The notes beneath the pieces are model-generated. The model was not told the DNA's origin. It saw nothing but the letters and a program-made list of their open reading frames with translations, and did not search any database. A stretch of DNA of 64,000 bases from Nitrosospira sp. NpAV (GTDB lineage Bacteria; Pseudomonadota; Gammaproteobacteria; Burkholderiales; Nitrosomonadaceae), in contig NZ_JXQM01000019.1 of the NCBI RefSeq assembly GCF_000832065.1, positions 186,001-250,000 of the forward strand. The letters are read 5' to 3'. Below, piece by piece: positions 1 to 64,000 of the stretch. The position numbers were made by a program, and so were the translations under genes. Every line of letters starts with the position of its first letter. Positions within the stretch are counted from its first letter, which is position 1.

Positions 1-971
1 GACAGCGGCTCAGGCACCACCTCGCAGGTGTTGCCGCGCGTCCAATACGCGGGCTGAGTTTGCAATGCGGCATAGGTGTAACGGGGCCTCGCGGTAACCG
101 GCCGGCCTTGGGTCAGCCAAAACCGGTCGCCATCCCACACCCATTCCAGATCGTAGAAGGGGTTGGCGAAATCCAGCGCGACAGCGGCATCACGCAGTAG
201 CTCGGCCAGATGCGACGCTTGATCGGAAGAAAGCACGAAAGCCCCGGCTTCAGCTGCCAGTGTGGCGGTCATTGCCGTTCCACCACCCGGCCGGGTGACG
301 GCTTTGGCTGCCTTGCCGCCCATGCGCCGGTGAAGCAATGTCCAGTGATCATCGAGCGGATCTTCGGCAAAGACGTATTCATCGCCATCTGTCTGCCCAC
401 CGACCAGCGCCTCGCCCAGGCCCCATTGCGCGTGAATGACCAGCCGATCGTCACGGCCGCTGATAGGGTCGCAGGTAAAAGCGATGCCGGAGGCAATGGC
501 GGGGAGCAAGGGCATGATGATCACCGCCATGCCGGGTTCCACATCGCCTGTATCCAGCCCCAGTTTTTGCCGGTAAGCGAGCGCCGCCGGGGACCACAGC
601 GAGGACCAGACCTCGCGGATAGCCGCCTGCACCTGCTCCATGCCGCATACATTCAGGCAAGAGCGGTATATGCCGGCGAAAGAAGCCTTGGCCGAGTCTT
701 CTCTGGCAGCCGAAGAGCGCACAGCCAGCGGCGCATTCAACCAGCCACGGGCGGCCAGAGCCTCCTGCAATGCGCCCGCTAATTCAGGGGAAAAAGGCTC
801 CCCATCCATGTGTGATGTGCCCCACCCGGCGGGGATCACCAGCCCCTCCGGCACCGGCAGACCAAACCGCTTCAGCCGCGCCAATTGCCAGGCTTTGCCT
901 CCCACCGCCGCCGGATCGACATCGGCGGCCAGAACGCCTTGCCAGTCGAGTATCGCAGGTTGCGCTGCCAT
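1..971 (-). CDS. PEP/pyruvate-binding (PPDK N-terminal) enzyme, partial
   Basis: This is the N-terminal 323 codons of a leftward gene that continues past the left edge. The reading frame is open throughout. It begins MAAQPAILDWQGVL and contains GGKAWQLARLKRFGLPVPEG (about residues 25-44), then AVRSSAAREDSAKASFAGIY and a GIAFTCDPISGRDDRLVI segment. These are the ATP-grasp signatures of the PEP synthase / pyruvate phosphate dikinase N-terminal domain, which phosphorylates the swivelling histidine domain. The histidine and PEP domains would lie outside the window. The segment WTRGNTCEVVPEPLS at the edge resembles the linker of rifampicin-phosphotransferase-like PEP-utilising enzymes, so the substrate is open. 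The start ATG lies 2 nt after the TetR stop codon, so the two are probably co-transcribed and coupled. Confidence 0.85.
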   Translation of the reverse strand, partial: MAAQPAILDWQGVLAADVDPAAVGGKAWQLARLKRFGLPVPEGLVIPAGWGTSHMDGEPFSPELAGALQEALAARGWLNAPLAVRSSAAREDSAKASFAGIYRSCLNVCGMEQVQAAIREVWSSLWSPAALAYRQKLGLDTGDVEPGMAVIIMPLLPAIASGIAFTCDPISGRDDRLVIHAQWGLGEALVGGQTDGDEYVFAEDPLDDHWTLLHRRMGGKAAKAVTRPGGGTAMTATLAAEAGAFVLSSDQASHLAELLRDAAVALDFANPFYDLEWVWDGDRFWLTQGRPVTARPRYTYAALQTQPAYWTRGNTCEVVPEPL

Positions 972-973
972 GA

Positions 974-1588
974 TTATGACCGTGGCCTCAGTCCAAATAG
1001 AAAGAGATCAAGCATCCGGGAAAATTCCTCCGTCAATGACAGATCCTCATGCAGCAACCATCGCAACAGCGCCGCCAGATAGAGAAATTCCAGGTAAACC
1101 GCCAATACGTCTGGCTCACGCACTGCGCAGAACTCTCCGCTTGCCTGTCCTTGTGCAATAAAATGGCAAAAAATGCGATCCAGGCCGCTGCGCGACCCGG
1201 CATCCAGCCGGCGTGGCTCGCTCAGCCGGAACTGTACGTAGGGCAGCAGGTAGGCACGATGCGATTGGGACCATGCGGCGCTGCGTTCCAGAAAAGCCCG
1301 CAATTGGCCCTCGAAATTTGGCAGGGCAACAATATCAGCCAAAACTTGGGGCCATGCCTTTTCCAGTTCTCGATGGAAACGATGCCGCAACAAGGCCTCC
1401 TTGGCCGGGAAATGCTTGTACAGCGTCCCCTTGGCGACATCCGCCGCATCGGCAATGCGCTCCATGGTCACCGCCGCGAAACCCTCGCTTTCAAACAATG
1501 TCCAGGCCGTATCCGCCAAGAAATCGAGTAACTGCAGACGCTTACGCTCGCGGCGGCCAGGCTCAACGAAATGGTTCGCGATATGCAT
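974..1588 (-). CDS. TetR/AcrR family transcriptional regulator
   Basis: A 204-aa protein with a typical TetR N-terminal DNA-binding domain. The helix-turn-helix stretch carries FAAVTMERIADAADVAKGTL and YKHFPAKEALL at about residues 37-67, followed by a helical ligand-binding C-terminal domain without family-specific motifs. It lies directly upstream of the PEP/pyruvate-binding gene (2 nt apart, same strand), which suggests a regulator-enzyme operon that the regulator represses itself. The inducer cannot be told from sequence. A 14-bp AT-rich palindrome lies 70-84 nt upstream of the start and is a candidate operator. Confidence 0.9.
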   Translation of the reverse strand: MHIANHFVEPGRRERKRLQLLDFLADTAWTLFESEGFAAVTMERIADAADVAKGTLYKHFPAKEALLRHRFHRELEKAWPQVLADIVALPNFEGQLRAFLERSAAWSQSHRAYLLPYVQFRLSEPRRLDAGSRSGLDRIFCHFIAQGQASGEFCAVREPDVLAVYLEFLYLAALLRWLLHEDLSLTEEFSRMLDLFLFGLRPRS

Positions 1589-1658
1589 CTTTATCCCTGC
1601 TGGATTTATGCCGCCGACGGCCCATTGGAGTAATCTCGACCTTAATAAGGTAAACTAT

Positions 1659-1672
1659 GTATATAAATATAC
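1659..1672. promoter_or_regulatory. Candidate operator palindrome upstream of tetR
   Basis: GTATATAAATATAC has two perfect 6-bp arms around a 2-nt centre. It lies in the 270-nt divergent region between the TetR gene and the cytochrome gene. TetR proteins often bind palindromes of about this size in their own promoters. The assignment is inference, and an AT-rich palindrome this short can arise by chance. Confidence 0.35.
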
Positions 1673-1858
1673 GACGTTCATTTATTTATTGCAATGCCTG
1701 TGTAGCTCCTTCACGCACATAAATAAAAATTAAGGTTTAATCTCTGGCTTTGCATATGCCGCTAGGGTAATCTTGCAATAACGCGCGAGAAAGCCCATTA
1801 CCGCTGAGTGTGCTAACAACGTAAGGCAGGTTTTGGGTTTAAGAATGGATGAAAGAGA

Positions 1859-2755
1859 ATGCGAAGCATCCCCCAAGTTTTAAGACATGTCCTCTGTGGC
1901 CTGCTTGCCAGCGCTTTATCTCTTGCGCCAGCATTTGCACAAAATCCGATAACCATCGAATTCAAAGGTGTGGATCAATCCGTCAAAACACTTTCTTTGA
2001 AAGATCTTGGCGCCATCACGCCAGCGGTCTCGCTGAAGGTTTTTGAAGCGCACGAAAATGCGGAACGCATTTATCGCGCTTTCCCGGCCCGGCCGGTATT
2101 GGACAAGGTATTCGGCGAAGAGTGGAGAAAGGCACAGGAGATCGCATTCACTTCCATCGACGGATACCAGCCAAGCGTGCCCGTAGCCAAGTTTCTCGCC
2201 CATGATGCTTATTTGGCCTTCGCCCATGAGAATGGCGCGCCATTCACGATGACCAACACGCTACAGAACAACGAAATCGTACCACTCGGACCGTTGTACC
2301 TGATCTGGGACAATATCAACTCCAAAGAACTGCTTGAATCCGGCGCCTCGGATATGCCCTACCAGATCAAGCGCGTCGAGGTCAAGTCCGTGGCTCCGTT
2401 TCCCAATATGGCTCCCCCGGCAAATGCCTCCGTGGAAGTACAGCGGGGATTCACGCATTTTCGCAAGCACTGCATGGCATGCCATACGATCAATGGCGAG
2501 GGGGGTGGCAAGGCGCCGGAACTCAATTATCCGGTCAGCGTGGTCGAATACATCAAGCCTGAGTACCTGAAGCGCTGGATCGAGAATCCCCAAACCATCC
2601 GGCACAACACGACGATGCCGGGGCTTGCGAGGGGGATTCCCAATCGGGAAAAGGTTGCGGAAGAACTGATCCTGTATCTCAAGGTAATGAGTATTGCAAA
2701 GCGCGCCCCGGCAGGATCATCCGCTTCCGGGATGCCGCAGTCAGGAACCCGATAA
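1859..2755 (+). CDS. Secreted c-type cytochrome with degenerate molybdopterin-oxidoreductase-like domain
   Basis: A 298-aa exported protein. The signal peptide ends at about residue 27 (APAFA-QN). Residues 30-175 resemble a shrunken oxidoreductase molybdopterin-binding (SUOX/YedY-like) fold, with TLSLKDLGAITP, DGYQPSVPVAKFL and GPLYLIWDN segments, but the cofactor-ligating cysteine is not apparent. Residues 195-275 form a monohaem cytochrome c domain with haem motif CMACH at 205-209 and probable distal ligand Met253 in TTMPGL. It should act as a periplasmic electron carrier. No partner oxidase is adjacent. The domain reading of the N-terminal half is inferred from pattern only. Confidence 0.8.
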   Translation: MRSIPQVLRHVLCGLLASALSLAPAFAQNPITIEFKGVDQSVKTLSLKDLGAITPAVSLKVFEAHENAERIYRAFPARPVLDKVFGEEWRKAQEIAFTSIDGYQPSVPVAKFLAHDAYLAFAHENGAPFTMTNTLQNNEIVPLGPLYLIWDNINSKELLESGASDMPYQIKRVEVKSVAPFPNMAPPANASVEVQRGFTHFRKHCMACHTINGEGGGKAPELNYPVSVVEYIKPEYLKRWIENPQTIRHNTTMPGLARGIPNREKVAEELILYLKVMSIAKRAPAGSSASGMPQSGTR

Positions 2756-2819
2756 CACGCGCGCGTTTGACACGGTCTTGATTCAGGGTCACTCCCCCCC
2801 TCGATCTCCCGTCAGCAAT

Positions 2820-4784
2820 CTAAAAGAAGTAATTGACTGAAAAAACGCCTTCGTTGTAATGGTCGTAGCGGTTCAATTCCACCCGCACGTCAAGATTCTG
2901 CGAGAGCGCATAACGGGTTAAAAACTGAGAAGTGAAGAAACGCTTGCTGTCGCCCAGCAAAAAAACCTGGTAACTGCCGGCAAGTTTGACCCTCAAATTT
3001 TTAGTGACATCGTAATACGCGCCCACCTCCATATCGCCGCCAACACGGGAATATTCTTTCAGGTGATCCGAAAATTCCGCTTTCAAATCCACAAAGGAAT
3101 ATAACAGCAGGGGCGAGAAAAAATCCGGACGATAAGACATGCCTCTCCCATACGTGACATTGACGGCATTGCAATAATTGCAGTTGCGATCCCTGAGGGT
3201 GTTGAGCCCAACATCCAGGCGCCAGGAGTATTTGGGAAGCAGGGGATCGTAGGGGGTGAGGGAGGTGATGGACAGTATCTTGGCCCGGTCCAGCCTTATC
3301 CGGTCGGAATCCATGTAATATCGAAGCGCGAAATCCAGGAATATGATTTCCGAATTTTTATCGTAGCCGACATCCCTCGCCATTAAATCATGGTAGGCTG
3401 GGCGATAGGCAAATTCCATGAAGGGTTCGTGCGAATTGTGGCCGAAACCCACGCGAAAGCGGTCTGTCCCATGCCCCTGGTCCGGCCGGGTCGAGAAGTG
3501 GGTGATGCCCCCCGCGACATCTTCGGTAGTGGGCAACCGGCTTCTCGCCGACAAAACCGAACGGGGTATTTTTATTTCCTTGTCGCTCTTTTCCTGCATG
3601 CTCTGGTATTGCAGGTAATCCATGTAAGCATTCAGCACGAGCGCTTGCGATTTAGGGGAAAGATTTACAAAAGCGGTGCTTTCCGGCGAAATTTTCCCCT
3701 TGACCAGCTTTTCCAATATCTTTTTTTCGCGCTTGATCATCTTGAGGCGCTTATCGTTCATCTGGCTGAGCACCGCGGGCCGGTATACGATATTTTTTAC
3801 CAGGCCTTCCTGCGCCATCACGAGTTTTACCGTATCGGTGGGGATCACGCTAAAAAAAAACGAATCTTTCAATCGCAGGTCGGGGTTGGCGATCTCCAGC
3901 AGGGCAAGTACATGGTAAGAGCAGTTTTCCTGGAAATAGTAATAATCGAAATAGGTGCCACCCAGCTCCCATAGGTGCAGCAGCATCATCTTCAACTGGT
4001 CTTCGGTAAACTTGAGCTCGTATTCCCAGAGATCCCGGCTTTCCCAGTTGTTGTATTCCTGCACCTTGGTGTAATAGGGGAAAATGGCGAAACGGCCCTC
4101 GAATGCGCCGGTCAAGCCCTTGAGCGCATAAAGGAATGAATTTTCGGTGTCCGTCGCCGCGGCGTAGTTGACGCCGTAGTTCATCAGATTATTGCCGCTG
4201 CCCCTCCTGCGGCTATCGATGCGCATCAGCGTATGACCGAACATGGATGCGGGGTTGTTCAGGAAATAGGAGGCAAAGACCAGTGTGGCCCCGACTGGGT
4301 CAAGGTTTTCCATCCAGCGGTCGAGCCGTTCACATGGCTGTACCTCCAGTCGGTCGAGGTCGAATGACAGTTGCCGATTCAGCCATTTGAACCGGGCGGG
4401 AAAATTGCATTGCGGATGCTCCTTGCCTTCCGCGACATCGGCCAGCGGAACGAAGAAGCTGGCGAGCGTGGCGGCCAGCTCGGCTTCCGGATCGGTTTTC
4501 CCCTGGGGAGAGTTGAAAAATTCCATCCCATCGGCTTCGCTGACCATACCGCCCAGGAGCCGCGTGTCGTACTTCAAAAGCAGATGCCAAACGCGCTCAT
4601 GGGCAAGTTTTTTTTGCTTGGCTTGCTGTTGCAGTTCCGCCAGGTAGTGGGTGGCGTCTTTTTGCTTGGAATGAGCAGAGGCAGGAAAAAAGCAAAACCA
4701 GGAAAGCAGCCCAACGACAATACTAATATGCCGCACAACGGAACCGTAGGAGTAATAATGATAAAAACGGGCATAGGCTTTCAC
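2820..4784 (-). CDS. DUF4105 (Lnb N-terminal-like) envelope protein
   Basis: A 654-aa protein with a signal or anchor segment (ISIVVGLLSWFCFFPASA) and a DUF4105 domain. The domain is marked by FASYFLNNPASMFGHTLMRI near residues 170-190 and by an ENCSYH segment, the Cys/His pattern of this papain-like NlpC/P60-related family. The C-terminal third is rich in alternating aromatic and hydrophobic strands and ends in ...VNYFF, as in outer-membrane beta-barrels. The longest frame starts with GTG at 4784, but that codon sits inside a terminator hairpin. A GTG at 4736 would put the signal peptide right at the N-terminus and looks more natural. It follows a DUF3015 gene, a pairing that suggests a shared envelope role of unknown nature. 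Confidence 0.8.
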   Translation of the reverse strand: MKAYARFYHYYSYGSVVRHISIVVGLLSWFCFFPASAHSKQKDATHYLAELQQQAKQKKLAHERVWHLLLKYDTRLLGGMVSEADGMEFFNSPQGKTDPEAELAATLASFFVPLADVAEGKEHPQCNFPARFKWLNRQLSFDLDRLEVQPCERLDRWMENLDPVGATLVFASYFLNNPASMFGHTLMRIDSRRRGSGNNLMNYGVNYAAATDTENSFLYALKGLTGAFEGRFAIFPYYTKVQEYNNWESRDLWEYELKFTEDQLKMMLLHLWELGGTYFDYYYFQENCSYHVLALLEIANPDLRLKDSFFFSVIPTDTVKLVMAQEGLVKNIVYRPAVLSQMNDKRLKMIKREKKILEKLVKGKISPESTAFVNLSPKSQALVLNAYMDYLQYQSMQEKSDKEIKIPRSVLSARSRLPTTEDVAGGITHFSTRPDQGHGTDRFRVGFGHNSHEPFMEFAYRPAYHDLMARDVGYDKNSEIIFLDFALRYYMDSDRIRLDRAKILSITSLTPYDPLLPKYSWRLDVGLNTLRDRNCNYCNAVNVTYGRGMSYRPDFFSPLLLYSFVDLKAEFSDHLKEYSRVGGDMEVGAYYDVTKNLRVKLAGSYQVFLLGDSKRFFTSQFLTRYALSQNLDVRVELNRYDHYNEGVFSVNYFF

Positions 4785-4808
4785 CTATACCCGTTCGTCG
4801 TTTTTTTT
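4767..4808. terminator. Bidirectional intrinsic terminator between DUF3015 and DUF4105 genes
   Basis: An 11-bp stem (4767-4777 with 4784-4794, one G-T mismatch) encloses a 6-nt loop. It is followed by T8 on the plus strand and by T5 on the minus strand. On the minus strand it lies just after the DUF3015 stop codon, so it should stop or attenuate transcription into the DUF4105 gene. Confidence 0.7.
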
Positions 4809-5322
4809 AATTCAATGCGGCTTGCGTGATATTACAGGAATTTGCCAGAGTGGGATTGCTGGTGATCTGCTTTTCAAGCTGACTCAGCAATTCGGTCGAG
4901 GTGGTCTTATCGCTTGATACCAGCGTATCAAATTTTTCCTGGACCATTGCACCAAATTCCTGGTGCTTCGCTGCGGGGCACTGATACAAGCTGGCCAGGG
5001 TGTATAGATTTTCACCTTTGCCTTGCGCCATTTCCTTAACCAGGCTGGTGTAATTCTCCTGCGCAAATACCTCCCGTTCTTTGCTCAGCTTTACTAATCC
5101 ATGGTCGCCGCAATTCGAGGTTCCAAATGTAATCCCGAAAGTTTGGGACCCGAAGGTTCCATTGGTTGTTGCGGCAAAAATCTGCTCAACGCCTTTCTTC
5201 TGTGCGTTCTGAAAGACCATTGAACCCAGCCCACAACCTGCTGCACCATATCCAGCTGCAAAAACAGAAACAGGAAGTAAAAACAGGGAAGCTGCTGCTG
5301 CAATCAGACTATATCGTCTCAT
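4807..5322 (-). CDS. DUF3015 family secreted protein
   Basis: A 171-aa protein with a clear signal peptide (MRRYSLIAAAASLFLLPVSVFA). A mature domain of the DUF3015 type follows: AAGCGLGSMVF near the N-terminus, an FGTSNCGDHG segment, then a helical region ending in paired cysteines. Four cysteines (one after GYGAAG, one in SNCGD, one in YQCPA, one in NSCN) could form two disulfides in the periplasm. It is the upstream member of a pair with the DUF4105 gene, separated by an intrinsic terminator, so it is probably expressed at a higher level. The family's function is unknown. Confidence 0.85.
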   Translation of the reverse strand: MRRYSLIAAAASLFLLPVSVFAAGYGAAGCGLGSMVFQNAQKKGVEQIFAATTNGTFGSQTFGITFGTSNCGDHGLVKLSKEREVFAQENYTSLVKEMAQGKGENLYTLASLYQCPAAKHQEFGAMVQEKFDTLVSSDKTTSTELLSQLEKQITSNPTLANSCNITQAALN

Positions 5323-5648
5323 AATTCTCTCTCCAATAAAGAGGTTGCTGTCACGTCAATTTAGATTAACTACCCAATAGCTTCAAAGTACCCAGTTTCA
5401 AAACTCATAAAATGATCCAGGAAAAATAACGGCCTCTCCCTGAACCCAAATTGAATTTACTGAACGTCTCCCGGATTGTCAAATTTATATTGAGTTTTAG
5501 GAAGTTAAAGCGTTCAGCTTTAATAATTTAGGGTTGCAAGGTAGAGGGTGAACTCGCCATCCTCAAGAATGCGATTGAGCAATGGACAAATAAGCTGAAT
5601 TTTCTCGATACATTTCAGCCATCGCTTCGTCATGAGTCCTATCCGGGA
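5323..5648. other. Intergenic region, no gene seen
   Basis: These 326 nt lie between the start of the DUF3015 gene and the 3' end of the giant operon. They are AT-richer than the flanking operon and must hold the promoter of the DUF3015 gene. I see no convincing hairpin with a U-tract for the giant operon and no small open frame with a ribosome site. Confidence 0.5.
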
Positions 5649-7583
5649 TCACGTCTTTCCCCTCGAAACCACATCGAACTTCAACCCGCTGCTGCCTTCA
5701 CCGCGGCCGGTGACCTTGCTGCGGCCAATCCACAGCAATCCACGCCCCTGGGCATCACGGGCATAGTTGAAGCTGCGTTTGAGCTCGATGCCGTCACGCG
5801 GCACTTCCTCTTCTTCAACGCGCAGATAGTCGTTGGCGACAGCGGCGCCTGGATCGAGGCGGAGCAAACTGCCGCGCGGGTGGAACATGAAACCTTGCAG
5901 CTGATTGTCCGCTGCCCCCTGAACCGGCGTGGTCTCGACGAAGCTGTTATTGCGAAGCCGGGCGATGAATTCGCTGTAACTTGCATTGTGCGGATCGCCC
6001 AAACGGCTTTCGGTCACCTGGTAGTAGTGCGTCACGACTGCGCGCTGCAATTGGATAGCCCAATTGGCGGGGGTTGCACCCGCCTTGCGCACCGGGAGGA
6101 ACGGCACCCAGTTGGCCGCCACCGGCGTCTGCAACCGGTACTGCAACAGCGCGCCACTCGCCACCGGGCTCATATCGGGCGGCGGGCGCAGGGTCTGGGT
6201 GGTGGAGAGCCGGGTACTTTCGAACTTGCGGTCGATGGGCTCCCCCGAAGTGCCTTGTACCCGCTTCTCGATGCCCCACACCAGGTTGGCCATCTCATCG
6301 CGCATCATCAGCACGTGCTCGAGGGGCGGGCCTTCGAGTGTGTCCAGTTTCGGGCAGAGATACAAGGTGTTGCTGAGCCGGTCCACCGGTGCGCCCGCGG
6401 CGAGGCTCATCTCGTACATATTCCACTCGGCGGGCGGAATCGCCAGTTCGATGCCGAAATTGTCGAGCACGGTGAAGGTGGTCGTGCGATATAACGCGTT
6501 GGCCGGCAAGGTGAGCGGCAATACGAACCAATCGTTGCCGAAAACCAGCGCGTACTCGAGCACCGCCAGGCGCGCAAGATCGCTCTTGGCGGCTCCAAGC
6601 ATGCCGAAGTTGACGCGCCCGTCTTCGAACTCCCAATAACGGTCGGCAGGCATGCCGGGGTAGTGAGCGGCGGCAGGCATGGGCGCGCGCGCCGGAATCA
6701 CGCTGAAGGCATCCGAAGGGCCGGTTGGCGCCCCTGCTGCAGCCCCAAGCGTGTAGGTATGCCAATCCAGCCGTCCATCCGTATATTCATCGGCCAGCAG
6801 GCGCACCGCTGCGCCCTCGCCTTGCGCGCCAAGTGAAAAACTGTACTCGAGACGCTGCGGCTCCCAATAGGCACTGGCCCCCGGCATGGTGCCGTCGAGC
6901 GCCAATTCTTCGAGCCACAGCGCCCAGCGCTCCATCAGGTCACAGTAAGCTTTTATCTGCCCTACCGAAACGCCCCTGTCGCTGGCAAATGCTTCGAGCG
7001 CAGGTCTGCTGCCGGCAAGATCCTTCAGGTCACGTGAAAGTGCGAGCGCATCGATGGCACGCTGGTTGAGCAATGCATTCCATACAAAACCCGCCGTGTC
7101 GGCTACAGGATCATCCGGTGCGGCGAGCGACGCGGGATATTTGTCCAGCAGGGCCTGCACGGTCGTGCCCAGGCTGGCGGCGCGCAACATGCGCATGAGC
7201 TGTTGCCCGGCTTGTGCGTTCAGCTTGGGGTGTACCGGCAGCACCTGCTCATGCTCGACATGCGCCTCCACCGGCGCAGCCCCGGGTGGGAGCGGCAATG
7301 CAGCAACCGCCCCGGTATTATGCTCGAGCGTGGTAACGGGCAATCCGGCCATCTCCAGCACCGCGCTGATGGGACTGCCCGCATCCTCGCCCTGGAATTC
7401 ATTGAATTGCCACTGCCGCGCCAGCATCCAGAGGGGATCGGCCACGCGGGCCTGCAGACTCTCGGCAACGTCATCGCTGGTGGGGAGGGGCTCGAGCCGC
7501 GACCAGGTGGTATGCGACGGGTCGGGTCTCGCGACGAGCGGCGTCCTGGCGGTGATTTTAGCGGCGGATGCAGAGATCTTCAT
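5649..7583 (-). CDS. Giant-operon protein D, 644 aa, unknown function
   Basis: This is the last gene of a four-gene leftward operon, 22 nt after the 1639-aa gene, with its own GAGGA ribosome site 8 nt before ATG. There is no signal peptide and no membrane segment. The N-terminal part has ADPLWMLARQWQFNEFQGED (about residues 48-67), an aromatic-rich motif that reads like a conserved family signature. The middle contains YWEPQRLEYSF and a tryptophan-rich sandwich-like region. The C-terminus is RGLLWIGRSKVTGRGEG. I do not recognise an enzymatic motif. The lack of a leader and the co-transcription with three larger partners suggest a cytoplasmic assembly or a particle component. That is inference. 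Confidence 0.8.
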   Translation of the reverse strand: MKISASAAKITARTPLVARPDPSHTTWSRLEPLPTSDDVAESLQARVADPLWMLARQWQFNEFQGEDAGSPISAVLEMAGLPVTTLEHNTGAVAALPLPPGAAPVEAHVEHEQVLPVHPKLNAQAGQQLMRMLRAASLGTTVQALLDKYPASLAAPDDPVADTAGFVWNALLNQRAIDALALSRDLKDLAGSRPALEAFASDRGVSVGQIKAYCDLMERWALWLEELALDGTMPGASAYWEPQRLEYSFSLGAQGEGAAVRLLADEYTDGRLDWHTYTLGAAAGAPTGPSDAFSVIPARAPMPAAAHYPGMPADRYWEFEDGRVNFGMLGAAKSDLARLAVLEYALVFGNDWFVLPLTLPANALYRTTTFTVLDNFGIELAIPPAEWNMYEMSLAAGAPVDRLSNTLYLCPKLDTLEGPPLEHVLMMRDEMANLVWGIEKRVQGTSGEPIDRKFESTRLSTTQTLRPPPDMSPVASGALLQYRLQTPVAANWVPFLPVRKAGATPANWAIQLQRAVVTHYYQVTESRLGDPHNASYSEFIARLRNNSFVETTPVQGAADNQLQGFMFHPRGSLLRLDPGAAVANDYLRVEEEEVPRDGIELKRSFNYARDAQGRGLLWIGRSKVTGRGEGSSGLKFDVVSRGKT

Positions 7584-7605
7584 TGCGCGGTCCTCATGGT
7601 GTACA

Positions 7606-10600
7606 TCATTCGCTTCCGGTCATCAGTGTCTTACCCGCCGCCATCGTGACGGCGCCGCTGCCCAGGCTCGTGGCCGCACGCAGCAGATCGAGATTCTTTG
7701 CCAGCATCGCGCCGAAATTAACCGACGGCACATCCTGCTTGAAATTGTTGGACAGGAAGATGCCGGGCAGTATCAGCCCCAATCCCTGCAAATCCTGGGG
7801 GCGTACCGCACGCAGGCGTGCCAGCGCCAGCGCCTCGTTCACCACCCCGAGCAGCTCGTCCAGCGTCCAGTTCTCCGCCGCCGGATCGGCGGGCACCGCC
7901 ATGAGAATGCTTTGGGGAGGGCGCGCGCCGGGCGCGTCAAAATGAAAACCAAGACCCGTGGTTTCCTTATCGGACGGGATCGATTCCATCCACTCATCGA
8001 CGAAGAGTCCTGCCATTGCCCCATCGGCGTCCAGCGTGGCCAGCGCGCCGGGAGCATGGGCCGCCACGGCTACCACTCCGCGCAAATCCTGGCCGGTGGC
8101 CGGTGGCAATGCGGCCCAGCGCGCCGCGGCATCGCGTGGAAATTGCAACAGCTTGAAATCCAGCGCATCGCTCTCATAGCCCGTGGCGGCGCCCAGCGCT
8201 TCCGCAGCCGTGAGCGCATCGGATAGCATGCCGGTGGCTTCGCGCACACACGCCAGCTTCGGCAACCAACCCGCGATCACGGCATCATCGTTCCCGAGAT
8301 CCGCCTTGGCCAGCAGCGCATCGCGATCGCCAAGCGTTGCCTGGGCCTCGACCGCAAAGGCGCCCAGCTTAAACATCGGCAGCACCGGAAAAGCCTTGCC
8401 CATGATGGAATGAATACGATCCAGCGCCGCCTGCACCTGTCCGCCAAAGCCCTCGGAAACCGCGGCTTCCTGCGCCGTTTTGATGCGCGCGCCCATCTCG
8501 TCGCGCAAGGCGCGGACTCGCGCCACCGCGCGGGCCGCCGTATCGCCGGGCGCCACCTGTTCGCCTTGCACCTCGGCCGTGGGCGAAGCCGGAACCGCGT
8601 TGCTTGCCAGGGCGCTCCGCCAACCCAGCACATAGGCTTTCGCGAGAGCTGCCTGTGCAGCGGCGAATAACGCCTGCGTGCCGGGCGCAACAGGATCGAG
8701 CGTCGATAGATCCTCGGGGGCAAGATCGCTGGCCGCATCGAGTGCCGCCAATGCGTCGGCTGCCTGGGCATCGGCGATGGCAAGCCGCCCTTGTAGTTCC
8801 GGCAAATCCACCCCCGCGAATTCGCCGTCGTCCTGCGTCGCATCAGCCTCGACTCCGTCGCGAGCCTGAACCATATCCATTCGGCGCAGCGGCCTGGATT
8901 TATCCACCAGCCGCCGCAATACCCACGCAAATGATTCGAATGCGACCAGGCCGATATGATCCGCCTGCGTCGCATCGGCCTGCAGTACAACCGCCATCCG
9001 GTCGGCATCGCCCCCCACCTCCGCGCGCAGCTTGGCACCCAGGAGCGTGCCTAGGCGCTCCTGCACACCGCTGTGTCCACCGCCCTGCTGCGCTTCGCTT
9101 TGCAGCACGAGCGCCAGCGGCGAGAGTCCCAGCTCGGCGATACCGGCGCTCAGCGTTTTGCCGGTATCCGTCCACGGATCGGCGGGACCGGCGGGCGGGG
9201 CAAATACCTTGGCGACAAACTCGTAGCGCGCCGGATCACCCAGCAGGCGGGCAAGCCAGGCATTCAGACGCGGCTCCATGCGGGCGGAAATTTCGTCATC
9301 CGCCACGCCGGCCCAATCGCCAAGCGCTGTGGATTGCAACGCCACCACCACACGCTGCGTGTAGCCCCGCGTCGAATGCGGCGTCTCCACCACGCGCGTT
9401 TCAGGGGGCCGCGTCTGTTTATCCAGCGTCATCATCGCCGCACCCGCGCCTTCCATATTACCGCCCACCATCTGGTATACGCTCTCGGAAATCAGCAAGT
9501 CCGACACCGAATCCATCTGATCCAGCAGATCGTCGATGATATCGGCAATGGCCCCGCCTTGATGCGTCAGCGCGGCCGGCACGCCGGCCACCGCAAACGC
9601 AGCCTTATTGCTGCGGTAGGCGTCCATCATGCGCACGCCATCGACCACATCGCGCGCAGCGATTTCTTCTTTCGCCTCGTCCCCGCTGTTGCTGCCTGCG
9701 GGCCGCAGTGGGAATACGCGGCGGAATTCGAGAATATGCTGCGGCAAATCCTTGTCGCGCAATCCCCGCTCGAAGCGATAACCCAATAGCGCAGCCATCG
9801 ACTGCCCGTTCGCCAGACCTTCGAGCAACCGTTTCGCCCGTTTGACACGATGCGAGCGCAGATCGATGTCGAAGGCGCTGCCGGCCGCCTGGCGGTTGGC
9901 CAGAAAACCACTGCGCAGAATGGCTACCGCGGCGGCTTGCTGCAGCGAGGGCGCGTGCACATAGCCCAGGCTGTCGAGCGACTGGCTCGGACGTTGAGAT
10001 GAGTCGGGCAGCAGGTCCTCCACGATGCCGAACGCGCCGATGTGAATGCCTTCGGGTTTCGACTCGCGCATGGCGTCGAGCCGGCGGGTGGCATGCGAAG
10101 TGATCCATGCGTCGAGGCGGTGAGCGAACAGGTCGAGCGTGGTGCGGAACGCTTGCTGCAGCTCGCCCGCGGTACGGTCTTTGAGAAAAGCCAGGCTATC
10201 GTTGAAACTGGCGATGTTGCGCATGTGCTCGGGCCATAGCTGCGCCGCCATGCCGAGCTTGGAACCCATAAACTCTTCCACCGACAATTGGCCGGTAGTG
10301 CCGGTGAGTTTGAGGCCCAGCACCGCCCGCGCATTGTTGATGTCAATCTGGTCGCCCACCAGCGTACTGCTGTCCACACCGATGTACTCGGCGGTGCGAA
10401 AGCGTTTTGCCTGATTTTTCAGTTCCACGCTCAAGGTGCCGATGGTTTGCAGGTGCCCGTAAAACAAATCGTGGCCGGACTGCAACACCTCTTCGTCGGC
10501 CGCGAAGCCCAGCATCGCCTCGAGCAGCGATTCGCCGTTCTGCATCGCCGCGAGCGGCGAGCGGATATTGCTGGTGGCTTGTGTCAGCAACTGCAACAAC

Positions 10601-12525
10601 GTTGCGATGTAGTTACGCTTGAGCATGACGGCGCCATCGAGTTCGCGTTGCGGCTGATCAGGGTCGCGCTGCACCCAGGGCACGGCATCCATGGCGTGCG
10701 GTTTCGGGCGCACCGCGCAAAGAGAAAGGAACGGAATCTTGGTTTCAAATAACTGCTGGTCGAGCAAGTCGGCAATCAATCCACGCAGCATCAGGCCCTG
10801 AAACTGGGCAAAAGGCGCAATGTCGGGATAATTGGCAATCGTCGCCGGGCCGGCCACCTCCCAGTAGCGTTTTGCCGTTGCCCAAGGTTGCATCGCCAGC
10901 ACCTGATGCAGATTTTCGGCGTTCGGGTCACGCAAGGTGGGGACGCGTGGAATCGCGCTGTCCCAGAAATTGCGGAACCATTGTTCGGCCTGCGCCAGCT
11001 CACGCTCCAGCGGAGAATTGGCGGGCGGCACATAGTTGCGCGAGGTGACCGGCAAGATGCCATAGGGCTGCTTGCCCACGCGTAGCGCCGACAACGGGCC
11101 GCCCGCACGCAGGTAGCGCACCGCCCAGGCGCGCAGCTGTTCGTTTGCCGCGTCGTCAATCAAACTGTTGGCGCTGGATAACGGGTTCCAGAAATAACGT
11201 AAGGTATAACCCAGCGTGGCGTTCCATAGCGCATTGAGCATGTGGCCCGCAGTGGCGCCCTCGGCCAGATCGGCGCCCGGAATGATGCCGGCGTCGAACA
11301 CTTCGGCAGGCAAGCCCAGCAGGCGCTGCAGACGCGCACCGGCACTCGCGAGCTCGACCGCCGCGGCAGCGGCTCGTGCGTCCGCATTTTCCGGATGCAG
11401 CTCAGCTGCGGCATCGGCGCCGTTGGCCGCGAAGCCGGCGCGCGTACTTGCGGTATTGTTGGTCGGCGTACCCTGGGCCACGAACTTCAGACCGCCGCTG
11501 TGCTGATGGTTATCCAGCAACGTGGCGATAAGGGCGGCCGCCGACTCGGGCGTCTGTGTCCAGTCGACACCCAGCACGATCAGGCGATCGATGCGGTCAC
11601 GCATTTTCGCGCCGGCCTTCAAATCCGCTTGCGTAATATTGATGGCCATGCCGGCATCGAGCGCGGCCGGGTAATTGACCATCCACGCACGATCGCCGCC
11701 AAAGGGATGGTGCTGCTCCGGATCATCGACGAGTAACGGATCAAATGCCGGTGACATCGGCAGCAGATCGGCCACCGGCCGGCCCCACTTGCGAAATACC
11801 TCGCGGCCTCCCGCCTGGCCGATGACGACGAAGCGATCCGGCAGGGCGGTGGCGTAAACCGTCGCCGTATCGGTGTTCGCAAGGGGAATCGACCCATCGT
11901 CGAACGCTGGCGCCACTCGCTCGCCATTCGGTGCCTGGCCGATCTGCGCGATGTTGCCGGGCGTCGTGCTGCGCACGATCCACGCGGCGCGCGCGGGCGG
12001 GTAGATACGCACAATCTGTTTCCAGGGCGACTCCGCATCCTGCGGCTCGGCGAAACGCTGCATCCAGTAACGCTTGCCTTCGCTTACCTCGGCAGGCGTC
12101 AGGCCCGGCTCGTGACCAAAGGCGTGAATGACATCCGGGTAAACGCGCACCATCAGCAACGAAGCGTCATCGGTGTAGCGCGTCTGAACCGCCACCGGCA
12201 GCAGCATCACCGGATGCGCCGATGACAAGGCTTGCACCAGCACCGCCGGGTCGCGCTGCGCCAGCAACTGCTCCGACAGCTCCTTGAGCCCGGCCAGGCG
12301 CTTGGCAGTACCGGCCATTGCGTCGCGCGCGCCTCCCTGCAAGGTTTGCACGCTGCGTTGCTGGCGCCTTACCAGCGCTTCGGCCGCACCGCTGCGCAGC
12401 AAGTCGTCAAGGCTGGCTTGCGCCTGCTTGAGCTTCACGCCCGCATCACGCTGCGTGTCGCGTTGCTGAGCCAGTTCGCCGCGGGCACGCTGGATGGCAT
12501 CGAGGTTCAGATTCAATAACGGCAT
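7606..12525 (-). CDS. Giant-operon protein C, 1639 aa, unknown function
   Basis: The largest protein in the window. Residues 10-90 are a heptad-like, Gln/Arg/Ala-rich coiled coil. After that come VYPDVIHAFGHEPGLTPAEV, an Arg/Trp-rich central region, and a stretch with GYVHAPSLQQAAAVAILRSG and LLGYRFERGLRDKDLP. The C-terminal section has TGLGFHFDAPGARPPQSILM. From memory these phrases resemble very long hypothetical proteins in actinobacteria and myxobacteria, but I cannot confirm this. There is no signal peptide, transmembrane segment or catalytic motif. A strong GAGGAGAT ribosome site precedes the ATG. The gene starts 9 nt after the 1201-aa gene, so translation is tightly coupled. The frame is intact across 4.9 kb with high-GC codon use, so the gene is under selection. 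Confidence 0.85.
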   Translation of the reverse strand: MPLLNLNLDAIQRARGELAQQRDTQRDAGVKLKQAQASLDDLLRSGAAEALVRRQQRSVQTLQGGARDAMAGTAKRLAGLKELSEQLLAQRDPAVLVQALSSAHPVMLLPVAVQTRYTDDASLLMVRVYPDVIHAFGHEPGLTPAEVSEGKRYWMQRFAEPQDAESPWKQIVRIYPPARAAWIVRSTTPGNIAQIGQAPNGERVAPAFDDGSIPLANTDTATVYATALPDRFVVIGQAGGREVFRKWGRPVADLLPMSPAFDPLLVDDPEQHHPFGGDRAWMVNYPAALDAGMAINITQADLKAGAKMRDRIDRLIVLGVDWTQTPESAAALIATLLDNHQHSGGLKFVAQGTPTNNTASTRAGFAANGADAAAELHPENADARAAAAAVELASAGARLQRLLGLPAEVFDAGIIPGADLAEGATAGHMLNALWNATLGYTLRYFWNPLSSANSLIDDAANEQLRAWAVRYLRAGGPLSALRVGKQPYGILPVTSRNYVPPANSPLERELAQAEQWFRNFWDSAIPRVPTLRDPNAENLHQVLAMQPWATAKRYWEVAGPATIANYPDIAPFAQFQGLMLRGLIADLLDQQLFETKIPFLSLCAVRPKPHAMDAVPWVQRDPDQPQRELDGAVMLKRNYIATLLQLLTQATSNIRSPLAAMQNGESLLEAMLGFAADEEVLQSGHDLFYGHLQTIGTLSVELKNQAKRFRTAEYIGVDSSTLVGDQIDINNARAVLGLKLTGTTGQLSVEEFMGSKLGMAAQLWPEHMRNIASFNDSLAFLKDRTAGELQQAFRTTLDLFAHRLDAWITSHATRRLDAMRESKPEGIHIGAFGIVEDLLPDSSQRPSQSLDSLGYVHAPSLQQAAAVAILRSGFLANRQAAGSAFDIDLRSHRVKRAKRLLEGLANGQSMAALLGYRFERGLRDKDLPQHILEFRRVFPLRPAGSNSGDEAKEEIAARDVVDGVRMMDAYRSNKAAFAVAGVPAALTHQGGAIADIIDDLLDQMDSVSDLLISESVYQMVGGNMEGAGAAMMTLDKQTRPPETRVVETPHSTRGYTQRVVVALQSTALGDWAGVADDEISARMEPRLNAWLARLLGDPARYEFVAKVFAPPAGPADPWTDTGKTLSAGIAELGLSPLALVLQSEAQQGGGHSGVQERLGTLLGAKLRAEVGGDADRMAVVLQADATQADHIGLVAFESFAWVLRRLVDKSRPLRRMDMVQARDGVEADATQDDGEFAGVDLPELQGRLAIADAQAADALAALDAASDLAPEDLSTLDPVAPGTQALFAAAQAALAKAYVLGWRSALASNAVPASPTAEVQGEQVAPGDTAARAVARVRALRDEMGARIKTAQEAAVSEGFGGQVQAALDRIHSIMGKAFPVLPMFKLGAFAVEAQATLGDRDALLAKADLGNDDAVIAGWLPKLACVREATGMLSDALTAAEALGAATGYESDALDFKLLQFPRDAAARWAALPPATGQDLRGVVAVAAHAPGALATLDADGAMAGLFVDEWMESIPSDKETTGLGFHFDAPGARPPQSILMAVPADPAAENWTLDELLGVVNEALALARLRAVRPQDLQGLGLILPGIFLSNNFKQDVPSVNFGAMLAKNLDLLRAATSLGSGAVTMAAGKTLMTGSE

Positions 12526-12534
12526 GAGATCTCC

Positions 12535-15500
12535 TCAGGTCTTCAGGTCGGATCCGATGAAATACGCGCGAAACGGCTCTTGCAGCAACGCCTTCGCGAC
12601 TTCGGCGGCCGTGGGTGTAGTGGTCAGCGTCGGGAACGAGGCAAACGGCTTGTTCGGTACCTGCACCAGGTTCGCCACACTGGCGAAAGCGCCCGGCTGC
12701 ACATCCACATTTGTCCACGACAAGGCCTTGTAAGGGTTATAGTTCTTGTAGAGCGGTGCGGCGACGTTGGCTTCCAGCTTCACCAACGTGTCGAGCAGCA
12801 CCGGACGCCGCTTGCGCCCCGGCTGGCCGGCGACGGGATCCGCGACGTCAAACCCGAAGCGCGGCTCGGTCATCTGCTCTTCGAGCACGAAGCACCATTT
12901 CTCTATCTGGTCGTGGTCGATGTCAAAGCCAAAGAAAGTAATGTCTTCACCAATCACACCGGAGAATACCGGCAATTCGACCGCGCCGTCGGGCCGCTGG
13001 CCTTCCGCGTCTTTCAGCAGCGTGTTGGCGTTGCTGGTTTTCTTCCATGCGTAGACCGATGTATTCGGGTAGCGCCGCAACAACTGACCACGCACCAGCA
13101 GCGCCACCCGGTCGGGATCGCCGGCGATCGGGTCGGCACGGTTGCCCAGCGGTTGCGCTCCCCATAAATGCATCGGCTGCATATCATCGAGGGGGATCAA
13201 TGGATAAGCCGGTGCCGGACCCAGTTGCTGACGTCCCCAGAAGCGCTGGAACGGCGTGCCGCGCAAATCGGTCGGGAAGCCGCGCCACAGCAATTCGCGG
13301 TTCATCTCGAAATTGGCGCCGGCCATGAAGCTGTCGATGAAATGCTGATTCACTCGAACCAACATCACCAGGTCTTGCGGAATATCATCCACGCCGGGCA
13401 TGAAGGCATTCTTGTCGTACTTCGCGAGGCGTTCATATAAAGGTTCCGGAAGCTTGGGCCAGGCCATCACGCGGTCGAACAGCACGGGGATCATGAAGCG
13501 CTGGCGGGCCAGCGCATCGGTCAGCGACAGGTGCGCCGCAACAAATTCGTTGGCGGCGTTTGCCGCCAGGTTGGATACTGAAACCATGGAGGCAAGCCGC
13601 GCCGAGAGTGTCGCTTCGGGTTGCGTGCGCAAGCGGATGATCGCCGCCGCCCCGGCCATGCCGAAATCCACCGGCTTCACCACCACGCGGCTCACCACAT
13701 ACGCATCCCGCCAGGCGTTTTGCGTGCCGCCTGTGGCCACCGCATAGCGCTGCAGGATATCGCGGTCGCGCAATACAGGTGGCATGGTCAGCGACACCGT
13801 TGGCGACACCCGCCCCGCGGCTGGCCTGCCGGTAAATTCGAAATTCTCGTTGAGCGCAAAATTGACCGGCGCGGCACCGGGGGTGGATGCCAATGCATTC
13901 ACCGGCAAGGCTGCGAACACCCCTGCGGTGTCGAACCTCCGGATGTCGGCTATCCGCAGGTTGCCGAGCTTGATGCCAGCCAATGGCAATTCCGCATCCC
14001 GGGCCGTGATTTCGCGGCGCAAGCGGTCGAATGCGCGCATAACCGGCTTGTCCAGCCGTACCCCGCCGCTGCGCGCATCCAGGCTCACCGTGCCGAACTG
14101 CAGGCGGCCGGACTCGCGATGCGCTTCGATCAAAATACCCTGAACCCCACGCCCGCCCAACGCCTGGATCGAGTTGGACACCACGATCCAATCGGTCGAT
14201 TGCACTGTTGGTGCGGCGGCGGCCAACAGGCCGAAACGCTCGACATGCAGGTCGGTAAAAACACCCTGGCCCCTGCGAATCTTCAGCTCGGGCACCCCGC
14301 CGCGTTTTAGCAAGTCCGTACTCTGCCCCGCGGCGGCATTCATCTGCTTCACCTGGCCCACCGTAAACCGGCGGCCCAGGCCGGATGCGCTGAGATCGAG
14401 CGTTCTCCCCGGTGCGCCGCCCAGGTCGACGGTAGCGAATGCCTTGGTGCTAAGGATACCGTCGGGCAAGAATGCGTTGACGCTGAAAGCAGCCGGCTTG
14501 CCGCTTGCACGGGCCATGACATCCACGTAGCGTGCGGTCTGCGCAGGCAGTGTTTCAAGGGTGCGGGTCAAGCGCGACGCCATGCGTAGCGAACGGCGCG
14601 CCGGGCTGATGGCCCGGCGAAGCGCGGTGTCTACCATGGCGGCAGGCAGGCTGGAACGGTCGATCTGGCCACCGAGCGAACCGATCTGCCCGGCGATATT
14701 GAACCGGGTGCCATCGCCCGCCAGCGCCTCGATGCGCGGCAGCGCCGGCCCCATCACCTGCAACAACCGCTCGGGCGCCAGCACATCGAAATGCTTGGCC
14801 TTGAGCGCCCGCTGCGCCTCAATTGCCAAGCGCGTCAAATTAAAACGCATCTCGGCATCAAGGATGGTGCCGATCTGGTCCCAGGCCGCGTCGACAAACG
14901 ACTCCTGGTTTTGCCGCACCACTTCCGCTCCGTAGCCAGCCGCGCCGCGATAGCGTGGGTTGAGGTTCAGATCGGCCACCCAATGCTTGCCAAATTCCGT
15001 CTTGGCCGCCTGATGCTTCCTGGCATGCCACGCGCCGATCATCGGCGGCTTGACTTCGAGGCGGCGTCCCGCCGCGTTGGTGCTGCCGTTACCGACCGGG
15101 TTGACGACATTTTCCTGGGGCGTGTTGACGATGATGGCGAGGCTGTCAGCCTGTGTACCGTTGGGCGGCGCTCCCGGCGTATAGCTCAGCGGCACCAGCG
15201 CGCCTTCCATCGTCGCCTCGAGACCCGGCGTGGAGCCGTTGAGCAGGTCATCGACGCGCATGGGCGCGGTACCCACCTGGGCAAGCGCATCACCGGTCGG
15301 CGTGTTCTTATAGTATTTGGGGGTGCGCAGGCGTCGCGCCAGCGACTCGAAATCGCCGGCGGGGCCGGTGGAAAATTCCCAGTGGAAATACACTGGCAGC
15401 AGCACGTCGGCGGCGATGTTTGTATCCCATGCGGGACCCAGTGTCGCCATGCCTGCCGGATTGGCATCCGCCAGACCGAGGCCGCGCAGCCGCCCCGGCT

Positions 15501-16140
15501 CGAACGCCGGGACCACGCAGGCAACGTAATCCTTGTTGGGTTCCAATCGGCGTGGGCAAACCAGGCGCGACACATTACTCGCCGGATCATGCTGCAGGTC
15601 CGACTGAATGCCGATGTTGTCGGCCGCTTTGCTGACAACTTGCGCATGCGACCACGACCACGATTCCCCGAGCCCCGGCAACTCGCTCTTCACATCCGCA
15701 CCAGAAACGCGTATGGTCGGCAATGGCCCGTTTGACGGCATTTTCGGTACGCCTGTCCGGGCACGGTCAAGAACCACCAGCACCAGCCAGGGACGCAGCC
15801 GGTCGTCCGCATTGGCCTGTGCGGGGGTAAGCATCCAGGGGAAATCGGGCGGGTCGAAATCGATGATGGCGAGGTAGTTCGGCTCGAAGTTGCACGCTTG
15901 CGGCTTGGGATCGGTGCGCAGCACCAGCCGTGTGTCGATGCCGGTTACATCGCCCGGCCCATGCAGGGCCATCTGCAGCGGATTGATCAGCGTCCCGGCA
16001 TTGGGGCCGGCCAGCGTTACCCCTACGGGCGCGCTGGCGCGGGCGGGCAGCAACGGCTGGACGCCGAGGTTGTCGGGATTGGCCAGTGCAACGGTAAGGC
16101 CGCGCCGCACCCACGGCAGGAACTGGTAGGAAACCGCCAT
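12535..16140 (-). CDS. Giant-operon protein B, 1201 aa, unknown function
   Basis: Second gene of the operon, 44 nt after the DUF6603-like gene, with an AGGAGA ribosome site 8 nt before ATG. Landmark segments are IDFDPPDFPWMLTPAQAN (about residues 92-109), WLVLVVLDRART, a tryptophan pair in ESWSWSHAQV, and SRLVCPRRLEPNKDYVACVV. Near the C-terminus are LIPLDDMQPMHLWGAQPLG and GEDITFFGFDID. The pattern is one of an all-beta, proline- and tryptophan-rich structural protein. No signal peptide, membrane helix or nucleotide-binding site is seen. The tight operon and similar scale point to a stoichiometric partner of its neighbours. Function not recognised. Confidence 0.85.
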   Translation of the reverse strand: MAVSYQFLPWVRRGLTVALANPDNLGVQPLLPARASAPVGVTLAGPNAGTLINPLQMALHGPGDVTGIDTRLVLRTDPKPQACNFEPNYLAIIDFDPPDFPWMLTPAQANADDRLRPWLVLVVLDRARTGVPKMPSNGPLPTIRVSGADVKSELPGLGESWSWSHAQVVSKAADNIGIQSDLQHDPASNVSRLVCPRRLEPNKDYVACVVPAFEPGRLRGLGLADANPAGMATLGPAWDTNIAADVLLPVYFHWEFSTGPAGDFESLARRLRTPKYYKNTPTGDALAQVGTAPMRVDDLLNGSTPGLEATMEGALVPLSYTPGAPPNGTQADSLAIIVNTPQENVVNPVGNGSTNAAGRRLEVKPPMIGAWHARKHQAAKTEFGKHWVADLNLNPRYRGAAGYGAEVVRQNQESFVDAAWDQIGTILDAEMRFNLTRLAIEAQRALKAKHFDVLAPERLLQVMGPALPRIEALAGDGTRFNIAGQIGSLGGQIDRSSLPAAMVDTALRRAISPARRSLRMASRLTRTLETLPAQTARYVDVMARASGKPAAFSVNAFLPDGILSTKAFATVDLGGAPGRTLDLSASGLGRRFTVGQVKQMNAAAGQSTDLLKRGGVPELKIRRGQGVFTDLHVERFGLLAAAAPTVQSTDWIVVSNSIQALGGRGVQGILIEAHRESGRLQFGTVSLDARSGGVRLDKPVMRAFDRLRREITARDAELPLAGIKLGNLRIADIRRFDTAGVFAALPVNALASTPGAAPVNFALNENFEFTGRPAAGRVSPTVSLTMPPVLRDRDILQRYAVATGGTQNAWRDAYVVSRVVVKPVDFGMAGAAAIIRLRTQPEATLSARLASMVSVSNLAANAANEFVAAHLSLTDALARQRFMIPVLFDRVMAWPKLPEPLYERLAKYDKNAFMPGVDDIPQDLVMLVRVNQHFIDSFMAGANFEMNRELLWRGFPTDLRGTPFQRFWGRQQLGPAPAYPLIPLDDMQPMHLWGAQPLGNRADPIAGDPDRVALLVRGQLLRRYPNTSVYAWKKTSNANTLLKDAEGQRPDGAVELPVFSGVIGEDITFFGFDIDHDQIEKWCFVLEEQMTEPRFGFDVADPVAGQPGRKRRPVLLDTLVKLEANVAAPLYKNYNPYKALSWTNVDVQPGAFASVANLVQVPNKPFASFPTLTTTPTAAEVAKALLQEPFRAYFIGSDLKT

Positions 16141-16184
16141 ATGATGTTCTCCTGTTCTTCTTCAGCGTTCTTCGGTGCGTCGGC

Positions 16185-19100
16185 TCAAAATGTCTGCACG
16201 GTCTCGAATGCTTCAACCACTTGGAGGCCTGCGCCGCCGCCCCGAGCATAATCTTCCGCATGCCAATACGAATGCGTGGCCGCGCCGGTGAGTGCCGCGC
16301 CCTTCATCGTACCCGCCGCCAGATCTATTGTTTGGAGGGGCGGCGGGTTGACGTTGATCTTTACCTCTACCGCAGGCTTGAGCTTGGCCGCGCGCCGCAG
16401 CTCGGAGCGGTTCGCCGCGCCGAGCGACTTTGCCCAGGTCATGTGTCCGGTCTCGGTGAGCGCCGCATAGGACAATAGCGATCCCATCGGGGTGGAGAGA
16501 TTCACTTCTTCGTAGTCGAATACGTCGGCTACCGGAACGCCGAACAGGTAGTCGCGCTGGCCTACTTCAAAGCCGGCTTCGAAACGATCGAACGAGGGCT
16601 TGGCAAAAGTTTCGTCTTCAGTCAGCTCGAGAAATTGCGCGGCTGAAAAATTGTCGTCCAGCTTGCGATCGGCTACCTTGGTAATGGCGCCAAACACAAT
16701 CTGGTCAATGGCGATTTTCGTTTCGCCATCGATGCCGTCGGTGCCCAGTTTCGCCAGCTTCTTATCCAGCGGCATGCGCTTCTGCACGAACTGGAGCACC
16801 GCATTCGGATGCGCTAGAATTCCGATGTCATCGGATAGCTTCGCGAAGGTGGCAAACGCATCCCCCGCCTGGGGGAGTTGCGCGGACCAATTACCCGTTT
16901 TCTCCAATTCGATCTTGAGTTCCGCCGCCAGCGACAAGCGGCGCACCGTGGTAGCGCGGTCTTCACCCCAGCTCTCATCGACGTGAAAACTGAAGTCGGG
17001 CAGCGGCCACGGCGTATGGATTTCGGCACGGCCGACAATATGCCAGCGGCCTGGTCCGGCGAACAGGCCGTAGATATCCACGCTCGCGAAATCGATGCCG
17101 AACACCTCGACACCGGCCCAGACATGCAGATCGACCTCGAAGCGGAACTTCGGAACGATGTAGATGATGGCGTCGAATTCGAAGCCGCCCTCGAAAGCCG
17201 CAATACCGACGTCGCCCCAGACGCGCATCGATGAGCCGCCTTGCACGGTGGCCGAGGTGACGGCAAAGTAGCCGCGAAATTGCATGCCGACGATGCCGAT
17301 GGACAGATCCGCGCCAATGCGCTGGAATGGCGAGGGCAAGCCAGGCGGCAGATCGGTGAAGCGGGGGTGGAAGCCCCCGGCGCTGATGAGGAAGCTGGGC
17401 TTGTCGCCAAAGATGGCACGAAAGGCGAACTGGCCGGTGAGCGAGATGAACACCACGCGCGAGTCGCGCAGCATGCCATCGAACCAGATCTTGAGGGGAT
17501 CGAACACGATGCCGCCGGCAAAATCGACCTGGAGCCGCAGGATGGCGAGCGACTTCTCCACCAGCGGCGGCAACTGCACGATCACTTGGCCGACAAATAC
17601 GATCTGGCTGGCTTCAATCAGCACGCCCACACGCGCCGTCACCAGGCTTGGCGTGCCCCAGCCCAGCTCGAGCATCGGTCCGATGACAAAACCCCCTGCC
17701 TTGAACGGAAAAATAGTCCGCAGTTGATTGATGATCTGCGGCGCATTGGCGATAGGGTTTTGCGGAAACAGGAAACTGTCGAGCGACCCGCTGGCGAGTC
17801 CCTGCGACAGCGTATCGACGCTTACGGTGTGCTGCACGCCCAGCAGTCCGCCGATACCGGTGAGCGTAAAGCCGAAGCCAAGCTGAATCGGCGGAAGCTG
17901 CGCCGTGATGATGAGCAGCAGCGACCATCCACCCGGATTTTTGGTGGACAGAAGCCCGATGGCCTTGACCCCGATGGCGGCGATACGGATGTCGAGAATA
18001 CCGCCATACTCGCCGTGTTCCGGGTCGAACAGGAGGAAGCCGCCGCCCTTGACAATGCCGGCATCGATGCCGAGCCCTACGCCCGAAGGTGGCTTGAGGT
18101 CATATTTTGGCGCCACGCCGCCGGCGAGCAGGTCATCCAGCCGGAGCACCGTGCCGAGCCGGTCGATGGAACCGGAGAACGGGCCGATCAGCACCTGGAA
18201 CGACCCGGACAGCTCGATGTCGATCTTGTTCAAGTCGCCCGCCTTCGTCATTTCGAAAGTCAGGAACGGGATCTGTACCGGGCTGTTCGGAATTTTCTCC
18301 AGCGGGATCGTGGCCTTGAGGCCGGTACCGTCCTTCAGTCTCAACCCGCCCCCCGCATCGGCGATCAGGCCGAAAGTCAGCGCTACTTCGATGGCATCGC
18401 CAAGCACTGCGCCGAGGAACGGATCGTCGCCGATCTTGAGCACCAGCTTGCCATCCTTCAGATCGAACTCAACCTTGGGATCCAGCTGCTTTAACGTGAA
18501 GCCGCCGGACAGCTCCCCTATGGAGAAGTGGGTACTGTCCTTATTGCCCAGGATCAACGGCTCAACACTGCTTGCACGCTTGAATAAAATACCGATCTCC
18601 GAAGTACCGGTCAGCCTGGGCGGAGGGATACTCGCCGGCAACGGCAGCAGAGCGGGCAGATCGAATTGAACCTGCATGCCGCCATCGGCTTTGAACTCGA
18701 TCTGGAATGTGGTGTCGGCGCCACCTCCGGCCTTGACTTTCGTCAACAGCGCGGCGTACAGCGTCTGGGGGCCTTCGAAACCCAGCGTTGCCTCAAGCTG
18801 TCCCGGAATCAGCCGGTAGGTCTTTGTCGCGAGCGCAGGCACGGGAATCGCCGCGCCGGGAACTACCCAGCCCTTTGAATCCGACAGATTGGGCGCACTG
18901 AAAGAACGGTCAAGGATGGTACCCACCGCCATGATCACAAGGCCGAGAATCATCTGCGGCTCAGCCACCTGCGCGTCCGACAGGGCATTGCCCGCGGGAT
19001 CTTGCCCCTTGATCAGATACACCAGGCGGCGCGCCGGCGGCCTGGCATCGGGCTCATCGGCGTCACCGCTCAGGATCAGCAACAGTTTCCCGATGGAATA

Positions 19101-19484
19101 GGCGCTCGGCGGCTTGCCGGGGTCGGCCGAAACAATGCGATTGATCTGCCGGATGACCTTCGACAGATCGTCGAGCCCCACGTTGCCGCCGCCGATACCG
19201 GACAGTAACTCGCCGACCGTTTTCAACGCCGCCAGCGTTTCACCGGTGACCAGTGCCGCAATGGCGAGCGATTCCGCCTCCGCCCGCGTCGCGGCAAATG
19301 CCTCCGGATCGATCGTAGCCGAGGTTTTATCCAGCTCGAGGCCCAGCCGGGTACGCAAGGCGTCGGCCAGGGGCGCCGCGAGCGAAGCCGGGCCTGTCGC
19401 CGGAATATCAGCTTCCAGCGCCGCCACCGTGGCTTGGAACCACTTGAATACCCGCAGAAATACCTTGTCGGAAGTGCCAGCCAT
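16185..19484 (-). CDS. Giant-operon protein A, 1099 aa, DUF6603-like
   Basis: First gene of the operon; an AAGGGAG site precedes the ATG. After an alpha-helical start (VFKWFQATVAALEADIP) come many repeated amphipathic strands in which glycine and hydrophobic residues alternate. Examples are IVKGGGFLLFDPEHGEYGGI and PPIQLGFGFTLTGIGGLLGV (centre), and FEFDAIIYIVPKFRFEVDLH (about residues 770-790). I recall this architecture as the DUF6603 family, of unknown function. The long glycine-rich strand repeats look like an elongated beta-solenoid or hydrophobic groove. There is no signal peptide, so a soluble or self-assembling role is more likely than a porin. The family assignment is from memory and is the strongest handle on the operon. 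Confidence 0.75.
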   Translation of the reverse strand: MAGTSDKVFLRVFKWFQATVAALEADIPATGPASLAAPLADALRTRLGLELDKTSATIDPEAFAATRAEAESLAIAALVTGETLAALKTVGELLSGIGGGNVGLDDLSKVIRQINRIVSADPGKPPSAYSIGKLLLILSGDADEPDARPPARRLVYLIKGQDPAGNALSDAQVAEPQMILGLVIMAVGTILDRSFSAPNLSDSKGWVVPGAAIPVPALATKTYRLIPGQLEATLGFEGPQTLYAALLTKVKAGGGADTTFQIEFKADGGMQVQFDLPALLPLPASIPPPRLTGTSEIGILFKRASSVEPLILGNKDSTHFSIGELSGGFTLKQLDPKVEFDLKDGKLVLKIGDDPFLGAVLGDAIEVALTFGLIADAGGGLRLKDGTGLKATIPLEKIPNSPVQIPFLTFEMTKAGDLNKIDIELSGSFQVLIGPFSGSIDRLGTVLRLDDLLAGGVAPKYDLKPPSGVGLGIDAGIVKGGGFLLFDPEHGEYGGILDIRIAAIGVKAIGLLSTKNPGGWSLLLIITAQLPPIQLGFGFTLTGIGGLLGVQHTVSVDTLSQGLASGSLDSFLFPQNPIANAPQIINQLRTIFPFKAGGFVIGPMLELGWGTPSLVTARVGVLIEASQIVFVGQVIVQLPPLVEKSLAILRLQVDFAGGIVFDPLKIWFDGMLRDSRVVFISLTGQFAFRAIFGDKPSFLISAGGFHPRFTDLPPGLPSPFQRIGADLSIGIVGMQFRGYFAVTSATVQGGSSMRVWGDVGIAAFEGGFEFDAIIYIVPKFRFEVDLHVWAGVEVFGIDFASVDIYGLFAGPGRWHIVGRAEIHTPWPLPDFSFHVDESWGEDRATTVRRLSLAAELKIELEKTGNWSAQLPQAGDAFATFAKLSDDIGILAHPNAVLQFVQKRMPLDKKLAKLGTDGIDGETKIAIDQIVFGAITKVADRKLDDNFSAAQFLELTEDETFAKPSFDRFEAGFEVGQRDYLFGVPVADVFDYEEVNLSTPMGSLLSYAALTETGHMTWAKSLGAANRSELRRAAKLKPAVEVKINVNPPPLQTIDLAAGTMKGAALTGAATHSYWHAEDYARGGGAGLQVVEAFETVQTF

Positions 19485-20073
19485 GTAGGCTCCCTTTTTT
19501 TGATTATTATGCGGCTACTGCCCGAAATCTATGCAATTGCCTGCATCACTTGCCGGGCCTTGCCTCTGCCTGACCAGAAAACGCCAGCGCCTTGGCTAAG
19601 CGCTCCTATCTCGCAATCCAGCTTTTTTCTTTTTAGCAGAAAAAAACAGAAAATCCAGTATATGCATGAGTTATTTCTGGAATATGTATTGATCTTGGTC
19701 ACTATGTCGCTTTTTAGGTATCGGGACCTTGCCAACCGACCTCGCGGAACCCCCCAATATTTGAAGCATCTCCCCCTCCCGAAGGAAATTCTGCAAGATC
19801 CCTGGCTCAACACCCTCCTTTCGCCGCTTGCGTTGTTAAAAACCCTTCAGAGATTGGCGTTTTTTTTTTTGTAATGCTCGTGCATGATTCGTCCATGCAA
19901 TTCTCAAACCCAACCCGTACGAATAGCCAAAACCTAATCGCGATCCACTGGAACAAGCGCCAACTTCGTGAGGTGTACAACATTTGTTCAGACAAATTGC
20001 ACGTCTGACTTAAATAACGGAGATCCCTTAATTTGAGTTTCTTATATGTCGTATTCCTGTTCTTAAAAGAAAG
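19485..20073. other. Intergenic region with divergent promoters expected
   Basis: These 589 nt are AT-rich compared with the operon to the left. They must hold the start of the giant operon (leftward) and of the porin gene (rightward). A T-rich run lies at 19860-19872. A small inverted repeat, TCAGAC at 19988-19993 with GTCTGA at 20003-20008, lies about 70 nt before the porin gene and could be an operator. No credible small gene is seen. Confidence 0.45.
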
Positions 20074-21405
20074 ATGACACAAATGAATCGTATATCAAGA
20101 AATAATAAGCAAGCCCTATTGATCAGCATAGGTTTCCTGCTGTTGACCGTCCTGAACTTGAATAACGTGCATGCCAACAGCTTAAAGAACCTGTGGAAAG
20201 ATAGCGGAATGGAATTCGGCGGCTGGATCAATGGCGGCGCAACCTACAACGCGAATAATCCCTCCGATGGTTTTAATGGCGCGGTTACCTTTGCTGACCG
20301 GGCGAATCGTTTTCAGCTGAATCAGCTTAATTTGTTTGTACAGCGTGCCGTCCCATCGGAAGGCACGACCTGGGATATTGGAGGCCGTTTTGATTTCCTG
20401 TTTGGAACAGACGCCATCTATGCCCAGGCTTTCGGTATTTCGGCGTTCGATGAGAACACTGGCGAGCCATCGAATAGGGGGAACTGGGATCTCAATTTGT
20501 GTTGCAACTCGACACGCACCTATGGCATCGCGCTTCCGCAGGCCTACCTGGAGGCATACGTCCCGGTCGGAAATGGCCTCAATATCAAGGCCGGACATTT
20601 TTATACGCCGCTCGGTTATGAGACTGTTCCCGCTCCCGACAATTTTTTCTATACGCGCGCCTACATCTTGAATAGCGGTGAACCGTTTACCCATACGGGA
20701 TTGATGGGTAATTATACTGTCAATGCAAATTTATCCGTTCTAGCCGCCGCGACTACCGGCAGCGCTACCGGGGGGTGGGATGGCGGTTTCGATAAGCAAC
20801 TGGACAACTGGGGTGGTTTAGCTGGCGCCATATGGACCAGTGACGATAGAAGAACCTCGGTCACTGTCGGCGGCACTTACGGGGAAACGGCCACCCGGGA
20901 GCCGTGGATCATGTACAGCACCGTGCTGCAGCATCGGATCACGCCCAGGACTCACTTCGTTTTGCATCACACTCATGACTGGGCAGGCAAAATCTTTTTG
21001 GGCGACAGGATCAAGAATACCGAGTGGTATAGCATCAACACGCATCTGACCTATGATCTTCTGAGTGATTTGTCCATCGGGATTCGTGCCGAACGGTTCC
21101 ATGACAGAGACGGCTGGCGTGTCTTCTCACCCTACCGGATACTTTCCGCGACTAACAACAAAGGCGTCAGTTTTGCAGGCAACATCCCATTTATTAGCGC
21201 ACCGGCTGATTATTACGCGGTCACGCTGGGGATGAACTGGAAGCCCGCGAGAAGACTAAAAATTGACTGGAAACCAATGCAGAAACTGAATATTCGCCCA
21301 AACATCCGTTATGATAGAGCAGATGGTATTGATGTAGCATTCCGTCCTTTTGATGGAAGAAAGGACCAATTTCTATTCTCCTTGGATGCCACAATTCCGT
21401 TCTGA
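20074..21405 (+). CDS. Outer-membrane beta-barrel porin (OmpL-like, BBP2 type)
   Basis: A 443-aa protein with a signal peptide ending near residue 35 (NNVHA-NS). Alternating-residue strands start with MEFGGWINGGATYNANNP and continue to a C-terminal aromatic residue (FSLDATIPF), the usual BAM recognition end. Segments such as YLEAYVPVGNGLNIKAGHFY and YETVPAPDNFFYTRAY match the putative beta-barrel porin-2 family. It should form a diffusion channel in the outer membrane; the substrate is unknown. A second ATG at 20083 is better spaced from the AAGAAAG ribosome site and may be the true start. Both give the same mature protein. Confidence 0.8.
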   Translation: MTQMNRISRNNKQALLISIGFLLLTVLNLNNVHANSLKNLWKDSGMEFGGWINGGATYNANNPSDGFNGAVTFADRANRFQLNQLNLFVQRAVPSEGTTWDIGGRFDFLFGTDAIYAQAFGISAFDENTGEPSNRGNWDLNLCCNSTRTYGIALPQAYLEAYVPVGNGLNIKAGHFYTPLGYETVPAPDNFFYTRAYILNSGEPFTHTGLMGNYTVNANLSVLAAATTGSATGGWDGGFDKQLDNWGGLAGAIWTSDDRRTSVTVGGTYGETATREPWIMYSTVLQHRITPRTHFVLHHTHDWAGKIFLGDRIKNTEWYSINTHLTYDLLSDLSIGIRAERFHDRDGWRVFSPYRILSATNNKGVSFAGNIPFISAPADYYAVTLGMNWKPARRLKIDWKPMQKLNIRPNIRYDRADGIDVAFRPFDGRKDQFLFSLDATIPF

Positions 21406-21463
21406 CTAGACCGATGGAAGAAACCCAGCGGACAACCCCGGCTGCGGGAATTGTAGGTGTCCG

Positions 21464-21886
21464 CTATAGCCCGCTCACGGCATTGGGCGCCTGGGTGCTG
21501 GAGGCAGCATGATTTTCATTGAGCCTGGCAGCCATCCGCCGATGCAAAGCGGCGGCTTGCATGGTGGCCCTCGCGGTCTTCTCGTAATGGAGGATTAACG
21601 CGTGGGTATGCGATTGCAGGTCTTGCGCTCGCCTGCCGTAGATATAGCTTTTATCCTCGTAGTGCTCCAGCAGTTCTTTCTTTTCCTCTACCTTCGCCTG
21701 TAACGCCGAAGCAGCATCTTCATACTGCCTCGCTACCGCCTCGTGATCGCTTTGCGTAGTTGCATTCTCGGCCGCTGCACGAATCTCAGGGGTGTCAATC
21801 GGCTGAGCCGCCGTCGCGGAAGCGCTCACCGAAACCAGCAAGGCTATCATCAATGCCGTGAATAAATTTCCTGATTTTGTCTTCAT
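21464..21886 (-). CDS. Small secreted protein, paralogue 1 of 3
   Basis: A 140-aa protein with a signal peptide (LFTALMIALLVSVSASATAA). The mature part is helical and charged: DTPEIRAAAENATTQSDHEA, KKELLEHYEDKSYIYGRRAQ, and NENHAAS near the end. It shares all these landmarks with the two genes at 39128-39547 and 40051-40470, so the window holds three paralogues. No cysteines occur in the mature part and no known domain is recognised. The amphipathic helices suggest a periplasmic helical-bundle or coiled-coil protein. Unlike the other two it has no obvious copy of their shared promoter. Confidence 0.75.
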   Translation of the reverse strand: MKTKSGNLFTALMIALLVSVSASATAAQPIDTPEIRAAAENATTQSDHEAVARQYEDAASALQAKVEEKKELLEHYEDKSYIYGRRAQDLQSHTHALILHYEKTARATMQAAALHRRMAARLNENHAASSTQAPNAVSGL

Positions 21887-22595
21887 GATAGCAATGGACC
21901 AATTAGGAAGAGAACGACTTTATCTTAGCCCAGCCAATGCTATGGGTATATTGGGGAAACCCTGGTTTTGTAGTAAGGAAAACTATTAGCGTTAGAAATG
22001 AGAAATGACCAACCCGCAGTACCATGGCAACAGCGAGACGGTAACCCCTGATACCGTGCGTCGGTAACTGATCATCATACTGAAAATCCAGCGCGGGCCA
22101 CCCGGCAAAAAAAAGAATAAGCGCATAAGCCGGCATCCAATCGAATACGAGCAGCACGCCACTTTTTAGTGGCGCGGACAAAACTCTGCTGCGCCATCCC
22201 CCCGATAAACATGCCCAGTTAGCTCCTGTTGGGCCGCCAAAGTGATATTGGGACAGTCTGCCCATAAGTTTGGGATAGGCTGCATAGTCCCGCTCGATAA
22301 TCGCGCCCATCATATCCCCTGTGGTTTTCCTGTTAATCGAGCGGCCAGATGCGAGGGGTCTAGTTAATAGATCACAGGCATGGACAACAGGGTCGACATC
22401 AATTTACCGGGAAGCCGCGGGCACGGCAAGTCTGGAACAGCTGAAGGAACATACAGGTTCCAAAGCTCAGGTAAGAAACTGATTTGACAGGTTTCTTATC
22501 AGCCAACTTGCCGGGCCGGGTCGCAAAAAGCACCAGATGGTTGATGGTATTTTGTTGTCATATCTGTCCTTCTTTTCATATAACTTGGAGATAAC
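21887..22595. other. Intergenic region holding decayed repeat and an inverted repeat
   Basis: These 709 nt contain no gene I trust. They include a decayed copy of a sequence also present at 23650-23945 (listed separately). An inverted repeat, TAAGAAAC at 22472-22479 with GTTTCTTA at 22491-22498, lies about 100 nt before the orphan beta-rich gene and could act on its expression. A 136-codon open stretch on the minus strand overlaps the repeat and is probably fortuitous. Confidence 0.45.
22245..22380 (-). repeat. Decayed repeat copy A (shared with 23650-23945)
   Basis: Read leftward, this segment encodes SINRKTTGDMMGAIIERDYA then AYPKLMGRLSQ. The copy at 23650-23945 encodes SINIAAENMMGMIIERNHTA then HPKLTVRLSQ. 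DNA identity is clear over about 75 nt and fades upstream, where a few codons are inserted. Both copies face the same way and bracket the gene at 22596-23558. Confidence 0.65.
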
Positions 22596-23558
22596 ATGTC
22601 TACTTTGTTCACGATCAATATACAAAACAACAGCAGTTCCTTTCAGAACTTCTATGTCTTCCAGCAGCCTGCAATCTATGTAGGAGGCCAGCAGGTATAT
22701 TCGAATAGCTTATGGAGCCAGGGTGTGCTGCCCAGCAGTACAGGGGGTTCCTCTGCAACATTCTTGATGCTTCAACAGTTCTATGCCGGTGTTCAGCAGC
22801 AAATAACCCCTCCCGCAGTCGGAGGAGTTTCCGGATACTCGTCTGCGATTCAAGCGATAGGCTTAACCCCCGCAGCAGGCGGTTCCCCTACGAATAACAC
22901 AACCAGCATGATCATCTCCCCGGCATTAGGATTGACGCCACCTGTAAACACAACTGGCCCTCAAGCCGGTTCTTACCGGATTATTACTCCCACCTTTAAT
23001 CCTACCGTAACTCCATACAATGCAGGGGCAGCGTCTCAATCCCCGTCGGGCATAGTGACTCTTTCCAATTTCGTCGTTGCCCAGCCAAATCAAAACATAG
23101 ATTGTCAGCCTGTACTACAGTTTTATGTACAAACCGGGACTTACACACCGGGTACGGTCATTAATTTTTCGACTTCTTCGGTAAATGCTGCCCTGTGCAA
23201 TGCCACTACAGGATTTGTGACATTTAATGTTAGTTACAATGTAGATGGTACCTGGTCTGTGACGTCATCCGCTGCGACGAAAGTAATGGGGCAACCTCGA
23301 ATCCAAGCACAGGCCCATCCCTCGACGCTTTCGCTCTCCGCAGATGCAGCAAACAACGCAGAGATCAAAAATGAAGCCGGAACGGCAGTGATATGTACGG
23401 GTTACGCCGCCAACTTTAATACGCCTGTCACAGTGCAAGCATTGAGCAACCCCGGTGTTATCCAACTCCATAGCGAGTATCAGGTGGGTCCCACCGGTGG
23501 TCCTTATACCGGACGCATGTGCACAAGTATAGTAGGGAATACGGCTACATTCGCGTAG
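22596..23558 (+). CDS. Orphan beta-rich protein, unknown function
   Basis: A 320-aa protein very rich in Ser, Thr, Gln, Asn and Gly, and low in charge. It starts MSTLFTINIQNNSSSFQNFY after a TTGGAGATAAC ribosome site. The N-terminal stretch NIQNNSSSFQNFYVFQQPA and the repeated short polar strands suggest a beta-sandwich. Four cysteines lie in the second half. No signal peptide is seen, so export would need another route. The gene is AT-richer than its surroundings and is flanked by two copies of a decayed repeat, which suggests acquisition by transfer. I do not recognise a family. Confidence 0.7.
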   Translation: MSTLFTINIQNNSSSFQNFYVFQQPAIYVGGQQVYSNSLWSQGVLPSSTGGSSATFLMLQQFYAGVQQQITPPAVGGVSGYSSAIQAIGLTPAAGGSPTNNTTSMIISPALGLTPPVNTTGPQAGSYRIITPTFNPTVTPYNAGAASQSPSGIVTLSNFVVAQPNQNIDCQPVLQFYVQTGTYTPGTVINFSTSSVNAALCNATTGFVTFNVSYNVDGTWSVTSSAATKVMGQPRIQAQAHPSTLSLSADAANNAEIKNEAGTAVICTGYAANFNTPVTVQALSNPGVIQLHSEYQVGPTGGPYTGRMCTSIVGNTATFA

Positions 23559-23601
23559 CCGCTGACGTCCTGAATCTCTTATTGGATGCCAAAACAAACG
23601 G

Positions 23602-23633
23602 GGGACCCGATCAACCCGATTAGGTCCCTCTTT
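23602..23633 (+). terminator. Weak terminator-like hairpin
   Basis: GGGACC (23602-23607) pairs with GGTCCC (23623-23628) around a 15-nt loop, followed by TCTTTG. It lies 43 nt after the stop codon of the orphan beta-rich gene. The stem is short and the T-tract poor. Confidence 0.35.
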
Positions 23634-23649
23634 GTGCATTGAACAAGAT

Positions 23650-23945
23650 TCAGAATCGGTACTTTGGAAGCCCGAACTCTTCCTCTATGCATTCGGCAAG
23701 AGGCTGAATAGATTGAGACAGTCTGACAGTAAGTTTGGGATGGGCTGTATGGTTTCGCTCGATAATCATGCCCATCATATTCTCTGCGGCAATGTTGATG
23801 GAACGGACAAATGCAGTAATTAAGTTAATGCAGGCACGGGAATGGCCCGGGGCGCATTCCTCCGCATCCGGGAATAATACAACTTCATATATGGTTTGCC
23901 GGAATGGTGACAGATACGTAATGCCCGAATCGATCTGAATTCACC
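23650..23945 (-). pseudogene. Decayed repeat copy B, C-terminal fragment of an unknown protein
   Basis: Reading leftward from about 23937 there is an open stretch of about 90 codons without a start codon, ending in a TGA near 23651. It includes YLSPFRQTIYEVVLFPDAEE, CINLITAFVRSINIAAENMM and LAECIEEEFGLPKYRF. The in-frame stop just upstream and the lack of ATG or ribosome site make it the tail of a truncated gene. Its middle part matches the copy at 22245-22380. I do not recognise the parent protein. Confidence 0.55.
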
Positions 23946-24114
23946 ATAACTGTACACGTGGAACCGTTCAGACGAACTCGACGATCCGGTTCCCTACTCC
24001 CGCGGCCATTCGCGCACGCTCCCGGCGAACGCATTGCGTAGGCCGCTTCACGTTATCCCCTTGAAGGAATGACAGAATTCCCATTTTTAATTTATGAAAG
24101 GTATAGGAGTTGAG

Positions 24115-24861
24115 ATGACCAACGCTGCTCACCGATTGCTGGATCCGACGGCCCGGAGCGTTAAATACATTTTGCTGCGACTGCCCCATGCAATAAGAAT
24201 ACCTCCATTGTGCCTCTCCGAGCTGGGGTGCGCCCTGATATCGGATCAAATGTATCACGATCAATCTTTGAACGCACGATGGCTGTTTATCAATCCGCAA
24301 TGGCCGATATTCAAGGAATTACAGGCGGAGACGGCTGCCTGTACTCTGATAGCCCTTCTTGCGGAGCCGCTGGTCCGAAGAGACAGCACGCCTTCTGTTA
24401 ATATCCCGGATAGACGACGGGGAGACAGACGACGGGGTGGTCTTGCCATCGTCAAGGAGTTTATTGACAAGTCTTTGGCCTTGGAATCCTTGGATGTGGC
24501 ATTAATCGGGCATCAATTTGGTATGTCACGTTCATCTGTTTACCGGCTGTTCGAGTCGGAGGGAGGATTGGCTAATTACATTCGGCGGCGTCGATTACTG
24601 CATGCATTCTCGTTATTGGTCTCACCGCCACCGGAAGGCCCCCTGCGTATCCTTGACGTCGCAGTCGAATGCGGATTCAGCAGCGACATGGTTTTCACGC
24701 GAGCTTTTCGAAAAATGTTTTCGTTGACTCCGAGCGCAGTGCGTTCGATGGCCGCACGACAAACGCCAGAGCCCGGTGATCTGTTGACGAGGCTGCAGAG
24801 CAGTCCCATGGCTGGCATGTGCGATCTCTCGCATGTACTTGGACTTTCCCCGAAACGATAA
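24115..24861 (+). CDS. AraC family transcriptional regulator
   Basis: A 248-aa protein with a C-terminal AraC/XylS double helix-turn-helix (about residues 120-220). It includes DVALIGHQFGMSRSSVYRLF and the second-helix signature ILDVAVECGFSSDMVFTRAF then RKMFSLTPS. The N-terminal half looks like a short AraC-binding-like domain without the Ada zinc-cysteine motif. I chose the ATG at 24115 because AGGAG lies 6 nt upstream; an earlier ATG at 24094 lacks a site. It lies 110 nt before ogt and in line with alkA on the same strand, so it may regulate alkylation repair. That is inference. Confidence 0.85.
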   Translation: MTNAAHRLLDPTARSVKYILLRLPHAIRIPPLCLSELGCALISDQMYHDQSLNARWLFINPQWPIFKELQAETAACTLIALLAEPLVRRDSTPSVNIPDRRRGDRRRGGLAIVKEFIDKSLALESLDVALIGHQFGMSRSSVYRLFESEGGLANYIRRRRLLHAFSLLVSPPPEGPLRILDVAVECGFSSDMVFTRAFRKMFSLTPSAVRSMAARQTPEPGDLLTRLQSSPMAGMCDLSHVLGLSPKR

Positions 24862-24971
24862 AAGGTCATTTGACTGCCATCGTTGAATTTTCCTTTGAAT
24901 CCACTCACAATTTATGAGTATCAACGAATCATTGATGGAGGATGTTTCTTCAATCATAAGAGGCTGGGCAA

Positions 24972-25472
24972 ATGTCATATGTATGCAAGGTAATGGACTC
25001 ACCCATCGGCAAATTGAAGCTAGTCGCAAATGGATCGAGGCTCTCTGCAATTTTGTGGGAAAACGATAAGCCCAATCGAGTAAGGCTTGGCCCCATTCAC
25101 GAAGATAAAGACAGTCCGATTCTGGCAGAGACGGAACGGCAACTGAATGAGTATTTCGCGGGAAAAAGAAACCGTTTTGAGCTTGACCTCGACTTTGTTG
25201 GAACCGAATTTCAAAGAAAGGTTTGGGAAACGCTATTGACCATTCCGTTCGGGGAAACTCGCAGCTACGGGGAAATCGCGGTGCAAATTGGCAATGCAAG
25301 GGCAGTTCGGGCGGTGGGTGCCGCCACTGGAAAGAATCCCATCTCTATTATCGCTCCTTGCCATCGTGTCATAGGCGCATCGGGCGACCTCACGGGATTT
25401 GCTGGCGGACTCAGCGTAAAAAAGATGTTGCTCACCTTGGAAAGTGGTAGCCCATCGCAAACCGCAGTGTAA
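24972..25472 (+). CDS. ogt: Methylated-DNA--[protein]-cysteine S-methyltransferase
   Basis: A 166-aa suicide enzyme that moves the alkyl group from O6-alkylguanine to its own cysteine. The active-site motif PCHRV is at 129-133 (Cys130). FQRKVWETLLTIPFGETRSY (helix-turn-helix recognition region) and YGEIA precede it. Length and order fit the short Ogt/MGMT form without the Ada regulatory domain. It is followed 55 nt later by an AlkA-type glycosylase, which makes a compact alkylation-repair unit. Confidence 0.95.
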   Translation: MSYVCKVMDSPIGKLKLVANGSRLSAILWENDKPNRVRLGPIHEDKDSPILAETERQLNEYFAGKRNRFELDLDFVGTEFQRKVWETLLTIPFGETRSYGEIAVQIGNARAVRAVGAATGKNPISIIAPCHRVIGASGDLTGFAGGLSVKKMLLTLESGSPSQTAV

Positions 25473-25527
25473 CCGATGGTAACTTATCGAGAGGGGCACG
25501 TATAATGCATTTTTCATATCAAGCCCC

Positions 25528-26508
25528 ATGATACGTGATAGAAAAACACACTATGAGGCATCCACCGTACCGCCTGCATGCTGGCATGAGGGAATGGTGG
25601 ATGAGGTAAGCATCGTGACCGGCACGGATACGTCAATCTTGCTTTCCTATCGTCCACCCTTTGACTGGCCTGGTGTACTGGCTTTTTTAAAAGCGCGCGA
25701 ATTGAAAGGCGTTGAATGGATAACAGATAGCTTTTATTCCCGCACCGTTCATTTGGGCGAACACAAAGGCTGGATCAAAATAACAAATGCCGAATGCAAG
25801 AATGCCGTCATGCTGGAGTTTACCCCTAGCCTGACACCCGTTCTGCCTGCACTTCTGCGCCGGGTGCGGGATTTATTCGATTTGAATGCACGACCCGATA
25901 TCATTGCCGAGCAACTTAGCGAGGACAAATTTTTGGCCCCCTTGGTAAAAGCCAATCCCGGTATGCGAGTGCCGGGTGCTTTCAAAGGGTTTGAAATGGG
26001 TCTACGCGCTATTCTCGGCCAGCAAGTAACCGTGAAAGCCGCAACCACGGTTGCCGGGCGCGTTATCGCGGTGTTTGGTGAGCCCTTCGTTACGCCATAT
26101 CCCGAATTGAATCGTCTGACGCCTGTGCCCGCCCGCATCGCCAAGGCCACCGTCGATGATCTTGCCAAGCACGGTATTATAGGCGCGCGGTGCAAAAGCA
26201 TTATCGCTCTCGCGCAAGCGGAATGCTCGGGTCAATTGTCGCTCGATAGCGATACCTATCACAATGCTGACGCTGCAATCGAACGCATGGCTGAATTACC
26301 CGGCATCGGTCAATGGACGGCGCATTATATCGCCATGCGGGCCTTGCGTTGGCCAGACGCCTTTCCAAAAGGTGATATAGCGGTCCTTAACAATCTCGGT
26401 GGCGTCACAGTGAAGCAAGCCGAGGCAATGTCGCAGGCTTGGCGACCTTGGCGCAGCTATGCCGTATTGCACATTTGGAGCATCAAGAAAGATGCTGCCA
26501 AAGTTTAA
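25528..26508 (+). CDS. alkA: DNA-3-methyladenine glycosylase II (AlkA-like)
   Basis: A 326-aa helix-hairpin-helix glycosylase that excises alkylated bases. The N-terminal AlkA_N domain has SYRPPFDWPGVLAFLKAREL at about 40-59. The core follows with GLRAILGQQVTVKAATTVAG at 158-177. The HhH motif MAELPGIGQWTAHYIAMRAL spans 254-273, and the probable catalytic Asp283 sits in FPKGDIAV. This is the same arrangement as the AlkA half of fused Ada-AlkA proteins, but no Ada domain is fused here. The first 20-25 residues are not typical of AlkA, and a later start at Met23 (EGMVDEVSI) is possible. Confidence 0.93.
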   Translation: MIRDRKTHYEASTVPPACWHEGMVDEVSIVTGTDTSILLSYRPPFDWPGVLAFLKARELKGVEWITDSFYSRTVHLGEHKGWIKITNAECKNAVMLEFTPSLTPVLPALLRRVRDLFDLNARPDIIAEQLSEDKFLAPLVKANPGMRVPGAFKGFEMGLRAILGQQVTVKAATTVAGRVIAVFGEPFVTPYPELNRLTPVPARIAKATVDDLAKHGIIGARCKSIIALAQAECSGQLSLDSDTYHNADAAIERMAELPGIGQWTAHYIAMRALRWPDAFPKGDIAVLNNLGGVTVKQAEAMSQAWRPWRSYAVLHIWSIKKDAAKV

Positions 26509-26598
26509 CTTGCCCTACCGGGCCGCTCATAGTCTACTGTTCACATCCTTTGCCATTCATGAACCTCAAAGGAAGTCACGTCCGGATAAGCTTTCGCA

Positions 26599-28536
26599 TT
26601 AGGAGCCGACCTTCCGCCGCTGGCAGATTTCCCCATTTCGCCGGCCGACAAATTCTATGATTCTTGCGTGGGGCCGTGGCAATTCCCATGTTCCATCGCC
26701 TACTTTACGCACCGCCTCGAACGGCCGCCCATCCGCATACGTTTCCAGTTCGTCCAGGCCGCTTGTAGTCACGGCCACGGTATCGCCATTGACTTCCACT
26801 TTCAGTACCGTGCGCGGGATACCCGCAAGAAATCCAGCGCAAAACGCAATCAATCCACGGTTCTCGTGGAGCAGATCGTCGAGGGTCATCTCATAGGGAA
26901 TCCCCGGAACACCCAGATCCTCTATCGGCATCCCATCGGCGGCACCGCTGCGAAGCGCGCGGCGAATGGCTACCGTGTAGCCCACATCGGCGGGCAGCCC
27001 CTCCAGCTCAAAAGGTGTGCCTACCAAGGCTTCGCGAAGATCATAGTGTGTCCAGACGTTGGCCCCGCCCGCGCCGCTACCCTCCCCCACGCATATCAAG
27101 GGGCCAATTTCATTGTCGACAAAACCCGCGGCGAACAAATCACCCGCTGAATAGGTATTGGGGTCCACCACGCAGGCGACCGGGCCGCTGTAGCGCTGGC
27201 CAACATCATTGCACCAGGCGGGGTCGGTCAACGGCAGGGGTTGCGAATAAGCCTCTCCCGTGGCGATCGCCGCCTCGAGAGACGGCAGCCAGGCCTCGAA
27301 CTCCATCCGGTTGAAAGGACTGCGCGCCAGGGCCCGCATCAACGGAGTCGCCAGCACGCTGAAGCGTGCGGGCGTAACGGTATTTGGCGTGAACAGTTGC
27401 AGCAGCCGCTCGGCCGCCCAGATCAGTCCCCCGGGATTGCCGCGCAGATCGACGATCAGGCCGGTTTCCGGCAAAAGGTCCAGCAGCCTTATCACCTCGG
27501 CGATGAAGGCATCGTCGTCATCGACATCGAAGCTCCAAATACGTAAATAACCCAGCTCACCCTGCGTTTTATCCTTGATGACACGTGCCGCGAGCGCGTC
27601 CTGAAACCAGGTCTTGATCCATCCCTTGTCGCGTGCAACGGCGACGCCGCTGCGCTCGGCCTGCCACACGCTTCCCGAAAACATCATTTTCTTCGCGCGC
27701 CGCACGACTTCCGCTGCCTGATCCGCGGCAATATAACGGGATGCGCGCGAACCCGGCCGTTGGCTGGTATCCGCGCGGGCGGGATGAACAACACGCCAGG
27801 GAATTCGTACCTCCCGGCGCGTCTCGGCAGGCAAAATCCGGTAGCCGATATCCACCAGCATCTCGTCCGGTGGCGGCCCGCCTTCAAGCGCCCTGAAGGT
27901 AAGGGATTCCAGCGCCCTGGCACGGCGGGCATCCGGACGTCCGCCGGTTTCCCGGTCCGAATACAAATCAACCGCCCTGGCAAACGGAATGCTATTCCAG
28001 CTTTCCAGTACTACACCCGCTGTAAATTTGGGATCGCGTATCAACTGGGGCGCCGCCACTTTTGAAACCACGAAAACCGGATCGTCGTGCGACCCATACT
28101 GTTCAACGAGAAACGGGAGCGTCGCCACCGCCCCTTGGCCGGCCCGGGGTCCGCTATAACGGGTATGTGCATCGCGCAAACCCAGAACAATCGAGGTCAG
28201 TGCCAGATGGAATTCCCCCTCCGACAACTCGGCGACGCGGCTTCGCAGCAGGTGCAACGCCTGCACCGGATCGAGCGCGTAGGCGGCCCGCTTTTGGGGA
28301 AGGTGACAATAGGCGCCACTGATCACGGTGACCAGCGCATCGATAATGCGCAGCCGTTCTCCCCCGTCAAGCACGTAGGCGAGCTCTATCCGGGCACCCG
28401 CCTCCCCACCTGTCTCCCCCCGCCTGGCACGTGCCGCCGGGGGAGCGGTGCCAAAGAGAAATTCACTGAGAAGTTGCCCGGTCTGCGCTCTCAAGAGGGT
28501 GGCGTCGGCACCCCTCCCACGAATCAGATTGATCAT
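26599..28536 (-). CDS. S41 family peptidase
   Basis: A 645-aa protein of the tail-specific protease (S41) class. The core has TGLIVDLRGNPGG at about 358-370 and the nucleophile region VVDPNTYSAGDLFAAGF with probable catalytic Ser463. No signal peptide is seen, so it probably acts in the cytoplasm, which is unusual for CtpA-type enzymes. The long N-terminal region (1-320) carries no PDZ domain that I can recognise. It is the last gene of a leftward operon: 14 nt after the amidohydrolase gene, which itself follows a uracil-DNA-glycosylase-like gene by 18 nt. The biological link between the three is unclear. Confidence 0.85.
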   Translation of the reverse strand: MINLIRGRGADATLLRAQTGQLLSEFLFGTAPPAARARRGETGGEAGARIELAYVLDGGERLRIIDALVTVISGAYCHLPQKRAAYALDPVQALHLLRSRVAELSEGEFHLALTSIVLGLRDAHTRYSGPRAGQGAVATLPFLVEQYGSHDDPVFVVSKVAAPQLIRDPKFTAGVVLESWNSIPFARAVDLYSDRETGGRPDARRARALESLTFRALEGGPPPDEMLVDIGYRILPAETRREVRIPWRVVHPARADTSQRPGSRASRYIAADQAAEVVRRAKKMMFSGSVWQAERSGVAVARDKGWIKTWFQDALAARVIKDKTQGELGYLRIWSFDVDDDDAFIAEVIRLLDLLPETGLIVDLRGNPGGLIWAAERLLQLFTPNTVTPARFSVLATPLMRALARSPFNRMEFEAWLPSLEAAIATGEAYSQPLPLTDPAWCNDVGQRYSGPVACVVDPNTYSAGDLFAAGFVDNEIGPLICVGEGSGAGGANVWTHYDLREALVGTPFELEGLPADVGYTVAIRRALRSGAADGMPIEDLGVPGIPYEMTLDDLLHENRGLIAFCAGFLAGIPRTVLKVEVNGDTVAVTTSGLDELETYADGRPFEAVRKVGDGTWELPRPHARIIEFVGRRNGEICQRRKVGS

Positions 28537-28550
28537 GTCAGTGGAGTTTT

Positions 28551-30107
28551 CTACGAATAAAAATCGGCCAATCCGTCAAGCAGTCCGCCATGGAAGCCGC
28601 GGCTGGAAATCGAAGCAAAAAATTCACTGTCGTGTGCAAGGGGCTGGATAGGCGGAACGATGATCTTCGTCAGATTCTTTGGCAACCCCCCCACCGGCAC
28701 CTTCCCAGTGGGCATATCCAGCGCCAGGCGCAGGCGTGGCGCGCCCCCCGACCGGATAGACGCAAACGCAAGCCGACGCGCACGCTCGATCGCGACCTTG
28801 GGATCGGCCCGGACCTCTTCCAACCGCTTGAGCACTTCTCCAAAAGACCAGGGTTGAGCATCCGCGTCAAACCGGGTGAGGGCAAGACGGCGCGACTGCC
28901 CGCTGAGCTGTCCATTGAGGTTGATCTCGCTGGTTTGCCTGGCACCCGCCTGCTTCATGAGTGTTTCGGTACCGTACAAAGGCCTGCCATTCACCACTAC
29001 CATCCGTACGTCAGCTTCGGTGGCGCGAAGGATCGTCTTGAAGGGATCGGCCTTGGGCTTGGCCGCGATCACAGCCACATCGCCCAGCGCACCAGGTTGC
29101 AGGCGGCCCGCCTGCCGCTGCCACGCCTGGGCCAGTACATCGCCCGGATTGGCGGTAATCATTTTGACAAGGTCAAAGTCGGTCAGCCCCCATCCATTGG
29201 CTTCGCTCACGAGCGAAGCCACCTTTAACTCCCCGAGCACGTTTCGCGTGCCGGACGGACCCCAATCCGAGCCCACGCAGAGATTGATTCCGCGTGTCAC
29301 CGCCGCCGGGACATCGGTGGTCGTACCATACAACCACAAGTTTGAAAACGGTGACCAGACAATCGCACCCGGCTCGTGCCATGTTTTGTAGGCTTCCGGG
29401 TCGACCGAATTGGTATGGATGGCAACAAGGTGGCGCTGCAAACAGCCTGCGGTGCGCGTGGCCAGATACTCCCGCTGAACGATCGATCCCGGACGCCCCT
29501 CGGCGCAATGGTAAATAAACGTGGCGCCCTGACGCATGCGGGTAGCCCGCTCGCCGAGCTGTTCAGATTTGAGCGTGAGCGTTGACGCTAGCACCTGATG
29601 GCGGCCAACCTCGCCATCCAGCGTCTCATCCTCGATATTGCGCACCAGCCATCCATCCAGCGGACGATTGCTGGGCGGCGAACCCTGGATGCTGGTCGTG
29701 CCGCCAATCAGTGCGCGTATTTCGGCATAGGCAAGCAGTTCTACAGGCGTGGCCTCGATAAACGCATAGGCAGGCCAAGTCACGCTCTCGGCATAGGTTG
29801 GCCGCGTGGGCCATATATCATGATGGGGAAAGGGTTCCGTACGGCCGGGCTCGACCCAGAGAGGAAGCGTCGCGTATGCAAGATGACTGTGCAGGTCGAT
29901 AAAACCCGGAATGACAAGATCGTTATCGACATCCGCCACGGGCGCGGCTTCGAACCCCGCCGGACCCTGGGCGGAACCTTTGGTAACCGCGGCGATGCGC
30001 CCATCATCCCCGATCCATACCTTGCCCTGAAAGGTCGCGGTCTCGCTCGGCGCCACCTTCAAGGCACGGCTAAGCGGGACAATGCGGCCGGCGACAACGA
30101 GGCTCAT
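28551..30107 (-). CDS. Amidohydrolase superfamily protein
   Basis: A 518-aa metal-dependent hydrolase. The beta-barrel metal site begins with FIDLHSHL (His73, His75), continues with a His in HCAEG and IHTN segments, and the usual late aspartate is in GSDWGPSGTRN. The last 100 residues are an additional domain without known motifs. Substrates of this superfamily range from imidazolones to chlorotriazines, so none can be assigned. It is the middle gene of the three-gene leftward operon with the uracil-DNA-glycosylase-like and S41 genes. Confidence 0.88.
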   Translation of the reverse strand: MSLVVAGRIVPLSRALKVAPSETATFQGKVWIGDDGRIAAVTKGSAQGPAGFEAAPVADVDNDLVIPGFIDLHSHLAYATLPLWVEPGRTEPFPHHDIWPTRPTYAESVTWPAYAFIEATPVELLAYAEIRALIGGTTSIQGSPPSNRPLDGWLVRNIEDETLDGEVGRHQVLASTLTLKSEQLGERATRMRQGATFIYHCAEGRPGSIVQREYLATRTAGCLQRHLVAIHTNSVDPEAYKTWHEPGAIVWSPFSNLWLYGTTTDVPAAVTRGINLCVGSDWGPSGTRNVLGELKVASLVSEANGWGLTDFDLVKMITANPGDVLAQAWQRQAGRLQPGALGDVAVIAAKPKADPFKTILRATEADVRMVVVNGRPLYGTETLMKQAGARQTSEINLNGQLSGQSRRLALTRFDADAQPWSFGEVLKRLEEVRADPKVAIERARRLAFASIRSGGAPRLRLALDMPTGKVPVGGLPKNLTKIIVPPIQPLAHDSEFFASISSRGFHGGLLDGLADFYS

Positions 30108-30125
30108 GGGTGCAGGGACGCAACC

Positions 30126-30947
30126 CTAAGCGGGCAGCACATCCTTGGGTACGCGCACGACGATGGTTCTGCGCTTCTCCAGCGGAGTCTCGCCCTTCCG
30201 GTCCGCCCAGCCTTCCTCGGTGCGCATCCACGCCGGAGTGCCGGGCGGCAGATCATCCGCCAGGATATCCGGCAGATCGCCGGGGACAAAAGTGGTTCCG
30301 TACAAGGCAAGCGGTTCCGCTACATCGAAGTGTTGAATGGCCGGCCTAAGCGCCGCCAGCCCATCGTTCCAGTTCTGGAGCATTTTCGTCACCGCCACTT
30401 GCCGTTCCGCATTCGTGCTGGCTGAACTTTCGGGCCAGGTGGGATGCGTCAGATGCCGGAATGGCAACGGAGAACGTCCGGCCGCATCGGGAGAAGCAAG
30501 CCAGCTCTGCCATGCCGTATTGGCAAGTCCGCCCAGGGCCACAACCGCTTCAATGGTACTGCGATCGAGAATAGCCTTGATCCAGCGGTTGCGATAGGCG
30601 GTAATCGCGGGGTCGCCGATATGGCGGGTCCCACCGCCCTGACCGTAAACACTGTAGAGAAAAGTATTGATAAAAACGTAGCTGCGGGTAATGCCGAGAC
30701 GCTGGAGGAAGCCTTGCGCGCGCTTGCCCGCCGTGCCGACGAGAATACGCCGCGCGACCACTTCGTGCTGCGCGGGGTCCTGGCCGATGATGAGCACATG
30801 AGCGCTTCCATCCAGCCGGCCCCGATGGAAAACAGGTCCCCACTCTACCCGGAAATCAGCTGGGGGATAAACGTCTTCCGCGGGATATTCCGATACAAGC
30901 TTTACGAAGGGTTGCTTGTAATAGCCACGATCAAACGGAATAGCCAT
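30126..30947 (-). CDS. Uracil-DNA glycosylase superfamily protein
   Basis: A 273-aa protein with the two signatures of the UDG fold: LIIGQDPAQHEVVARRIL (motif 1, GQDPAQHE at 55-62) and HLTHPTWP (motif 2, HPTWP at 168-172). Between them lie INTFLYSVYGQ and a VVALGGLANTAW strand-helix, as in family 4/5-like enzymes. The iron-sulfur cysteines of family 4 are absent and motif 1 has Gln-Asp in place of the usual catalytic Gly-Glu/Asp pattern, so its activity is uncertain. It is longer than typical, with an Arg-rich C-terminal tail. First gene of a leftward operon with amidohydrolase and S41 peptidase genes. Confidence 0.8.
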   Translation of the reverse strand: MAIPFDRGYYKQPFVKLVSEYPAEDVYPPADFRVEWGPVFHRGRLDGSAHVLIIGQDPAQHEVVARRILVGTAGKRAQGFLQRLGITRSYVFINTFLYSVYGQGGGTRHIGDPAITAYRNRWIKAILDRSTIEAVVALGGLANTAWQSWLASPDAAGRSPLPFRHLTHPTWPESSASTNAERQVAVTKMLQNWNDGLAALRPAIQHFDVAEPLALYGTTFVPGDLPDILADDLPPGTPAWMRTEEGWADRKGETPLEKRRTIVVRVPKDVLPA

Positions 30948-31271
30948 GGATTTGCCCCCGAAGTTGTCTTCCGGCGCAGACCTTTCATGGCTCGCCGGGT
31001 TATGCTGCCGGTACCGTTACCCCGGCTGGTTTTTCGAAACCGAATATTGTGGCGCAACGGCAAAATATCGCACTGCGGTTATCGATTACCCCGGCGTTTT
31101 CGGAATTCCGGACGCGCTCAGGCACATTCACATGCGGTTTTCTTGAGGAACAGAAATTGCAACCTCCCCCTTGCAACTTCTGTCCGGTTGAAAATTTACG
31201 CTCAACATACTGTTGTGTCAACGACACCGCTCAGCCACCGCGCCTCTCCCTCTCCCCACAACAGGTTCTGA
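30948..31271. other. Intergenic region, nothing firm
   Basis: These 324 nt must hold the promoter of the leftward UDG/amidohydrolase/peptidase operon. A 66-codon rightward open stretch overlaps the UDG start but has no ribosome site and no recognisable motif. No convincing terminator for the convergent side was found. Confidence 0.45.
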
Positions 31272-31742
31272 TTATTTGGTGAGCTCCATCAGTTGATCGA
31301 GCAACACCTTTTTCTGCTCGCCCAATTCGGCATAACGCGAATACAAGCGGTTAAGATCGCGGGCATATTGCTCGATACGTTCCTGGCGCTCCCGCTGCAT
31401 CCGCACGTTGTCGTCATAGCTTTGAGGAGGATTGTCCTTGAGTCCGCCCATGGCGTAAGGTGCCTGCATCATCGAATTGGGCGTCTGTATCGCCTGGGGG
31501 TAGTTCTCCTGTATCTCATTGCGGCGCAACTCCTGCGTCATCTGAAATTGCTGGTACACGGCCTGCTGCTCCTGTTGCACCTGATTCAATGCCAGCTCCA
31601 GCTCGGCAACGCGCGGGTTGGTTGTCGGCGGAATGGTTACCGGAGGAGTGGTTTTTGGATAGGGGTTCGAAGCGGTTTGCGCCAGCACGGGGCCGGCCAG
31701 ACTTGAACCGAGTAAAAACAGGACAAGAATGATCGGCTTCAT
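31272..31742 (-). CDS. Secreted coiled-coil protein, unknown function
   Basis: A 156-aa protein with signal peptide MKPIILVLFLLGSSLAGPVLA. A Pro/Thr-rich linker follows (SNPYPKTTPPVTIPPTTNP) and then two helical, Gln/Glu/Arg-rich stretches likely to form coiled coils (VAELELALNQVQQEQQAVYQ and NVRMQRERQERIEQYARDLN). The start is chosen at 31742 because AGGAGG lies 5 nt before this ATG; a longer frame upstream has no site. It probably sits in the periplasm. No family recognised. Confidence 0.75.
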   Translation of the reverse strand: MKPIILVLFLLGSSLAGPVLAQTASNPYPKTTPPVTIPPTTNPRVAELELALNQVQQEQQAVYQQFQMTQELRRNEIQENYPQAIQTPNSMMQAPYAMGGLKDNPPQSYDDNVRMQRERQERIEQYARDLNRLYSRYAELGEQKKVLLDQLMELTK

Positions 31743-31862
31743 GACTCCTCCTGGAAATAGGCAGGGGATTCCGTTACGATAGCTGCGGCGATGACCTCTG
31801 CCTGGCAATACCTGCTTGCATGTTGTTTATCTACACAATGACGCAGTATATCCGAGACCATC

Positions 31863-33038
31863 ATGTCTGGCGATGATCCCTATGCAGACGCGGCACCACC
31901 CTGGGTACAGCCACCGCTTGAAGCACGGAAGGGGCGGGGCGCGGTGTCGAATCTGCAAGGCCGCTATGAAGTGCTGGCACGGGAAGCTGTCGATGATGGC
32001 TGGTCGCATGACAATCCCGGAACAGGTACCGAACATGATAGCGGCGACGGTAACCCGCCAATCCTGAAGACGCAGGTCATCGAAGAGCATGCCAAATCCA
32101 TCTTGAGCCGCAATCAGTCTCCCGATGTGCCGTTCAGCGTGTCGCTGAATCCGTATCGCGGCTGCGAGCATGGTTGCATCTATTGCTTCGCGCGGCCGAC
32201 GCACAGCTATCTCGGCTTGTCGCCGGGGCTGGATTTCGAGAGCAAAATCTTTGCCAAGGTCAATGCACCCGAGCTGTTGCGGCGCGAGCTGGCAAAACTC
32301 TCCTACATGCCGGAACCGATAGCGCTTGGCGTCAACACCGATGCCTATCAGCCCTGTGAAAGGAAGCTGCAGCTGACGCGCCGCGTGCTGGAAGTATTGC
32401 ACGACTGCGAGCACCCGGTGGCGCTGATTACCAAGTCTTCGCTGATCGAACGCGATATCGACCTGCTGGCGGAGATGGCAGCGAAACGGCAAGCCGCCGT
32501 GGCAGTGACGCTCACCACGCTCGACCATGCCGTGGCGCGCACCCTGGAACCGCGCGCGGCAGCCCCGATGCGGCGCCTGCGCACCATCCGCACTCTGACC
32601 GAAGCGGGAATTCCGGTCGGGGTCAGCATCGCGCCGGTGATTCCTTTTGTCACGGAGCCCGATCTGGAACGGGTAATGGCGTCGGCAGCGGAAGCCGGCG
32701 CCATCAATGCCAGCTATGTCGTGCTGCGCCTGCCGTGGGAGGTAAGCCCGCTATTCCGGCAATGGCTGCAAGCGCATTTTCCCGACCGGGCGCAACGCGT
32801 CATGAACCGTGTACGGGATATGCGCGGTGGCAAGGATTATGACGCCACCTTCGGCAAGCGCATGCACGGCGAGGGCATATGGGCAGACATGATCCGTCAG
32901 CGCTTCGAAAAAACAGTCGAGCGCCTCGGCATGGGCGTACGCTCGGGCCGCTTCAAGACGTTGGATACTTCGCGTTTCCGTCCACCTTCGGCGACTACAA
33001 TGGCGGCGCCAGGGGGCAGGCAGTTCGAGCTGTTTTAA
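31863..33038 (+). CDS. PA0069 family radical SAM protein
   Basis: A 391-aa protein with the radical SAM cluster motif CxxxCxxC in RGCEHGCIYCFARPTHSYLG (Cys101, Cys105, Cys108). SLNPYRGCEHGC and the GVNTDAYQPCERK segment match the PA0069/SplB-like family. The substrate is unknown; relatives are often called spore photoproduct lyase-like, but this gene is in a non-sporulating type of organism. The N-terminus has the family's KGRGAVSNLQGRYE segment. It stands alone, between the coiled-coil secreted protein and dnaQ. Confidence 0.92.
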   Translation: MSGDDPYADAAPPWVQPPLEARKGRGAVSNLQGRYEVLAREAVDDGWSHDNPGTGTEHDSGDGNPPILKTQVIEEHAKSILSRNQSPDVPFSVSLNPYRGCEHGCIYCFARPTHSYLGLSPGLDFESKIFAKVNAPELLRRELAKLSYMPEPIALGVNTDAYQPCERKLQLTRRVLEVLHDCEHPVALITKSSLIERDIDLLAEMAAKRQAAVAVTLTTLDHAVARTLEPRAAAPMRRLRTIRTLTEAGIPVGVSIAPVIPFVTEPDLERVMASAAEAGAINASYVVLRLPWEVSPLFRQWLQAHFPDRAQRVMNRVRDMRGGKDYDATFGKRMHGEGIWADMIRQRFEKTVERLGMGVRSGRFKTLDTSRFRPPSATTMAAPGGRQFELF

Positions 33039-33309
33039 CGACTCTGCCATATCCAATCTTATCCAACGCATTGCAACCACTTGGGCGTCGTAAGCCAAAA
33101 CGCCAAGCTGAATGCTGTCAAAACACTTAGGATGGTAATGCGGAATGTTCGGATGCCTTTGTGACCGTGGATGGGACAAAAAGCGGCGGAACGGTTGGAT
33201 GGATAACCCACATTATTCTAACCGAAAAATGCAAGGTTAATTGACCAAGGTTCCAGTCCAGCTATTTACCGGAGCAACCTCAAGTCTGCTTACCACCACC
33301 GGAAGCGGT

Positions 33310-34011
33310 TCATGATGTGATCTCCAACTGCTTCCACATACACTTGCCCTTGCTCTCGCGTTCTATCATTTCCAGTTGCTGCGCGTGGGCTTCCAATTCC
33401 TCCGCGCTGGCAGGCAGTACTGTCAGTTGCAAGTCCCGCAGATTGGCGGCGATCTCGAGCGCGGAGGGAGCCTCCAGTTCCATGAGCAGGCTATCCTGCC
33501 CGCGCGTCATGGCAAGATAGACTTCCGCCAGCAATTCCGCGTCCAGCAGCGCCCCGTGCAGCGTGCGCCGGGAATTATCGACCTCGTAGCGTTCGCATAA
33601 CACATCCAGGTTGTTTCGCTTTCCCGGATGCAGCTCTTTTGCCATTTTCAAGGTATCGGTCACCGAATGGCAATATTCTTTCAGGGGCTGCAACTCGGCC
33701 AATCCAAACTCATGATCGAGAAACGCGACGTCAAAGGCGGCGTTGTGCATGATGAGTTCCGCCCCCTCCAGAAACTCCAGCAGCTCATGCACGATGTCCC
33801 GGAATTTTGGCTTATCCTGCAGAAATTCCGTGGTCAATCCATGAACCTGCAATGCACCCTCCTCGCTTTCCCGTTCCGGATTCAGATAACGGTGAAAGCG
33901 GCGGCCCGTAAATCGGCGACTCAGCATTTCCACTGCGGCGATTTCGATCACCCGATGGCCAAGCTTGGGTTCCAGGCCTGTTGTTTCAGTATCGATAAAA
34001 ATCTGGCGCAC
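33310..34011 (-). CDS. dnaQ: DNA polymerase III epsilon subunit (3'-5' exonuclease)
   Basis: A 233-aa proofreading subunit. The DEDDh exonuclease motifs are all present: FIDTETTGLEP (Exo I, residues 5-15), LIMHNAAFDVAFLDHE (Exo II), and LHGALLDAELLAEVYLAM (Exo III with His and Asp). The C-terminal tail that contacts the alpha subunit follows. The gene lies downstream of rnhA on the same strand. It is the last gene of a leftward set methyltransferase-rnhA-dnaQ. Confidence 0.96.
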   Translation of the reverse strand: MRQIFIDTETTGLEPKLGHRVIEIAAVEMLSRRFTGRRFHRYLNPERESEEGALQVHGLTTEFLQDKPKFRDIVHELLEFLEGAELIMHNAAFDVAFLDHEFGLAELQPLKEYCHSVTDTLKMAKELHPGKRNNLDVLCERYEVDNSRRTLHGALLDAELLAEVYLAMTRGQDSLLMELEAPSALEIAANLRDLQLTVLPASAEELEAHAQQLEMIERESKGKCMWKQLEITS

Positions 34012-34109
34012 CGGTTTATATTCCTATTCGAAAACCCATATCACGGGGACTTTTGTAGTTAAAATCCCTTAACCTCTCTTATATTCCTATAACATCTGTC
34101 AATATTCGT

Positions 34110-34592
34110 CTATTTCGCTTGTTCATTCTCCATTACTGGCCTTTCCAGTACCGATAGCACCCCGCGATTGGCAAGCTTGTCCGCTTGTTCGTTGCCTTCA
34201 TGACCGGAATGGCCGCGCACCCATAGCCACTTGATTTGATGGCGCTGCGACAGTTCATCGAGCTCTTTCCATAAATCATCATTCCTTACCGGTTTTTTGT
34301 CGGCGGTGCGCCAGCCGCGTTTTTTCCAGGAATGGATCCATTCGCTGATGCCTTTTTGCACGTATTGCGAATCGGTGTGCAGCTGCACCTCGCATGGCTG
34401 CGTCAAGGCTTCCAGCGCGCGGATGACCGCAAGCAGTTCCATGCGGTTATTGGTCGTCAACTTTTCGCCGCCGTACAGCTCCCGCTGGTGCCCGTTGTAT
34501 CGCAGCAGCGCGCCCCACCCGCCAACGCCGGGATTGCCTTTGCAGGCGCCGTCGGTGAATATTTCCACCATGCCCCCCCGCTTCGCTTTCAC
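34110..34592 (-). CDS. rnhA: Ribonuclease HI
   Basis: A 160-aa enzyme that cuts RNA in RNA-DNA hybrids. Catalytic residues are visible in [14 protein letters not shown] (first Asp), [10 protein letters not shown] (Glu), [11 protein letters not shown] (second Asp) and a His/Asp in [20 protein letters not shown]. The longest frame starts with GTG at 34592, overlapping the upstream methyltransferase stop codon by 4 nt. An ATG at 34571, just before VEIFTDG, is a good alternative. Confidence 0.95.
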
Positions 34593-35437
34593 TCCCTGCC
34601 TTGCTTAGGCGCCTTCACTAGGGTGCCGTTGCGCGCCGCCAGGCGTGGCTCCTGTCCGGACGCATTGCCGCCGAGTTTCTGTGCGATCGGCGCCATGCCT
34701 CGCCTGGCGGCGCGCACCTCTTTCCACTCGGGCTTGATCACGCGCATGCCATGCACGCGCTTGACCGCCGTCAGAAAGTAAATGCCCCCCGAAAACGGCC
34801 ACCAGCGATCGCCCGCGGTCTCCATGAAATTGAATCGCTTCAGCCATTTTTCCTGACTGAACGGGGGAGCATAGCAACATAAGCGGTCTTTGGTGATTTC
34901 GAAATCGAGCAATGTCAACCAGTCCTTGAGTCTTGGCAGTGCGATGAACTTGCCGTGCCAGGGAAAATGCTTCTCAACCGGTGGGCCTTTGAGCTTCGGC
35001 ATCAAGTTGCCGCGCCAGGGAAAATGCTCCTCCACCGATCCAAGAAACCCACGCATACCCCAAAGGCTGCGCGGGTTGAAGCCACAGACGATTACATGGC
35101 CCTCGGGCATGAGCACCCGTTGCACCTCGCGTAAAATCTGATGAGGATTGGCACTGAATTCAAGCACATGAGGCAGGAGCACCAGATCTATGCTGTTCGT
35201 TTCAATCGGCAGAAACTCAGGGGCTGCCCGCAGCGCAGCGCCTTCCTCGATGACCGCCGCGCAGAACCGCAGTGGCATGCGGTTGGCACGCAGAAAATCA
35301 TATTGCGGAAATCCTATCTGCATGGCGTTGTAGCCAAATACATCCACCACGGCCTGGTCGAAATGGTTCTGCTCCCGCTCCAGCAGATATTGACCCAGAC
35401 AGGTGTCAAACCATTCCAGCCTATTTTTTATCGGCAT
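34589..35437 (-). CDS. Class I SAM-dependent methyltransferase (YafS-like)
   Basis: A 282-aa protein with a Rossmann-type methyltransferase core: [20 protein letters not shown], then [20 protein letters not shown], as in Methyltransf_11 proteins. Its place between gloB and rnhA-dnaQ is the same as that of yafS in E. coli, so it is the YafS-type protein. Substrate unknown. It contains an in-frame duplicated segment at about residues 135-165 (HFPWRGN... and HFPWHGK...), described separately. Its stop codon overlaps the rnhA start. Confidence 0.85.
34945..35038 (-). repeat. In-frame internal duplication in the methyltransferase gene
   Basis: Two 35-nt copies at about 34946-34980 and 35004-35038 differ at a few bases and lie 57-60 nt apart. 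They encode [10 protein letters not shown] and [10 protein letters not shown]. Both are in the reading frame, so the duplication extended the protein and did not break it. Confidence 0.7.
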
Positions 35438-35572
35438 ATATATTAAGAACGGCAGAAGGGAATTCGATTATGGACTAATATGAATATCTATTGCTCTGTT
35501 AAGTTCAATTCATCGACGCGACATCGCCATTTATCCGATTGAACACAAATTCAAATTGAAACGCCAGCCGCC

Positions 35573-36364
35573 ATGACCATGCCGTACATCGTTGCGATTC
35601 ACGCATTCATCGATAATTATATCTGGGTTATCCGCGACCACTGCCACGCCGCCGTGGTCGATCCGGGCGACGCCTCCCCTGTTCTGGACTATCTTGAACA
35701 AGAAAAGCTGAAACTCATCGCCATTCTCAACACCCACCACCACAACGACCATGTGGGGGGCAACGCCGCGCTGTTGCGGGAATTCACGGTACCGGTATAT
35801 GGCCCCGCGAACGAATCGATTCCCACCGTCACGCACCCCCTCAAGGAGTGCAACGATAAAGAAAGCGCAGAAGGCAACGCCTATATTCCGGAATTCTCGC
35901 TCAGCCTCAGGGTGCTGGATATCCCCGGCCATACCGCCGGACATATTGCGTATTATGGCGCAAACCTGTTGTTTTGTGGGGATACTCTGTTTGCCTGCGG
36001 CTGCGGGCGATTATTCGAGGGGACCGCGCCACAAATGGTGAATTCACTGCAAAAACTGACTGATTTGCCCAAAGAAACCGGGGTCTATTGCGGCCATGAA
36101 TACACTCTCAACAATATTCGTTTTGCCAGGACGGTCGAGCCAGGCAACCAGGCGTTGATTGAAAGGGAAGCAAAGGTCGAAGCATTGCGCAAGCAGAATA
36201 TTCCGACATTGCCCTCCGACATCGCGATAGAAAGAGCCACCAATCCATTCCTGCGTTGCGATCAGCCGGAAATCATCCGCAATGCCAGTGTCTATGCGGG
36301 CAAGCCGTTATCCGATCCCGTAAGTGTATTTGCCACATTGCGCGACTGGAAGAATCATTTTTAA
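35573..36364 (+). CDS. gloB: Hydroxyacylglutathione hydrolase (glyoxalase II)
   Basis: A 263-aa metallo-beta-lactamase-fold enzyme that hydrolyses S-lactoylglutathione in the methylglyoxal detoxification pathway. The binuclear metal motif is THHHNDH at 54-60, followed by DIPGHTAGHIAYYG, CGDTLFACGCGRLFEG and the VYCGHEYTLNN substrate region. The C-terminal glutathione-binding domain ends with FATLRDWKNHF. It is divergent from the methyltransferase-rnhA-dnaQ set, the usual arrangement in this group. No gloA is visible in the window. Confidence 0.96.
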   Translation: MTMPYIVAIHAFIDNYIWVIRDHCHAAVVDPGDASPVLDYLEQEKLKLIAILNTHHHNDHVGGNAALLREFTVPVYGPANESIPTVTHPLKECNDKESAEGNAYIPEFSLSLRVLDIPGHTAGHIAYYGANLLFCGDTLFACGCGRLFEGTAPQMVNSLQKLTDLPKETGVYCGHEYTLNNIRFARTVEPGNQALIEREAKVEALRKQNIPTLPSDIAIERATNPFLRCDQPEIIRNASVYAGKPLSDPVSVFATLRDWKNHF

Positions 36365-36426
36365 CCCAAATATTCCATTGGAACGCGAGGTGACATGAAT
36401 GATCAGACACTTTCGTTGTCGTACCC

Positions 36427-36444
36427 TATGCCCGCATGGGCATA
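36427..36444. other. Strong small hairpin after gloB
   Basis: TATGCCC (36427-36433) pairs perfectly with GGGCATA (36438-36444) around GCAT. It lies 62 nt after the gloB stop and 137 nt before the transaldolase. There is no T-tract after it, so it could be an RNA-stabilising hairpin, not a classic terminator. Confidence 0.4.
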
Positions 36445-36580
36445 AATGCGCAACTTCGCCCGCGTAACATGGCAATATGTTACGCCAACTCAACCGCCGG
36501 TTGTGGCACAGTGAAACAGGGATAGCATTCACGACACGAATTGTTCGCCATAGCGGCACACTACGGGAGGTTTAAAGCAC

Positions 36581-37708
36581 ATGAACCCTTTAGAACAGAT
36601 ACTGCTGTACGGCCAATCCATCTGGCTGGATTCGATCAGCCGCGATCTCATCAATAGCGGAGAACTGCAACGCCTGGTGACTGAAGACAAACTGCGCGGC
36701 GTGACCAGCAACCCGACCATTTTCGAACAAGCCATCAATCGCGGCAATAGCTACGACGACGCGCTGCGGGCATTGTTGAAAGCCGATGGCCAACAAACCG
36801 ACAAGGCGCTGTTTGAAGCGCTGGCTGTCGCCGATATACGCAAGGCTACCGATGTACTGCGGCCCGTTTATGACGCAACCCAGGGGGCCGACGGCTATGT
36901 CAGCCTCGAAGTCTCGCCCCATCTCGCCCATGATACGGATGGAACCATTGCCGAAGCGAAGCGGTTGTGGGATGCAGTGCAACGCCCCAACCTGATGATA
37001 AAAATTCCGGCCACCCCGGCGGGCATACCCGCAATTTCTCAATCCATCGCAGCGCGCATAAACATCAACGTGACGCTGATGTTCTCGCTGCGGCATTATG
37101 AAGACGTGGCGCGTGCCTATATCCGCGGGCTCGGCGGCATTGAGGAAGTCTCGCCGAATAAAAAGGATGCCTGGCCGGTTTCGGTTGCATCGTTCTTTGT
37201 CAGCCGGGTGGACGGTATCGTCGATCCCCTGCTGGAAAAGAACGGATCGCCCGCAGCGCTCGCCTTGCGCGGAAAAATCGCCATCGCGAACGCCAAGCTT
37301 GCTTATCAGCGCTTCCGCGAAATATTTCATGGCGAGACATTTGTCGATTTGCGCCGCAAAGGCGTACAAGTGCAGCGGCCGTTGTGGGGCAGCACCGGTA
37401 CCAAAAATCCCGCTTATTCCGATGTGCTCTATATCGAGCAGTTGATCGGTCCCGACACAGTCAACACCGTGCCGCCTAAAACTCTCGATGCATTCCGCGA
37501 TCATGGCCGCGTGCACGAAACGCTCACGGAAAATATTGAACAGGCGGAAGCGGACATCGCGCAGTTACCGGAATTTGGGATCGATCTCGAAGCCATCACC
37601 GAAAAACTTCAGGATGACGGCGTGGACGCTTTCGCCGCATCTTACGACAAGCTGCTTGCCGCGATTAAAACCAAGCGAGAGGAAATCCATGCAAATCAAG
37701 CAGCCTAA
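36581..37708 (+). CDS. tal: Transaldolase (copy 1)
   Basis: A 375-aa enzyme of the non-oxidative pentose-phosphate branch. The Schiff-base lysine is Lys141 in [15 protein letters not shown]. The family start is [12 protein letters not shown] and the SNPTIFEQA motif is present (residues 43-51). The long form of this length fits the tal_mycobact-type subclass. It is followed 161 nt later by gnd, and a second, diverged transaldolase is at 47482. No glucose-6-phosphate dehydrogenase gene is in the window. Confidence 0.95.
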
Positions 37709-37869
37709 CCAAGCTGCCGGACTTTAGAGGATAGATAGAGCATGGCGCAACCCATCAACACGATGGGAGTGCTATATTATGAATGTCTAAATAAGAAGCC
37801 CTCCAGGGTGCGCGTCAATGGCCACATCGGAGACTTGGCCAGGAGTCCTGGATAATCGGGAGGAAAGCA

Positions 37870-38775
37870 ATGGAACTCGGAATGATCGGCCTTGGCCGCA
37901 TGGGCGGCAACATGGCGCAGCGGCTGGTGCGCGGCGGCCACCGGGTCGCGGGCTATGCCCGCAACCCGGATACGCTAAAAGAAATAAAAGGAAAAGGCAT
38001 CGTACCGGCGTCGACGCTTGAAGCGCTCGTCAATGAATTGAAATCGCCCCGCAAGATATGGCTGATGGTTCCCGCGGGCGCCCCGGTGGACGATACAATT
38101 GCCGCATTGTGGCCGCTGCTCATACCAGGCGACATCATTATCGAGGGCGGCAATTCAAATTACAAAGATACGCAACGCCGTGCGCAAATGCTGGCAACCA
38201 GCAAAATCCACTATGTCGACGCAGGCACCAGCGGCGGCGTGTGGGGGCTTCAGAATGGCTACAGCATCATGCTGGGCGGAGATGAACAAGTGATCGAGGG
38301 GCTGCGTCCCATCTTCGAAACCCTGGCTCCCGCGCCGGACAAAGGCTGGGGGCGCGTCGGCCCCAGCGGTGCCGGACACTTCACCAAAATGATCCATAAC
38401 GGTATCGAGTACGGCATGATGCAAGCATATGGCGAAGGATTTGCGATCCTGCGCCATAAAATGGAATTCAACCTGGATCTGCACCAGATAGCCGAGATCT
38501 GGCGCGATGGCAGCGTGGTGCAATCATGGCTGCTCGACCTGACCGCCGCCGCCCTGGCGGAAAATCCGGGCCTGGAAGGCATCGCTCCCTATGTCGCCGA
38601 TTCCGGCGAAGGGCGCTGGACCGTCGCCGAAGCGATCGACCTCGATGTCGCCGCACCGGTCATCACGCTGGCATTACTGCAACGCTTGCAGTCGCGCGAT
38701 GCCGATTCGTTCTCGAACAAACTATTATCGGCATTACGCAACCAGTTCGGCGGCCATGCGATGAAAAAGGACTAA
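37870..38775 (+). CDS. gnd: 6-phosphogluconate dehydrogenase (decarboxylating), short form
   Basis: A 301-aa enzyme. The Rossmann motif is GMIGLGRMGGNMAQRL (4-19). Substrate residues are in IEGGNSNYKDT and GTSGGVWGL, and the catalytic lysine is Lys173 in GHFTKMIHNGIEYGMM. The length matches the tetrameric short class (GndA/YqeC type), often NAD-dependent, and not the 470-aa class. The start is supported by GGGAGG 6 nt upstream. It is downstream of tal and probably co-transcribed. Confidence 0.95.
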   Translation: MELGMIGLGRMGGNMAQRLVRGGHRVAGYARNPDTLKEIKGKGIVPASTLEALVNELKSPRKIWLMVPAGAPVDDTIAALWPLLIPGDIIIEGGNSNYKDTQRRAQMLATSKIHYVDAGTSGGVWGLQNGYSIMLGGDEQVIEGLRPIFETLAPAPDKGWGRVGPSGAGHFTKMIHNGIEYGMMQAYGEGFAILRHKMEFNLDLHQIAEIWRDGSVVQSWLLDLTAAALAENPGLEGIAPYVADSGEGRWTVAEAIDLDVAAPVITLALLQRLQSRDADSFSNKLLSALRNQFGGHAMKKD

Positions 38776-38801
38776 ATCCCTGGCGAGCGGGATAGCAAGA
38801 T

Positions 38802-38832
38802 GCGGAATGCCAATGAGCAAGGCGCATTCCGC
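38802..38832 (+). terminator. Hairpin after gnd
   Basis: GCGGAATG (38802-38809) pairs with CATTCCGC (38825-38832) around a 15-nt loop that itself has CC/GG pairing. It lies 27 nt after the gnd stop codon. No T-run follows, so termination may need Rho. Confidence 0.45.
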
Positions 38833-39001
38833 CGTATGTTGACTCGGGACCTGGAATTGCCGCGGATCAAGACAACTTCACCCTCTTCGCCACACTTCCC
38901 GTCATGCTAAATGGCACGTTGCTGCTTGGATATGAGCGCGCGACTCCGGCAAAAGCTCGGGAACACCTTTTATATGAAATATCAGTTTAAACATAATTAA
39001 G

Positions 39002-39030
39002 TTTACAAAGTATCTCTGGTTGAGTATGAT
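39002..39030 (+). promoter_or_regulatory. Sigma-70 promoter of secreted paralogue 2
   Basis: TTTACA (39002-39007), a 17-nt spacer and TATGAT (39025-39030). The region is near-identical to the promoter at 39944-39972, and the shared stretch begins about 20 nt further upstream (GTTTAAACATAA). The mRNA would start around 39037, leaving a 5' leader of about 90 nt. Confidence 0.8.
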
Positions 39031-39127
39031 GCGACGACGCTGGAACCCGAGAGAAATGACCTCGCATTATCACGTCAACCAGAATTTGAAAAATCAGGCC
39101 GATTTTAAAGATCAAATCGCGAAGACC

Positions 39128-39547
39128 ATGATGAGAATGAAAAATATTGTTGCGGCATTATCCGTAATCGGCCTTCTGGTCTCGGCAAGTTCGTCCGCAA
39201 CGGCGGCTGGGCCCGCTGACACCCCCGAGATTCGCGCAGCCGTTCAAAAAGCCGCTACCCGGGCCGAACATGAGGCCGTAGCAAAACTCTATGAAGATGC
39301 CGCCGCGCAAACCCAGGCAAAAGTGAAAGAGCAACAGGAATTGCTCGAGCAGTACGAAAATAAAAGCTATCTATATGGCAGACAGGTGCAGGACTTGCAA
39401 TTGCATGCTTCCGCGCAGGTACGCGAGTACGAACAGGTTGTCGAGGCAAATATTAAAGAAGCACGTCTTCATCGCCAGATGGCTTTGAACGCAGATGAGA
39501 ATCACGCTGCAACCAATCCCCAAAAACTTAGCATCATGGACCGGTAA
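39128..39547 (+). CDS. Small secreted protein, paralogue 2 of 3
   Basis: A 139-aa protein with signal peptide MMRMKNIVAALSVIGLLVSA followed by SSSATAAG. The start at 39128 is chosen because a longer frame would run through the promoter. The mature part is a charged helix set: DTPEIRAAVQKAATRAEHEA, KVKEQQELLEQYENKSYLYG and ALNADENHAATN. It is very close to the gene at 40051 and more distant from that at 21464. Function unknown; probably periplasmic. A strong terminator follows immediately, so it is a single-gene unit. Confidence 0.8.
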   Translation: MMRMKNIVAALSVIGLLVSASSSATAAGPADTPEIRAAVQKAATRAEHEAVAKLYEDAAAQTQAKVKEQQELLEQYENKSYLYGRQVQDLQLHASAQVREYEQVVEANIKEARLHRQMALNADENHAATNPQKLSIMDR

Positions 39548-39576
39548 AAATTTCCATGTGATTTCCTGATGGCAGG

Positions 39577-39606
39577 CAGCACTCGATTGGGTGCTGTTTT
39601 TTTTTT
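39577..39606 (+). terminator. Intrinsic terminator
   Basis: CAGCAC (39577-39582) and GTGCTG (39591-39596) form the stem, followed by about ten Ts to 39606. The sequence is almost the same as the terminator at 40497-40527. Confidence 0.85.
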
Positions 39607-39943
39607 GACAATCCAAGCCCCGTGCAAGCAGGGCTGACCCTACAGGCCTGCAAGGCCTTCCACATCGATCCCACCACCGCCAAAACTTGACGAGACCCGG
39701 CAGCCGGTGGAGCTTGAAGTCGGGCAACCACCCCCCGGCAACCCATTAAGCGGTTCGCGGAACCTAGCCGGGTGCCGGCATCCTAGTGGATCGTCCGGGT
39801 TGGAGAATTTATGGCCACTCGGAATCCATTCTAGCCGTCATGCTTATCCATATCTCATTGAGCCTGACGAAACATAACCCTCGTTCATCGCCGCTCTCGA
39901 AAACACGGCTTTCGCAGGTTAATATAGTTTAAACATAAATAAG
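39607..39943. other. Spacer between the tandem paralogues
   Basis: This stretch of about 340 nt between the first terminator and the second promoter holds no open frame with a ribosome site. It is GC-richer than the flanking repeated parts and does not match the corresponding spacer elsewhere. Confidence 0.5.
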
Positions 39944-39972
39944 TTGACAAAGTATTTCTGGTTGAGTATGAT
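39944..39972 (+). promoter_or_regulatory. Near-consensus sigma-70 promoter of secreted paralogue 3
   Basis: TTGACA (39944-39949, consensus), exact 17-nt spacer, TATGAT (39967-39972). This should be one of the strongest promoters in the window. Confidence 0.85.
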
Positions 39973-40050
39973 GCAACCCATGAAAGCTGGAAGTCGAAAA
40001 ACCTATATTTCCGCATCAACCGAATTTGAAAGAAGAAACACGTGAGGATT

Positions 40051-40470
40051 ATGATGAAGACTAAAAATATTTTTGCGACTTTGTCCATGATCGGCTTTCT
40101 GGCGGCGGCAAGTTCGGTCGCGACCGCGACTGAGCCTGTTAATACCCCCGAAATTCGTGCGGCCGCGCAGAAAGCCATTACCCGCGACGAACATGAAGCC
40201 GTGGCGAGATTCTATGAAAATGCCGCGGCGCAGTTGCAGGTGAAAATGAAGGAACAGCAGGAACTGCTTGAGCAGTATGAGAATAAGAGTTATCTCTATG
40301 GCAGACGAGCACAGGATCTCCAATCACATGCCCACGCCCAGGTGCGCGTATATGCGCAGGCCGTAGAGATAAATATCAAGGAAGCCCGCCTGCATCACCA
40401 AATGGCCTTGAAGGCCGATGAGAATCATGCCGCTTCCAGTCAGCAAAAGCTTAGCGCTGTGAGTCGGTAA
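40051..40470 (+). CDS. Small secreted protein, paralogue 3 of 3
   Basis: A 139-aa protein. Signal peptide MMKTKNIFATLSMIGFLAAA followed by SSVATAT. The core DTPEIRAA-type motif reads NTPEIRAAAQKAITRDEHEA, followed by KMKEQQELLEQYENKSYLYG and ALKADENHAASS. GTGAGG upstream is the ribosome site. It is nearly identical in design to paralogue 2, including the promoter and terminator, so the whole transcription unit was duplicated. Strong promoters and small secreted helical proteins suggest an abundant envelope protein. Confidence 0.82.
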   Translation: MMKTKNIFATLSMIGFLAAASSVATATEPVNTPEIRAAAQKAITRDEHEAVARFYENAAAQLQVKMKEQQELLEQYENKSYLYGRRAQDLQSHAHAQVRVYAQAVEINIKEARLHHQMALKADENHAASSQQKLSAVSR

Positions 40471-40496
40471 CAAGTTCATGTGACTTCCTGATGGCA

Positions 40497-40527
40497 GACA
40501 GCGCTCAATTGGGTGCTGTCTTTTTTT
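40497..40527 (+). terminator. Intrinsic terminator
   Basis: GACAGCGC (40497-40504) pairs with GTGCTGTC (40513-40520), allowing one G-T pair, followed by T7. It ends 2 nt before the next promoter's -35 box. Confidence 0.85.
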
Positions 40528-40528
40528 C

Positions 40529-40558
40529 TTGACAATTAAAGACAACCGGTCGTATTAT
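40529..40558 (+). promoter_or_regulatory. Promoter with embedded TetR operator
   Basis: TTGACA (40529-40534) and TATTAT (40553-40558) are 18 nt apart. A palindrome AGACAACCGGTCGTAT at 40540-40555 overlaps the spacer and the -10 box. A related sequence at 41181-41196 lies before the DUF4242 gene. Predicted transcription start is at or next to the A of the TetR start codon. Confidence 0.75.
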
Positions 40559-40564
40559 TTAACC

Positions 40565-41161
40565 ATGCTTAAGCCGACCAAAAAAGAACTCAACAGAGAT
40601 AACCTCTTGAATCAGGGGGTTACGCTACTCATGAACCAGGGTTATCATGGCACGGGACTCCAGGAAATCCTGGATGCGGTAAACGTTCCCAAAGGCTCTT
40701 TTTATAATTACTTTGGCAGCAAGGAAGATTTTGGCGCGGAAGTCATCCAGCACTACATCGATCCATTCATCACCCAATTAACGGCTTATCTGGAACAATC
40801 CGATACTGATGCACTCGGTGCGATAAAGCGTTATTTCGACGAACTCATCTCAGAACTTGAAAAGAGCGGGTTCAAAGGGGGGTGCCTGCTGGGTAATTTG
40901 ATGGGAGAAATAGGTGATACCAGCGATGTTTGCCAAAGATCACTTCAAACTGCCGTTACCCGTTACCGGAATTTGCTGCAATCCGGTCTTGCCAAGGCAC
41001 AGCAGCAAGGAACAGTAAGATCGGACAAATCGGCCGAAGAAATGGCGGATCTATTAGTGAACGCTTGGCAGGGGGCTTTATTGAGGATGAAGATAGAAAA
41101 ATCGGCCGCGCCGGTCAAGCGATGCTGCCAGGATTTACTGGGTGATTTTTTCAGACCCTGA
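40565..41161 (+). CDS. TetR/AcrR family regulator, probably leaderless
   Basis: A 198-aa protein. The DNA-binding domain has GYHGTGLQEILDAVNVPKGS then FYNYFGSKEDFGAEVI (about 28-65), and the C-terminal ligand domain has cysteines in CLLGNLM, DVCQRS and RCCQDLL. There is no Shine-Dalgarno sequence before the ATG, and the -10 box lies 6 nt upstream, so the transcript probably begins at the start codon. Matching operators in its own promoter and before DUF4242 indicate it represses itself and the DUF4242/TPR genes. Confidence 0.85.
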   Translation: MLKPTKKELNRDNLLNQGVTLLMNQGYHGTGLQEILDAVNVPKGSFYNYFGSKEDFGAEVIQHYIDPFITQLTAYLEQSDTDALGAIKRYFDELISELEKSGFKGGCLLGNLMGEIGDTSDVCQRSLQTAVTRYRNLLQSGLAKAQQQGTVRSDKSAEEMADLLVNAWQGALLRMKIEKSAAPVKRCCQDLLGDFFRP

Positions 41162-41180
41162 TTTTTTTTGCCTTTAAATA

Positions 41181-41196
41181 AGACGACCAGTCATAT
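41181..41196 (+). promoter_or_regulatory. Second TetR operator, upstream of DUF4242
   Basis: AGACGACCAGTCATAT matches the palindrome at 40540-40555 in 12 of 16 positions. It lies 25 nt upstream of the DUF4242 start codon, in the expected core promoter position. Confidence 0.6.
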
Positions 41197-41221
41197 ATTT
41201 CATTAAACCAGGAGATTCCCA

Positions 41222-41494
41222 ATGCCAAAATACATCATCGAACGCGAAATTCCCGGTGCAGGTGCGCTGACCCTGCAGGACCTGCAAGCCATATCGCAGA
41301 AATCATGCGGTGTACTCCACAACATGGGTCCAAGAATCCAGTGGCTGGAGAGCTACGTGACCGAAGACAAAGTTTATTGCCTCTATATCGCACCTGACGA
41401 AGCCACCGTCCGGGCGCATGCTGAACAAGGCGAGTTTCCCGCCAATCGCATTTCCCGCATCAAGTCCGTGATTGACCCAACTACTGCCGAGTAG
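41222..41494 (+). CDS. DUF4242 domain protein (small nickel-binding-type)
   Basis: A 90-aa protein. PKYIIEREIPGAGALTLQDL opens the domain, and WLESYVTEDKVYCLYIAPDE is the central strand pair, followed by VRAHAEQGEFPANRI. This is the ferredoxin-like DUF4242 family. Some relatives are annotated as nickel-binding, but metal ligands are not obvious here. AGGAG lies before the ATG. It is followed 67 nt later by a TPR protein and lies under the probable control of the upstream TetR. Confidence 0.85.
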   Translation: MPKYIIEREIPGAGALTLQDLQAISQKSCGVLHNMGPRIQWLESYVTEDKVYCLYIAPDEATVRAHAEQGEFPANRISRIKSVIDPTTAE

Positions 41495-41561
41495 AACGAG
41501 AAATTTTCCATCGTTTTGTTTTATGAAAATTGAGTATCTTTATTTGAGGAGGTATCGTCCC

Positions 41562-43319
41562 ATGCAACCCCGTATTGTCCCTTCAACGATATTGATTCTG
41601 GCCCTAGCCATCGCAGAAGTCCCCGGCGCGTTCGCCGGGACTGGCGAGGTGCCCTCGGCCGATAAAAGCGAAGCTTCCGCGGGATCAGGGGGCCACAAGC
41701 ATTACGTACAATCCGATATGGCGAATAAACCAGGTCCAGATGGTCAGCTTGCCCCCAGATTGCAGAACCTGGGTAGCCATACATTCCCGGTCAGCACGCG
41801 CAACAAGCTGGCGCAGCAATACGTTAGCCAGGGGCTGAACCTCGCATACGGGTTCAATCATGCCGAGGCACGCCGGGCATTCCGTGAAGCGGCACGGCTC
41901 GACCCCGGGCTTGCGATGGCCTACTGGGGTCAGGCACTCGTGCTCGGCCCCAACATCAATGCGATGATGGAACCGAACGAGGAGCCGCAGGCCCTGGAGA
42001 TCGTACAGCAGGCCAAATCACTCATGGCGAAAGCATCGCCCAGGGAACGGGCGCTCATCAACGCCCTTGAAAAGCGTTACTCAGGAAAAACCGAGCACCG
42101 GATGGCGAACAACAAGGCTTACGCGGAGGCGATGCGGGAAGTGCACCAACGTTTTCCGGATGACCTGGATATCGCGATGCTTTATGTGGAGTCGATGATG
42201 GATCTGCGTCCGTGGGGCTACTGGATGCTTGATGGGCGCCCGTATGAGGGAACAGCTGAAATCGTGGCGCTCACCGAAGAAGTGATGCGGCGCAATCCCA
42301 AACACCCCGGCGCGCTGCACATGTATATTCACCTCATGGAACCGACAAGCACGCCCGAGCGGGCGGAGAAGGCGGCCGATACCCTGCTGACGCTGATGCC
42401 GGCGGCGGGGCACATGATACACATGTCATCGCATATCTATCAGCGTGTGGGCCGGTACGCCGATTCAATGAAGAGCAATCGGCTTGCCATCGCGGCTGAC
42501 GAGGATTACATCGCACAGTGCCGCGCCCAGGGAATATACCCCATGATGTACTACCCGCATAACATTCACTTTCTCTGGTTCGCTGCCACGGCGGACGGTC
42601 AAAGCAAGATTGCAATCAAATCTGCACGGGAGGTTGCCGGTAAAATAGACGATGCAGTACTAAAGGAGATGCCGCTGACAGCGATATTCCGCATGGTGCC
42701 GTACTGGACGCTTGCGAGATTTGGGCATTGGAAAGAGATTCTTGAGGAACCCGCGCCACCGTCCACCAACCTATTTTTGAAAGGAAGCTGGCACTATGCG
42801 CGCGGCCTCGCGTTTGTCGCGACGGAGCAACTGCAACAAGCCGAGCAGGAGCTGGGAACATTGCGCGAGATCATGCAGGACGCATCGCTGGACATCCCGC
42901 TTTTCTCGAAAAATACCGCGCGCACCGTGCTCAATGCCGCACCCGAAGTGCTCGCCGGCGAGATCGCCGCTGCACGTGGACAATTCGATCAGGCTATCGC
43001 ACACCTTGAACGGGCGGTTCGCCTAGAAGATGCCCTGATATACACGGAACCCTTGGAATTTCACTTTCCGCCACGGCTGGCGCTGGGTGCTATCCTGCTG
43101 GAATCAGGGCGTCCGGCCGAAGCCGAGACCGTATATTGGGAAGACCTGCGGCGCAATCGCGACAACGGTTGGGCGCTTTACGGATTGATGCAAGCGTTGC
43201 GCGCGCAAAAGAAAGATGATCAGGCGGCGCTTATCGAGACACGTTTCAAAAAGGCGTGGGCGCGTGCCGACATCGAGCTGAACGCATCCCGCTTCGGACG
43301 ACGGGATGTAAAGGTGTAA
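41562..43319 (+). CDS. Secreted TPR repeat protein
   Basis: A 585-aa protein with signal peptide MQPRIVPSTILILALAIAEV followed by PGAFAG. The ATG at 41562 is preceded by GAGGAGG at a good distance; two earlier in-frame ATGs are not. Tetratricopeptide helices begin with GLNLAYGFNHAEARRAFREA and continue through LDPGLAMAYWGQALVLGPNI. Later units include QRVGRYADSMKSNRLAIAAD and LERAVRLEDAL. HMSSHIYQR and YYPHNIHFLW are non-TPR inserts. Likely periplasmic scaffold. Co-transcribed with DUF4242. Confidence 0.85.
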   Translation: MQPRIVPSTILILALAIAEVPGAFAGTGEVPSADKSEASAGSGGHKHYVQSDMANKPGPDGQLAPRLQNLGSHTFPVSTRNKLAQQYVSQGLNLAYGFNHAEARRAFREAARLDPGLAMAYWGQALVLGPNINAMMEPNEEPQALEIVQQAKSLMAKASPRERALINALEKRYSGKTEHRMANNKAYAEAMREVHQRFPDDLDIAMLYVESMMDLRPWGYWMLDGRPYEGTAEIVALTEEVMRRNPKHPGALHMYIHLMEPTSTPERAEKAADTLLTLMPAAGHMIHMSSHIYQRVGRYADSMKSNRLAIAADEDYIAQCRAQGIYPMMYYPHNIHFLWFAATADGQSKIAIKSAREVAGKIDDAVLKEMPLTAIFRMVPYWTLARFGHWKEILEEPAPPSTNLFLKGSWHYARGLAFVATEQLQQAEQELGTLREIMQDASLDIPLFSKNTARTVLNAAPEVLAGEIAAARGQFDQAIAHLERAVRLEDALIYTEPLEFHFPPRLALGAILLESGRPAEAETVYWEDLRRNRDNGWALYGLMQALRAQKKDDQAALIETRFKKAWARADIELNASRFGRRDVKV

Positions 43320-43479
43320 GACTATAAGACGTAGCCTACCTCAAGGAATCTCTGAACAAGTCCTGAATTTTCCAGCAACGGGCTCCACGGAAGACTTATT
43401 TCAGAGGTTCCGTTCTCCTGAAGAAACCTGGTGCAAACCTTCCGTTTCTATTCGATGCCATTTAAGCTCTTCGTCGCTC

Positions 43480-43722
43480 TCAGTCTTTGGTCTTCAATTT
43501 CCCCTCGTTCGCCGCTATGAACGCACGGATGTCATCCGCCATCTGTAGCAGCCTTAGCCATTGTTCCTTATAAAGCGTCACGGGAAACCGGCCCATCCCA
43601 TACACTGAAAGCGCCCCTTTTTCGCTCACTTTCATGCTAATACCGGTACCGGCTCCTTTTTTGAGCGCTTCATTTTCTTTGCGCAACCGCTCCAATTCGG
43701 CTTTTATATCTTCGTCTGACAT
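43480..43722 (-). CDS. Small conserved protein with N-terminal coiled coil
   Basis: An 80-aa protein that starts MSDEDIKAELERLRKENEAL after GGAGG, 4 nt before the ATG. This is a heptad-rich leader, followed by SMKVSEKGALSVYGMGRFPV then TLYKEQWLRLLQ and a final helix. The same layout occurs in many bacteria as a short hypothetical protein. Function unknown. The longer 100-codon frame has no ribosome site. Confidence 0.75.
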   Translation of the reverse strand: MSDEDIKAELERLRKENEALKKGAGTGISMKVSEKGALSVYGMGRFPVTLYKEQWLRLLQMADDIRAFIAANEGKLKTKD

Positions 43723-44065
43723 CGTTCCTCCGGGATTATTGATACAAAATGAGTATGCCTCATTTTTTATCGGAAGTACCACCTTTGCGCTATCATATCG
43801 TGACTTAGCATCCGGTACCTCCTGCCCTGCAGTACGACTGCTGGCTTGGCCGGCTTGGTTGGGATGCGTAAATCTGCTCCGTGCGGCATCCCGCCTTCGA
43901 TTCGGTAAAATATCCGGATAAAGGCCGAAAGATGGAACTGACTGACGTTATTCCGGACTAATTATTAGTGGGCTCTTTAAGATTGCGCACCCACGACACT
44001 GCATCGTTGTTGCCGTAATCTTTCCATCCTGAATTCGTCATCGTCACATTCGAAGAAGAACATTC
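43723..44065. other. Intergenic region, nothing firm
   Basis: These 343 nt lie between two divergent genes (the small coiled-coil protein leftward, DoxX rightward). They should contain both promoters. No RNA gene or operator stands out. Confidence 0.45.
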
Positions 44066-44470
44066 ATGCGTAATCCACTGCAAAATGATGCCTTGGGTAA
44101 ATTGATTTTGCGCCTTACGGTTGGCATACTGATACTCCTGCACGGAGTATTCAAAATACTCAATCCAGGCTCTCTCGAATTCATCAGTAAACAACTTTCC
44201 GGTCTCAATTTACCGGCGGTTCTGGCTTATGGCGTTTACGTGGGCGAAGTGATTGCGCCCCTGATGATTATTCTGGGGATTTTTTCTCGCTTGGGCGGAC
44301 TGCTTGTTTTTGGGAATATGGTATTTGCGCTGGCGCTGGCACACCGCAGCCAGTTTTTCTCATTGACGAACAATGGCGGCTGGGCGCTGGAGCTGCAAGG
44401 TTTCTATTTATTTTCCGGTCTTGCGATATTATTCCTTGGTAGCGGTAGAATGGCGATAAGACCCGATTGA
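44066..44470 (+). CDS. DoxX family membrane protein
   Basis: A 134-aa protein with four hydrophobic helices: LILRLTVGILILLHGVFKIL, VLAYGVYVGEVIAPLMIILG, GGLLVFGNMVFALALAHRSQ and FYLFSGLAILFLGSG. The GVFKI and GE residues in helices 1 and 2 are typical of DoxX. Such proteins sit in the inner membrane and have been linked to quinone or thiosulfate redox functions, without certainty. No partner is adjacent. Confidence 0.88.
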   Translation: MRNPLQNDALGKLILRLTVGILILLHGVFKILNPGSLEFISKQLSGLNLPAVLAYGVYVGEVIAPLMIILGIFSRLGGLLVFGNMVFALALAHRSQFFSLTNNGGWALELQGFYLFSGLAILFLGSGRMAIRPD

Positions 44471-44658
44471 TCCGGCAGCCTGGCGAACTTGAAAAATTGA
44501 ACCGGAAATGACTGAACGAGGATAGATTTGAAGACCAAGAATCGTGCTATTGCTTGGAATAGCGGCGCAATACGAACTGGCTGGGTGCTTTCGCGGCCGA
44601 TTTCCTTACGGTCCAGCAGGCTGCCCGTCACGACTCACAATGGACGGACAAATTGGTT

Positions 44659-45390
44659 ATGCGCGTAAAGCCTCCAGAATCTCCCCATTCCACTAATTCC
44701 GAGCAATGCAGATGGCATGAGGTCGCGGATATGCCGGAACTGCAGAATGTAGCGTTGGACATGATACTTGCCAGTGCCGCCACGGCCATCCAACAACGCG
44801 GACAATTTCATCTCGTACTTGCTGGGGGCGACACGCCGCGCGCAATCTACAAACAGTTACGGGCAGCGCACACCGACTGGTCAGCCTGGTATATCTACTT
44901 CGGTGACGAACGTTGTGTGCCACCCACCGATCCCAGGCGGAATTCTGTCATGGCCGATGAGGCGTGGCTCGATTATGTCGAAATTCCTGCGGATCAGCTA
45001 TATACCATTCCAGGAGAGCTTGGCGCTGATCTGGCGGCTTGCGAGTATGCTCAGACCTTGAATGCCGTTGGCATGTTTGATCTGACGCTGCTCGGACTGG
45101 GCGAGGATGGCCATACCGCCAGCCTGTTTCCCGGCCGCGAATGGGGCATCGAATCCGATTCGCCCGACGCGCTGGCGGTACTGGATGCGCCCAAGCCACC
45201 GGCACAGCGCGTATCACTCAGCGCGGCCAGGCTCAGCCGTTCGCGGCAGGTCATATTTCTGGTCAGTGGCGAATCGAAGCGGGATGCGGTGGCGCGATGG
45301 CGCGCGGGTGAAAATATTCCTCCGCGGGCAATAGCGCCGGAGAAAGGTGTCGATGTGCTGATCGAATCGGTGTTACTAAAGGACCTTTAA
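44659..45390 (+). CDS. pgl: 6-phosphogluconolactonase
   Basis: A 243-aa enzyme that hydrolyses 6-phosphogluconolactone, between glucose-6-phosphate dehydrogenase and Gnd. Family motifs are LVLAGGDTPRAIYKQL, IYFGDERCVPPTDPRRNSVM and DLTLLGLGEDGHTASLFPG. The ATG at 44659 is used; a TTG 6 nt earlier is less likely. It is separated from gnd by 6 kb, with a regulator gene convergent downstream. Confidence 0.93.
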   Translation: MRVKPPESPHSTNSEQCRWHEVADMPELQNVALDMILASAATAIQQRGQFHLVLAGGDTPRAIYKQLRAAHTDWSAWYIYFGDERCVPPTDPRRNSVMADEAWLDYVEIPADQLYTIPGELGADLAACEYAQTLNAVGMFDLTLLGLGEDGHTASLFPGREWGIESDSPDALAVLDAPKPPAQRVSLSAARLSRSRQVIFLVSGESKRDAVARWRAGENIPPRAIAPEKGVDVLIESVLLKDL

Positions 45391-45401
45391 CAGAGATATC
45401 C

Positions 45402-46058
45402 TTATTTATCCGTGGATTCGTCATTCTTCGGTTTGAATCTGAAGCGGCATAAGTTGCCGCCGTGGACCATGCATTCGTGTTGCTCGACCTTGCTTTCGGT
45501 GAAGGTCTCCATCAGGCCCCTATCCAGATGGCAAATATCGGCATCTCTCACCGCCATCCGGTGAAACACACAGTTATCAGCTTCGATTACCGTCTCCCCG
45601 CCCGGCAATGTCGCCGTTTTTGCATTATAGCCAAGCTGATCCATTACCTCGGCAAGCTTCTCGACCTTCTCCGCATGCGTGGCCAGGCCGGAATGTTCGC
45701 TGCGAAGCTGGCGCCCAACACCCGCGCCAATCTCGCTCAGACGCTTGCTCATGTTTTCCGCACCCTCTTCATTCTGGACGGAAGCCACTACGAGTTGCGC
45801 AAGCCACGAATACTGGCGCGGAAAGCTTTCCCGGCCAAGCTCGGTCAAAACATAAAGCTGTTGCGGACGCCCTCCTCCTGAAGGCCGCGTGGCGCCGGCC
45901 TCCACCAATCCCGCCGCTTCCAGCGAGGCAAGATGCTGCCGTACCGCGTTACGTGTAATCTCAAGTCCTTTCGAAAGCTCATCCACGCTCAGTCCCGGCT
46001 TGCCCCTGCGCAGCAGCTTGAGCAATTGTTTTTGCCGTTCACCCATAGTATTAAGCAT
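45402..46058 (-). CDS. SufR-like helix-turn-helix regulator with four cysteines
   Basis: A 218-aa protein. The N-terminal winged helix is LSVDELSKGLEITRNAVRQH (23-42) with a wing at SGGGRPQQLYVLTELG. The C-terminal domain has four cysteines (163, 176, 196, 204) in NCVFH, ICHLD, ECMVH and LCRF. The spacing resembles that of SufR-type regulators, which bind an iron-sulfur cluster. It may therefore sense iron-sulfur or redox state. No suf genes are in the window, so the target is unknown. Confidence 0.8.
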   Translation of the reverse strand: MLNTMGERQKQLLKLLRRGKPGLSVDELSKGLEITRNAVRQHLASLEAAGLVEAGATRPSGGGRPQQLYVLTELGRESFPRQYSWLAQLVVASVQNEEGAENMSKRLSEIGAGVGRQLRSEHSGLATHAEKVEKLAEVMDQLGYNAKTATLPGGETVIEADNCVFHRMAVRDADICHLDRGLMETFTESKVEQHECMVHGGNLCRFRFKPKNDESTDK

Positions 46059-46436
46059 TTCGCGTCCCTTCCTTTCTCCCCACTTGGTAATTATAAGAAT
46101 TTATTATGGAACACATTATCGTCTGTTGCATCGACAATAGCATACAACATTAAGACACTTTAAGCATGGGAAAGTTGACAAAATGTCGCAGATGTCTTAT
46201 GGTTTTTTTCAACCTCAGAATAATCCAGAATTATTCATCGCTGTCGATGGATAACGCTTCGCACCCACGCCCGCAACATTACGAAGACCAGAATACCTCG
46301 CTTCGCACCTTTTGTCCGGCCACCCTCTATATAGAGAAAGCAGGATCATCGGATCGTACAGACATGGAATCCATTGAGAATGAGTCACAAATGGTACCTG
46401 GATGATCCTGAATCGGGATCTCGCGTCTGCGCACGG
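46059..46436. other. Intergenic region with inverted repeat
   Basis: These 378 nt lie upstream of the SufR-like regulator and hold its promoter. GAATAAT (46218-46224) and ATTATTC (46230-46236) form a 7-bp arm inverted repeat with a 5-nt spacer, 160 nt upstream of the regulator start, a candidate operator. No gene is seen. Confidence 0.45.
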
Positions 46437-47219
46437 TTACTCTCTCCAAGCCGGAAAATCCGGCAAACCACGGAAAAAATCCATATCGTGGTTGGGCCAA
46501 AGTTCCGCATCTTCCCTACTGGCCAGCGCCTTGAGCTTGCGGATGCTCGCGAGCGCCAGCGTCTCGTTATCCTGCCAGCAATAACCCGGCGCAATCTCCT
46601 CCGACAGGTTTTCACCCAGATCGGCGGCATCGCCGCACAGGATGACGGGCGGCCCCTTTCTCAATTCGATAAACAATGACATATGCCCTGCCGTATGGCC
46701 GGGGCTGGCGATGGCATGCACGCCGGGGGCCACCACATATTCACCCCTTTTTACCCGCCACAGATTCGCATGGACCAGCTCATCGGCAAATACGCTGCCA
46801 TCCAGACCGGTACTTGCTACAGCCAATTCATCGCCTTGTATGTGGACCTCGCATCCCGGCAGATCGCAAAGCCCGCCTGCGTGGTCAAAGTGCAGATGGC
46901 CAATAAATACGACATCTATATCTGATGGCGTGAGTCCCAATTTTGCCAGGTAGCGCGGGATACGCTGCTCTTCCCGCATGACGGGCGCTTCCACCAGCGG
47001 CCGCATGGGATCAAAATACCTAGCACGCAAGAGCGGATCGGCCAGCTTGCGATAGTCGCATCCCACATCGTAAAGGATACGCCCGTTGGGTGTTTCAATC
47101 AGATAGGCGAGTATCGGCGCATTGATGAATTTGCCATGACCGTAATTACGTGTCGAGATGGTTTTATCATAGCGGACCGTGCCAGTGAGCAGCGGCCAGA
47201 TTTTCGGGGCGCGAGACAT
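46437..47219 (-). CDS. AHL-lactonase-like metallo-beta-lactamase
   Basis: A 260-aa protein. HLHFDHAGG at 108-116 is the dinuclear zinc motif of this superfamily, followed by ASPGHTAGHMSLFIELRKGP and LCGDAADLGENL. The N-terminus PILAYLIETPNGRILYDVGC is the common pattern of N-acyl homoserine lactonases (AiiA-type). It would open the lactone ring of quorum signals; related enzymes act on other lactones. No luxI/luxR homologue is seen in this window. Confidence 0.82.
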   Translation of the reverse strand: MSRAPKIWPLLTGTVRYDKTISTRNYGHGKFINAPILAYLIETPNGRILYDVGCDYRKLADPLLRARYFDPMRPLVEAPVMREEQRIPRYLAKLGLTPSDIDVVFIGHLHFDHAGGLCDLPGCEVHIQGDELAVASTGLDGSVFADELVHANLWRVKRGEYVVAPGVHAIASPGHTAGHMSLFIELRKGPPVILCGDAADLGENLSEEIAPGYCWQDNETLALASIRKLKALASREDAELWPNHDMDFFRGLPDFPAWRE

Positions 47220-47350
47220 AATTAAGGATTACGACTCCGGGGAACGATGATGTCCATCATAGAGAAGAAAAGTGTATGCGGCATTATGTATGATATGCCT
47301 AAAAAGGCCTTATTTGACAACTTCCGATCCAACGGGGGAAACCATGAATT

Positions 47351-47380
47351 CGTCATTCCGGGCTTGATCCGGAATCCAGC
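47351..47380. repeat. REP-like palindrome
   Basis: ATTCCGG (47355-47361) and CCGGAAT (47369-47375) around GCTTGAT, in the frame CGTCATTCCGGGCTTGATCC. This resembles a dispersed repeat seen in many proteobacteria. Only this copy was noticed in the window. Confidence 0.55.
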
Positions 47381-47481
47381 CCACTGTACGCCTGCTCCAA
47401 TCTACATAATGCAGTATTACGCCAGGATTACTCAACGGGCAAACCGCAAAACGGGACACTCATAAATTTGGCTCTTCAGAA

Positions 47482-48609
47482 ATGCCCATACATCAATTGA
47501 AAGCGCTTGGACAGTCAATCTGGCTCGACCACATCGACCGGGATCTTATCCGCGGCGGCGGCTTGAAGAGAATGGTGGATGAAGGCGAAATAGGCGGCAT
47601 TACCACCAACCCCGCTATTCTCGCGAACGCCATCAGCTCGGACGCCGGATATGCCGAGGATCTGCGCGCCCTCCTCCGCCAGGGACACACTCCCGCAGCT
47701 GCGTACGAAAAACTTGTCATTCCGGAAATACGCGCTGCAGCCGACATACTGCGCCCGGTTTATGAGAATACGCACCGCCGCGATGGCTATGGCTCATTGC
47801 AGGTCGCCCTGGCATTGGCCGATGATACCGTGGCAACAGTGGAAGAAACCCGCCGCCTGTGGCGCGAGGTGGGACGGGAAAATCTCCTGATCAAAATTCC
47901 GGCCACCGAGGCCGGCATTCCCGCCATCACCCAACTGACCGCCGAGGGGATCAACGTCAACGTCACCCTGCTCTTTTCACAAGCCGGGTACGAGCGCGCT
48001 GCGCAAGCCTACCTTGATGGACTGGAACAGCTCATCGCACGCGGCGGAGACCCTGCCGCTGTTGCCGGCGTGGCAAGCTTTTTCATCAGCAGGCTCGATA
48101 CCGCCGTCGATGCCCTCATCTCCTCTCACTTGAACCAGTGCGGCTGGATCAAGACCTATAATGCGCTGGAACGCGAGTCGCTCAGAAATCTCCTTGGCAA
48201 AGTGGCTATCGCCAATGCCAAAGTAACCTATGAACGCCATGAGGCGATATTTTCAAGCCCCCGCTGGAATGCGCTCGCCGCTCAGGGAGCGCGAAAGCAG
48301 CGGCTACTCTGGGCCAGCACCGGAATCAAGAATCCGGCTTATCGCGACATAAAATATATCGAGGCACTGATCGGCCCGGATACCATGATCACGGTTCCCC
48401 CGGCAACACTGGCGGCTTTCCGTGAACGCGGAAGAGTGCACCTCAGCCTGCGGGAAGACGTCGCCAGCGCAGCCGCCCTCCTCGGCACGCTCAAGACGCT
48501 GCGCATCCCGCTCGACGATCTTGCCAGCAAACTGCTATCCGATGGAGTGAAGCAATTCAGTGCCGCATACGAAAAACTCATTGATGCGATGCCGCATTCT
48601 CTTCCGTAG
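47482..48609 (+). CDS. tal: Transaldolase (copy 2, diverged)
   Basis: A 375-aa enzyme, the same length as copy 1. QSIWLDHIDRDLIRG, TTNPAILANAISSDAGYAED and the lysine region LLIKIPATEAGIPAI (Lys138) are all conserved, so it is likely active. Clear divergence from copy 1 (for example TTNPAIL for SNPTIF) shows an old duplication or transfer. The last 32 nt overlap the end of the convergent small membrane gene. Confidence 0.93.
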   Translation: MPIHQLKALGQSIWLDHIDRDLIRGGGLKRMVDEGEIGGITTNPAILANAISSDAGYAEDLRALLRQGHTPAAAYEKLVIPEIRAAADILRPVYENTHRRDGYGSLQVALALADDTVATVEETRRLWREVGRENLLIKIPATEAGIPAITQLTAEGINVNVTLLFSQAGYERAAQAYLDGLEQLIARGGDPAAVAGVASFFISRLDTAVDALISSHLNQCGWIKTYNALERESLRNLLGKVAIANAKVTYERHEAIFSSPRWNALAAQGARKQRLLWASTGIKNPAYRDIKYIEALIGPDTMITVPPATLAAFRERGRVHLSLREDVASAAALLGTLKTLRIPLDDLASKLLSDGVKQFSAAYEKLIDAMPHSLP

Positions 48610-48826
48610 CGTCGTCCGCATGGTGCAGTACCTGGGACACAAAATGTGCGGAAACATTCATGACAAAAGGCACCAGCAGGATAACGACCAGCAATGCCAG
48701 CAAGGCCGTGTTGACGCTGACCCCGATCTCTCCCCGCATGACTTTCTTGAAGAACCACGCGCACACCCAAATAACTCCCACCAGGAACGCGGAACCTATC
48801 ATTATGTAATCGCTGTCATCCATCAT
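48578..48826 (-). CDS. Small two-helix membrane protein
   Basis: An 82-aa protein. Two hydrophobic segments, IMIGSAFLVGVIWVCAWFFK and TALLALLVVILLVPFVMNVS, are separated by a short basic-acidic loop (KVMRGEIGV). The tail HHADDATEENAASHQ is acidic and His-rich. No family recognised. Its 3' end overlaps the transaldolase end by 32 nt on the other strand. Confidence 0.7.
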   Translation of the reverse strand: MMDDSDYIMIGSAFLVGVIWVCAWFFKKVMRGEIGVSVNTALLALLVVILLVPFVMNVSAHFVSQVLHHADDATEENAASHQ

Positions 48827-49157
48827 TCTGAACCGGTTGGGTTAAAGAGGCGGGAGTGCGTGGTTTTTTAGCGCGCGTCCTATGGCGAGTCGCCTAAAGG
48901 TGAAAATCGAGGACGCAGGAATCATCGGGAGATCATAGTGTTAAGCGGACAATAAGCTGCCGACCGCAAGATTCAGGATCATATCTTCAATCAGACTACG
49001 AATATACTATTGCAGCCCATGAAGATTCAACATCATCATCATCATGGATCAGATCAATTCGATTAGGCGGAAGGAAATTGACCCTACCCCACAAAACAGC
49101 GCCGGTGGATTCAACCGGTACTAATGCTGGGGTAGGGTCACCGGGCAACGGACCCCT
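48827..49157. other. Intergenic region with palindrome and CAT microsatellite
   Basis: These 331 nt contain no gene. A short CAT tandem repeat lies around 49031-49045, and the 62-bp palindromic element at 49079-49140 (listed separately) lies near the right end. The upstream half must carry the promoter of the small two-helix membrane gene. Confidence 0.55.
49079..49140. repeat. 62-bp element with perfect 13-bp inverted ends
   Basis: TGACCCTACCCCA (49079-49091) is the exact reverse complement of TGGGGTAGGGTCA (49128-49140). The interior has a second hairpin, GCCGGT/ACCGGT-like. The same 13-mer TGGGGTAGGGTCA occurs at 54546-54558. Nearby are remnants of REP-associated tyrosine transposases, and such repeats are their usual substrate. 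Confidence 0.75.
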
Positions 49158-49814
49158 TCAGTAGACATAAGGAATGAGCCGCCAGGTACGGACGCGATAG
49201 GCTTCGTATGTGGCTCCAAAATGCTCCGCGAGCAAACGCTCTTCGGAGTGGATACGCGCAATGAGAGGCGGGATGAACAGCACCGCCAGCGCCACGCCAA
49301 TAATTGAGCGGAATGCAAGACCCCACCCAAAGACGCTGACAAGAAGTCCGAGGTAGCTGGGGTTGCGCACTAGGCCGTATATGCCGTCGGTTATGAGTTG
49401 ATGGTTCTTCTGGATGGCGACCAGGCCACTGAATCGCTTGCCGAGCACAAAGACCGGCCAAAGCCTGAGCGCACCACCGCCAAAGAAAAGCATAACACCC
49501 AGCCAGCGCACGCCGTTCCCGCCAAAGGTCAACAGGTCGGTGCGGTCGGAGAAGGCCGGCAAAAATCCATCCAGAAGGCCGATGATTAGGAAAGCGAACA
49601 GCACCCAGCGATTACCGCGATCTTCCTTTTCGCCCGGGCTGAGATTGCCGCTGGTAAAGGCAGCCGCAATCGTCAGTCCCAACGTCACCACAACAAGGGC
49701 GACCCGTGCAGGATGCGACAGAAAGGGTCCGATCCCGCCGCAGCCCCAGGCGGCAAGTCCTAGCCAGACAACAACCGAAACGAGTGCGATCAGGAAGGTA
49801 ATCATTCTGGACAT
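49158..49814 (-). CDS. Isoprenylcysteine carboxyl methyltransferase-type membrane protein
   Basis: A 218-aa membrane protein. Transmembrane segments start at ITFLIALVSVVVWLGLAAWG. The C-terminal core carries VRNPSYLGLLVSVFGWGLAF then HSEERLLAEHFGATYEAYRV, the pattern of the isoprenylcysteine methyltransferase / phospholipid methyltransferase-like family. The start is set at 49814, because GGGGAG lies 7 nt upstream of this ATG; an earlier ATG at 49835 overlaps that site. The substrate is unknown. Confidence 0.87.
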   Translation of the reverse strand: MSRMITFLIALVSVVVWLGLAAWGCGGIGPFLSHPARVALVVVTLGLTIAAAFTSGNLSPGEKEDRGNRWVLFAFLIIGLLDGFLPAFSDRTDLLTFGGNGVRWLGVMLFFGGGALRLWPVFVLGKRFSGLVAIQKNHQLITDGIYGLVRNPSYLGLLVSVFGWGLAFRSIIGVALAVLFIPPLIARIHSEERLLAEHFGATYEAYRVRTWRLIPYVY

Positions 49815-49954
49815 ATCAAGCTCCCCTATCCGCATGCAGATTGCAGGACCCCCTCCACACCCGCAATCTTCCGGAGGCAGCTCACGAACGGAAAAATAGT
49901 ACGGTAAGCTTCAGCAGATATTCCGGTAAGGACAAATACATGGATACCCTGAGA

Positions 49955-50611
49955 CTACCCGTCCATGTATTCATCGTGCAGCCGCCACCACTGATACGGT
50001 TCCGTCTGCGGCGTTCCTTTTGGCGACTCTTCCCAAGTTTCCTGCCGGCCGAGCGGCGTGAGATCGAGAAGTGTCCAGACGGTCCCGAGTGTCTCAACGC
50101 CGCGTCCCGTGGTGAAATATGTGCGATAGATATTGCCGCCGTCGCGATAGAAGACATTGAGGCCGAAATAGCGGGGCACGTCGAAATCCGCGTTGAAATC
50201 GTCCATGGTCGAGAACCACGGCATTTGCCAACCCATGCGTTTCCGGAACGCCTCGATCTCATCCACCGGGGCACGCGAGACGAAGACCAGCGCGGTGTCG
50301 CGCGTGTGAAGATGCGCGAGATGCGGGATCTGGTCGCCGACCATGGCACACCCCGTGCAAGGCGCGGGATCGGCCGGCCTGAGCATGTGATGATAGACAA
50401 TGAGTTGTTTTCGCCCGCCGAACAGGCCGGGAAGGTCGGTCTTGCCGTCCGGTCCGTCGAATTCATAGGTTTTTTCAACCTTCATCCATGGTGCGCGGCG
50501 GCGTTCGGCGGCGAGCCTGTCATGCGCCTTCGTAAGTTCCTTTTCCTTGCTAAGCAGCGTCGCATGGGCTTCCAGCCATTCGTTGCGGGATACGATTTTT
50601 CGGTTCTCCAT
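49955..50611 (-). CDS. DUF899 thioredoxin-like protein
   Basis: A 218-aa protein. VSRNEWLEAHATLLSKEKEL then RRRAPWMKVEKTYEFDG opens the family; LIVYHHMLRPADPAPCTGCA carries a CTGC redox pair, and VDEIEAFRKRMGWQMPWFST is a further family mark. The ending WWRLHDEYMDG is typical. The fold is thioredoxin-like; the function is unknown. Confidence 0.9.
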   Translation of the reverse strand: MENRKIVSRNEWLEAHATLLSKEKELTKAHDRLAAERRRAPWMKVEKTYEFDGPDGKTDLPGLFGGRKQLIVYHHMLRPADPAPCTGCAMVGDQIPHLAHLHTRDTALVFVSRAPVDEIEAFRKRMGWQMPWFSTMDDFNADFDVPRYFGLNVFYRDGGNIYRTYFTTGRGVETLGTVWTLLDLTPLGRQETWEESPKGTPQTEPYQWWRLHDEYMDG

Positions 50612-50659
50612 TTCAATTCTCCTTTGAGAGATCAGCAGTCAACAGAGAGATCAACAGGG

Positions 50660-50820
50660 TCAGACTCGATTGATCTTGAATTGTTCTGATTTCCTATCCC
50701 ACCCTTGGCCTTGGACTCTACCCACCTCTTCAATTTCTCTTGAATATCTCGCTTGAACGATCATTTCCCAAGACCCAAGCTTTGTTTGTCGCTTCTTTGA
50801 TCGTGTTAATGCTCTTGACC
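50660..50820 (-). pseudogene. REP-associated tyrosine transposase, C-terminal remnant
   Basis: Reading leftward from the DUF190 stop, frame 1 gives SINTIKEATNKAWVLGNDRS. Two more frames give EKLKRWVESKAKGG and then DRKSEQFKINRV followed by TGA. Together these match the C-terminus of RayT-type (Y1 transposase) proteins. The two frameshifts and lack of an N-terminus make it a relic. Related sequence is in the remnant at 56327-56557. Confidence 0.75.
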
Positions 50821-50821
50821 A

Positions 50822-51139
50822 TCATTCTGGCAACACCCCATACTCAACCGGGAATTTGACGTAAAACAGTTCCAATTTTTCTTTTCTCAATAGGGCCAGG
50901 AAATGCTCGGTTTCATCCTCGCTCATGATAAATCCCACCTCTACCGGCAAGTCCGCGCCCAGCTCAATAAAGGTTGCTTCGTGCAACCTTCCGTGCCGCC
51001 CGAACCCCGCAATGGCACGCACTGCCGTACCTCCATGAATACCGTGTTTTTTTGCGTACTCTAATAACCATTCAAACAACAGTATGCCGCGGTGCTCGCG
51101 GTGCTCGCTCACATAAAACTTGAGAAAGGTTCCCTGCAT
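50822..51139 (-). CDS. DUF190 family protein
   Basis: A 105-aa protein: GTFLKFYVSEHREHRGILLF, LLEYAKKHGIHGGTAVRAIA, and EDETEHFLALLRKEKLELFY, as in DUF190 (PII-like ferredoxin fold). It lies 28 nt after crcB on the same strand, a common pairing that suggests a role in fluoride or ion handling, unproven. A transposase remnant abuts its stop codon. Confidence 0.9.
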   Translation of the reverse strand: MQGTFLKFYVSEHREHRGILLFEWLLEYAKKHGIHGGTAVRAIAGFGRHGRLHEATFIELGADLPVEVGFIMSEDETEHFLALLRKEKLELFYVKFPVEYGVLPE

Positions 51140-51167
51140 ACGGGCCTCTATTTGCGACGAACTGGGA

Positions 51168-51554
51168 TCAATGCTGCACCAGCCATTTGATGGTCAATAT
51201 TCCCAGCACTGTCATTGCCAGAGAGCCGGCCAGGTGCGAAAAGACGATGGTGAAAGCCCAGCCATATTGCTCGCGCAGCAGGAGCGCGACCGTTTCCGCG
51301 GAAAAGGTCGAGAAAGTGGTCAAGCCACCAAGAAAGCCGGTGATGATGAAGAGCCGCCCTTCTGGCGGCAAGGTGGTATTGTGAGAAAAATACTCTACTG
51401 CAACACCCACGAGATAGCCGCCCATGATATTTGCAGCCAAGGTGCCGAAAGGAAGAGTGGGAAATACCGGATTCAACATCGCACCCAATCCCCAGCGAAG
51501 CCATGCTCCCAGTGCCGCGCCTAATCCCACCGCAGTTACAGCATAGATGCTCAC
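51168..51554 (-). CDS. crcB: Fluoride ion channel CrcB/Fluc
   Basis: A 128-aa membrane protein. GAWLRWGLGAMLNP, FGTLAANIMGGYLVGVAVEY, and GFLGGLTTFSTFSAETVALL (the fluoride filter region with TTFSTFS) identify CrcB. The start is set at the GTG at 51554, giving the usual family length; a longer frame reaches 51773 but its added 73 codons do not resemble CrcB. The adjacent DUF190 gene is the usual partner. Confidence 0.9.
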   Translation of the reverse strand: MSIYAVTAVGLGAALGAWLRWGLGAMLNPVFPTLPFGTLAANIMGGYLVGVAVEYFSHNTTLPPEGRLFIITGFLGGLTTFSTFSAETVALLLREQYGWAFTIVFSHLAGSLAMTVLGILTIKWLVQH

Positions 51555-51808
51555 TTTTTTTATCTCTGATTTATTGATAAAGCTTGCATACGGCAACGGA
51601 GCCCATAAAGTCCGGCTAACACTGCTAATTCTATTCTCCAGATCAATATTGCATTGAACAACATATCCATACCATCCCTGAACGACTGGTTCTATTGGGA
51701 TCTTGCATCCTTTACGGCGGTCTTCGCAAAGATCAGCCTGGAAAAGGGTTAGAGCTGGCTCTTGTTCCGCCACCCAAACCCCCGCTTCGGCGAGGTGCCG
51801 GAGGCAAG

Positions 51809-52177
51809 TTATTCAGCCAGCAGATTTACCGGCACGTCCAGCGCGCGTGACAGGGCAGTCAATACGGCTATTGTTCCCACCCTTTTTCTGCCCTCTATTT
51901 GACTGAGAAATGGCTTGCTTATCCCAGCTTTCTCCGCCAGGGCTTGCTGAGTCAGTTTGCGATAAGTCCGCCATGCCTTGATGGGATGGGTGCCCTCAAG
52001 GATTGTGTGGGTGACCTCCCCAGGGATGCGGCTGCCGTCATCCACGGCCTTTGCTTTATCGTAGAGTGCGATACCGCCGATATCCGCCGAGGCCTTTACC
52101 AGACGCTCGAATATTTCTATGGGAACAATGGCATATTCCCGTTTGCCGTTTCGTTCGATGAACTGAATATCACTCAT
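51809..52177 (-). CDS. XRE family antitoxin (HigA-like)
   Basis: A 122-aa protein. The N-terminal part is MSDIQFIERNGKREYAIVPI; the C-terminal helix-turn-helix is QQALAEKAGISKPFLSQIEG (about residues 74-93), with VLTALSRALDVPVNLLAE as last helix. It starts at ATG 52177, which overlaps the stop of a RelE-like toxin frame in ATGA, and GGAGG lies upstream. The antitoxin looks intact, but its partner is broken. It probably still represses its promoter at the 52441 palindrome. Confidence 0.85.
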   Translation of the reverse strand: MSDIQFIERNGKREYAIVPIEIFERLVKASADIGGIALYDKAKAVDDGSRIPGEVTHTILEGTHPIKAWRTYRKLTQQALAEKAGISKPFLSQIEGRKRVGTIAVLTALSRALDVPVNLLAE

Positions 52178-52431
52178 CTGTATATGCCTCCACGTGACCC
52201 GATCGCCAGTATGATTATCACCAGGTGGCCGTTGTCTATTTCGTAAATTACCCACCAGTTCCCCAACCATAGCCGGAAGCCGGAGCGGCCCTCCGCTTTT
52301 TGATATTATTATTCGAAGCATGCGGATTTTCCGCCAGCTGCTCGATCATGCCATGGATCGTGATCAACGTATTGCGGGAGCACCAATCTCAGAATTTTGA
52401 ACGCTTCGCGGCTGCATTCAATCCTGAACAT
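52174..52431 (-). pseudogene. RelE/ParE-like toxin, frameshifted
   Basis: Read leftward from ATG at 52431, frame 1 gives MFRIECSREAFKILR. After a +1 shift comes RNTLITIHGMIEQLAENPHA then SNNNIKK. A compensating shift returns to the first frame with EGRSGFRLWLGNWWVIYEID and GHLVIIILAIGSRGGIYR, ending in TGA that overlaps the antitoxin start. The pieces are in order and make a complete RelE-type toxin of 85 residues. An in-frame TAA lies between the two shifts, so the toxin should not be made. Confidence 0.85.
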
Positions 52432-52440
52432 TTACTAATA

Positions 52441-52455
52441 TTAGCATAGTGCTAA
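52441..52455. promoter_or_regulatory. Operator palindrome of the toxin-antitoxin unit
   Basis: TTAGCATAGTGCTAA has perfect 6-bp arms around a 3-nt centre, 10 nt upstream of the broken toxin start. This is the usual position for the binding site of a HigA/RelB-type antitoxin. Confidence 0.65.
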
Positions 52456-52604
52456 CTCCATGGCGAACGTCAACGGTTTTGTTGCGCCGAAATCCCTCTC
52501 CAGTTTGCTGAGAGCGCCACTATAGAATCATTGCGGTGATAGGCATCTCGGGCTTTTTGATTGACCGCCGAGCCTCAAACAATTAGTATATGCACCTCTC
52601 CAAT

Positions 52605-52680
52605 TCCCCGATAGCTCAGTCGGTAGAGCGACGGACTGTTAATCCGCAGGTCCCAGGTTCGAGCCCTGGTCGGGGAGCCA
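52605..52680 (+). tRNA. tRNA-Asn (GTT)
   Basis: A 76-nt gene with encoded CCA. The acceptor stem TCCCCGA pairs with TCGGGGA, the D-arm AGCTCAGTCGGTAGAGC is standard, the anticodon loop CTGTTAA holds GTT, and the T-arm is GGTTCGAGCCC. It is followed 85 nt later by an integrase relic, so its 3' end is a likely attachment site. Confidence 0.97.
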
Positions 52681-52764
52681 AGTACATAGAATTATCTTCC
52701 TTAATCATCAGTTACTTAGGCCGCGTATAGGCTTCTTGTGGTGGTACTTTTATGGTACCATCTA

Positions 52765-53012
52765 ATGAAACTATTGCTTAGTAGAGTTCTCATCTTGGAA
52801 ATCCGCTACGTTTACCTACGGGGTAAGGCCCATTACTACCAACGTAAAATGCCGAGGGATTTACTCTCCCGCTACCCGGTTCTACTCATATCAAGGTTAA
52901 CCTAAAAACTACCGACCCCTCATCAATTGCTAAAAAGGTACGCGAACTCAATAGGCGCTACGAGTCAACCTCCTCCTTCTCTCCCACGTCCAGGAGCATA
53001 TTGGTGCCGTGA
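52765..53012 (+). pseudogene. Tyrosine recombinase (integrase), N-terminal relic
   Basis: From ATG at 52765 frame 1 gives YVYLRGKAHYYQRKMPRDLL, the N-terminal SAM-like or Arm-type region of phage integrases. The frame then ends in TAA at 52903. A -1 shift from about 52884 continues with THIKVNLKTTDPSSIAKKVR then ELNRRYES. No catalytic domain follows. Only the N-terminal 80 or so residues remain, 85 nt from the tRNA-Asn end. Confidence 0.78.
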
Positions 53013-53169
53013 TCCCACCCCGGCAGGTCCTTTACGCTCCCCCTCCAGTTTCCTCTTCAGGTTTTCCACTTAATCTCTCTAAGGGTTCTCTTTAGTTATT
53101 TCTACTGGTTCCATACTGTACAGCCAGTGTTATCATTGGGGGCCTTACAACCCTTAAGGAGTCCCCACC

Positions 53170-53460
53170 ATGAAGTCCAATTATGTAGCAGGCGTTGTAC
53201 TACTTCTAGTTGCAGGAGGAGCTACTGCCAGTTGCCTCCCAGAACCCGGCTCTATAATTTGTCAGGACTCCCAAGGTGAGTACCACGTAGCCCCGCACTC
53301 TGAGGACTCTATAAATAAGACCTATGAGCCTCCCAAGAGTGCTTCGCCTTCTTATGAAACAAGTAGCCTTAGCTCCGCTCTAGACACCTCAGATGGGCGT
53401 CCCAACACTACCAATATAAAGGATGACCCTAAGGAGTACTTTAGGCAGTACCAGCAGTAA
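53170..53460 (+). CDS. Small secreted protein of the tRNA-Asn element
   Basis: A 96-aa protein. Signal peptide MKSNYVAGVVLLLVAGGATA precedes a mature part with SCLPEPGSIICQDSQGEYHV (two cysteines). The tail is Ser/Pro-rich and low in hydrophobic residues. AAGGAG lies upstream of the ATG. Its base composition is lower in GC than the surroundings, like the adjacent integrase relic, so it may belong to the decayed element. No family recognised. Confidence 0.65.
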   Translation: MKSNYVAGVVLLLVAGGATASCLPEPGSIICQDSQGEYHVAPHSEDSINKTYEPPKSASPSYETSSLSSALDTSDGRPNTTNIKDDPKEYFRQYQQ

Positions 53461-53483
53461 GAATACCTAAACAGCAACACCTC

Positions 53484-53511
53484 AGAAGGCCATCCTAATC
53501 GGTGGCTTTCT
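53484..53511 (+). terminator. Hairpin after the small secreted protein gene
   Basis: AGAAGGCCATCC (53484-53495) pairs with GGTGGCTTTCT (53501-53511), allowing one G-T pair and a bulge, with a 5-nt loop. It lies 23 nt after the stop codon. Confidence 0.5.
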
Positions 53512-53550
53512 CTTGCCTGAATCCCTTCCGCTTTAATTCCTCCTCCAGGG

Positions 53551-53718
53551 TCACTCCCTGACCCCTCTAGAATCCTGCACAGCCGTGTAACCATATGGCA
53601 CTCGCCCGCCATTGAAATATCCACCCCGCTCGATCTTTGACATGCTGCGAAGGGTGTCTGCGCTGATCTGTCTACTGTAGTGCTCATCGAAGATCTCCAA
53701 CATTGATTCCATCATCCA
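53551..53718 (-). pseudogene. Serine recombinase fragment
   Basis: The fragment reads MMESMLEIFDEHYSRQISAD then TLRSMSKIERGGYFNGGRVP and YGY. This matches the middle of large serine recombinases: the helix after the catalytic domain and the GGFFNGGRPPYGY-type hinge. The catalytic serine domain and the C-terminal part are missing. It is a relic. Confidence 0.65.
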
Positions 53719-53753
53719 ACCGGAATCCGTGCGGTTATGCTTGCGAGCGTGTA

Positions 53754-54062
53754 TCACCGCACCCGGCCCATCCCCGTTGGCGCGCGGGATTTCAGCCCCC
53801 ATCCCATCAATCCACCCACCGTCAACATCGCCAGCGAAATACCCACCACGATCGGTGCCGTATAACGCGACTGCTCAATTGCATCCAGCCCCTTATCAAA
53901 AATGTTATCGGCGCTCTTGTTGAACTCCTCCGCCCGCGCTATTGCTTCCTGCAAGGTCTTGTGCAACGCCTCGGCATGGGCATCTCGTGCCTGAGTCAGC
54001 GCCGTTTTCAATGATTCCCGCAATGCCTGCAATTGTTCCTTCATTTTGTCCGCGACATTCAT
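53754..54062 (-). CDS. Phage-type coiled-coil membrane protein
   Basis: A 102-aa protein. The first 70 residues are a charged helix (MKEQLQALRESLKTALTQAR). After that comes a membrane segment, IVVGISLAMLTVGGLMGWGL. The start is supported by AAGGAG 8 nt before the ATG. It is next to a broken phage tail-assembly gene, so it is likely a prophage-borne gene, perhaps in lysis or tail-end modules. No precise family is recognised. Confidence 0.6.
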   Translation of the reverse strand: MNVADKMKEQLQALRESLKTALTQARDAHAEALHKTLQEAIARAEEFNKSADNIFDKGLDAIEQSRYTAPIVVGISLAMLTVGGLMGWGLKSRAPTGMGRVR

Positions 54063-54097
54063 CTCTCTTCTCCTTCTATGGTTAAAAGTAATTCCCG

Positions 54098-54540
54098 TTA
54101 CCATTGGATCGCATCCACCGCTGCTAGCGTGGCGGCCGCGTCGATTTCCGCCTTGCACCCCTTGGCGTGGTTGTGCAGCTCCAGCGCGTAGCTGGCCAGC
54201 GCTGCCGGCGCCGATCATCGCTTCGTCATCCAGTGTCACCCTGCTGTTATCCTGCACCGTCCGGTCGATCGAGAATGGCTGTCCGCCCGCAATGGCGGCT
54301 TGCGCTGCCAGTGAGGCGACGCTGATGCGTGCACGCTGCGCTGATCGCTATTGAACATCTTGCTCAGGTACGAAAACCCCGCCGCCTCCAGCGTATCGCG
54401 CCGTGAATTGATCTGAGCGTGCGCATCCGCCTTGACCTGCGCCAACGTCCGTGTTGGCGTAACGACGCTTGCGGCTTTCCAGCGGGTTATGTATTTCTGA
54501 TAGGGCCGAAATGCGGTCACCCCTATAGGCCGGTTACGGT
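54098..54540 (-). pseudogene. DUF4376 phage tail-assembly protein, frameshifted
   Basis: Read leftward, three frames in order give AQVKADAHAQINSRRDTLEA then GFSYLSKMFNSDQRS; next RISVASLAAQAAIAGGQPFS then DRTVQDNSRVTLDDEAMIGA; then ASYALELHNHAKGCKAEIDA then ATLAAVDAIQW and a stop. This is the DUF4376 domain of tail-fibre assembly proteins, split by two frameshifts. It supports a decayed prophage in this region. Confidence 0.78.
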
Positions 54541-54545
54541 TTATT

Positions 54546-54558
54546 GGGGTAGGGTCAC
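54546..54558 (+). repeat. Second copy of the 13-mer repeat
   Basis: TGGGGTAGGGTCA, identical to the right arm of the element at 49079-49140. It stands alone here and marks the 5' end of the broken DUF4376 gene, which suggests a rearrangement at this repeat. Confidence 0.7.
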
Positions 54559-54910
54559 TATCTCCTCTCCATCCTTCCAATCCTTGACTACCAGCCGCTG
54601 ACAACGCCAATCCGAAGGTAGCGATTGCTATCAAGACTTGAAGCGCAGTGCCAGCGAATATTTGTGAGTGCCCATAAAAAAAGCCCACCGAATTGGCAGG
54701 CCAGTAATGCAAAAACCCATTGGGTTATGGGTGGGTTTACGAATTACGTGACTTTCGAGTGGCTTTCTCTCACTCTATACCTTGTATTTACAGGTGCTTC
54801 CCGTATATGCCCAGGAAATTGAATGACCCGATATTTGGTACGCCATCGTACAGATAAAACTCGTGAAAAGAGCATAATAAAAATGTCCAATCAAAACGAG
54901 GAGAATCAAA
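54559..54910. other. Region between phage relic and DUF3309 gene
   Basis: These 352 nt are partly related to the phage relic at the left and hold a small hairpin around 54707-54740 (AACCCAT with ATGGGT). No gene is seen. The promoter of the DUF3309 gene must lie in the right part. Confidence 0.4.
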
Positions 54911-55069
54911 ATGACTCTCGGAACAATTCTTATGATTGTGCTGATACTTGCGCTGGTGGGTGCGATTCCGGCATGGGGTTACAGCAGCGGCTGGGGTTAT
55001 GGTCCGAGTGGGGGTATCGGAACCATACTGTTAATAGTGCTCATTTTGGTTTTATTGGGGCACATATAG
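54911..55069 (+). CDS. DUF3309 small membrane protein
   Basis: A 52-aa protein. MTLGTILMIVLILALVGAIP is the first membrane helix, the middle is WGYSSGWGYGPSGGIG, and TILLIVLILVLLGHI is the second helix. These two helices and the WGYGPSGG loop define the DUF3309 family. AGGAG lies 8 nt before the ATG. Too short for most gene callers. Function unknown. Confidence 0.9.
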   Translation: MTLGTILMIVLILALVGAIPAWGYSSGWGYGPSGGIGTILLIVLILVLLGHI

Positions 55070-55151
55070 TCGATTGATCCGAAAGCTATGCATAATGCTT
55101 TTCCGGCGATGTGACTAGTGCGTGCACCTATGTCGCCCGCGGTGAGGCATG

Positions 55152-55169
55152 GCCCGCCTACAAGCGGGC
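55152..55169 (+). terminator. GC-rich hairpin downstream of DUF3309
   Basis: GCCCGC (55152-55157) pairs with GCGGGC (55164-55169) around CTACAA; followed by TTTAG. It lies 83 nt after the DUF3309 stop. Weak T-tract. Confidence 0.4.
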
Positions 55170-55304
55170 TTTAGACACCCAATTGGCGATTTATACCGGC
55201 AAGCCACCGACCGCTGATTGAGATCCGTCCTTGGGCTTGAAGTCGTCATCCGAATTTTTCGTTCAGTTTATAAGTCCTGATCCTAGCGAGGCTGTCTAAT
55301 ATTT

Positions 55305-56039
55305 TTAGAATAATCCGCACCCCTTGCGACGGTTCGCCGCGAGGCCCACGAGGCCGGCGAGCAACAGCCAGCCTGTCGCGGGGAGTGGCACGGGGGCCGC
55401 TTCTACAGGGATATCCACGGGGCCGGTGCCATTGCCGGGCGTGGCCCAGGAAAGCGAGTTGATATTGTAGCTGACTCGGCCATAGGTGAAGTCCAGCGCC
55501 AGGAAGAGATTACCTGCGAATTCCTTGGCAAGGTCCAGCGTAAAGCTTGAAGTGCCGCGATTCGACGCGTTGGCGGCGTCCCATGGGTTGTAGGTGACAT
55601 CGAAATTGCCGGCAAGAAGATCCTGGCTGCCATGAACCTTCCCATCGCCCTGATCGACATAGTAGGCGCCGGAAAACGGCACATAGCTGTAGTAGATGGT
55701 GCCGCCGCCATTTTCATAAGCGCTAGGGTTATAAGGTCCGGTCAGTGAGAAATCAAAAACGATGGATGTTGCGCCCGGCACCAGGCCGGAGAACTGGAAG
55801 ATGTCGAGTCGATCGCCGCCCATCCACTCCGGCGCGCCCGTGCCCGTAACGCCGGTCGTGCCGGTGGCAACGACGGTCGGCGCAACCCAGTTGTTGGAGA
55901 AATTGCCGCCAGCCTCGGGCAGGATAAGGGCAGATTCTGCAACGGGGGCCGTGATCGAGGCGGCACAAGCCAGCACCGCAACGTAGCGTTTCCGAGCTGA
56001 CATCGCTACAACGGAAGTTAAAAAACTTTCTTTCTTCAT
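55305..56039 (-). CDS. PEP-CTERM exported protein
   Basis: A 244-aa protein. The N-terminal signal is MKKESFLTSVVAMSARKRYV; a Ser/Thr/Gly-rich beta domain follows. The C-terminal sorting signal VPLPATGWLLLAGLVGLAAN then RRKG is of the PEP-CTERM (VPLPA variant) class recognised by exosortase. The start is set at 56039, since AGAGGA lies before this ATG; a longer frame starts 12 codons earlier. The protein should be sorted to the outer surface or polysaccharide matrix. Confidence 0.88.
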   Translation of the reverse strand: MKKESFLTSVVAMSARKRYVAVLACAASITAPVAESALILPEAGGNFSNNWVAPTVVATGTTGVTGTGAPEWMGGDRLDIFQFSGLVPGATSIVFDFSLTGPYNPSAYENGGGTIYYSYVPFSGAYYVDQGDGKVHGSQDLLAGNFDVTYNPWDAANASNRGTSSFTLDLAKEFAGNLFLALDFTYGRVSYNINSLSWATPGNGTGPVDIPVEAAPVPLPATGWLLLAGLVGLAANRRKGCGLF

Positions 56040-56277
56040 GTATTCCTCTTGGTTTTTTATACTACTAAAACCCAAACAGCACTAATCACCCCTATATCTT
56101 ACCCATTTCGATAGTTCGGTCTATTGGACTGAGGTACACCAGAGTAGAGATGTCACGTTTTTCCGGCATCCGCACTTTGCATTTCCTCAACCTACCGCGA
56201 AAATCTCCAGGGAGGAATGGGCAGAATTACGCCACAGCCTAACCCAACCTACTACGACTAGCCGCTTCTTCCGCCGA

Positions 56278-56400
56278 AACTAACGATGCGGTATAGTCGA
56301 TGCTTTCCCCGAAATAGACAATCGTGATGGCCCGCTCGCCCAGATTTATCCTTCTCGGCCAACCGCAACACGTTATATTACGTGGCAACAATCGAACTGA
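56278..56400 (+). repeat. Transposase 5'-end repeat, left copy
   Basis: The 120 nt from about 56278 (AACTAACGATGCGGTATAG) to 56400 match 63887-64000 closely, including the non-coding leader and the first 22 codons. The two copies are in direct orientation and bracket the 7.6-kb PPK2/pst block. Confidence 0.85.
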
Positions 56401-56557
56401 GATTTTCTGCGCAAAAGCGGATTATCTTTTCTATCTTGAAAAGGTACGGTCAGCCTGCAAGAAACACCACTGCGGGTACCGGCAGTTGTTCCAATGGGTC
56501 TGGGAAATGACTGGTTCAAGCGAAGTATTCAAGACCTATCGATCCGTTTTCCATTGA
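56327..56557 (+). pseudogene. REP-associated tyrosine transposase, internally deleted
   Basis: It starts MARSPRFILLGQPQHVILRG and continues through ADYLFYLEKVRSACKKHHCG, the N-terminal part of Y1 (RayT) transposases. It then jumps to sequence that in another frame reads MGLGNDWFKRSIQDL, corresponding to the WVLGNDRF region near the family's C-terminus. The catalytic tyrosine region is deleted, so it is inactive. Confidence 0.85.
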
Positions 56558-56589
56558 CCAATAACGTCCGAAAGTAAACATCCGAAATT

Positions 56590-57102
56590 ATGAGGTCATC
56601 CAACATCACGAATACCTCTCGATGGCAATATCGGATTCGTGTATCGTTTGACCTCGACGACACACTGACCAGCCATTGCTGCAAAGTACCGATTGAAACA
56701 AGCCTGTTTCCTACGTTCGTTCATCACTGGCTGGGCGAACCGTTACGCCGTGGAACCAAAGGGTTATTTCGTGAGTTGCGTCACCGTGACTGTAGCGTCT
56801 GGATATATACGAGTTCTGGACGATCGCCCGCTTATATCAAACGCTGGTTCCTACTTCACGGAATTCGCATCGACGGCGTCGTTAATGGAAACCATCACCA
56901 CCGCGCGGTAAATCGGAACCACCTGAAGCGTTTACCTTCGAAGTTTCCGCCGGCGTTCGGTATCGACCTTCATGTCGATGACTCGGAGGGCGTAAAGATG
57001 GAGGGAGACGAACTCGGCTTCCGGGTTCTGGTTATCCATCCTCACGACGAGCACTGGATAGAGAAAGTGCTGGAGGCTGTGGCCACGCTTAAACACGCCT
57101 AA
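56590..57102 (+). CDS. HAD superfamily hydrolase-like protein
   Basis: A 170-aa protein. RVSFDLDDTLTSHC (about 17-30) has the HAD nucleophile motif DLDDT. WIYTSSGRSPAYIKRWFLLH is motif II, and GIDLHVDDSEGVKMEGDELG has the DD pair of motif IV. Its small size suggests a phosphatase with a minimal cap. It lies just after the transposase remnant and before ppk2 (convergent). Substrate unknown. Confidence 0.85.
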   Translation: MRSSNITNTSRWQYRIRVSFDLDDTLTSHCCKVPIETSLFPTFVHHWLGEPLRRGTKGLFRELRHRDCSVWIYTSSGRSPAYIKRWFLLHGIRIDGVVNGNHHHRAVNRNHLKRLPSKFPPAFGIDLHVDDSEGVKMEGDELGFRVLVIHPHDEHWIEKVLEAVATLKHA

Positions 57103-57134
57103 TCTCAATTTGTTGGGGGATGCCGAAAAGGTAG

Positions 57135-58055
57135 TCAGGGAAAAATTTCCGGGACAATCATTTCCGGCGGAACCGGATTGCGTGTGTACTCTGGGTGGCG
57201 TTCCCTCGAGGGCAACTCAATCTTAGGTCGTACGAGTTCTTCATAAGGTACCAAATTGAGTAAATGATTAATGCAATTGATACGCGCCGCTTTCTTGTCA
57301 GTGGCCTGAACTATCCACCAAGGTGCCTCGGAGATGTGAGTGCGTTCCAGCATGACTTCTTTCGCTTCGGTATATTTTTCCCAGCGCACGCGGGATTGCA
57401 GATCCATTGGGCTCAGTTTCCACTGTTTCAACGGATCGTGGATGCGGCCAAGGAAACGTAGATACTGCTCGTCGTCAGTGATCGAGAACCAGTATTTGAC
57501 GAGCTGGATGCCCGAACGAACCAACATCCGCTCGAATTCAGGAGTGGAGCGAAAAAATTCGTCATACTCATCATCGGAGCAAAAGCCCATAACCCTTTCG
57601 ACACCAGCCCGGTTATACCAACTGCGATCGAATAAGACAATTTCGCCAGCCGCCGGTAAGTGAGTGACGTAACGCTGGAAGTACCATTGGGTTTTTTCGC
57701 GGTCGTTGGGTGCCGGCAAGGCAACAGTTCGCACGATGCGCGGATTTAACCGCTGGGTAATACGCTTAATGACACCACCCTTGCCGGCAGCGTCGCGGCC
57801 CTCGAACAAGATCACCATGCGATGCTGGTTGGCTACCACCCAATCCTGCAGTTTTACCAGTTCACCCTGTAGACGAAGCAGCTCTCGAAAATATCGCTGA
57901 CGCGTTATCTTGGACGCTACATCTGGCAAATAATGTTCTGCGGCGATCCCATCAAAACGACTATCATCGAGTTCCAGCTCCAGCTCCTCGTCATAGCTGT
58001 CAAGTATTTCCTGCTCTAAGCGCCGGTGCAGATCAAAGATGCCCTCATTGTCCAT
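57135..58055 (-). CDS. ppk2: Polyphosphate kinase 2 (PPK2)
   Basis: A 306-aa protein. VILFEGRDAAGKGGVIKRIT (81-100) is the Walker A region and LFDRSWYNRAGVERVM (141-156) the Walker B region of the PPK2 family. Trp and Arg residues in SPMDLQSRVRWEKYTEAKE are family marks. It moves phosphate between polyphosphate and nucleotides; whether it prefers NDP or NMP is unclear. It is divergent from the pst operon, so the two may be co-regulated by phosphate. Confidence 0.95.
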   Translation of the reverse strand: MDNEGIFDLHRRLEQEILDSYDEELELELDDSRFDGIAAEHYLPDVASKITRQRYFRELLRLQGELVKLQDWVVANQHRMVILFEGRDAAGKGGVIKRITQRLNPRIVRTVALPAPNDREKTQWYFQRYVTHLPAAGEIVLFDRSWYNRAGVERVMGFCSDDEYDEFFRSTPEFERMLVRSGIQLVKYWFSITDDEQYLRFLGRIHDPLKQWKLSPMDLQSRVRWEKYTEAKEVMLERTHISEAPWWIVQATDKKAARINCINHLLNLVPYEELVRPKIELPSRERHPEYTRNPVPPEMIVPEIFP

Positions 58056-58239
58056 TAAGGTACAAATCCCCTAAAAGTATTCGCCAATATGCAGCATATT
58101 AATGTTTTCGAATTAAGAAAATATTACATTTCCTGATTTTTTGTGAATGGTCAAATTGGTGTTTTTTTGTGCAAATTGTAATATTTGCGTAACAAATACT
58201 GCATAGAATCCGAAGGCTATCATGCATAGGTGAGAATCC
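58056..58239. promoter_or_regulatory. Divergent promoter region ppk2 / pst
   Basis: AT-rich 184 nt between ppk2 and pstS. GCAAAT (58171-58176) and ATTTGC (58183-58188) form an inverted repeat with a 6-nt centre, about 52 nt upstream of pstS. No clear Pho box (CTGTCAT repeats) was found. Both promoters should lie here. Confidence 0.5.
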
Positions 58240-59262
58240 ATGAAAAAGCCACTTCTATCCACCCTTGTTGTTGCTGTCGCTACGCTAGCCCTATCCTCTC
58301 CCGCTTTCGCAGACAAAGTTCGGCTGACTGGTTCCGGCGCGAGTTTCCCTGCGCCGATCTACCTCAGCTGGTTTAAGAACCTCAACAAAGCAAACCCTGA
58401 TCTCGTCGTGGATTATCAGTCCAAGGGCAGCGGCGCCGGCGTACAGGACTTCCTGAATAAGACGGTCGATTTTGCTGCGAGCGATTCGGCGATGAAAACG
58501 GAAGACATGGCCAAGGTTTCTGAAGGTGTGCAACTTCTGCCGATGACCGCAGGAGAAATCATCGTCACCTACAATCTTCCGGGTAACCCCAAAGGACTAA
58601 AGCTGCCCCGTGATGTTTACCCCAACATCTTTCTTGGCAAGATCACTAAATGGAACGATCCCAAGATTGCTGCAGCCAATCCTGGCGTAAAGCTACCCGA
58701 CGTGCCGATTACCGTAGTAGTACGCGCCGATTCCAGTGGCACGACCGCAGTTTTCACTAAACATCTGTCGGCCATCAATGCCGAATTCAAGAGTTCGCTT
58801 GGCGAAGGCAATACCGTGAATTGGCCAACAACCAACAAATTCATAAAATCTCCAAAGAACGATGGAGTGACCGCTACGGTACGCCAGACACCGGGCGCTA
58901 TCGGCTACATTGAATACAGCTACGCAAAACTAGCCAAGGTCGAGTCCGCGCTATTACAGAACAAGGAAGGTAAATTTGTGGCTCCGGGTAATAGTGCCGA
59001 AACCCTGGCCGCCATCAAGATCCCTGAAGATATGATCGCTTGGGCACCCGATCCAGAGGGTGCCAATGCTTACCCCATCGTTACCTATACATGGATGATC
59101 TTCCGCAAGAACAACAACGATGCGCATAAGGCCAGAGCCATGCGCGACATGGTCGAATTTGGCCTCACCGAAGGACAGAAGATAGCGGACGCGTTAGGCT
59201 ACATTCCGTTGCCGCAGTCGGTTGTTGAACAAGTTCGCAAGGCTGCTGCCAACATCAAGTAA
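58240..59262 (+). CDS. pstS: Phosphate-binding protein PstS (first copy)
   Basis: A 340-aa periplasmic binding protein. Signal peptide MKKPLLSTLVVAVATLALSS followed by PAFA. Phosphate-binding segments are GSGASFPAPIYLSWF, DFAASDSAM, and RADSSGTTAVFTKHL. GAIGYIEYSYAKLAKVE completes the family pattern. It delivers phosphate to PstCAB. First gene of the pst operon. Confidence 0.95.
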   Translation: MKKPLLSTLVVAVATLALSSPAFADKVRLTGSGASFPAPIYLSWFKNLNKANPDLVVDYQSKGSGAGVQDFLNKTVDFAASDSAMKTEDMAKVSEGVQLLPMTAGEIIVTYNLPGNPKGLKLPRDVYPNIFLGKITKWNDPKIAAANPGVKLPDVPITVVVRADSSGTTAVFTKHLSAINAEFKSSLGEGNTVNWPTTNKFIKSPKNDGVTATVRQTPGAIGYIEYSYAKLAKVESALLQNKEGKFVAPGNSAETLAAIKIPEDMIAWAPDPEGANAYPIVTYTWMIFRKNNNDAHKARAMRDMVEFGLTEGQKIADALGYIPLPQSVVEQVRKAAANIK

Positions 59263-59309
59263 GCAGTTCCACGCGGATCCGAGGTCGTGTCGCAACTCCG
59301 GATCCAAGA

Positions 59310-60305
59310 ATGACTTATAAAATTAAGCGGGACGCTATGGAAAAGCCTTTTGCCCTTGATGTTGATACGGATTCCATCTGCCAACCCCCCTCGTCGTCCA
59401 CTCTACTCATTGATCGGACATTCCGCATGTTCGCGCGCTTGGGCGTTTTTGTCGTTCTGGCCCTGGTGGTGGCGTTGGTTCTGGAAATCGGTGTTAAGGC
59501 GATTCCAGGCATCCAGAAATACGGACTAGACATGCTCACCGGTACGGTCTGGGATGTGGGTCAACAACAGTTCGGCATTCTGCCGGCTATCTGGGGAACG
59601 CTCTATAGTTCTTTGATTGCCCTGCTAATCGGTGGTTTCTTCGGAATTAGCATGGCGATTTTCTTGACACAGGATTTTCTGCCCGCGCGCTTGGCCGCAG
59701 TTTTCCGCACCATCGTCGAGCTGCTTGCAGCGATACCCAGCGTGGTATACGGACTGTGGGGGATTTTCGTCGTGATTCCGTTCATCCGCCCACTCACTGA
59801 TGTGCTGAATGAGTCTTTTGGTTGGATCCCATTTTTCAGCTCTACGCTAAGCGGCCCTGGCCTGCTACCCGCCGCTTTGGTGCTTGCCATCATGATTCTG
59901 CCAACAATTGCCGCCGTGTCTCAGGATGCTTTGCGTTCGGTTCCCCTAAAGACCAAGCAGGCCGCCTATGGCATGGGGGCTACTCACTGGGAAGCCATTC
60001 TTAAGGTCATGGTGCCGACGGCGGCTACCGGTATTTTCGGCTCCCTGGTACTGGGTCTGGGCCGCGCGCTGGGTGAAACAATGGCACTCGCCATGTTGGT
60101 AGGTAATTCGAACCAGATTTCGCTTTCTTTGTTCGCACCCGCGAATACGCTGGCCGCCCTGCTGGCATTGAATTTCCCCGAAGCAGGGCCGAATGAAATT
60201 GGAGTGCTGATGTATGCCGCTCTGGTTCTTATGGTGATTACTTTGATGGTCAATATCCTCGGCTCGATGATGATCATGTACGCCCAGCGCGGGGTAAAAG
60301 CATGA
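59310..60305 (+). CDS. pstC: Phosphate ABC transporter permease PstC
   Basis: A 331-aa inner-membrane protein with six hydrophobic segments, starting with LGVFVVLALVVALVLEIGVK. The permease loop is TKQAAYGMGATHWEAILKVM, followed by GLGRALGETMALAMLVGN, as in PstC. A start at 59337 (MEKPFALD) is possible. The stop overlaps the pstA start by 4 nt, which shows translational coupling. Confidence 0.95.
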   Translation: MTYKIKRDAMEKPFALDVDTDSICQPPSSSTLLIDRTFRMFARLGVFVVLALVVALVLEIGVKAIPGIQKYGLDMLTGTVWDVGQQQFGILPAIWGTLYSSLIALLIGGFFGISMAIFLTQDFLPARLAAVFRTIVELLAAIPSVVYGLWGIFVVIPFIRPLTDVLNESFGWIPFFSSTLSGPGLLPAALVLAIMILPTIAAVSQDALRSVPLKTKQAAYGMGATHWEAILKVMVPTAATGIFGSLVLGLGRALGETMALAMLVGNSNQISLSLFAPANTLAALLALNFPEAGPNEIGVLMYAALVLMVITLMVNILGSMMIMYAQRGVKA

Positions 60306-61198
60306 GTGATACGCAGCCTCCCCCCTCCAGGGCAACTCCGAGTCTGCAGCGCAAGTTTGAAGGCCGGGCATTACGCAGCATGGTGCTGAGTGGCCTCGTA
60401 TGGTTCCTTGCGATACTGACTAGCGTGCCCTTGCTTTCCGTGTTGTACATGTTGATTACCCAGGGCGGCGCACGTCTTAACATGGAAGTTTTCACCGAGC
60501 TTCCGCCGGCCGGTTTCGAGATGGACGGGGGCTTCGGTAACGCGCTCGTCGGTACTTTCTTCATGGTGGGTATTGCCGCGCTGATCGCAATCCCGGTAGG
60601 CATTATGGCCGCCATTTTCCTGGCCGAACTGGGGCCCAGCAGTAAACTGGCTACGGCCGCCCGCTTCGCGGCAAAGACGCTGACCGGCGTACCCTCGATC
60701 CTGGCCGGAGTCTTCGCCTACGCATTGGTGGTGATTACCACCGGCACCTATTCAGCGCCCGCTGGCGGTGTGGCGCTTGCGGTATTGATGCTGCCCATTG
60801 TCGTTTTGACGGCCGAGGAAGCCATGAGAATGGTTCCAAAAGTCATGAAGGACGCCGCCTATGGCATGGGCTGCACCCATACGCAGGTGATCTGGCAGAT
60901 TGTGCTGCCGACCGGAATGCCCGCCATTCTCACCGGCGTGATGCTGGCGATTGCACGGGCAGCTGGAGAGACTGCGCCCCTGCTTTTTACGGCGCTATTC
61001 AGCAACTATTGGTTGCTGCAGGAAGGCCATCTGGCCGTCATGAGCCCTACGGCTTCGATGGCCGTGCTGATTTACAATTTCTCCGGCATGCCCTTCGACA
61101 ACCAGCTTGAACTTGCATGGGCAGCTTCGCTGGTATTAGTGATGATCGTGCTAATCGTTAATATCGTCAGCCGAATTTTCGGCAAACCTAAGTTTTGA
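60302..61198 (+). CDS. pstA: Phosphate ABC transporter permease PstA
   Basis: A 298-aa inner-membrane protein. [20 protein letters not shown] and the loop [20 protein letters not shown] then [20 protein letters not shown] are typical. It pairs with PstC; its ATGA start overlaps the pstC stop. Confidence 0.95.
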
Positions 61199-61217
61199 GC
61201 AAGGGAGTGACGGAATT

Positions 61218-62036
61218 ATGAGCTCAACAATGCAGCAGCAGGCAACTCCTGATATCCAGTCAGCTACATTGGTGATGGACTGCAAATTGGACAAGATTTT
61301 CTATGGCAACTTTTTGGCCGTACGTGACAGCCATGTGCCAATTGAAAAGAACAAAATCACCGGTTTCATTGGACCATCCGGCTGTGGCAAGAGCACCGTG
61401 CTGCGCAGCCTTAACCGCATGAACGACCTGGTTGAGGGCTTTCGCTTCGATGGATATGTGCAGTTCCTTGGGCAGGACGTCTATGGCAAGGGCGTAGATC
61501 CTGTGGTCGTGCGCCGTTACATCGGCATGGTGTTCCAGCAGCCCAATCCTTTTTCAATGAGCATTTTCGACAACGTTGCCTTCGGTTTGCGCCTCAATCG
61601 TTATAAGGGCGATATTGGTGACCGGGTAAAGCAGGCACTGCAGGGTGCAGCATTGTGGGATGAGGTCAAGGATAAACTTAAGGTCAGCGGCCTGGCGCTT
61701 TCCGGCGGGCAGCAACAGCGCTTGTGCATCGCTCGTGCCATTGCCACCCAGCCCCAGGTACTGTTGATGGACGAGCCCTGTTCTGCGCTAGACCCAATCG
61801 CCACTCGCCGAGTCGAGGAGTTAATGGTCGAGTTGAAGAAGGATTACACCATCGCCCTGGTGACCCATAACATGCAGCAGGCGACGCGCGTTGCGGATAC
61901 CACCGCATTCTTCTCCGTTGACATCTCGGAAGGAAGTCGTACCGGCTACCTGGTGGAGTTTGGGCCTACCTATCAGATCTTCGAAAACCCGCGCGAGAAG
62001 CTGACTAAAGACTATATTAGCGGCCAATTCAGCTGA
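61218..62036 (+). CDS. pstB: Phosphate ABC transporter ATPase PstB
   Basis: A 272-aa ATPase. Walker A is GPSGCGKS (52-59), the signature LSGGQQQR (161-168), Walker B VLLMDEP (181-187), and the H-loop lies in [15 protein letters not shown]. It powers PstCA. 19 nt after pstA. Confidence 0.96.
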
Positions 62037-62058
62037 GCCTCTGCGAGGAGAAAAGGAT

Positions 62059-63108
62059 ATGAAGGTTCAAATCGGCGTTGTTGGCGCTATCCTGACACTC
62101 GCCTCGTTGGCAGCACTGCCAGTGCAAGCGCAAAGCAACACGGAGTCCCTGGTCCTCAGCGGCGCGGGGGCGACTTTTCCGGCGCCATTGTATAAAGCAT
62201 GGATTGCCGCTTACCGCAAGGTTGAGCCAGGGACAATAATCAAGTACGCTGAAGTCGGCAGTGGCGAAGGGGTAAAGCGTTTTCTTGCCAATACCGTGGA
62301 CTTTGGCGCCAGCGATGCCGCCATGACCGATGCACAGATTGCTACTGCGCAGCATGGGGCGGTAATGGTGCCGGTTACCGCTGGCATGGTGGCACTCGCT
62401 TACAATTTGCCGGGATTGAACGGGCTGCTGAAGCTGGACCGGAACACCTATGCCGCAATATTGCTGGGCAAGATCACGCGCTGGAACGATGCCCGCATCC
62501 AGGCCACTAATCCCGGGCTCAATCTGCCTGATCGTGAAATCTTGCTGGCCGTGCGCCAAGACAGCAGCGGCACGACATTTGTACTATCCAATCATCTAAG
62601 CACCGCGAGTCCAGAATGGCACGACGGTCCCGGCACCGGCAAACTGGTCAGATGGCCCCGCAATGCGATGTTTGCCCGCGGCAATGAAGGCGTTTCATCG
62701 CTGGTGCAACGCAGCGTGGGATCGATTGGCTATGTCGAATACAACTTTGCCAAGCGCCTTGACCTGAAGGTAGCGCACCTGGAAAATAAGGAAGGAAGTT
62801 TCGTCGCGCCGAGCGAGCGTATTGGCGTGGCAACGCTGGCAGCAAATATCGGACGCATTCCTGCTGACATGCGCGCTTACATACCTGATCCTGTGGGAGC
62901 CGATTCATACCCTTTGGTGTCATTTACGTGGCTGCTGCTTAAGGAGCATTATAGCGACAAAATTAAGGGTGGGGCGCTGAAGCGCTTCATAACCTGGAGT
63001 CTGCAGGAAGGTCAGAACTTTAGCGGCGAGTTGGGGTACATACGCTTGCCAGCCGAAGTCGCGAAGCGCAGCAACGAGGCGTTGGCCAGGGTACATACTA
63101 GTCCCTAG
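62059..63108 (+). CDS. pstS: Second PstS-like phosphate-binding protein
   Basis: A 349-aa protein. Signal peptide MKVQIGVVGAILTLASLAAL followed by PVQA. GAGATFPAPLYKAWI, FGASDAAMTDAQI and RQDSSGTTFVLSNHL carry the phosphate ligands. It is distinct from the first PstS, so it is a diverged paralogue. It lies 22 nt after pstB, where phoU often is. It may have a different affinity, or bind another oxyanion. Confidence 0.92.
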   Translation: MKVQIGVVGAILTLASLAALPVQAQSNTESLVLSGAGATFPAPLYKAWIAAYRKVEPGTIIKYAEVGSGEGVKRFLANTVDFGASDAAMTDAQIATAQHGAVMVPVTAGMVALAYNLPGLNGLLKLDRNTYAAILLGKITRWNDARIQATNPGLNLPDREILLAVRQDSSGTTFVLSNHLSTASPEWHDGPGTGKLVRWPRNAMFARGNEGVSSLVQRSVGSIGYVEYNFAKRLDLKVAHLENKEGSFVAPSERIGVATLAANIGRIPADMRAYIPDPVGADSYPLVSFTWLLLKEHYSDKIKGGALKRFITWSLQEGQNFSGELGYIRLPAEVAKRSNEALARVHTSP

Positions 63109-63199
63109 CCACATCCGCCATAGCGCGGGGGATAGAACGCGCGACCGTGATCGGTGTTCCGGATAATTTTCCAATAGTACTCTTTTGCTGGCCGATGCC

Positions 63200-63892
63200 A
63201 TGAATTCCTGTCGTATCCTCGACCTGGACGCCATCAGAAATTCCCTGGAGAAAGTGCAGGCACACTTCGAGTTGCTAAATAACCAACTTGATGAACCGCG
63301 TGACCCTTTCAACGATGTCGTTTGCAGTAATATGTTACAGGGCTATGCGCTAATTGATCGACTTGTCGTTGATGGTGTCGATTTGTTCGATCTACAGCAG
63401 ATCGACTGGATAATCGAGATCAATGCGACGGTATTGTGTGGGGTCGATCCTGAGAAACGCAAAGAATTTTCCCAGCACATAGCCATGACCACTTCACGGT
63501 TCTTTGCTAACGATGAGGGGGCCATGCGCGGCCTGCTGGAGTGGTACAACTTGCACCGCGACAAATCGGCATGGAAGCGGGCAGCGGGTGTTTTTGTGTA
63601 CATTCTCAGCAAGCCTCAGCTGTTTATTGAGGGGAACCACCGTAGCGCTTCGCTCATCGTCAGTTTTCTCTTGATGCGGGAGGGTCTACCGCCATTCGTG
63701 CTATCGGCCGACAATTTAGTCGCTTTCTTTAACCCGGCATCAGTTATTCGACGCACACCAAAAAACGGATTAGCCGCGCTATTCCAACTGCCAAAAATCA
63801 AGAAAAAATATGCTGCCTTCCTCGAAGCACAATCATCGTCGGAGTTCCTTCTCAAAGATTCTGTTGCAAAAAAAAATGTAAAGCAAAACTAA
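63200..63892 (+). CDS. Fic-like protein at the end of the pst operon
   Basis: A 230-aa protein. The core motif LFIEGNHRSASLIVSFLLMR (141-160) resembles the Fic motif HxFx(D/E)GNGR, with His in place of the second Gly. The initial His is replaced by Pro/Gln (SKPQLFIEGN), so AMP-transfer activity is doubtful. A start at the ATG at 63200 is chosen; a TTG at 63185 precedes it. The end is Lys-rich and AT-rich. Function unknown; the position suggests a phosphate-linked role, by inference. Confidence 0.7.
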   Translation: MNSCRILDLDAIRNSLEKVQAHFELLNNQLDEPRDPFNDVVCSNMLQGYALIDRLVVDGVDLFDLQQIDWIIEINATVLCGVDPEKRKEFSQHIAMTTSRFFANDEGAMRGLLEWYNLHRDKSAWKRAAGVFVYILSKPQLFIEGNHRSASLIVSFLLMREGLPPFVLSADNLVAFFNPASVIRRTPKNGLAALFQLPKIKKKYAAFLEAQSSSEFLLKDSVAKKNVKQN

Positions 63893-63934
63893 CGATGCGA
63901 TATAGGGGGCGCTTCCTTGAAATAGAGAATCGTA

Positions 63935-64000
63935 ATGGCCCGCTTGCCCAGATTTATCCTTCCCGGCCAACCGCAACACATAATTTTACGCGGCAATAAT
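63935..64000 (+). CDS. REP-associated tyrosine transposase, partial (right copy)
   Basis: MARLPRFILPGQPQHIILRG then NN, the N-terminal signature of RayT/Y1 transposases. It continues beyond the right edge. Leader and coding part match the copy at 56278-56400. This copy may be the intact parent. Confidence 0.85.
   Translation, partial: MARLPRFILPGQPQHIILRGNN

Follow-up and report, generated by a model that had tools for sequence, protein, structure and literature searches.

Organisation of the operon

What use could Nitrosospira sp. NpAV have for an operon that encodes four very large proteins? The operon lies in a 64,000-nucleotide stretch of contig NZ_JXQM01000019.1 (positions 186,001 to 250,000), which is the window analysed here. 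Its genes are named a to d, and their coordinates are given in Table 1. They lie on the minus strand; transcription therefore runs from position 19484 to position 5649. A preliminary description of the window reported four intact, co-directional reading frames with short gaps and a ribosome site before each. The lengths, the gaps (44, 9 and 22 nt for a-b, b-c and c-d) and the unbroken frames all match, and the strand can be added. Purine-rich sites precede the ATG codons of a to d (GGGAG, AGGAG, GAGGAG and GAGGA, respectively). A sigma-70-like promoter was sought upstream of the operon and not found. There is one terminator-like site upstream and one downstream, both near chance level. The GC content of the operon is 63.2%, versus 53.8% in the remainder of the window. 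The block shared with another genome of the same genus, G1030, is 14,051 bp long; one edge is the stop codon of d and the other lies about 200 bp upstream of a.

Table 1. Features of the a-d operon, in window coordinates
Feature	Position	Strand	Basis
Gene a, DUF6603 protein, 1099 aa, first gene of operon	16185..19484	-	ORF; PF20248 E 2.1e-111
DUF6603 domain of a, about residues 401-957	16614..18284	-	Pfam match
Gene b, 1201 aa, no Pfam, NCBIfam, PHROGs or PADLOC family	12535..16140	-	ORF, profile searches
b, about residues 1-520 (N-terminal half), relative of b' in second module type	14581..16140	-	hhalign
b, about residues 888-1200 (C-terminal part), probable relative of e' in second module type	12541..13479	-	hhalign, same order
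Gene c, 1639 aa, hydrophobic periodicity mostly helix-like, no family	7606..12525	-	ORF, profile searches
Gene d, 644 aa, no family; conserved region RQWQ..EFQGEDAGSP	5649..7583	-	ORF, profile searches
Block common to window and G1030, 91.2% DNA identity	5648..19695	-	DNA comparison

Sequence families and protein properties

The first protein had been suggested to be a DUF6603 protein, and it is a clear member of that Pfam family (PF20248; 373.5 bits against a cut-off of 27, model positions 6-501 of 502). Pfam lists the function of the family as unknown. A literature search for DUF6603 and PF20248 gave no paper naming either, and a broader search gave analogues only. Proteins b, c and d have no family match among the Pfam, NCBIfam, PHROGs and PADLOC profiles, in keeping with their description as giant proteins without known function; PADLOC matches none of a to d at E 0.01. 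No kinship was detected by hhalign among a, b, c and d, or between them and c' of the second module type described below. Profile searches of the PDB gave no match for b, and the best matches for d (E 0.079) and a (E 0.0031, to coiled coils) are not credible; a as a single sequence has no match. Structure prediction gave unusable models both for d as a lone monomer (pLDDT 34) and for 610 residues of the DUF6603 region with a two-row alignment (pLDDT 27).

Domains recognised in relatives are few. At most two of 13 c proteins match Pfam (one decapeptide repeat and one weak DUF7409), and one of 12 b proteins has an FG-GAP domain. The b protein of S. longwoodensis carries a VCBS annotation, and a haloarchaeal d carries a lamin-tail label.

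Hydrophobic periodicity in a is helix-like over residues 1-200 and mostly beta-like from about 200 to 900, except at 500-600. Invariant residues across the four families are mainly Gly, Pro, Trp, Leu, Phe, Arg and acidic residues. Several Asp and Glu are invariant in b, c and d; there is no invariant Cys or Lys, and the one invariant His is in b.

Export was judged by a simple hydropathy heuristic (the highest 8-residue mean near the N-terminus) rather than by SignalP. The maxima of a to d are 0.90-1.50, versus 2.52-2.97 for three exported neighbours, and no signal peptide is seen in 20 core proteins from five loci. The reported absence of signal peptides thus stands by this heuristic; the absence of membrane helices is less certain. 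The usual threshold for a membrane segment is a 19-residue hydropathy mean of 1.6. The highest means are 1.83 in a (from residue 173), 1.43 in b, 1.68 in c (from residue 95) and 1.37 in d, so that the stretches in a and c may be either buried helices or membrane segments.

Conservation of a to d as a unit

In a search of 72,556 plasmid records, a, b and c were each found on 13 plasmids and d on 14. The same 13 plasmids, from 11 species of bacteria and haloarchaea, carry all four genes, which identifies a to d as one genetic unit. The fourteenth plasmid has d alone, near two IS5 copies; it is the single exception found when relatives lacking the other members were looked for. The order a-b-c-d is kept in the 11 plasmid records fetched of the 13 and in the chromosomal loci, within the limits of contig ends. 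The constant co-occurrence of all four families in other genomes, proposed as a check in the preliminary description, is thereby borne out on plasmids. Relatives had also been expected among giant actinobacterial proteins; they are present in Streptomyces and Nocardia, and in Embleya for the second module type.

The four genes also share a history. The distances of the four proteins over 10 loci are correlated (pairwise r 0.82-0.95), and none of 2000 permutations gave a correlation as high for any of the six pairs. The joint a-d tree disagrees with the species: Paraburkholderia groups with Nocardia. The operon is under purifying selection, with dN/dS of 0.12-0.13 against a Rhodoferax MAG (c and d) and 0.25-0.39 against Rhizobacter (a to d). 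The unit spans Burkholderiales to haloarchaea, and its hosts are Gram-negative, Gram-positive and archaeal; Rhizobacter sp. Root404 is among them. As the genes are neighbours in the same order in such distant organisms, a to d are probably parts of a single, previously undescribed protein machine.

A second DUF6603 module type

DUF6603 is also found in a second module type. Here a DUF6603 gene (a') is joined to a distant relative of b (b'), together with e' and c'. One or the other module type is present in 10 of 11 sampled DUF6603 genomes. Residues 1-520 of b align with b' (hhalign probability 96.7%, E 3.5e-10), and residues 888-1200 align weakly with e' in the same order (44%, E 2.3e-4); kinship of c' to c or d is undetectable. 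Protein b may therefore be read as b' plus e', with a strong resemblance in its N-terminal half and a weak one in its C-terminal part. b' and e' are encoded by two genes or by one, the latter in Paenibacillus, S. clavuligerus and Embleya. The Rhizobium annotation divides b into two consecutive genes, and c likewise. Such splits and fusions are what subunits of one complex might show. P. sonchi has b'e' and c' but no detected DUF6603 gene, which counts against the carrier reading set out below.

Genome G166 was left uncounted as a module; it has a weak DUF6603 match (19.4 bits) and large neighbours without family matches. At a distance of about 9 kb upstream, the module of Paenibacillus polymyxa is preceded by VgrG-like, DUF4280 and nuclease genes. 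Sheath and tube genes are absent from the annotated first 24 kb, for which the gene table is incomplete, and the proximity was treated as coincidence.

Genes beside the module

Hydrolase-like genes neighbour the module at 8 of the 16 loci of the window's type (type I) that were examined, a raw count from neighbours selected for scanning. The enzymes differ between loci. There is a PhoD-like protein at L010, with a relative at L020, where the neighbour has a PG-binding domain. Trypsin-like proteins with a common C-terminal domain occur at L018 and L023, and S8 subtilases at L024 and at L060, a locus of the window's own genus where the call is based on D/H/S motifs. In G1023, likewise of this genus, a subtilase gene lies immediately upstream of the module. 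L014 has a caspase and a C70 papain-like protein, L038 a class 3 lipase and L040 an astacin. The LCAT match at L022 and the trypsin match at L018 are weak, below the Pfam cut-off, and at L022, L023 and L018 the matched gene does not directly adjoin the module. No hydrolase-like neighbour is seen at the window copy or at L002, L003, L009, L012, L019, L021 and L031; in the window no cargo gene adjoins the module. Among the accessory enzymes whose N-terminal hydropathy was scored, the PhoD-like protein of L010 (2.40), the lipase of L038 (2.52) and the LCAT-like protein of L022 (2.92) come close to the exported controls and may carry export signals.

A possible enzyme carrier, and its alternatives

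Since different hydrolases stand beside the module in half of the relatives examined, the likeliest use of the operon is as an undescribed multi-protein chassis that carries or docks enzymes; this reading is tentative. The a-d cassette would be kept and moved as one unit. Its proteins, made without visible export signals, would assemble with each other, and such physical assembly is more likely than not. Protein a, with its helix-like N-terminus and beta-rich DUF6603 body, would form with b the core of both module types, and c and d would complete the type I form. The chassis may then carry or dock the enzymes encoded alongside, a step as tentative as the reading itself. Release by lysis or some other route, followed by action on other cells, is rather doubtful; the particle would then work like toxin complexes or extracellular injection particles while being unrelated to them.

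These known systems offer a working idea only. The structural proteins of PVC/Afp contractile injection systems and R-type tails are generally without signal peptides, and their cargo is exchangeable. Proteins a to d resemble no sheath, tube, baseplate or tail protein by profile, and match none of the phage, injection or toxin models of Pfam, NCBIfam and PHROGs. IMG/VR searches with each of the four alignments gave no confirmed relative; among 50,697 phage records there is one candidate faecal scaffold for b and c and none for a. A sheath gene occurs in 4 of 10 module genomes versus 13 of 94 in a class sample, or 10 of 90 once its four module genomes are removed; sheaths are thus commoner among module genomes, although numbers are small and prophage sheaths are not distinguished. 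A need for the host's own contractile system was set aside because six of the ten module genomes have no sheath gene. Tc toxin complexes likewise consist of a few very large proteins, and one b homologue has FG-GAP repeats; however, sequence profiles give a to d no Tc, TcA/TcB, SpvB, RHS or known toxin-domain match.

Giant-protein genes of another kind are described in PMC10496945. Apilactobacillus kunkeei has five adjacent genes for extracellular giant proteins without known function, of 3,000-9,000 aa, three with transmembrane domains; they are listed in a core extracellular set described by type-I signal peptides. The likeness to a to d, set side by side by description only, lies in the neighbouring giant-protein genes. 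The A. kunkeei proteins are larger and belong to a signal-peptide-defined set, whereas a to d have no visible signal peptides.

Alternatively, the giants might be an intracellular conflict or defence platform that scaffolds peptidase effectors, such as caspases and trypsins, acting within the producer. Peptidase-centred conflict systems (VMAP, EACC1, NucA-trypsin) are on record in multicellular prokaryotes (PMC7159879), and the trypsin- and caspase-type neighbours at some module loci resemble these. In genome G286, caspase and papain-like genes stand beside the module, and the PADLOC caspase model matches one accessory gene (E 3e-20). L009 has a WD40 neighbour; a pentapeptide neighbour, integrases and a CHAT gene surround L031. 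PADLOC has no model for a to d, however, and at the loci examined no NTPase, EACC1 partner, nuclease or second-messenger gene was seen to recur next to the module. The lipase, PhoD-like and lectin-like neighbours suit an outside target better, and a defence platform is unlikely.

Less likely again is a scaffold that coats the cell or sits at the membrane and displays enzymes. FG-GAP, lamin-tail and PG-binding domains, and the F5/8C domain beside c' in Embleya, are typical of extracellular settings, and the borderline hydrophobic stretches of a and c would fit. The core proteins nevertheless lack signal peptides by hydropathy, and the envelopes of Gram-negative, Gram-positive and archaeal hosts are very different.

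An intracellular enzyme compartment or megacomplex, encapsulin-like in use, agrees with the lack of visible export signals in a to d and with a weakly DyP-like gene before the G286 module (DyP_N 24.5 bits, cut-off 27.5), but it is improbable: that gene occurs at a single locus, the neighbouring enzymes are mostly degradative, and no shell protein is matched in Pfam, NCBIfam or PHROGs. A large multi-enzyme pathway of unknown chemistry is equally improbable, for although large proteins of unknown fold could still be enzymes and the invariant acidic residues of b, c and d would allow it, the paucity of invariant Cys, Lys and His and the absence of a catalytic family match speak against it.

Significance

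Proteins b, c and d amount to about 3,480 residues per copy without a model in Pfam, NCBIfam, PHROGs or PADLOC, yet they are kept together from Burkholderiales to haloarchaea. Purifying selection on nearly 14 kb of DNA that is passed on as one block implies that the benefit is strong. If the enzyme-carrier reading is true, the operon would represent a new microbial means of extracellular enzyme deployment and possibly a protein-delivery chassis. The fullest form of this reading is rather doubtful: a new class of enzyme-delivery particle with no kinship to contractile injection systems, Tc toxins or encapsulins, in which a four-protein chassis cassette of bacteria and archaea is accompanied by a lineage-specific protease, lipase, phosphatase or lectin, and whose DUF6603-b core has two or more architectures. 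Even if the carrier reading fails, DUF6603 now has partners that almost always accompany it, two types of module and a set of candidate cargo genes, and its function becomes testable.

Genes and proteins of the operon

The genes a, b, c and d lie on the minus strand, with exactly the coordinates and lengths of the preliminary description (see table). The intergenic gaps are 44, 9 and 22 nt, as first read, and every gene has a purine-rich ribosome site. The operon has a GC content of 63.2%, compared to 53.8% for the remaining window, and third-position GC is 0.75-0.77 in a-d versus 0.48-0.68 in the six other window genes measured. A second GC-rich patch (~60%) encodes an S41-peptidase-like protein, an amidohydrolase and a uracil-DNA-glycosylase-like gene.

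Features of the window operon, module neighbours and a separate injection-like cluster
Locus	Feature	Position	Strand	Match or remark
Window	gene a, DUF6603 protein, 1099 aa	16185-19484	minus	ORF
Window	gene b, 1201 aa	12535-16140	minus	ORF
Window	gene c, 1639 aa	7606-12525	minus	ORF
Window	gene d, 644 aa	5649-7583	minus	ORF
Window	DUF3015 and Lnb-type protein			one side of module
Window	BBP2 porin			other side of module
Window	GC-rich patch	26599-30947	minus	
L010 (type I)	PhoD-like			E 2e-10
L020 (type I)	relative of L010 PhoD-like			33% over 651 aa; PG-binding domain
L023 (type I)	trypsin-like	1761-5805		E 1e-6
L018 (type I)	homologues of L023 trypsin-like	3894-7185		own Pfam match just E 0.03
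L024 (type I)	S8			E 3e-11
L014 (type I)	caspase; C70			E 6e-29; E 8e-9
L022 (type I)	LCAT-like			E 7e-4, under cut-off
L060 (type I)	subtilase	4473-6425		assigned from D, H and S motifs
L009 (type I)	annotated phospholipase-D-like	1-972		
L038 (type II)	class 3 lipase			farther along same run
L040 (type II)	astacin-like gene			
L039, L043 (type II)	large proteins			no family
L048 (type II)	F5/8C-type protein			
L053 (own genome, C45:20001-40000)	injection-system-like cluster	about 9094-19798		

Protein a does belong to DUF6603 (PF20248, E 2.1e-111), the sole known family among the four. Proteins b, c and d have no significant match in Pfam, NCBIfam or PHROGs (E up to 1) and nothing in PADLOC at E 0.01; PDB profile searches with a, b and d gave no creditable relative, and profile comparison found no mutual relationship among the four families. 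Signal peptides and membrane helices had both been described as absent. By hydropathy, 20 core proteins from five loci indeed lack signal peptides; the absence of helices is less certain, as several core proteins, including a and c of the window, have borderline 19-residue stretches. The hydropathy scores of three accessory enzymes resemble those of exported controls.

The conserved residues of a-d look structural, and the proteins are under constraint. Nei-Gojobori counting, in which synonymous sites are partly saturated, gives dN/dS values of 0.12-0.13 for c and d (versus a Rhodoferax MAG), 0.25-0.39 for a-d (versus Rhizobacter) and 0.21 for a (versus sampled genome G169).

Co-occurrence and gene order

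The four genes nearly always occur together, a point that the preliminary description had proposed to check. In a tblastn search of 72,556 plasmid records, a, b and c were each found in 13 records and d in 14; the identical 13 records, from 11 species, carry all four. These comprise five Streptomyces (three are S. longwoodensis), Nocardia, Gemmatirosa, Rhizobium, Paraburkholderia and four haloarchaea. The 14th, from S. anthocyanicus, lacks a, b and c; its d lies within a few kb of two IS5 transposases and looks like a remnant. The order a-b-c-d is fixed in 11 of 11 plasmid records inspected (the 13 less two S. longwoodensis), one of two Halobellus copies ending before d at the record's edge; chromosomal and unnamed loci have the same order as far as their contigs extend. 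Interrupted genes also occur: Rhizobium has both b and c as pairs of consecutive genes, b of G169 has an in-frame TAG, and both Halobellus copies are fragmented. The latter, on the Halobellus sp. DFY28 plasmid (L021, L032), are near-identical and fragmented differently. Divergence is correlated; protein distances across 10 loci give correlations of 0.82-0.95 for all six pairs of a-d.

Two module architectures

PF20248 was found in 6/300 genomes of the order and 6/369 of the class, making 11 distinct genomes (the window's own is in both samples). Five carry the type I module a-b-c-d (G000, G286, G169, G921, G852; those of G169 and G852 end at contig edges) and five carry type II (G219, G264, G741, G677, G329), in which a DUF6603 giant (open frames of 2624-3518 aa) is followed by b', e' and c'. 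In G166 the match was under the cut-off and there is no module. Over its N-terminal half, b is a homologue of b' (profile comparison, probability 96.7%, E 3.5e-10). Its C-terminal part is probably related to e' (44%, E 2.3e-4), with the same order as b'-e'. The equation of b with b' plus e' is supported because these form a single gene in two Paenibacillus, S. clavuligerus and two Embleya records; the a profile matches four of these five fusion loci, P. sonchi being the exception. There is no detectable relationship of c' to c or d. By these comparisons, DUF6603 and a b-type protein would thus be the core common to both types, and the remaining members type-specific.

Sheath genes occur in 4 of 10 module genomes (G000, G219, G329, G741) versus 10 of 90 in the remaining class sample; numbers are small, and injection system versus prophage was examined in G000 alone. 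There, the L053 cluster on another contig has two tandem sheath genes (PF04984 matches) and, named by eye, a DUF4255-like gene, a tube-like gene and baseplate-like genes. It is probably an extracellular contractile injection system.

Distribution and movement

The closest relatives, a Rhodoferax MAG and Rhizobacter, suggest a place near Burkholderiales for the window's organism. The distribution of the module is patchy. The b profile matches 4/300 genomes of the order (one weakly) and 3/23 of the window's own genus; the d profile matches 1/398 genomes of the phylum, which is the window's own. In a joint tree, Paraburkholderia pairs with Nocardia (support 1.0) rather than with other Burkholderiales, which implies either transfer or ancient duplicate lineages. 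One side of a split (support 1.0) unites Streptomyces with haloarchaea; as the tree is midpoint-rooted, this alone does not prove inter-domain transfer.

The block from the d stop to ~200 bp upstream of a (14,051 bp) has 91.2% identity to its counterpart in the same-genus genome G1030, whose chromosomal genes corresponding to window 22.2-25.5 kb are 88-90% identical. The module therefore occupies one locus in both strains and, despite its GC content, is not a very recent arrival. The porin region (window 19.7-21.8 kb) has no match in G1030, and downstream 92 bp alone match within the 4.3 kb compared. G1023, of the same genus, has a divergent a-b-c-d module; a subtilase with no obvious signal peptide by eye ends just before its frame (L060).

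Neighbouring genes

Eight of the 16 type I loci viewed have a hydrolase-like gene beside the module or in the adjoining same-strand run, a descriptive pattern rather than a statistical result. The 16 (window, L002, L003, L009, L010, L012, L014, L018, L019, L020, L021, L022, L023, L024, L031, L060) were viewed on one or both sides, L031 by record annotation. Outside the count are L011, L016, L041 and L042 (cut or unannotated), the remnant L030, L032, which is the second copy carried by the L021 plasmid, and L058. Type II flanks were scanned at five loci (L038, L039, L040, L043, L048), leaving out L044-L047 and L049.

The L009 protein (Streptomyces) and the L024 subtilase (Nocardia) have a common ~100-aa domain (59% identity) which looks PG-binding-like by eye. 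The trypsin-like proteins of L018 and L023, encoded upstream of the module, share a region of ~130 aa that surrounds a WHRxxGPA-type motif and may be a docking domain. In the haloarchaeal loci L021 and L022, proteins of 412 and 915 aa with no Pfam family are encoded directly before a. Both contain a single, strongly hydrophobic segment (means over 19 residues of 2.55 and 2.77, respectively) and are possibly membrane-active.

Novelty and possible role

The libraries searched yielded no system composed of these parts, and neither DUF6603 nor PF20248 is mentioned by any paper of the PubMed Central set searched. The main rival reading is an intracellular peptidase-based conflict platform (compare PMC7159879). 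Co-assembly of a-d is suggested by the preservation of the unit as a whole, by the tolerance of divided genes and by the structural look of the conserved residues. With less weight than this co-assembly, we infer that the module proteins would carry enzymes.
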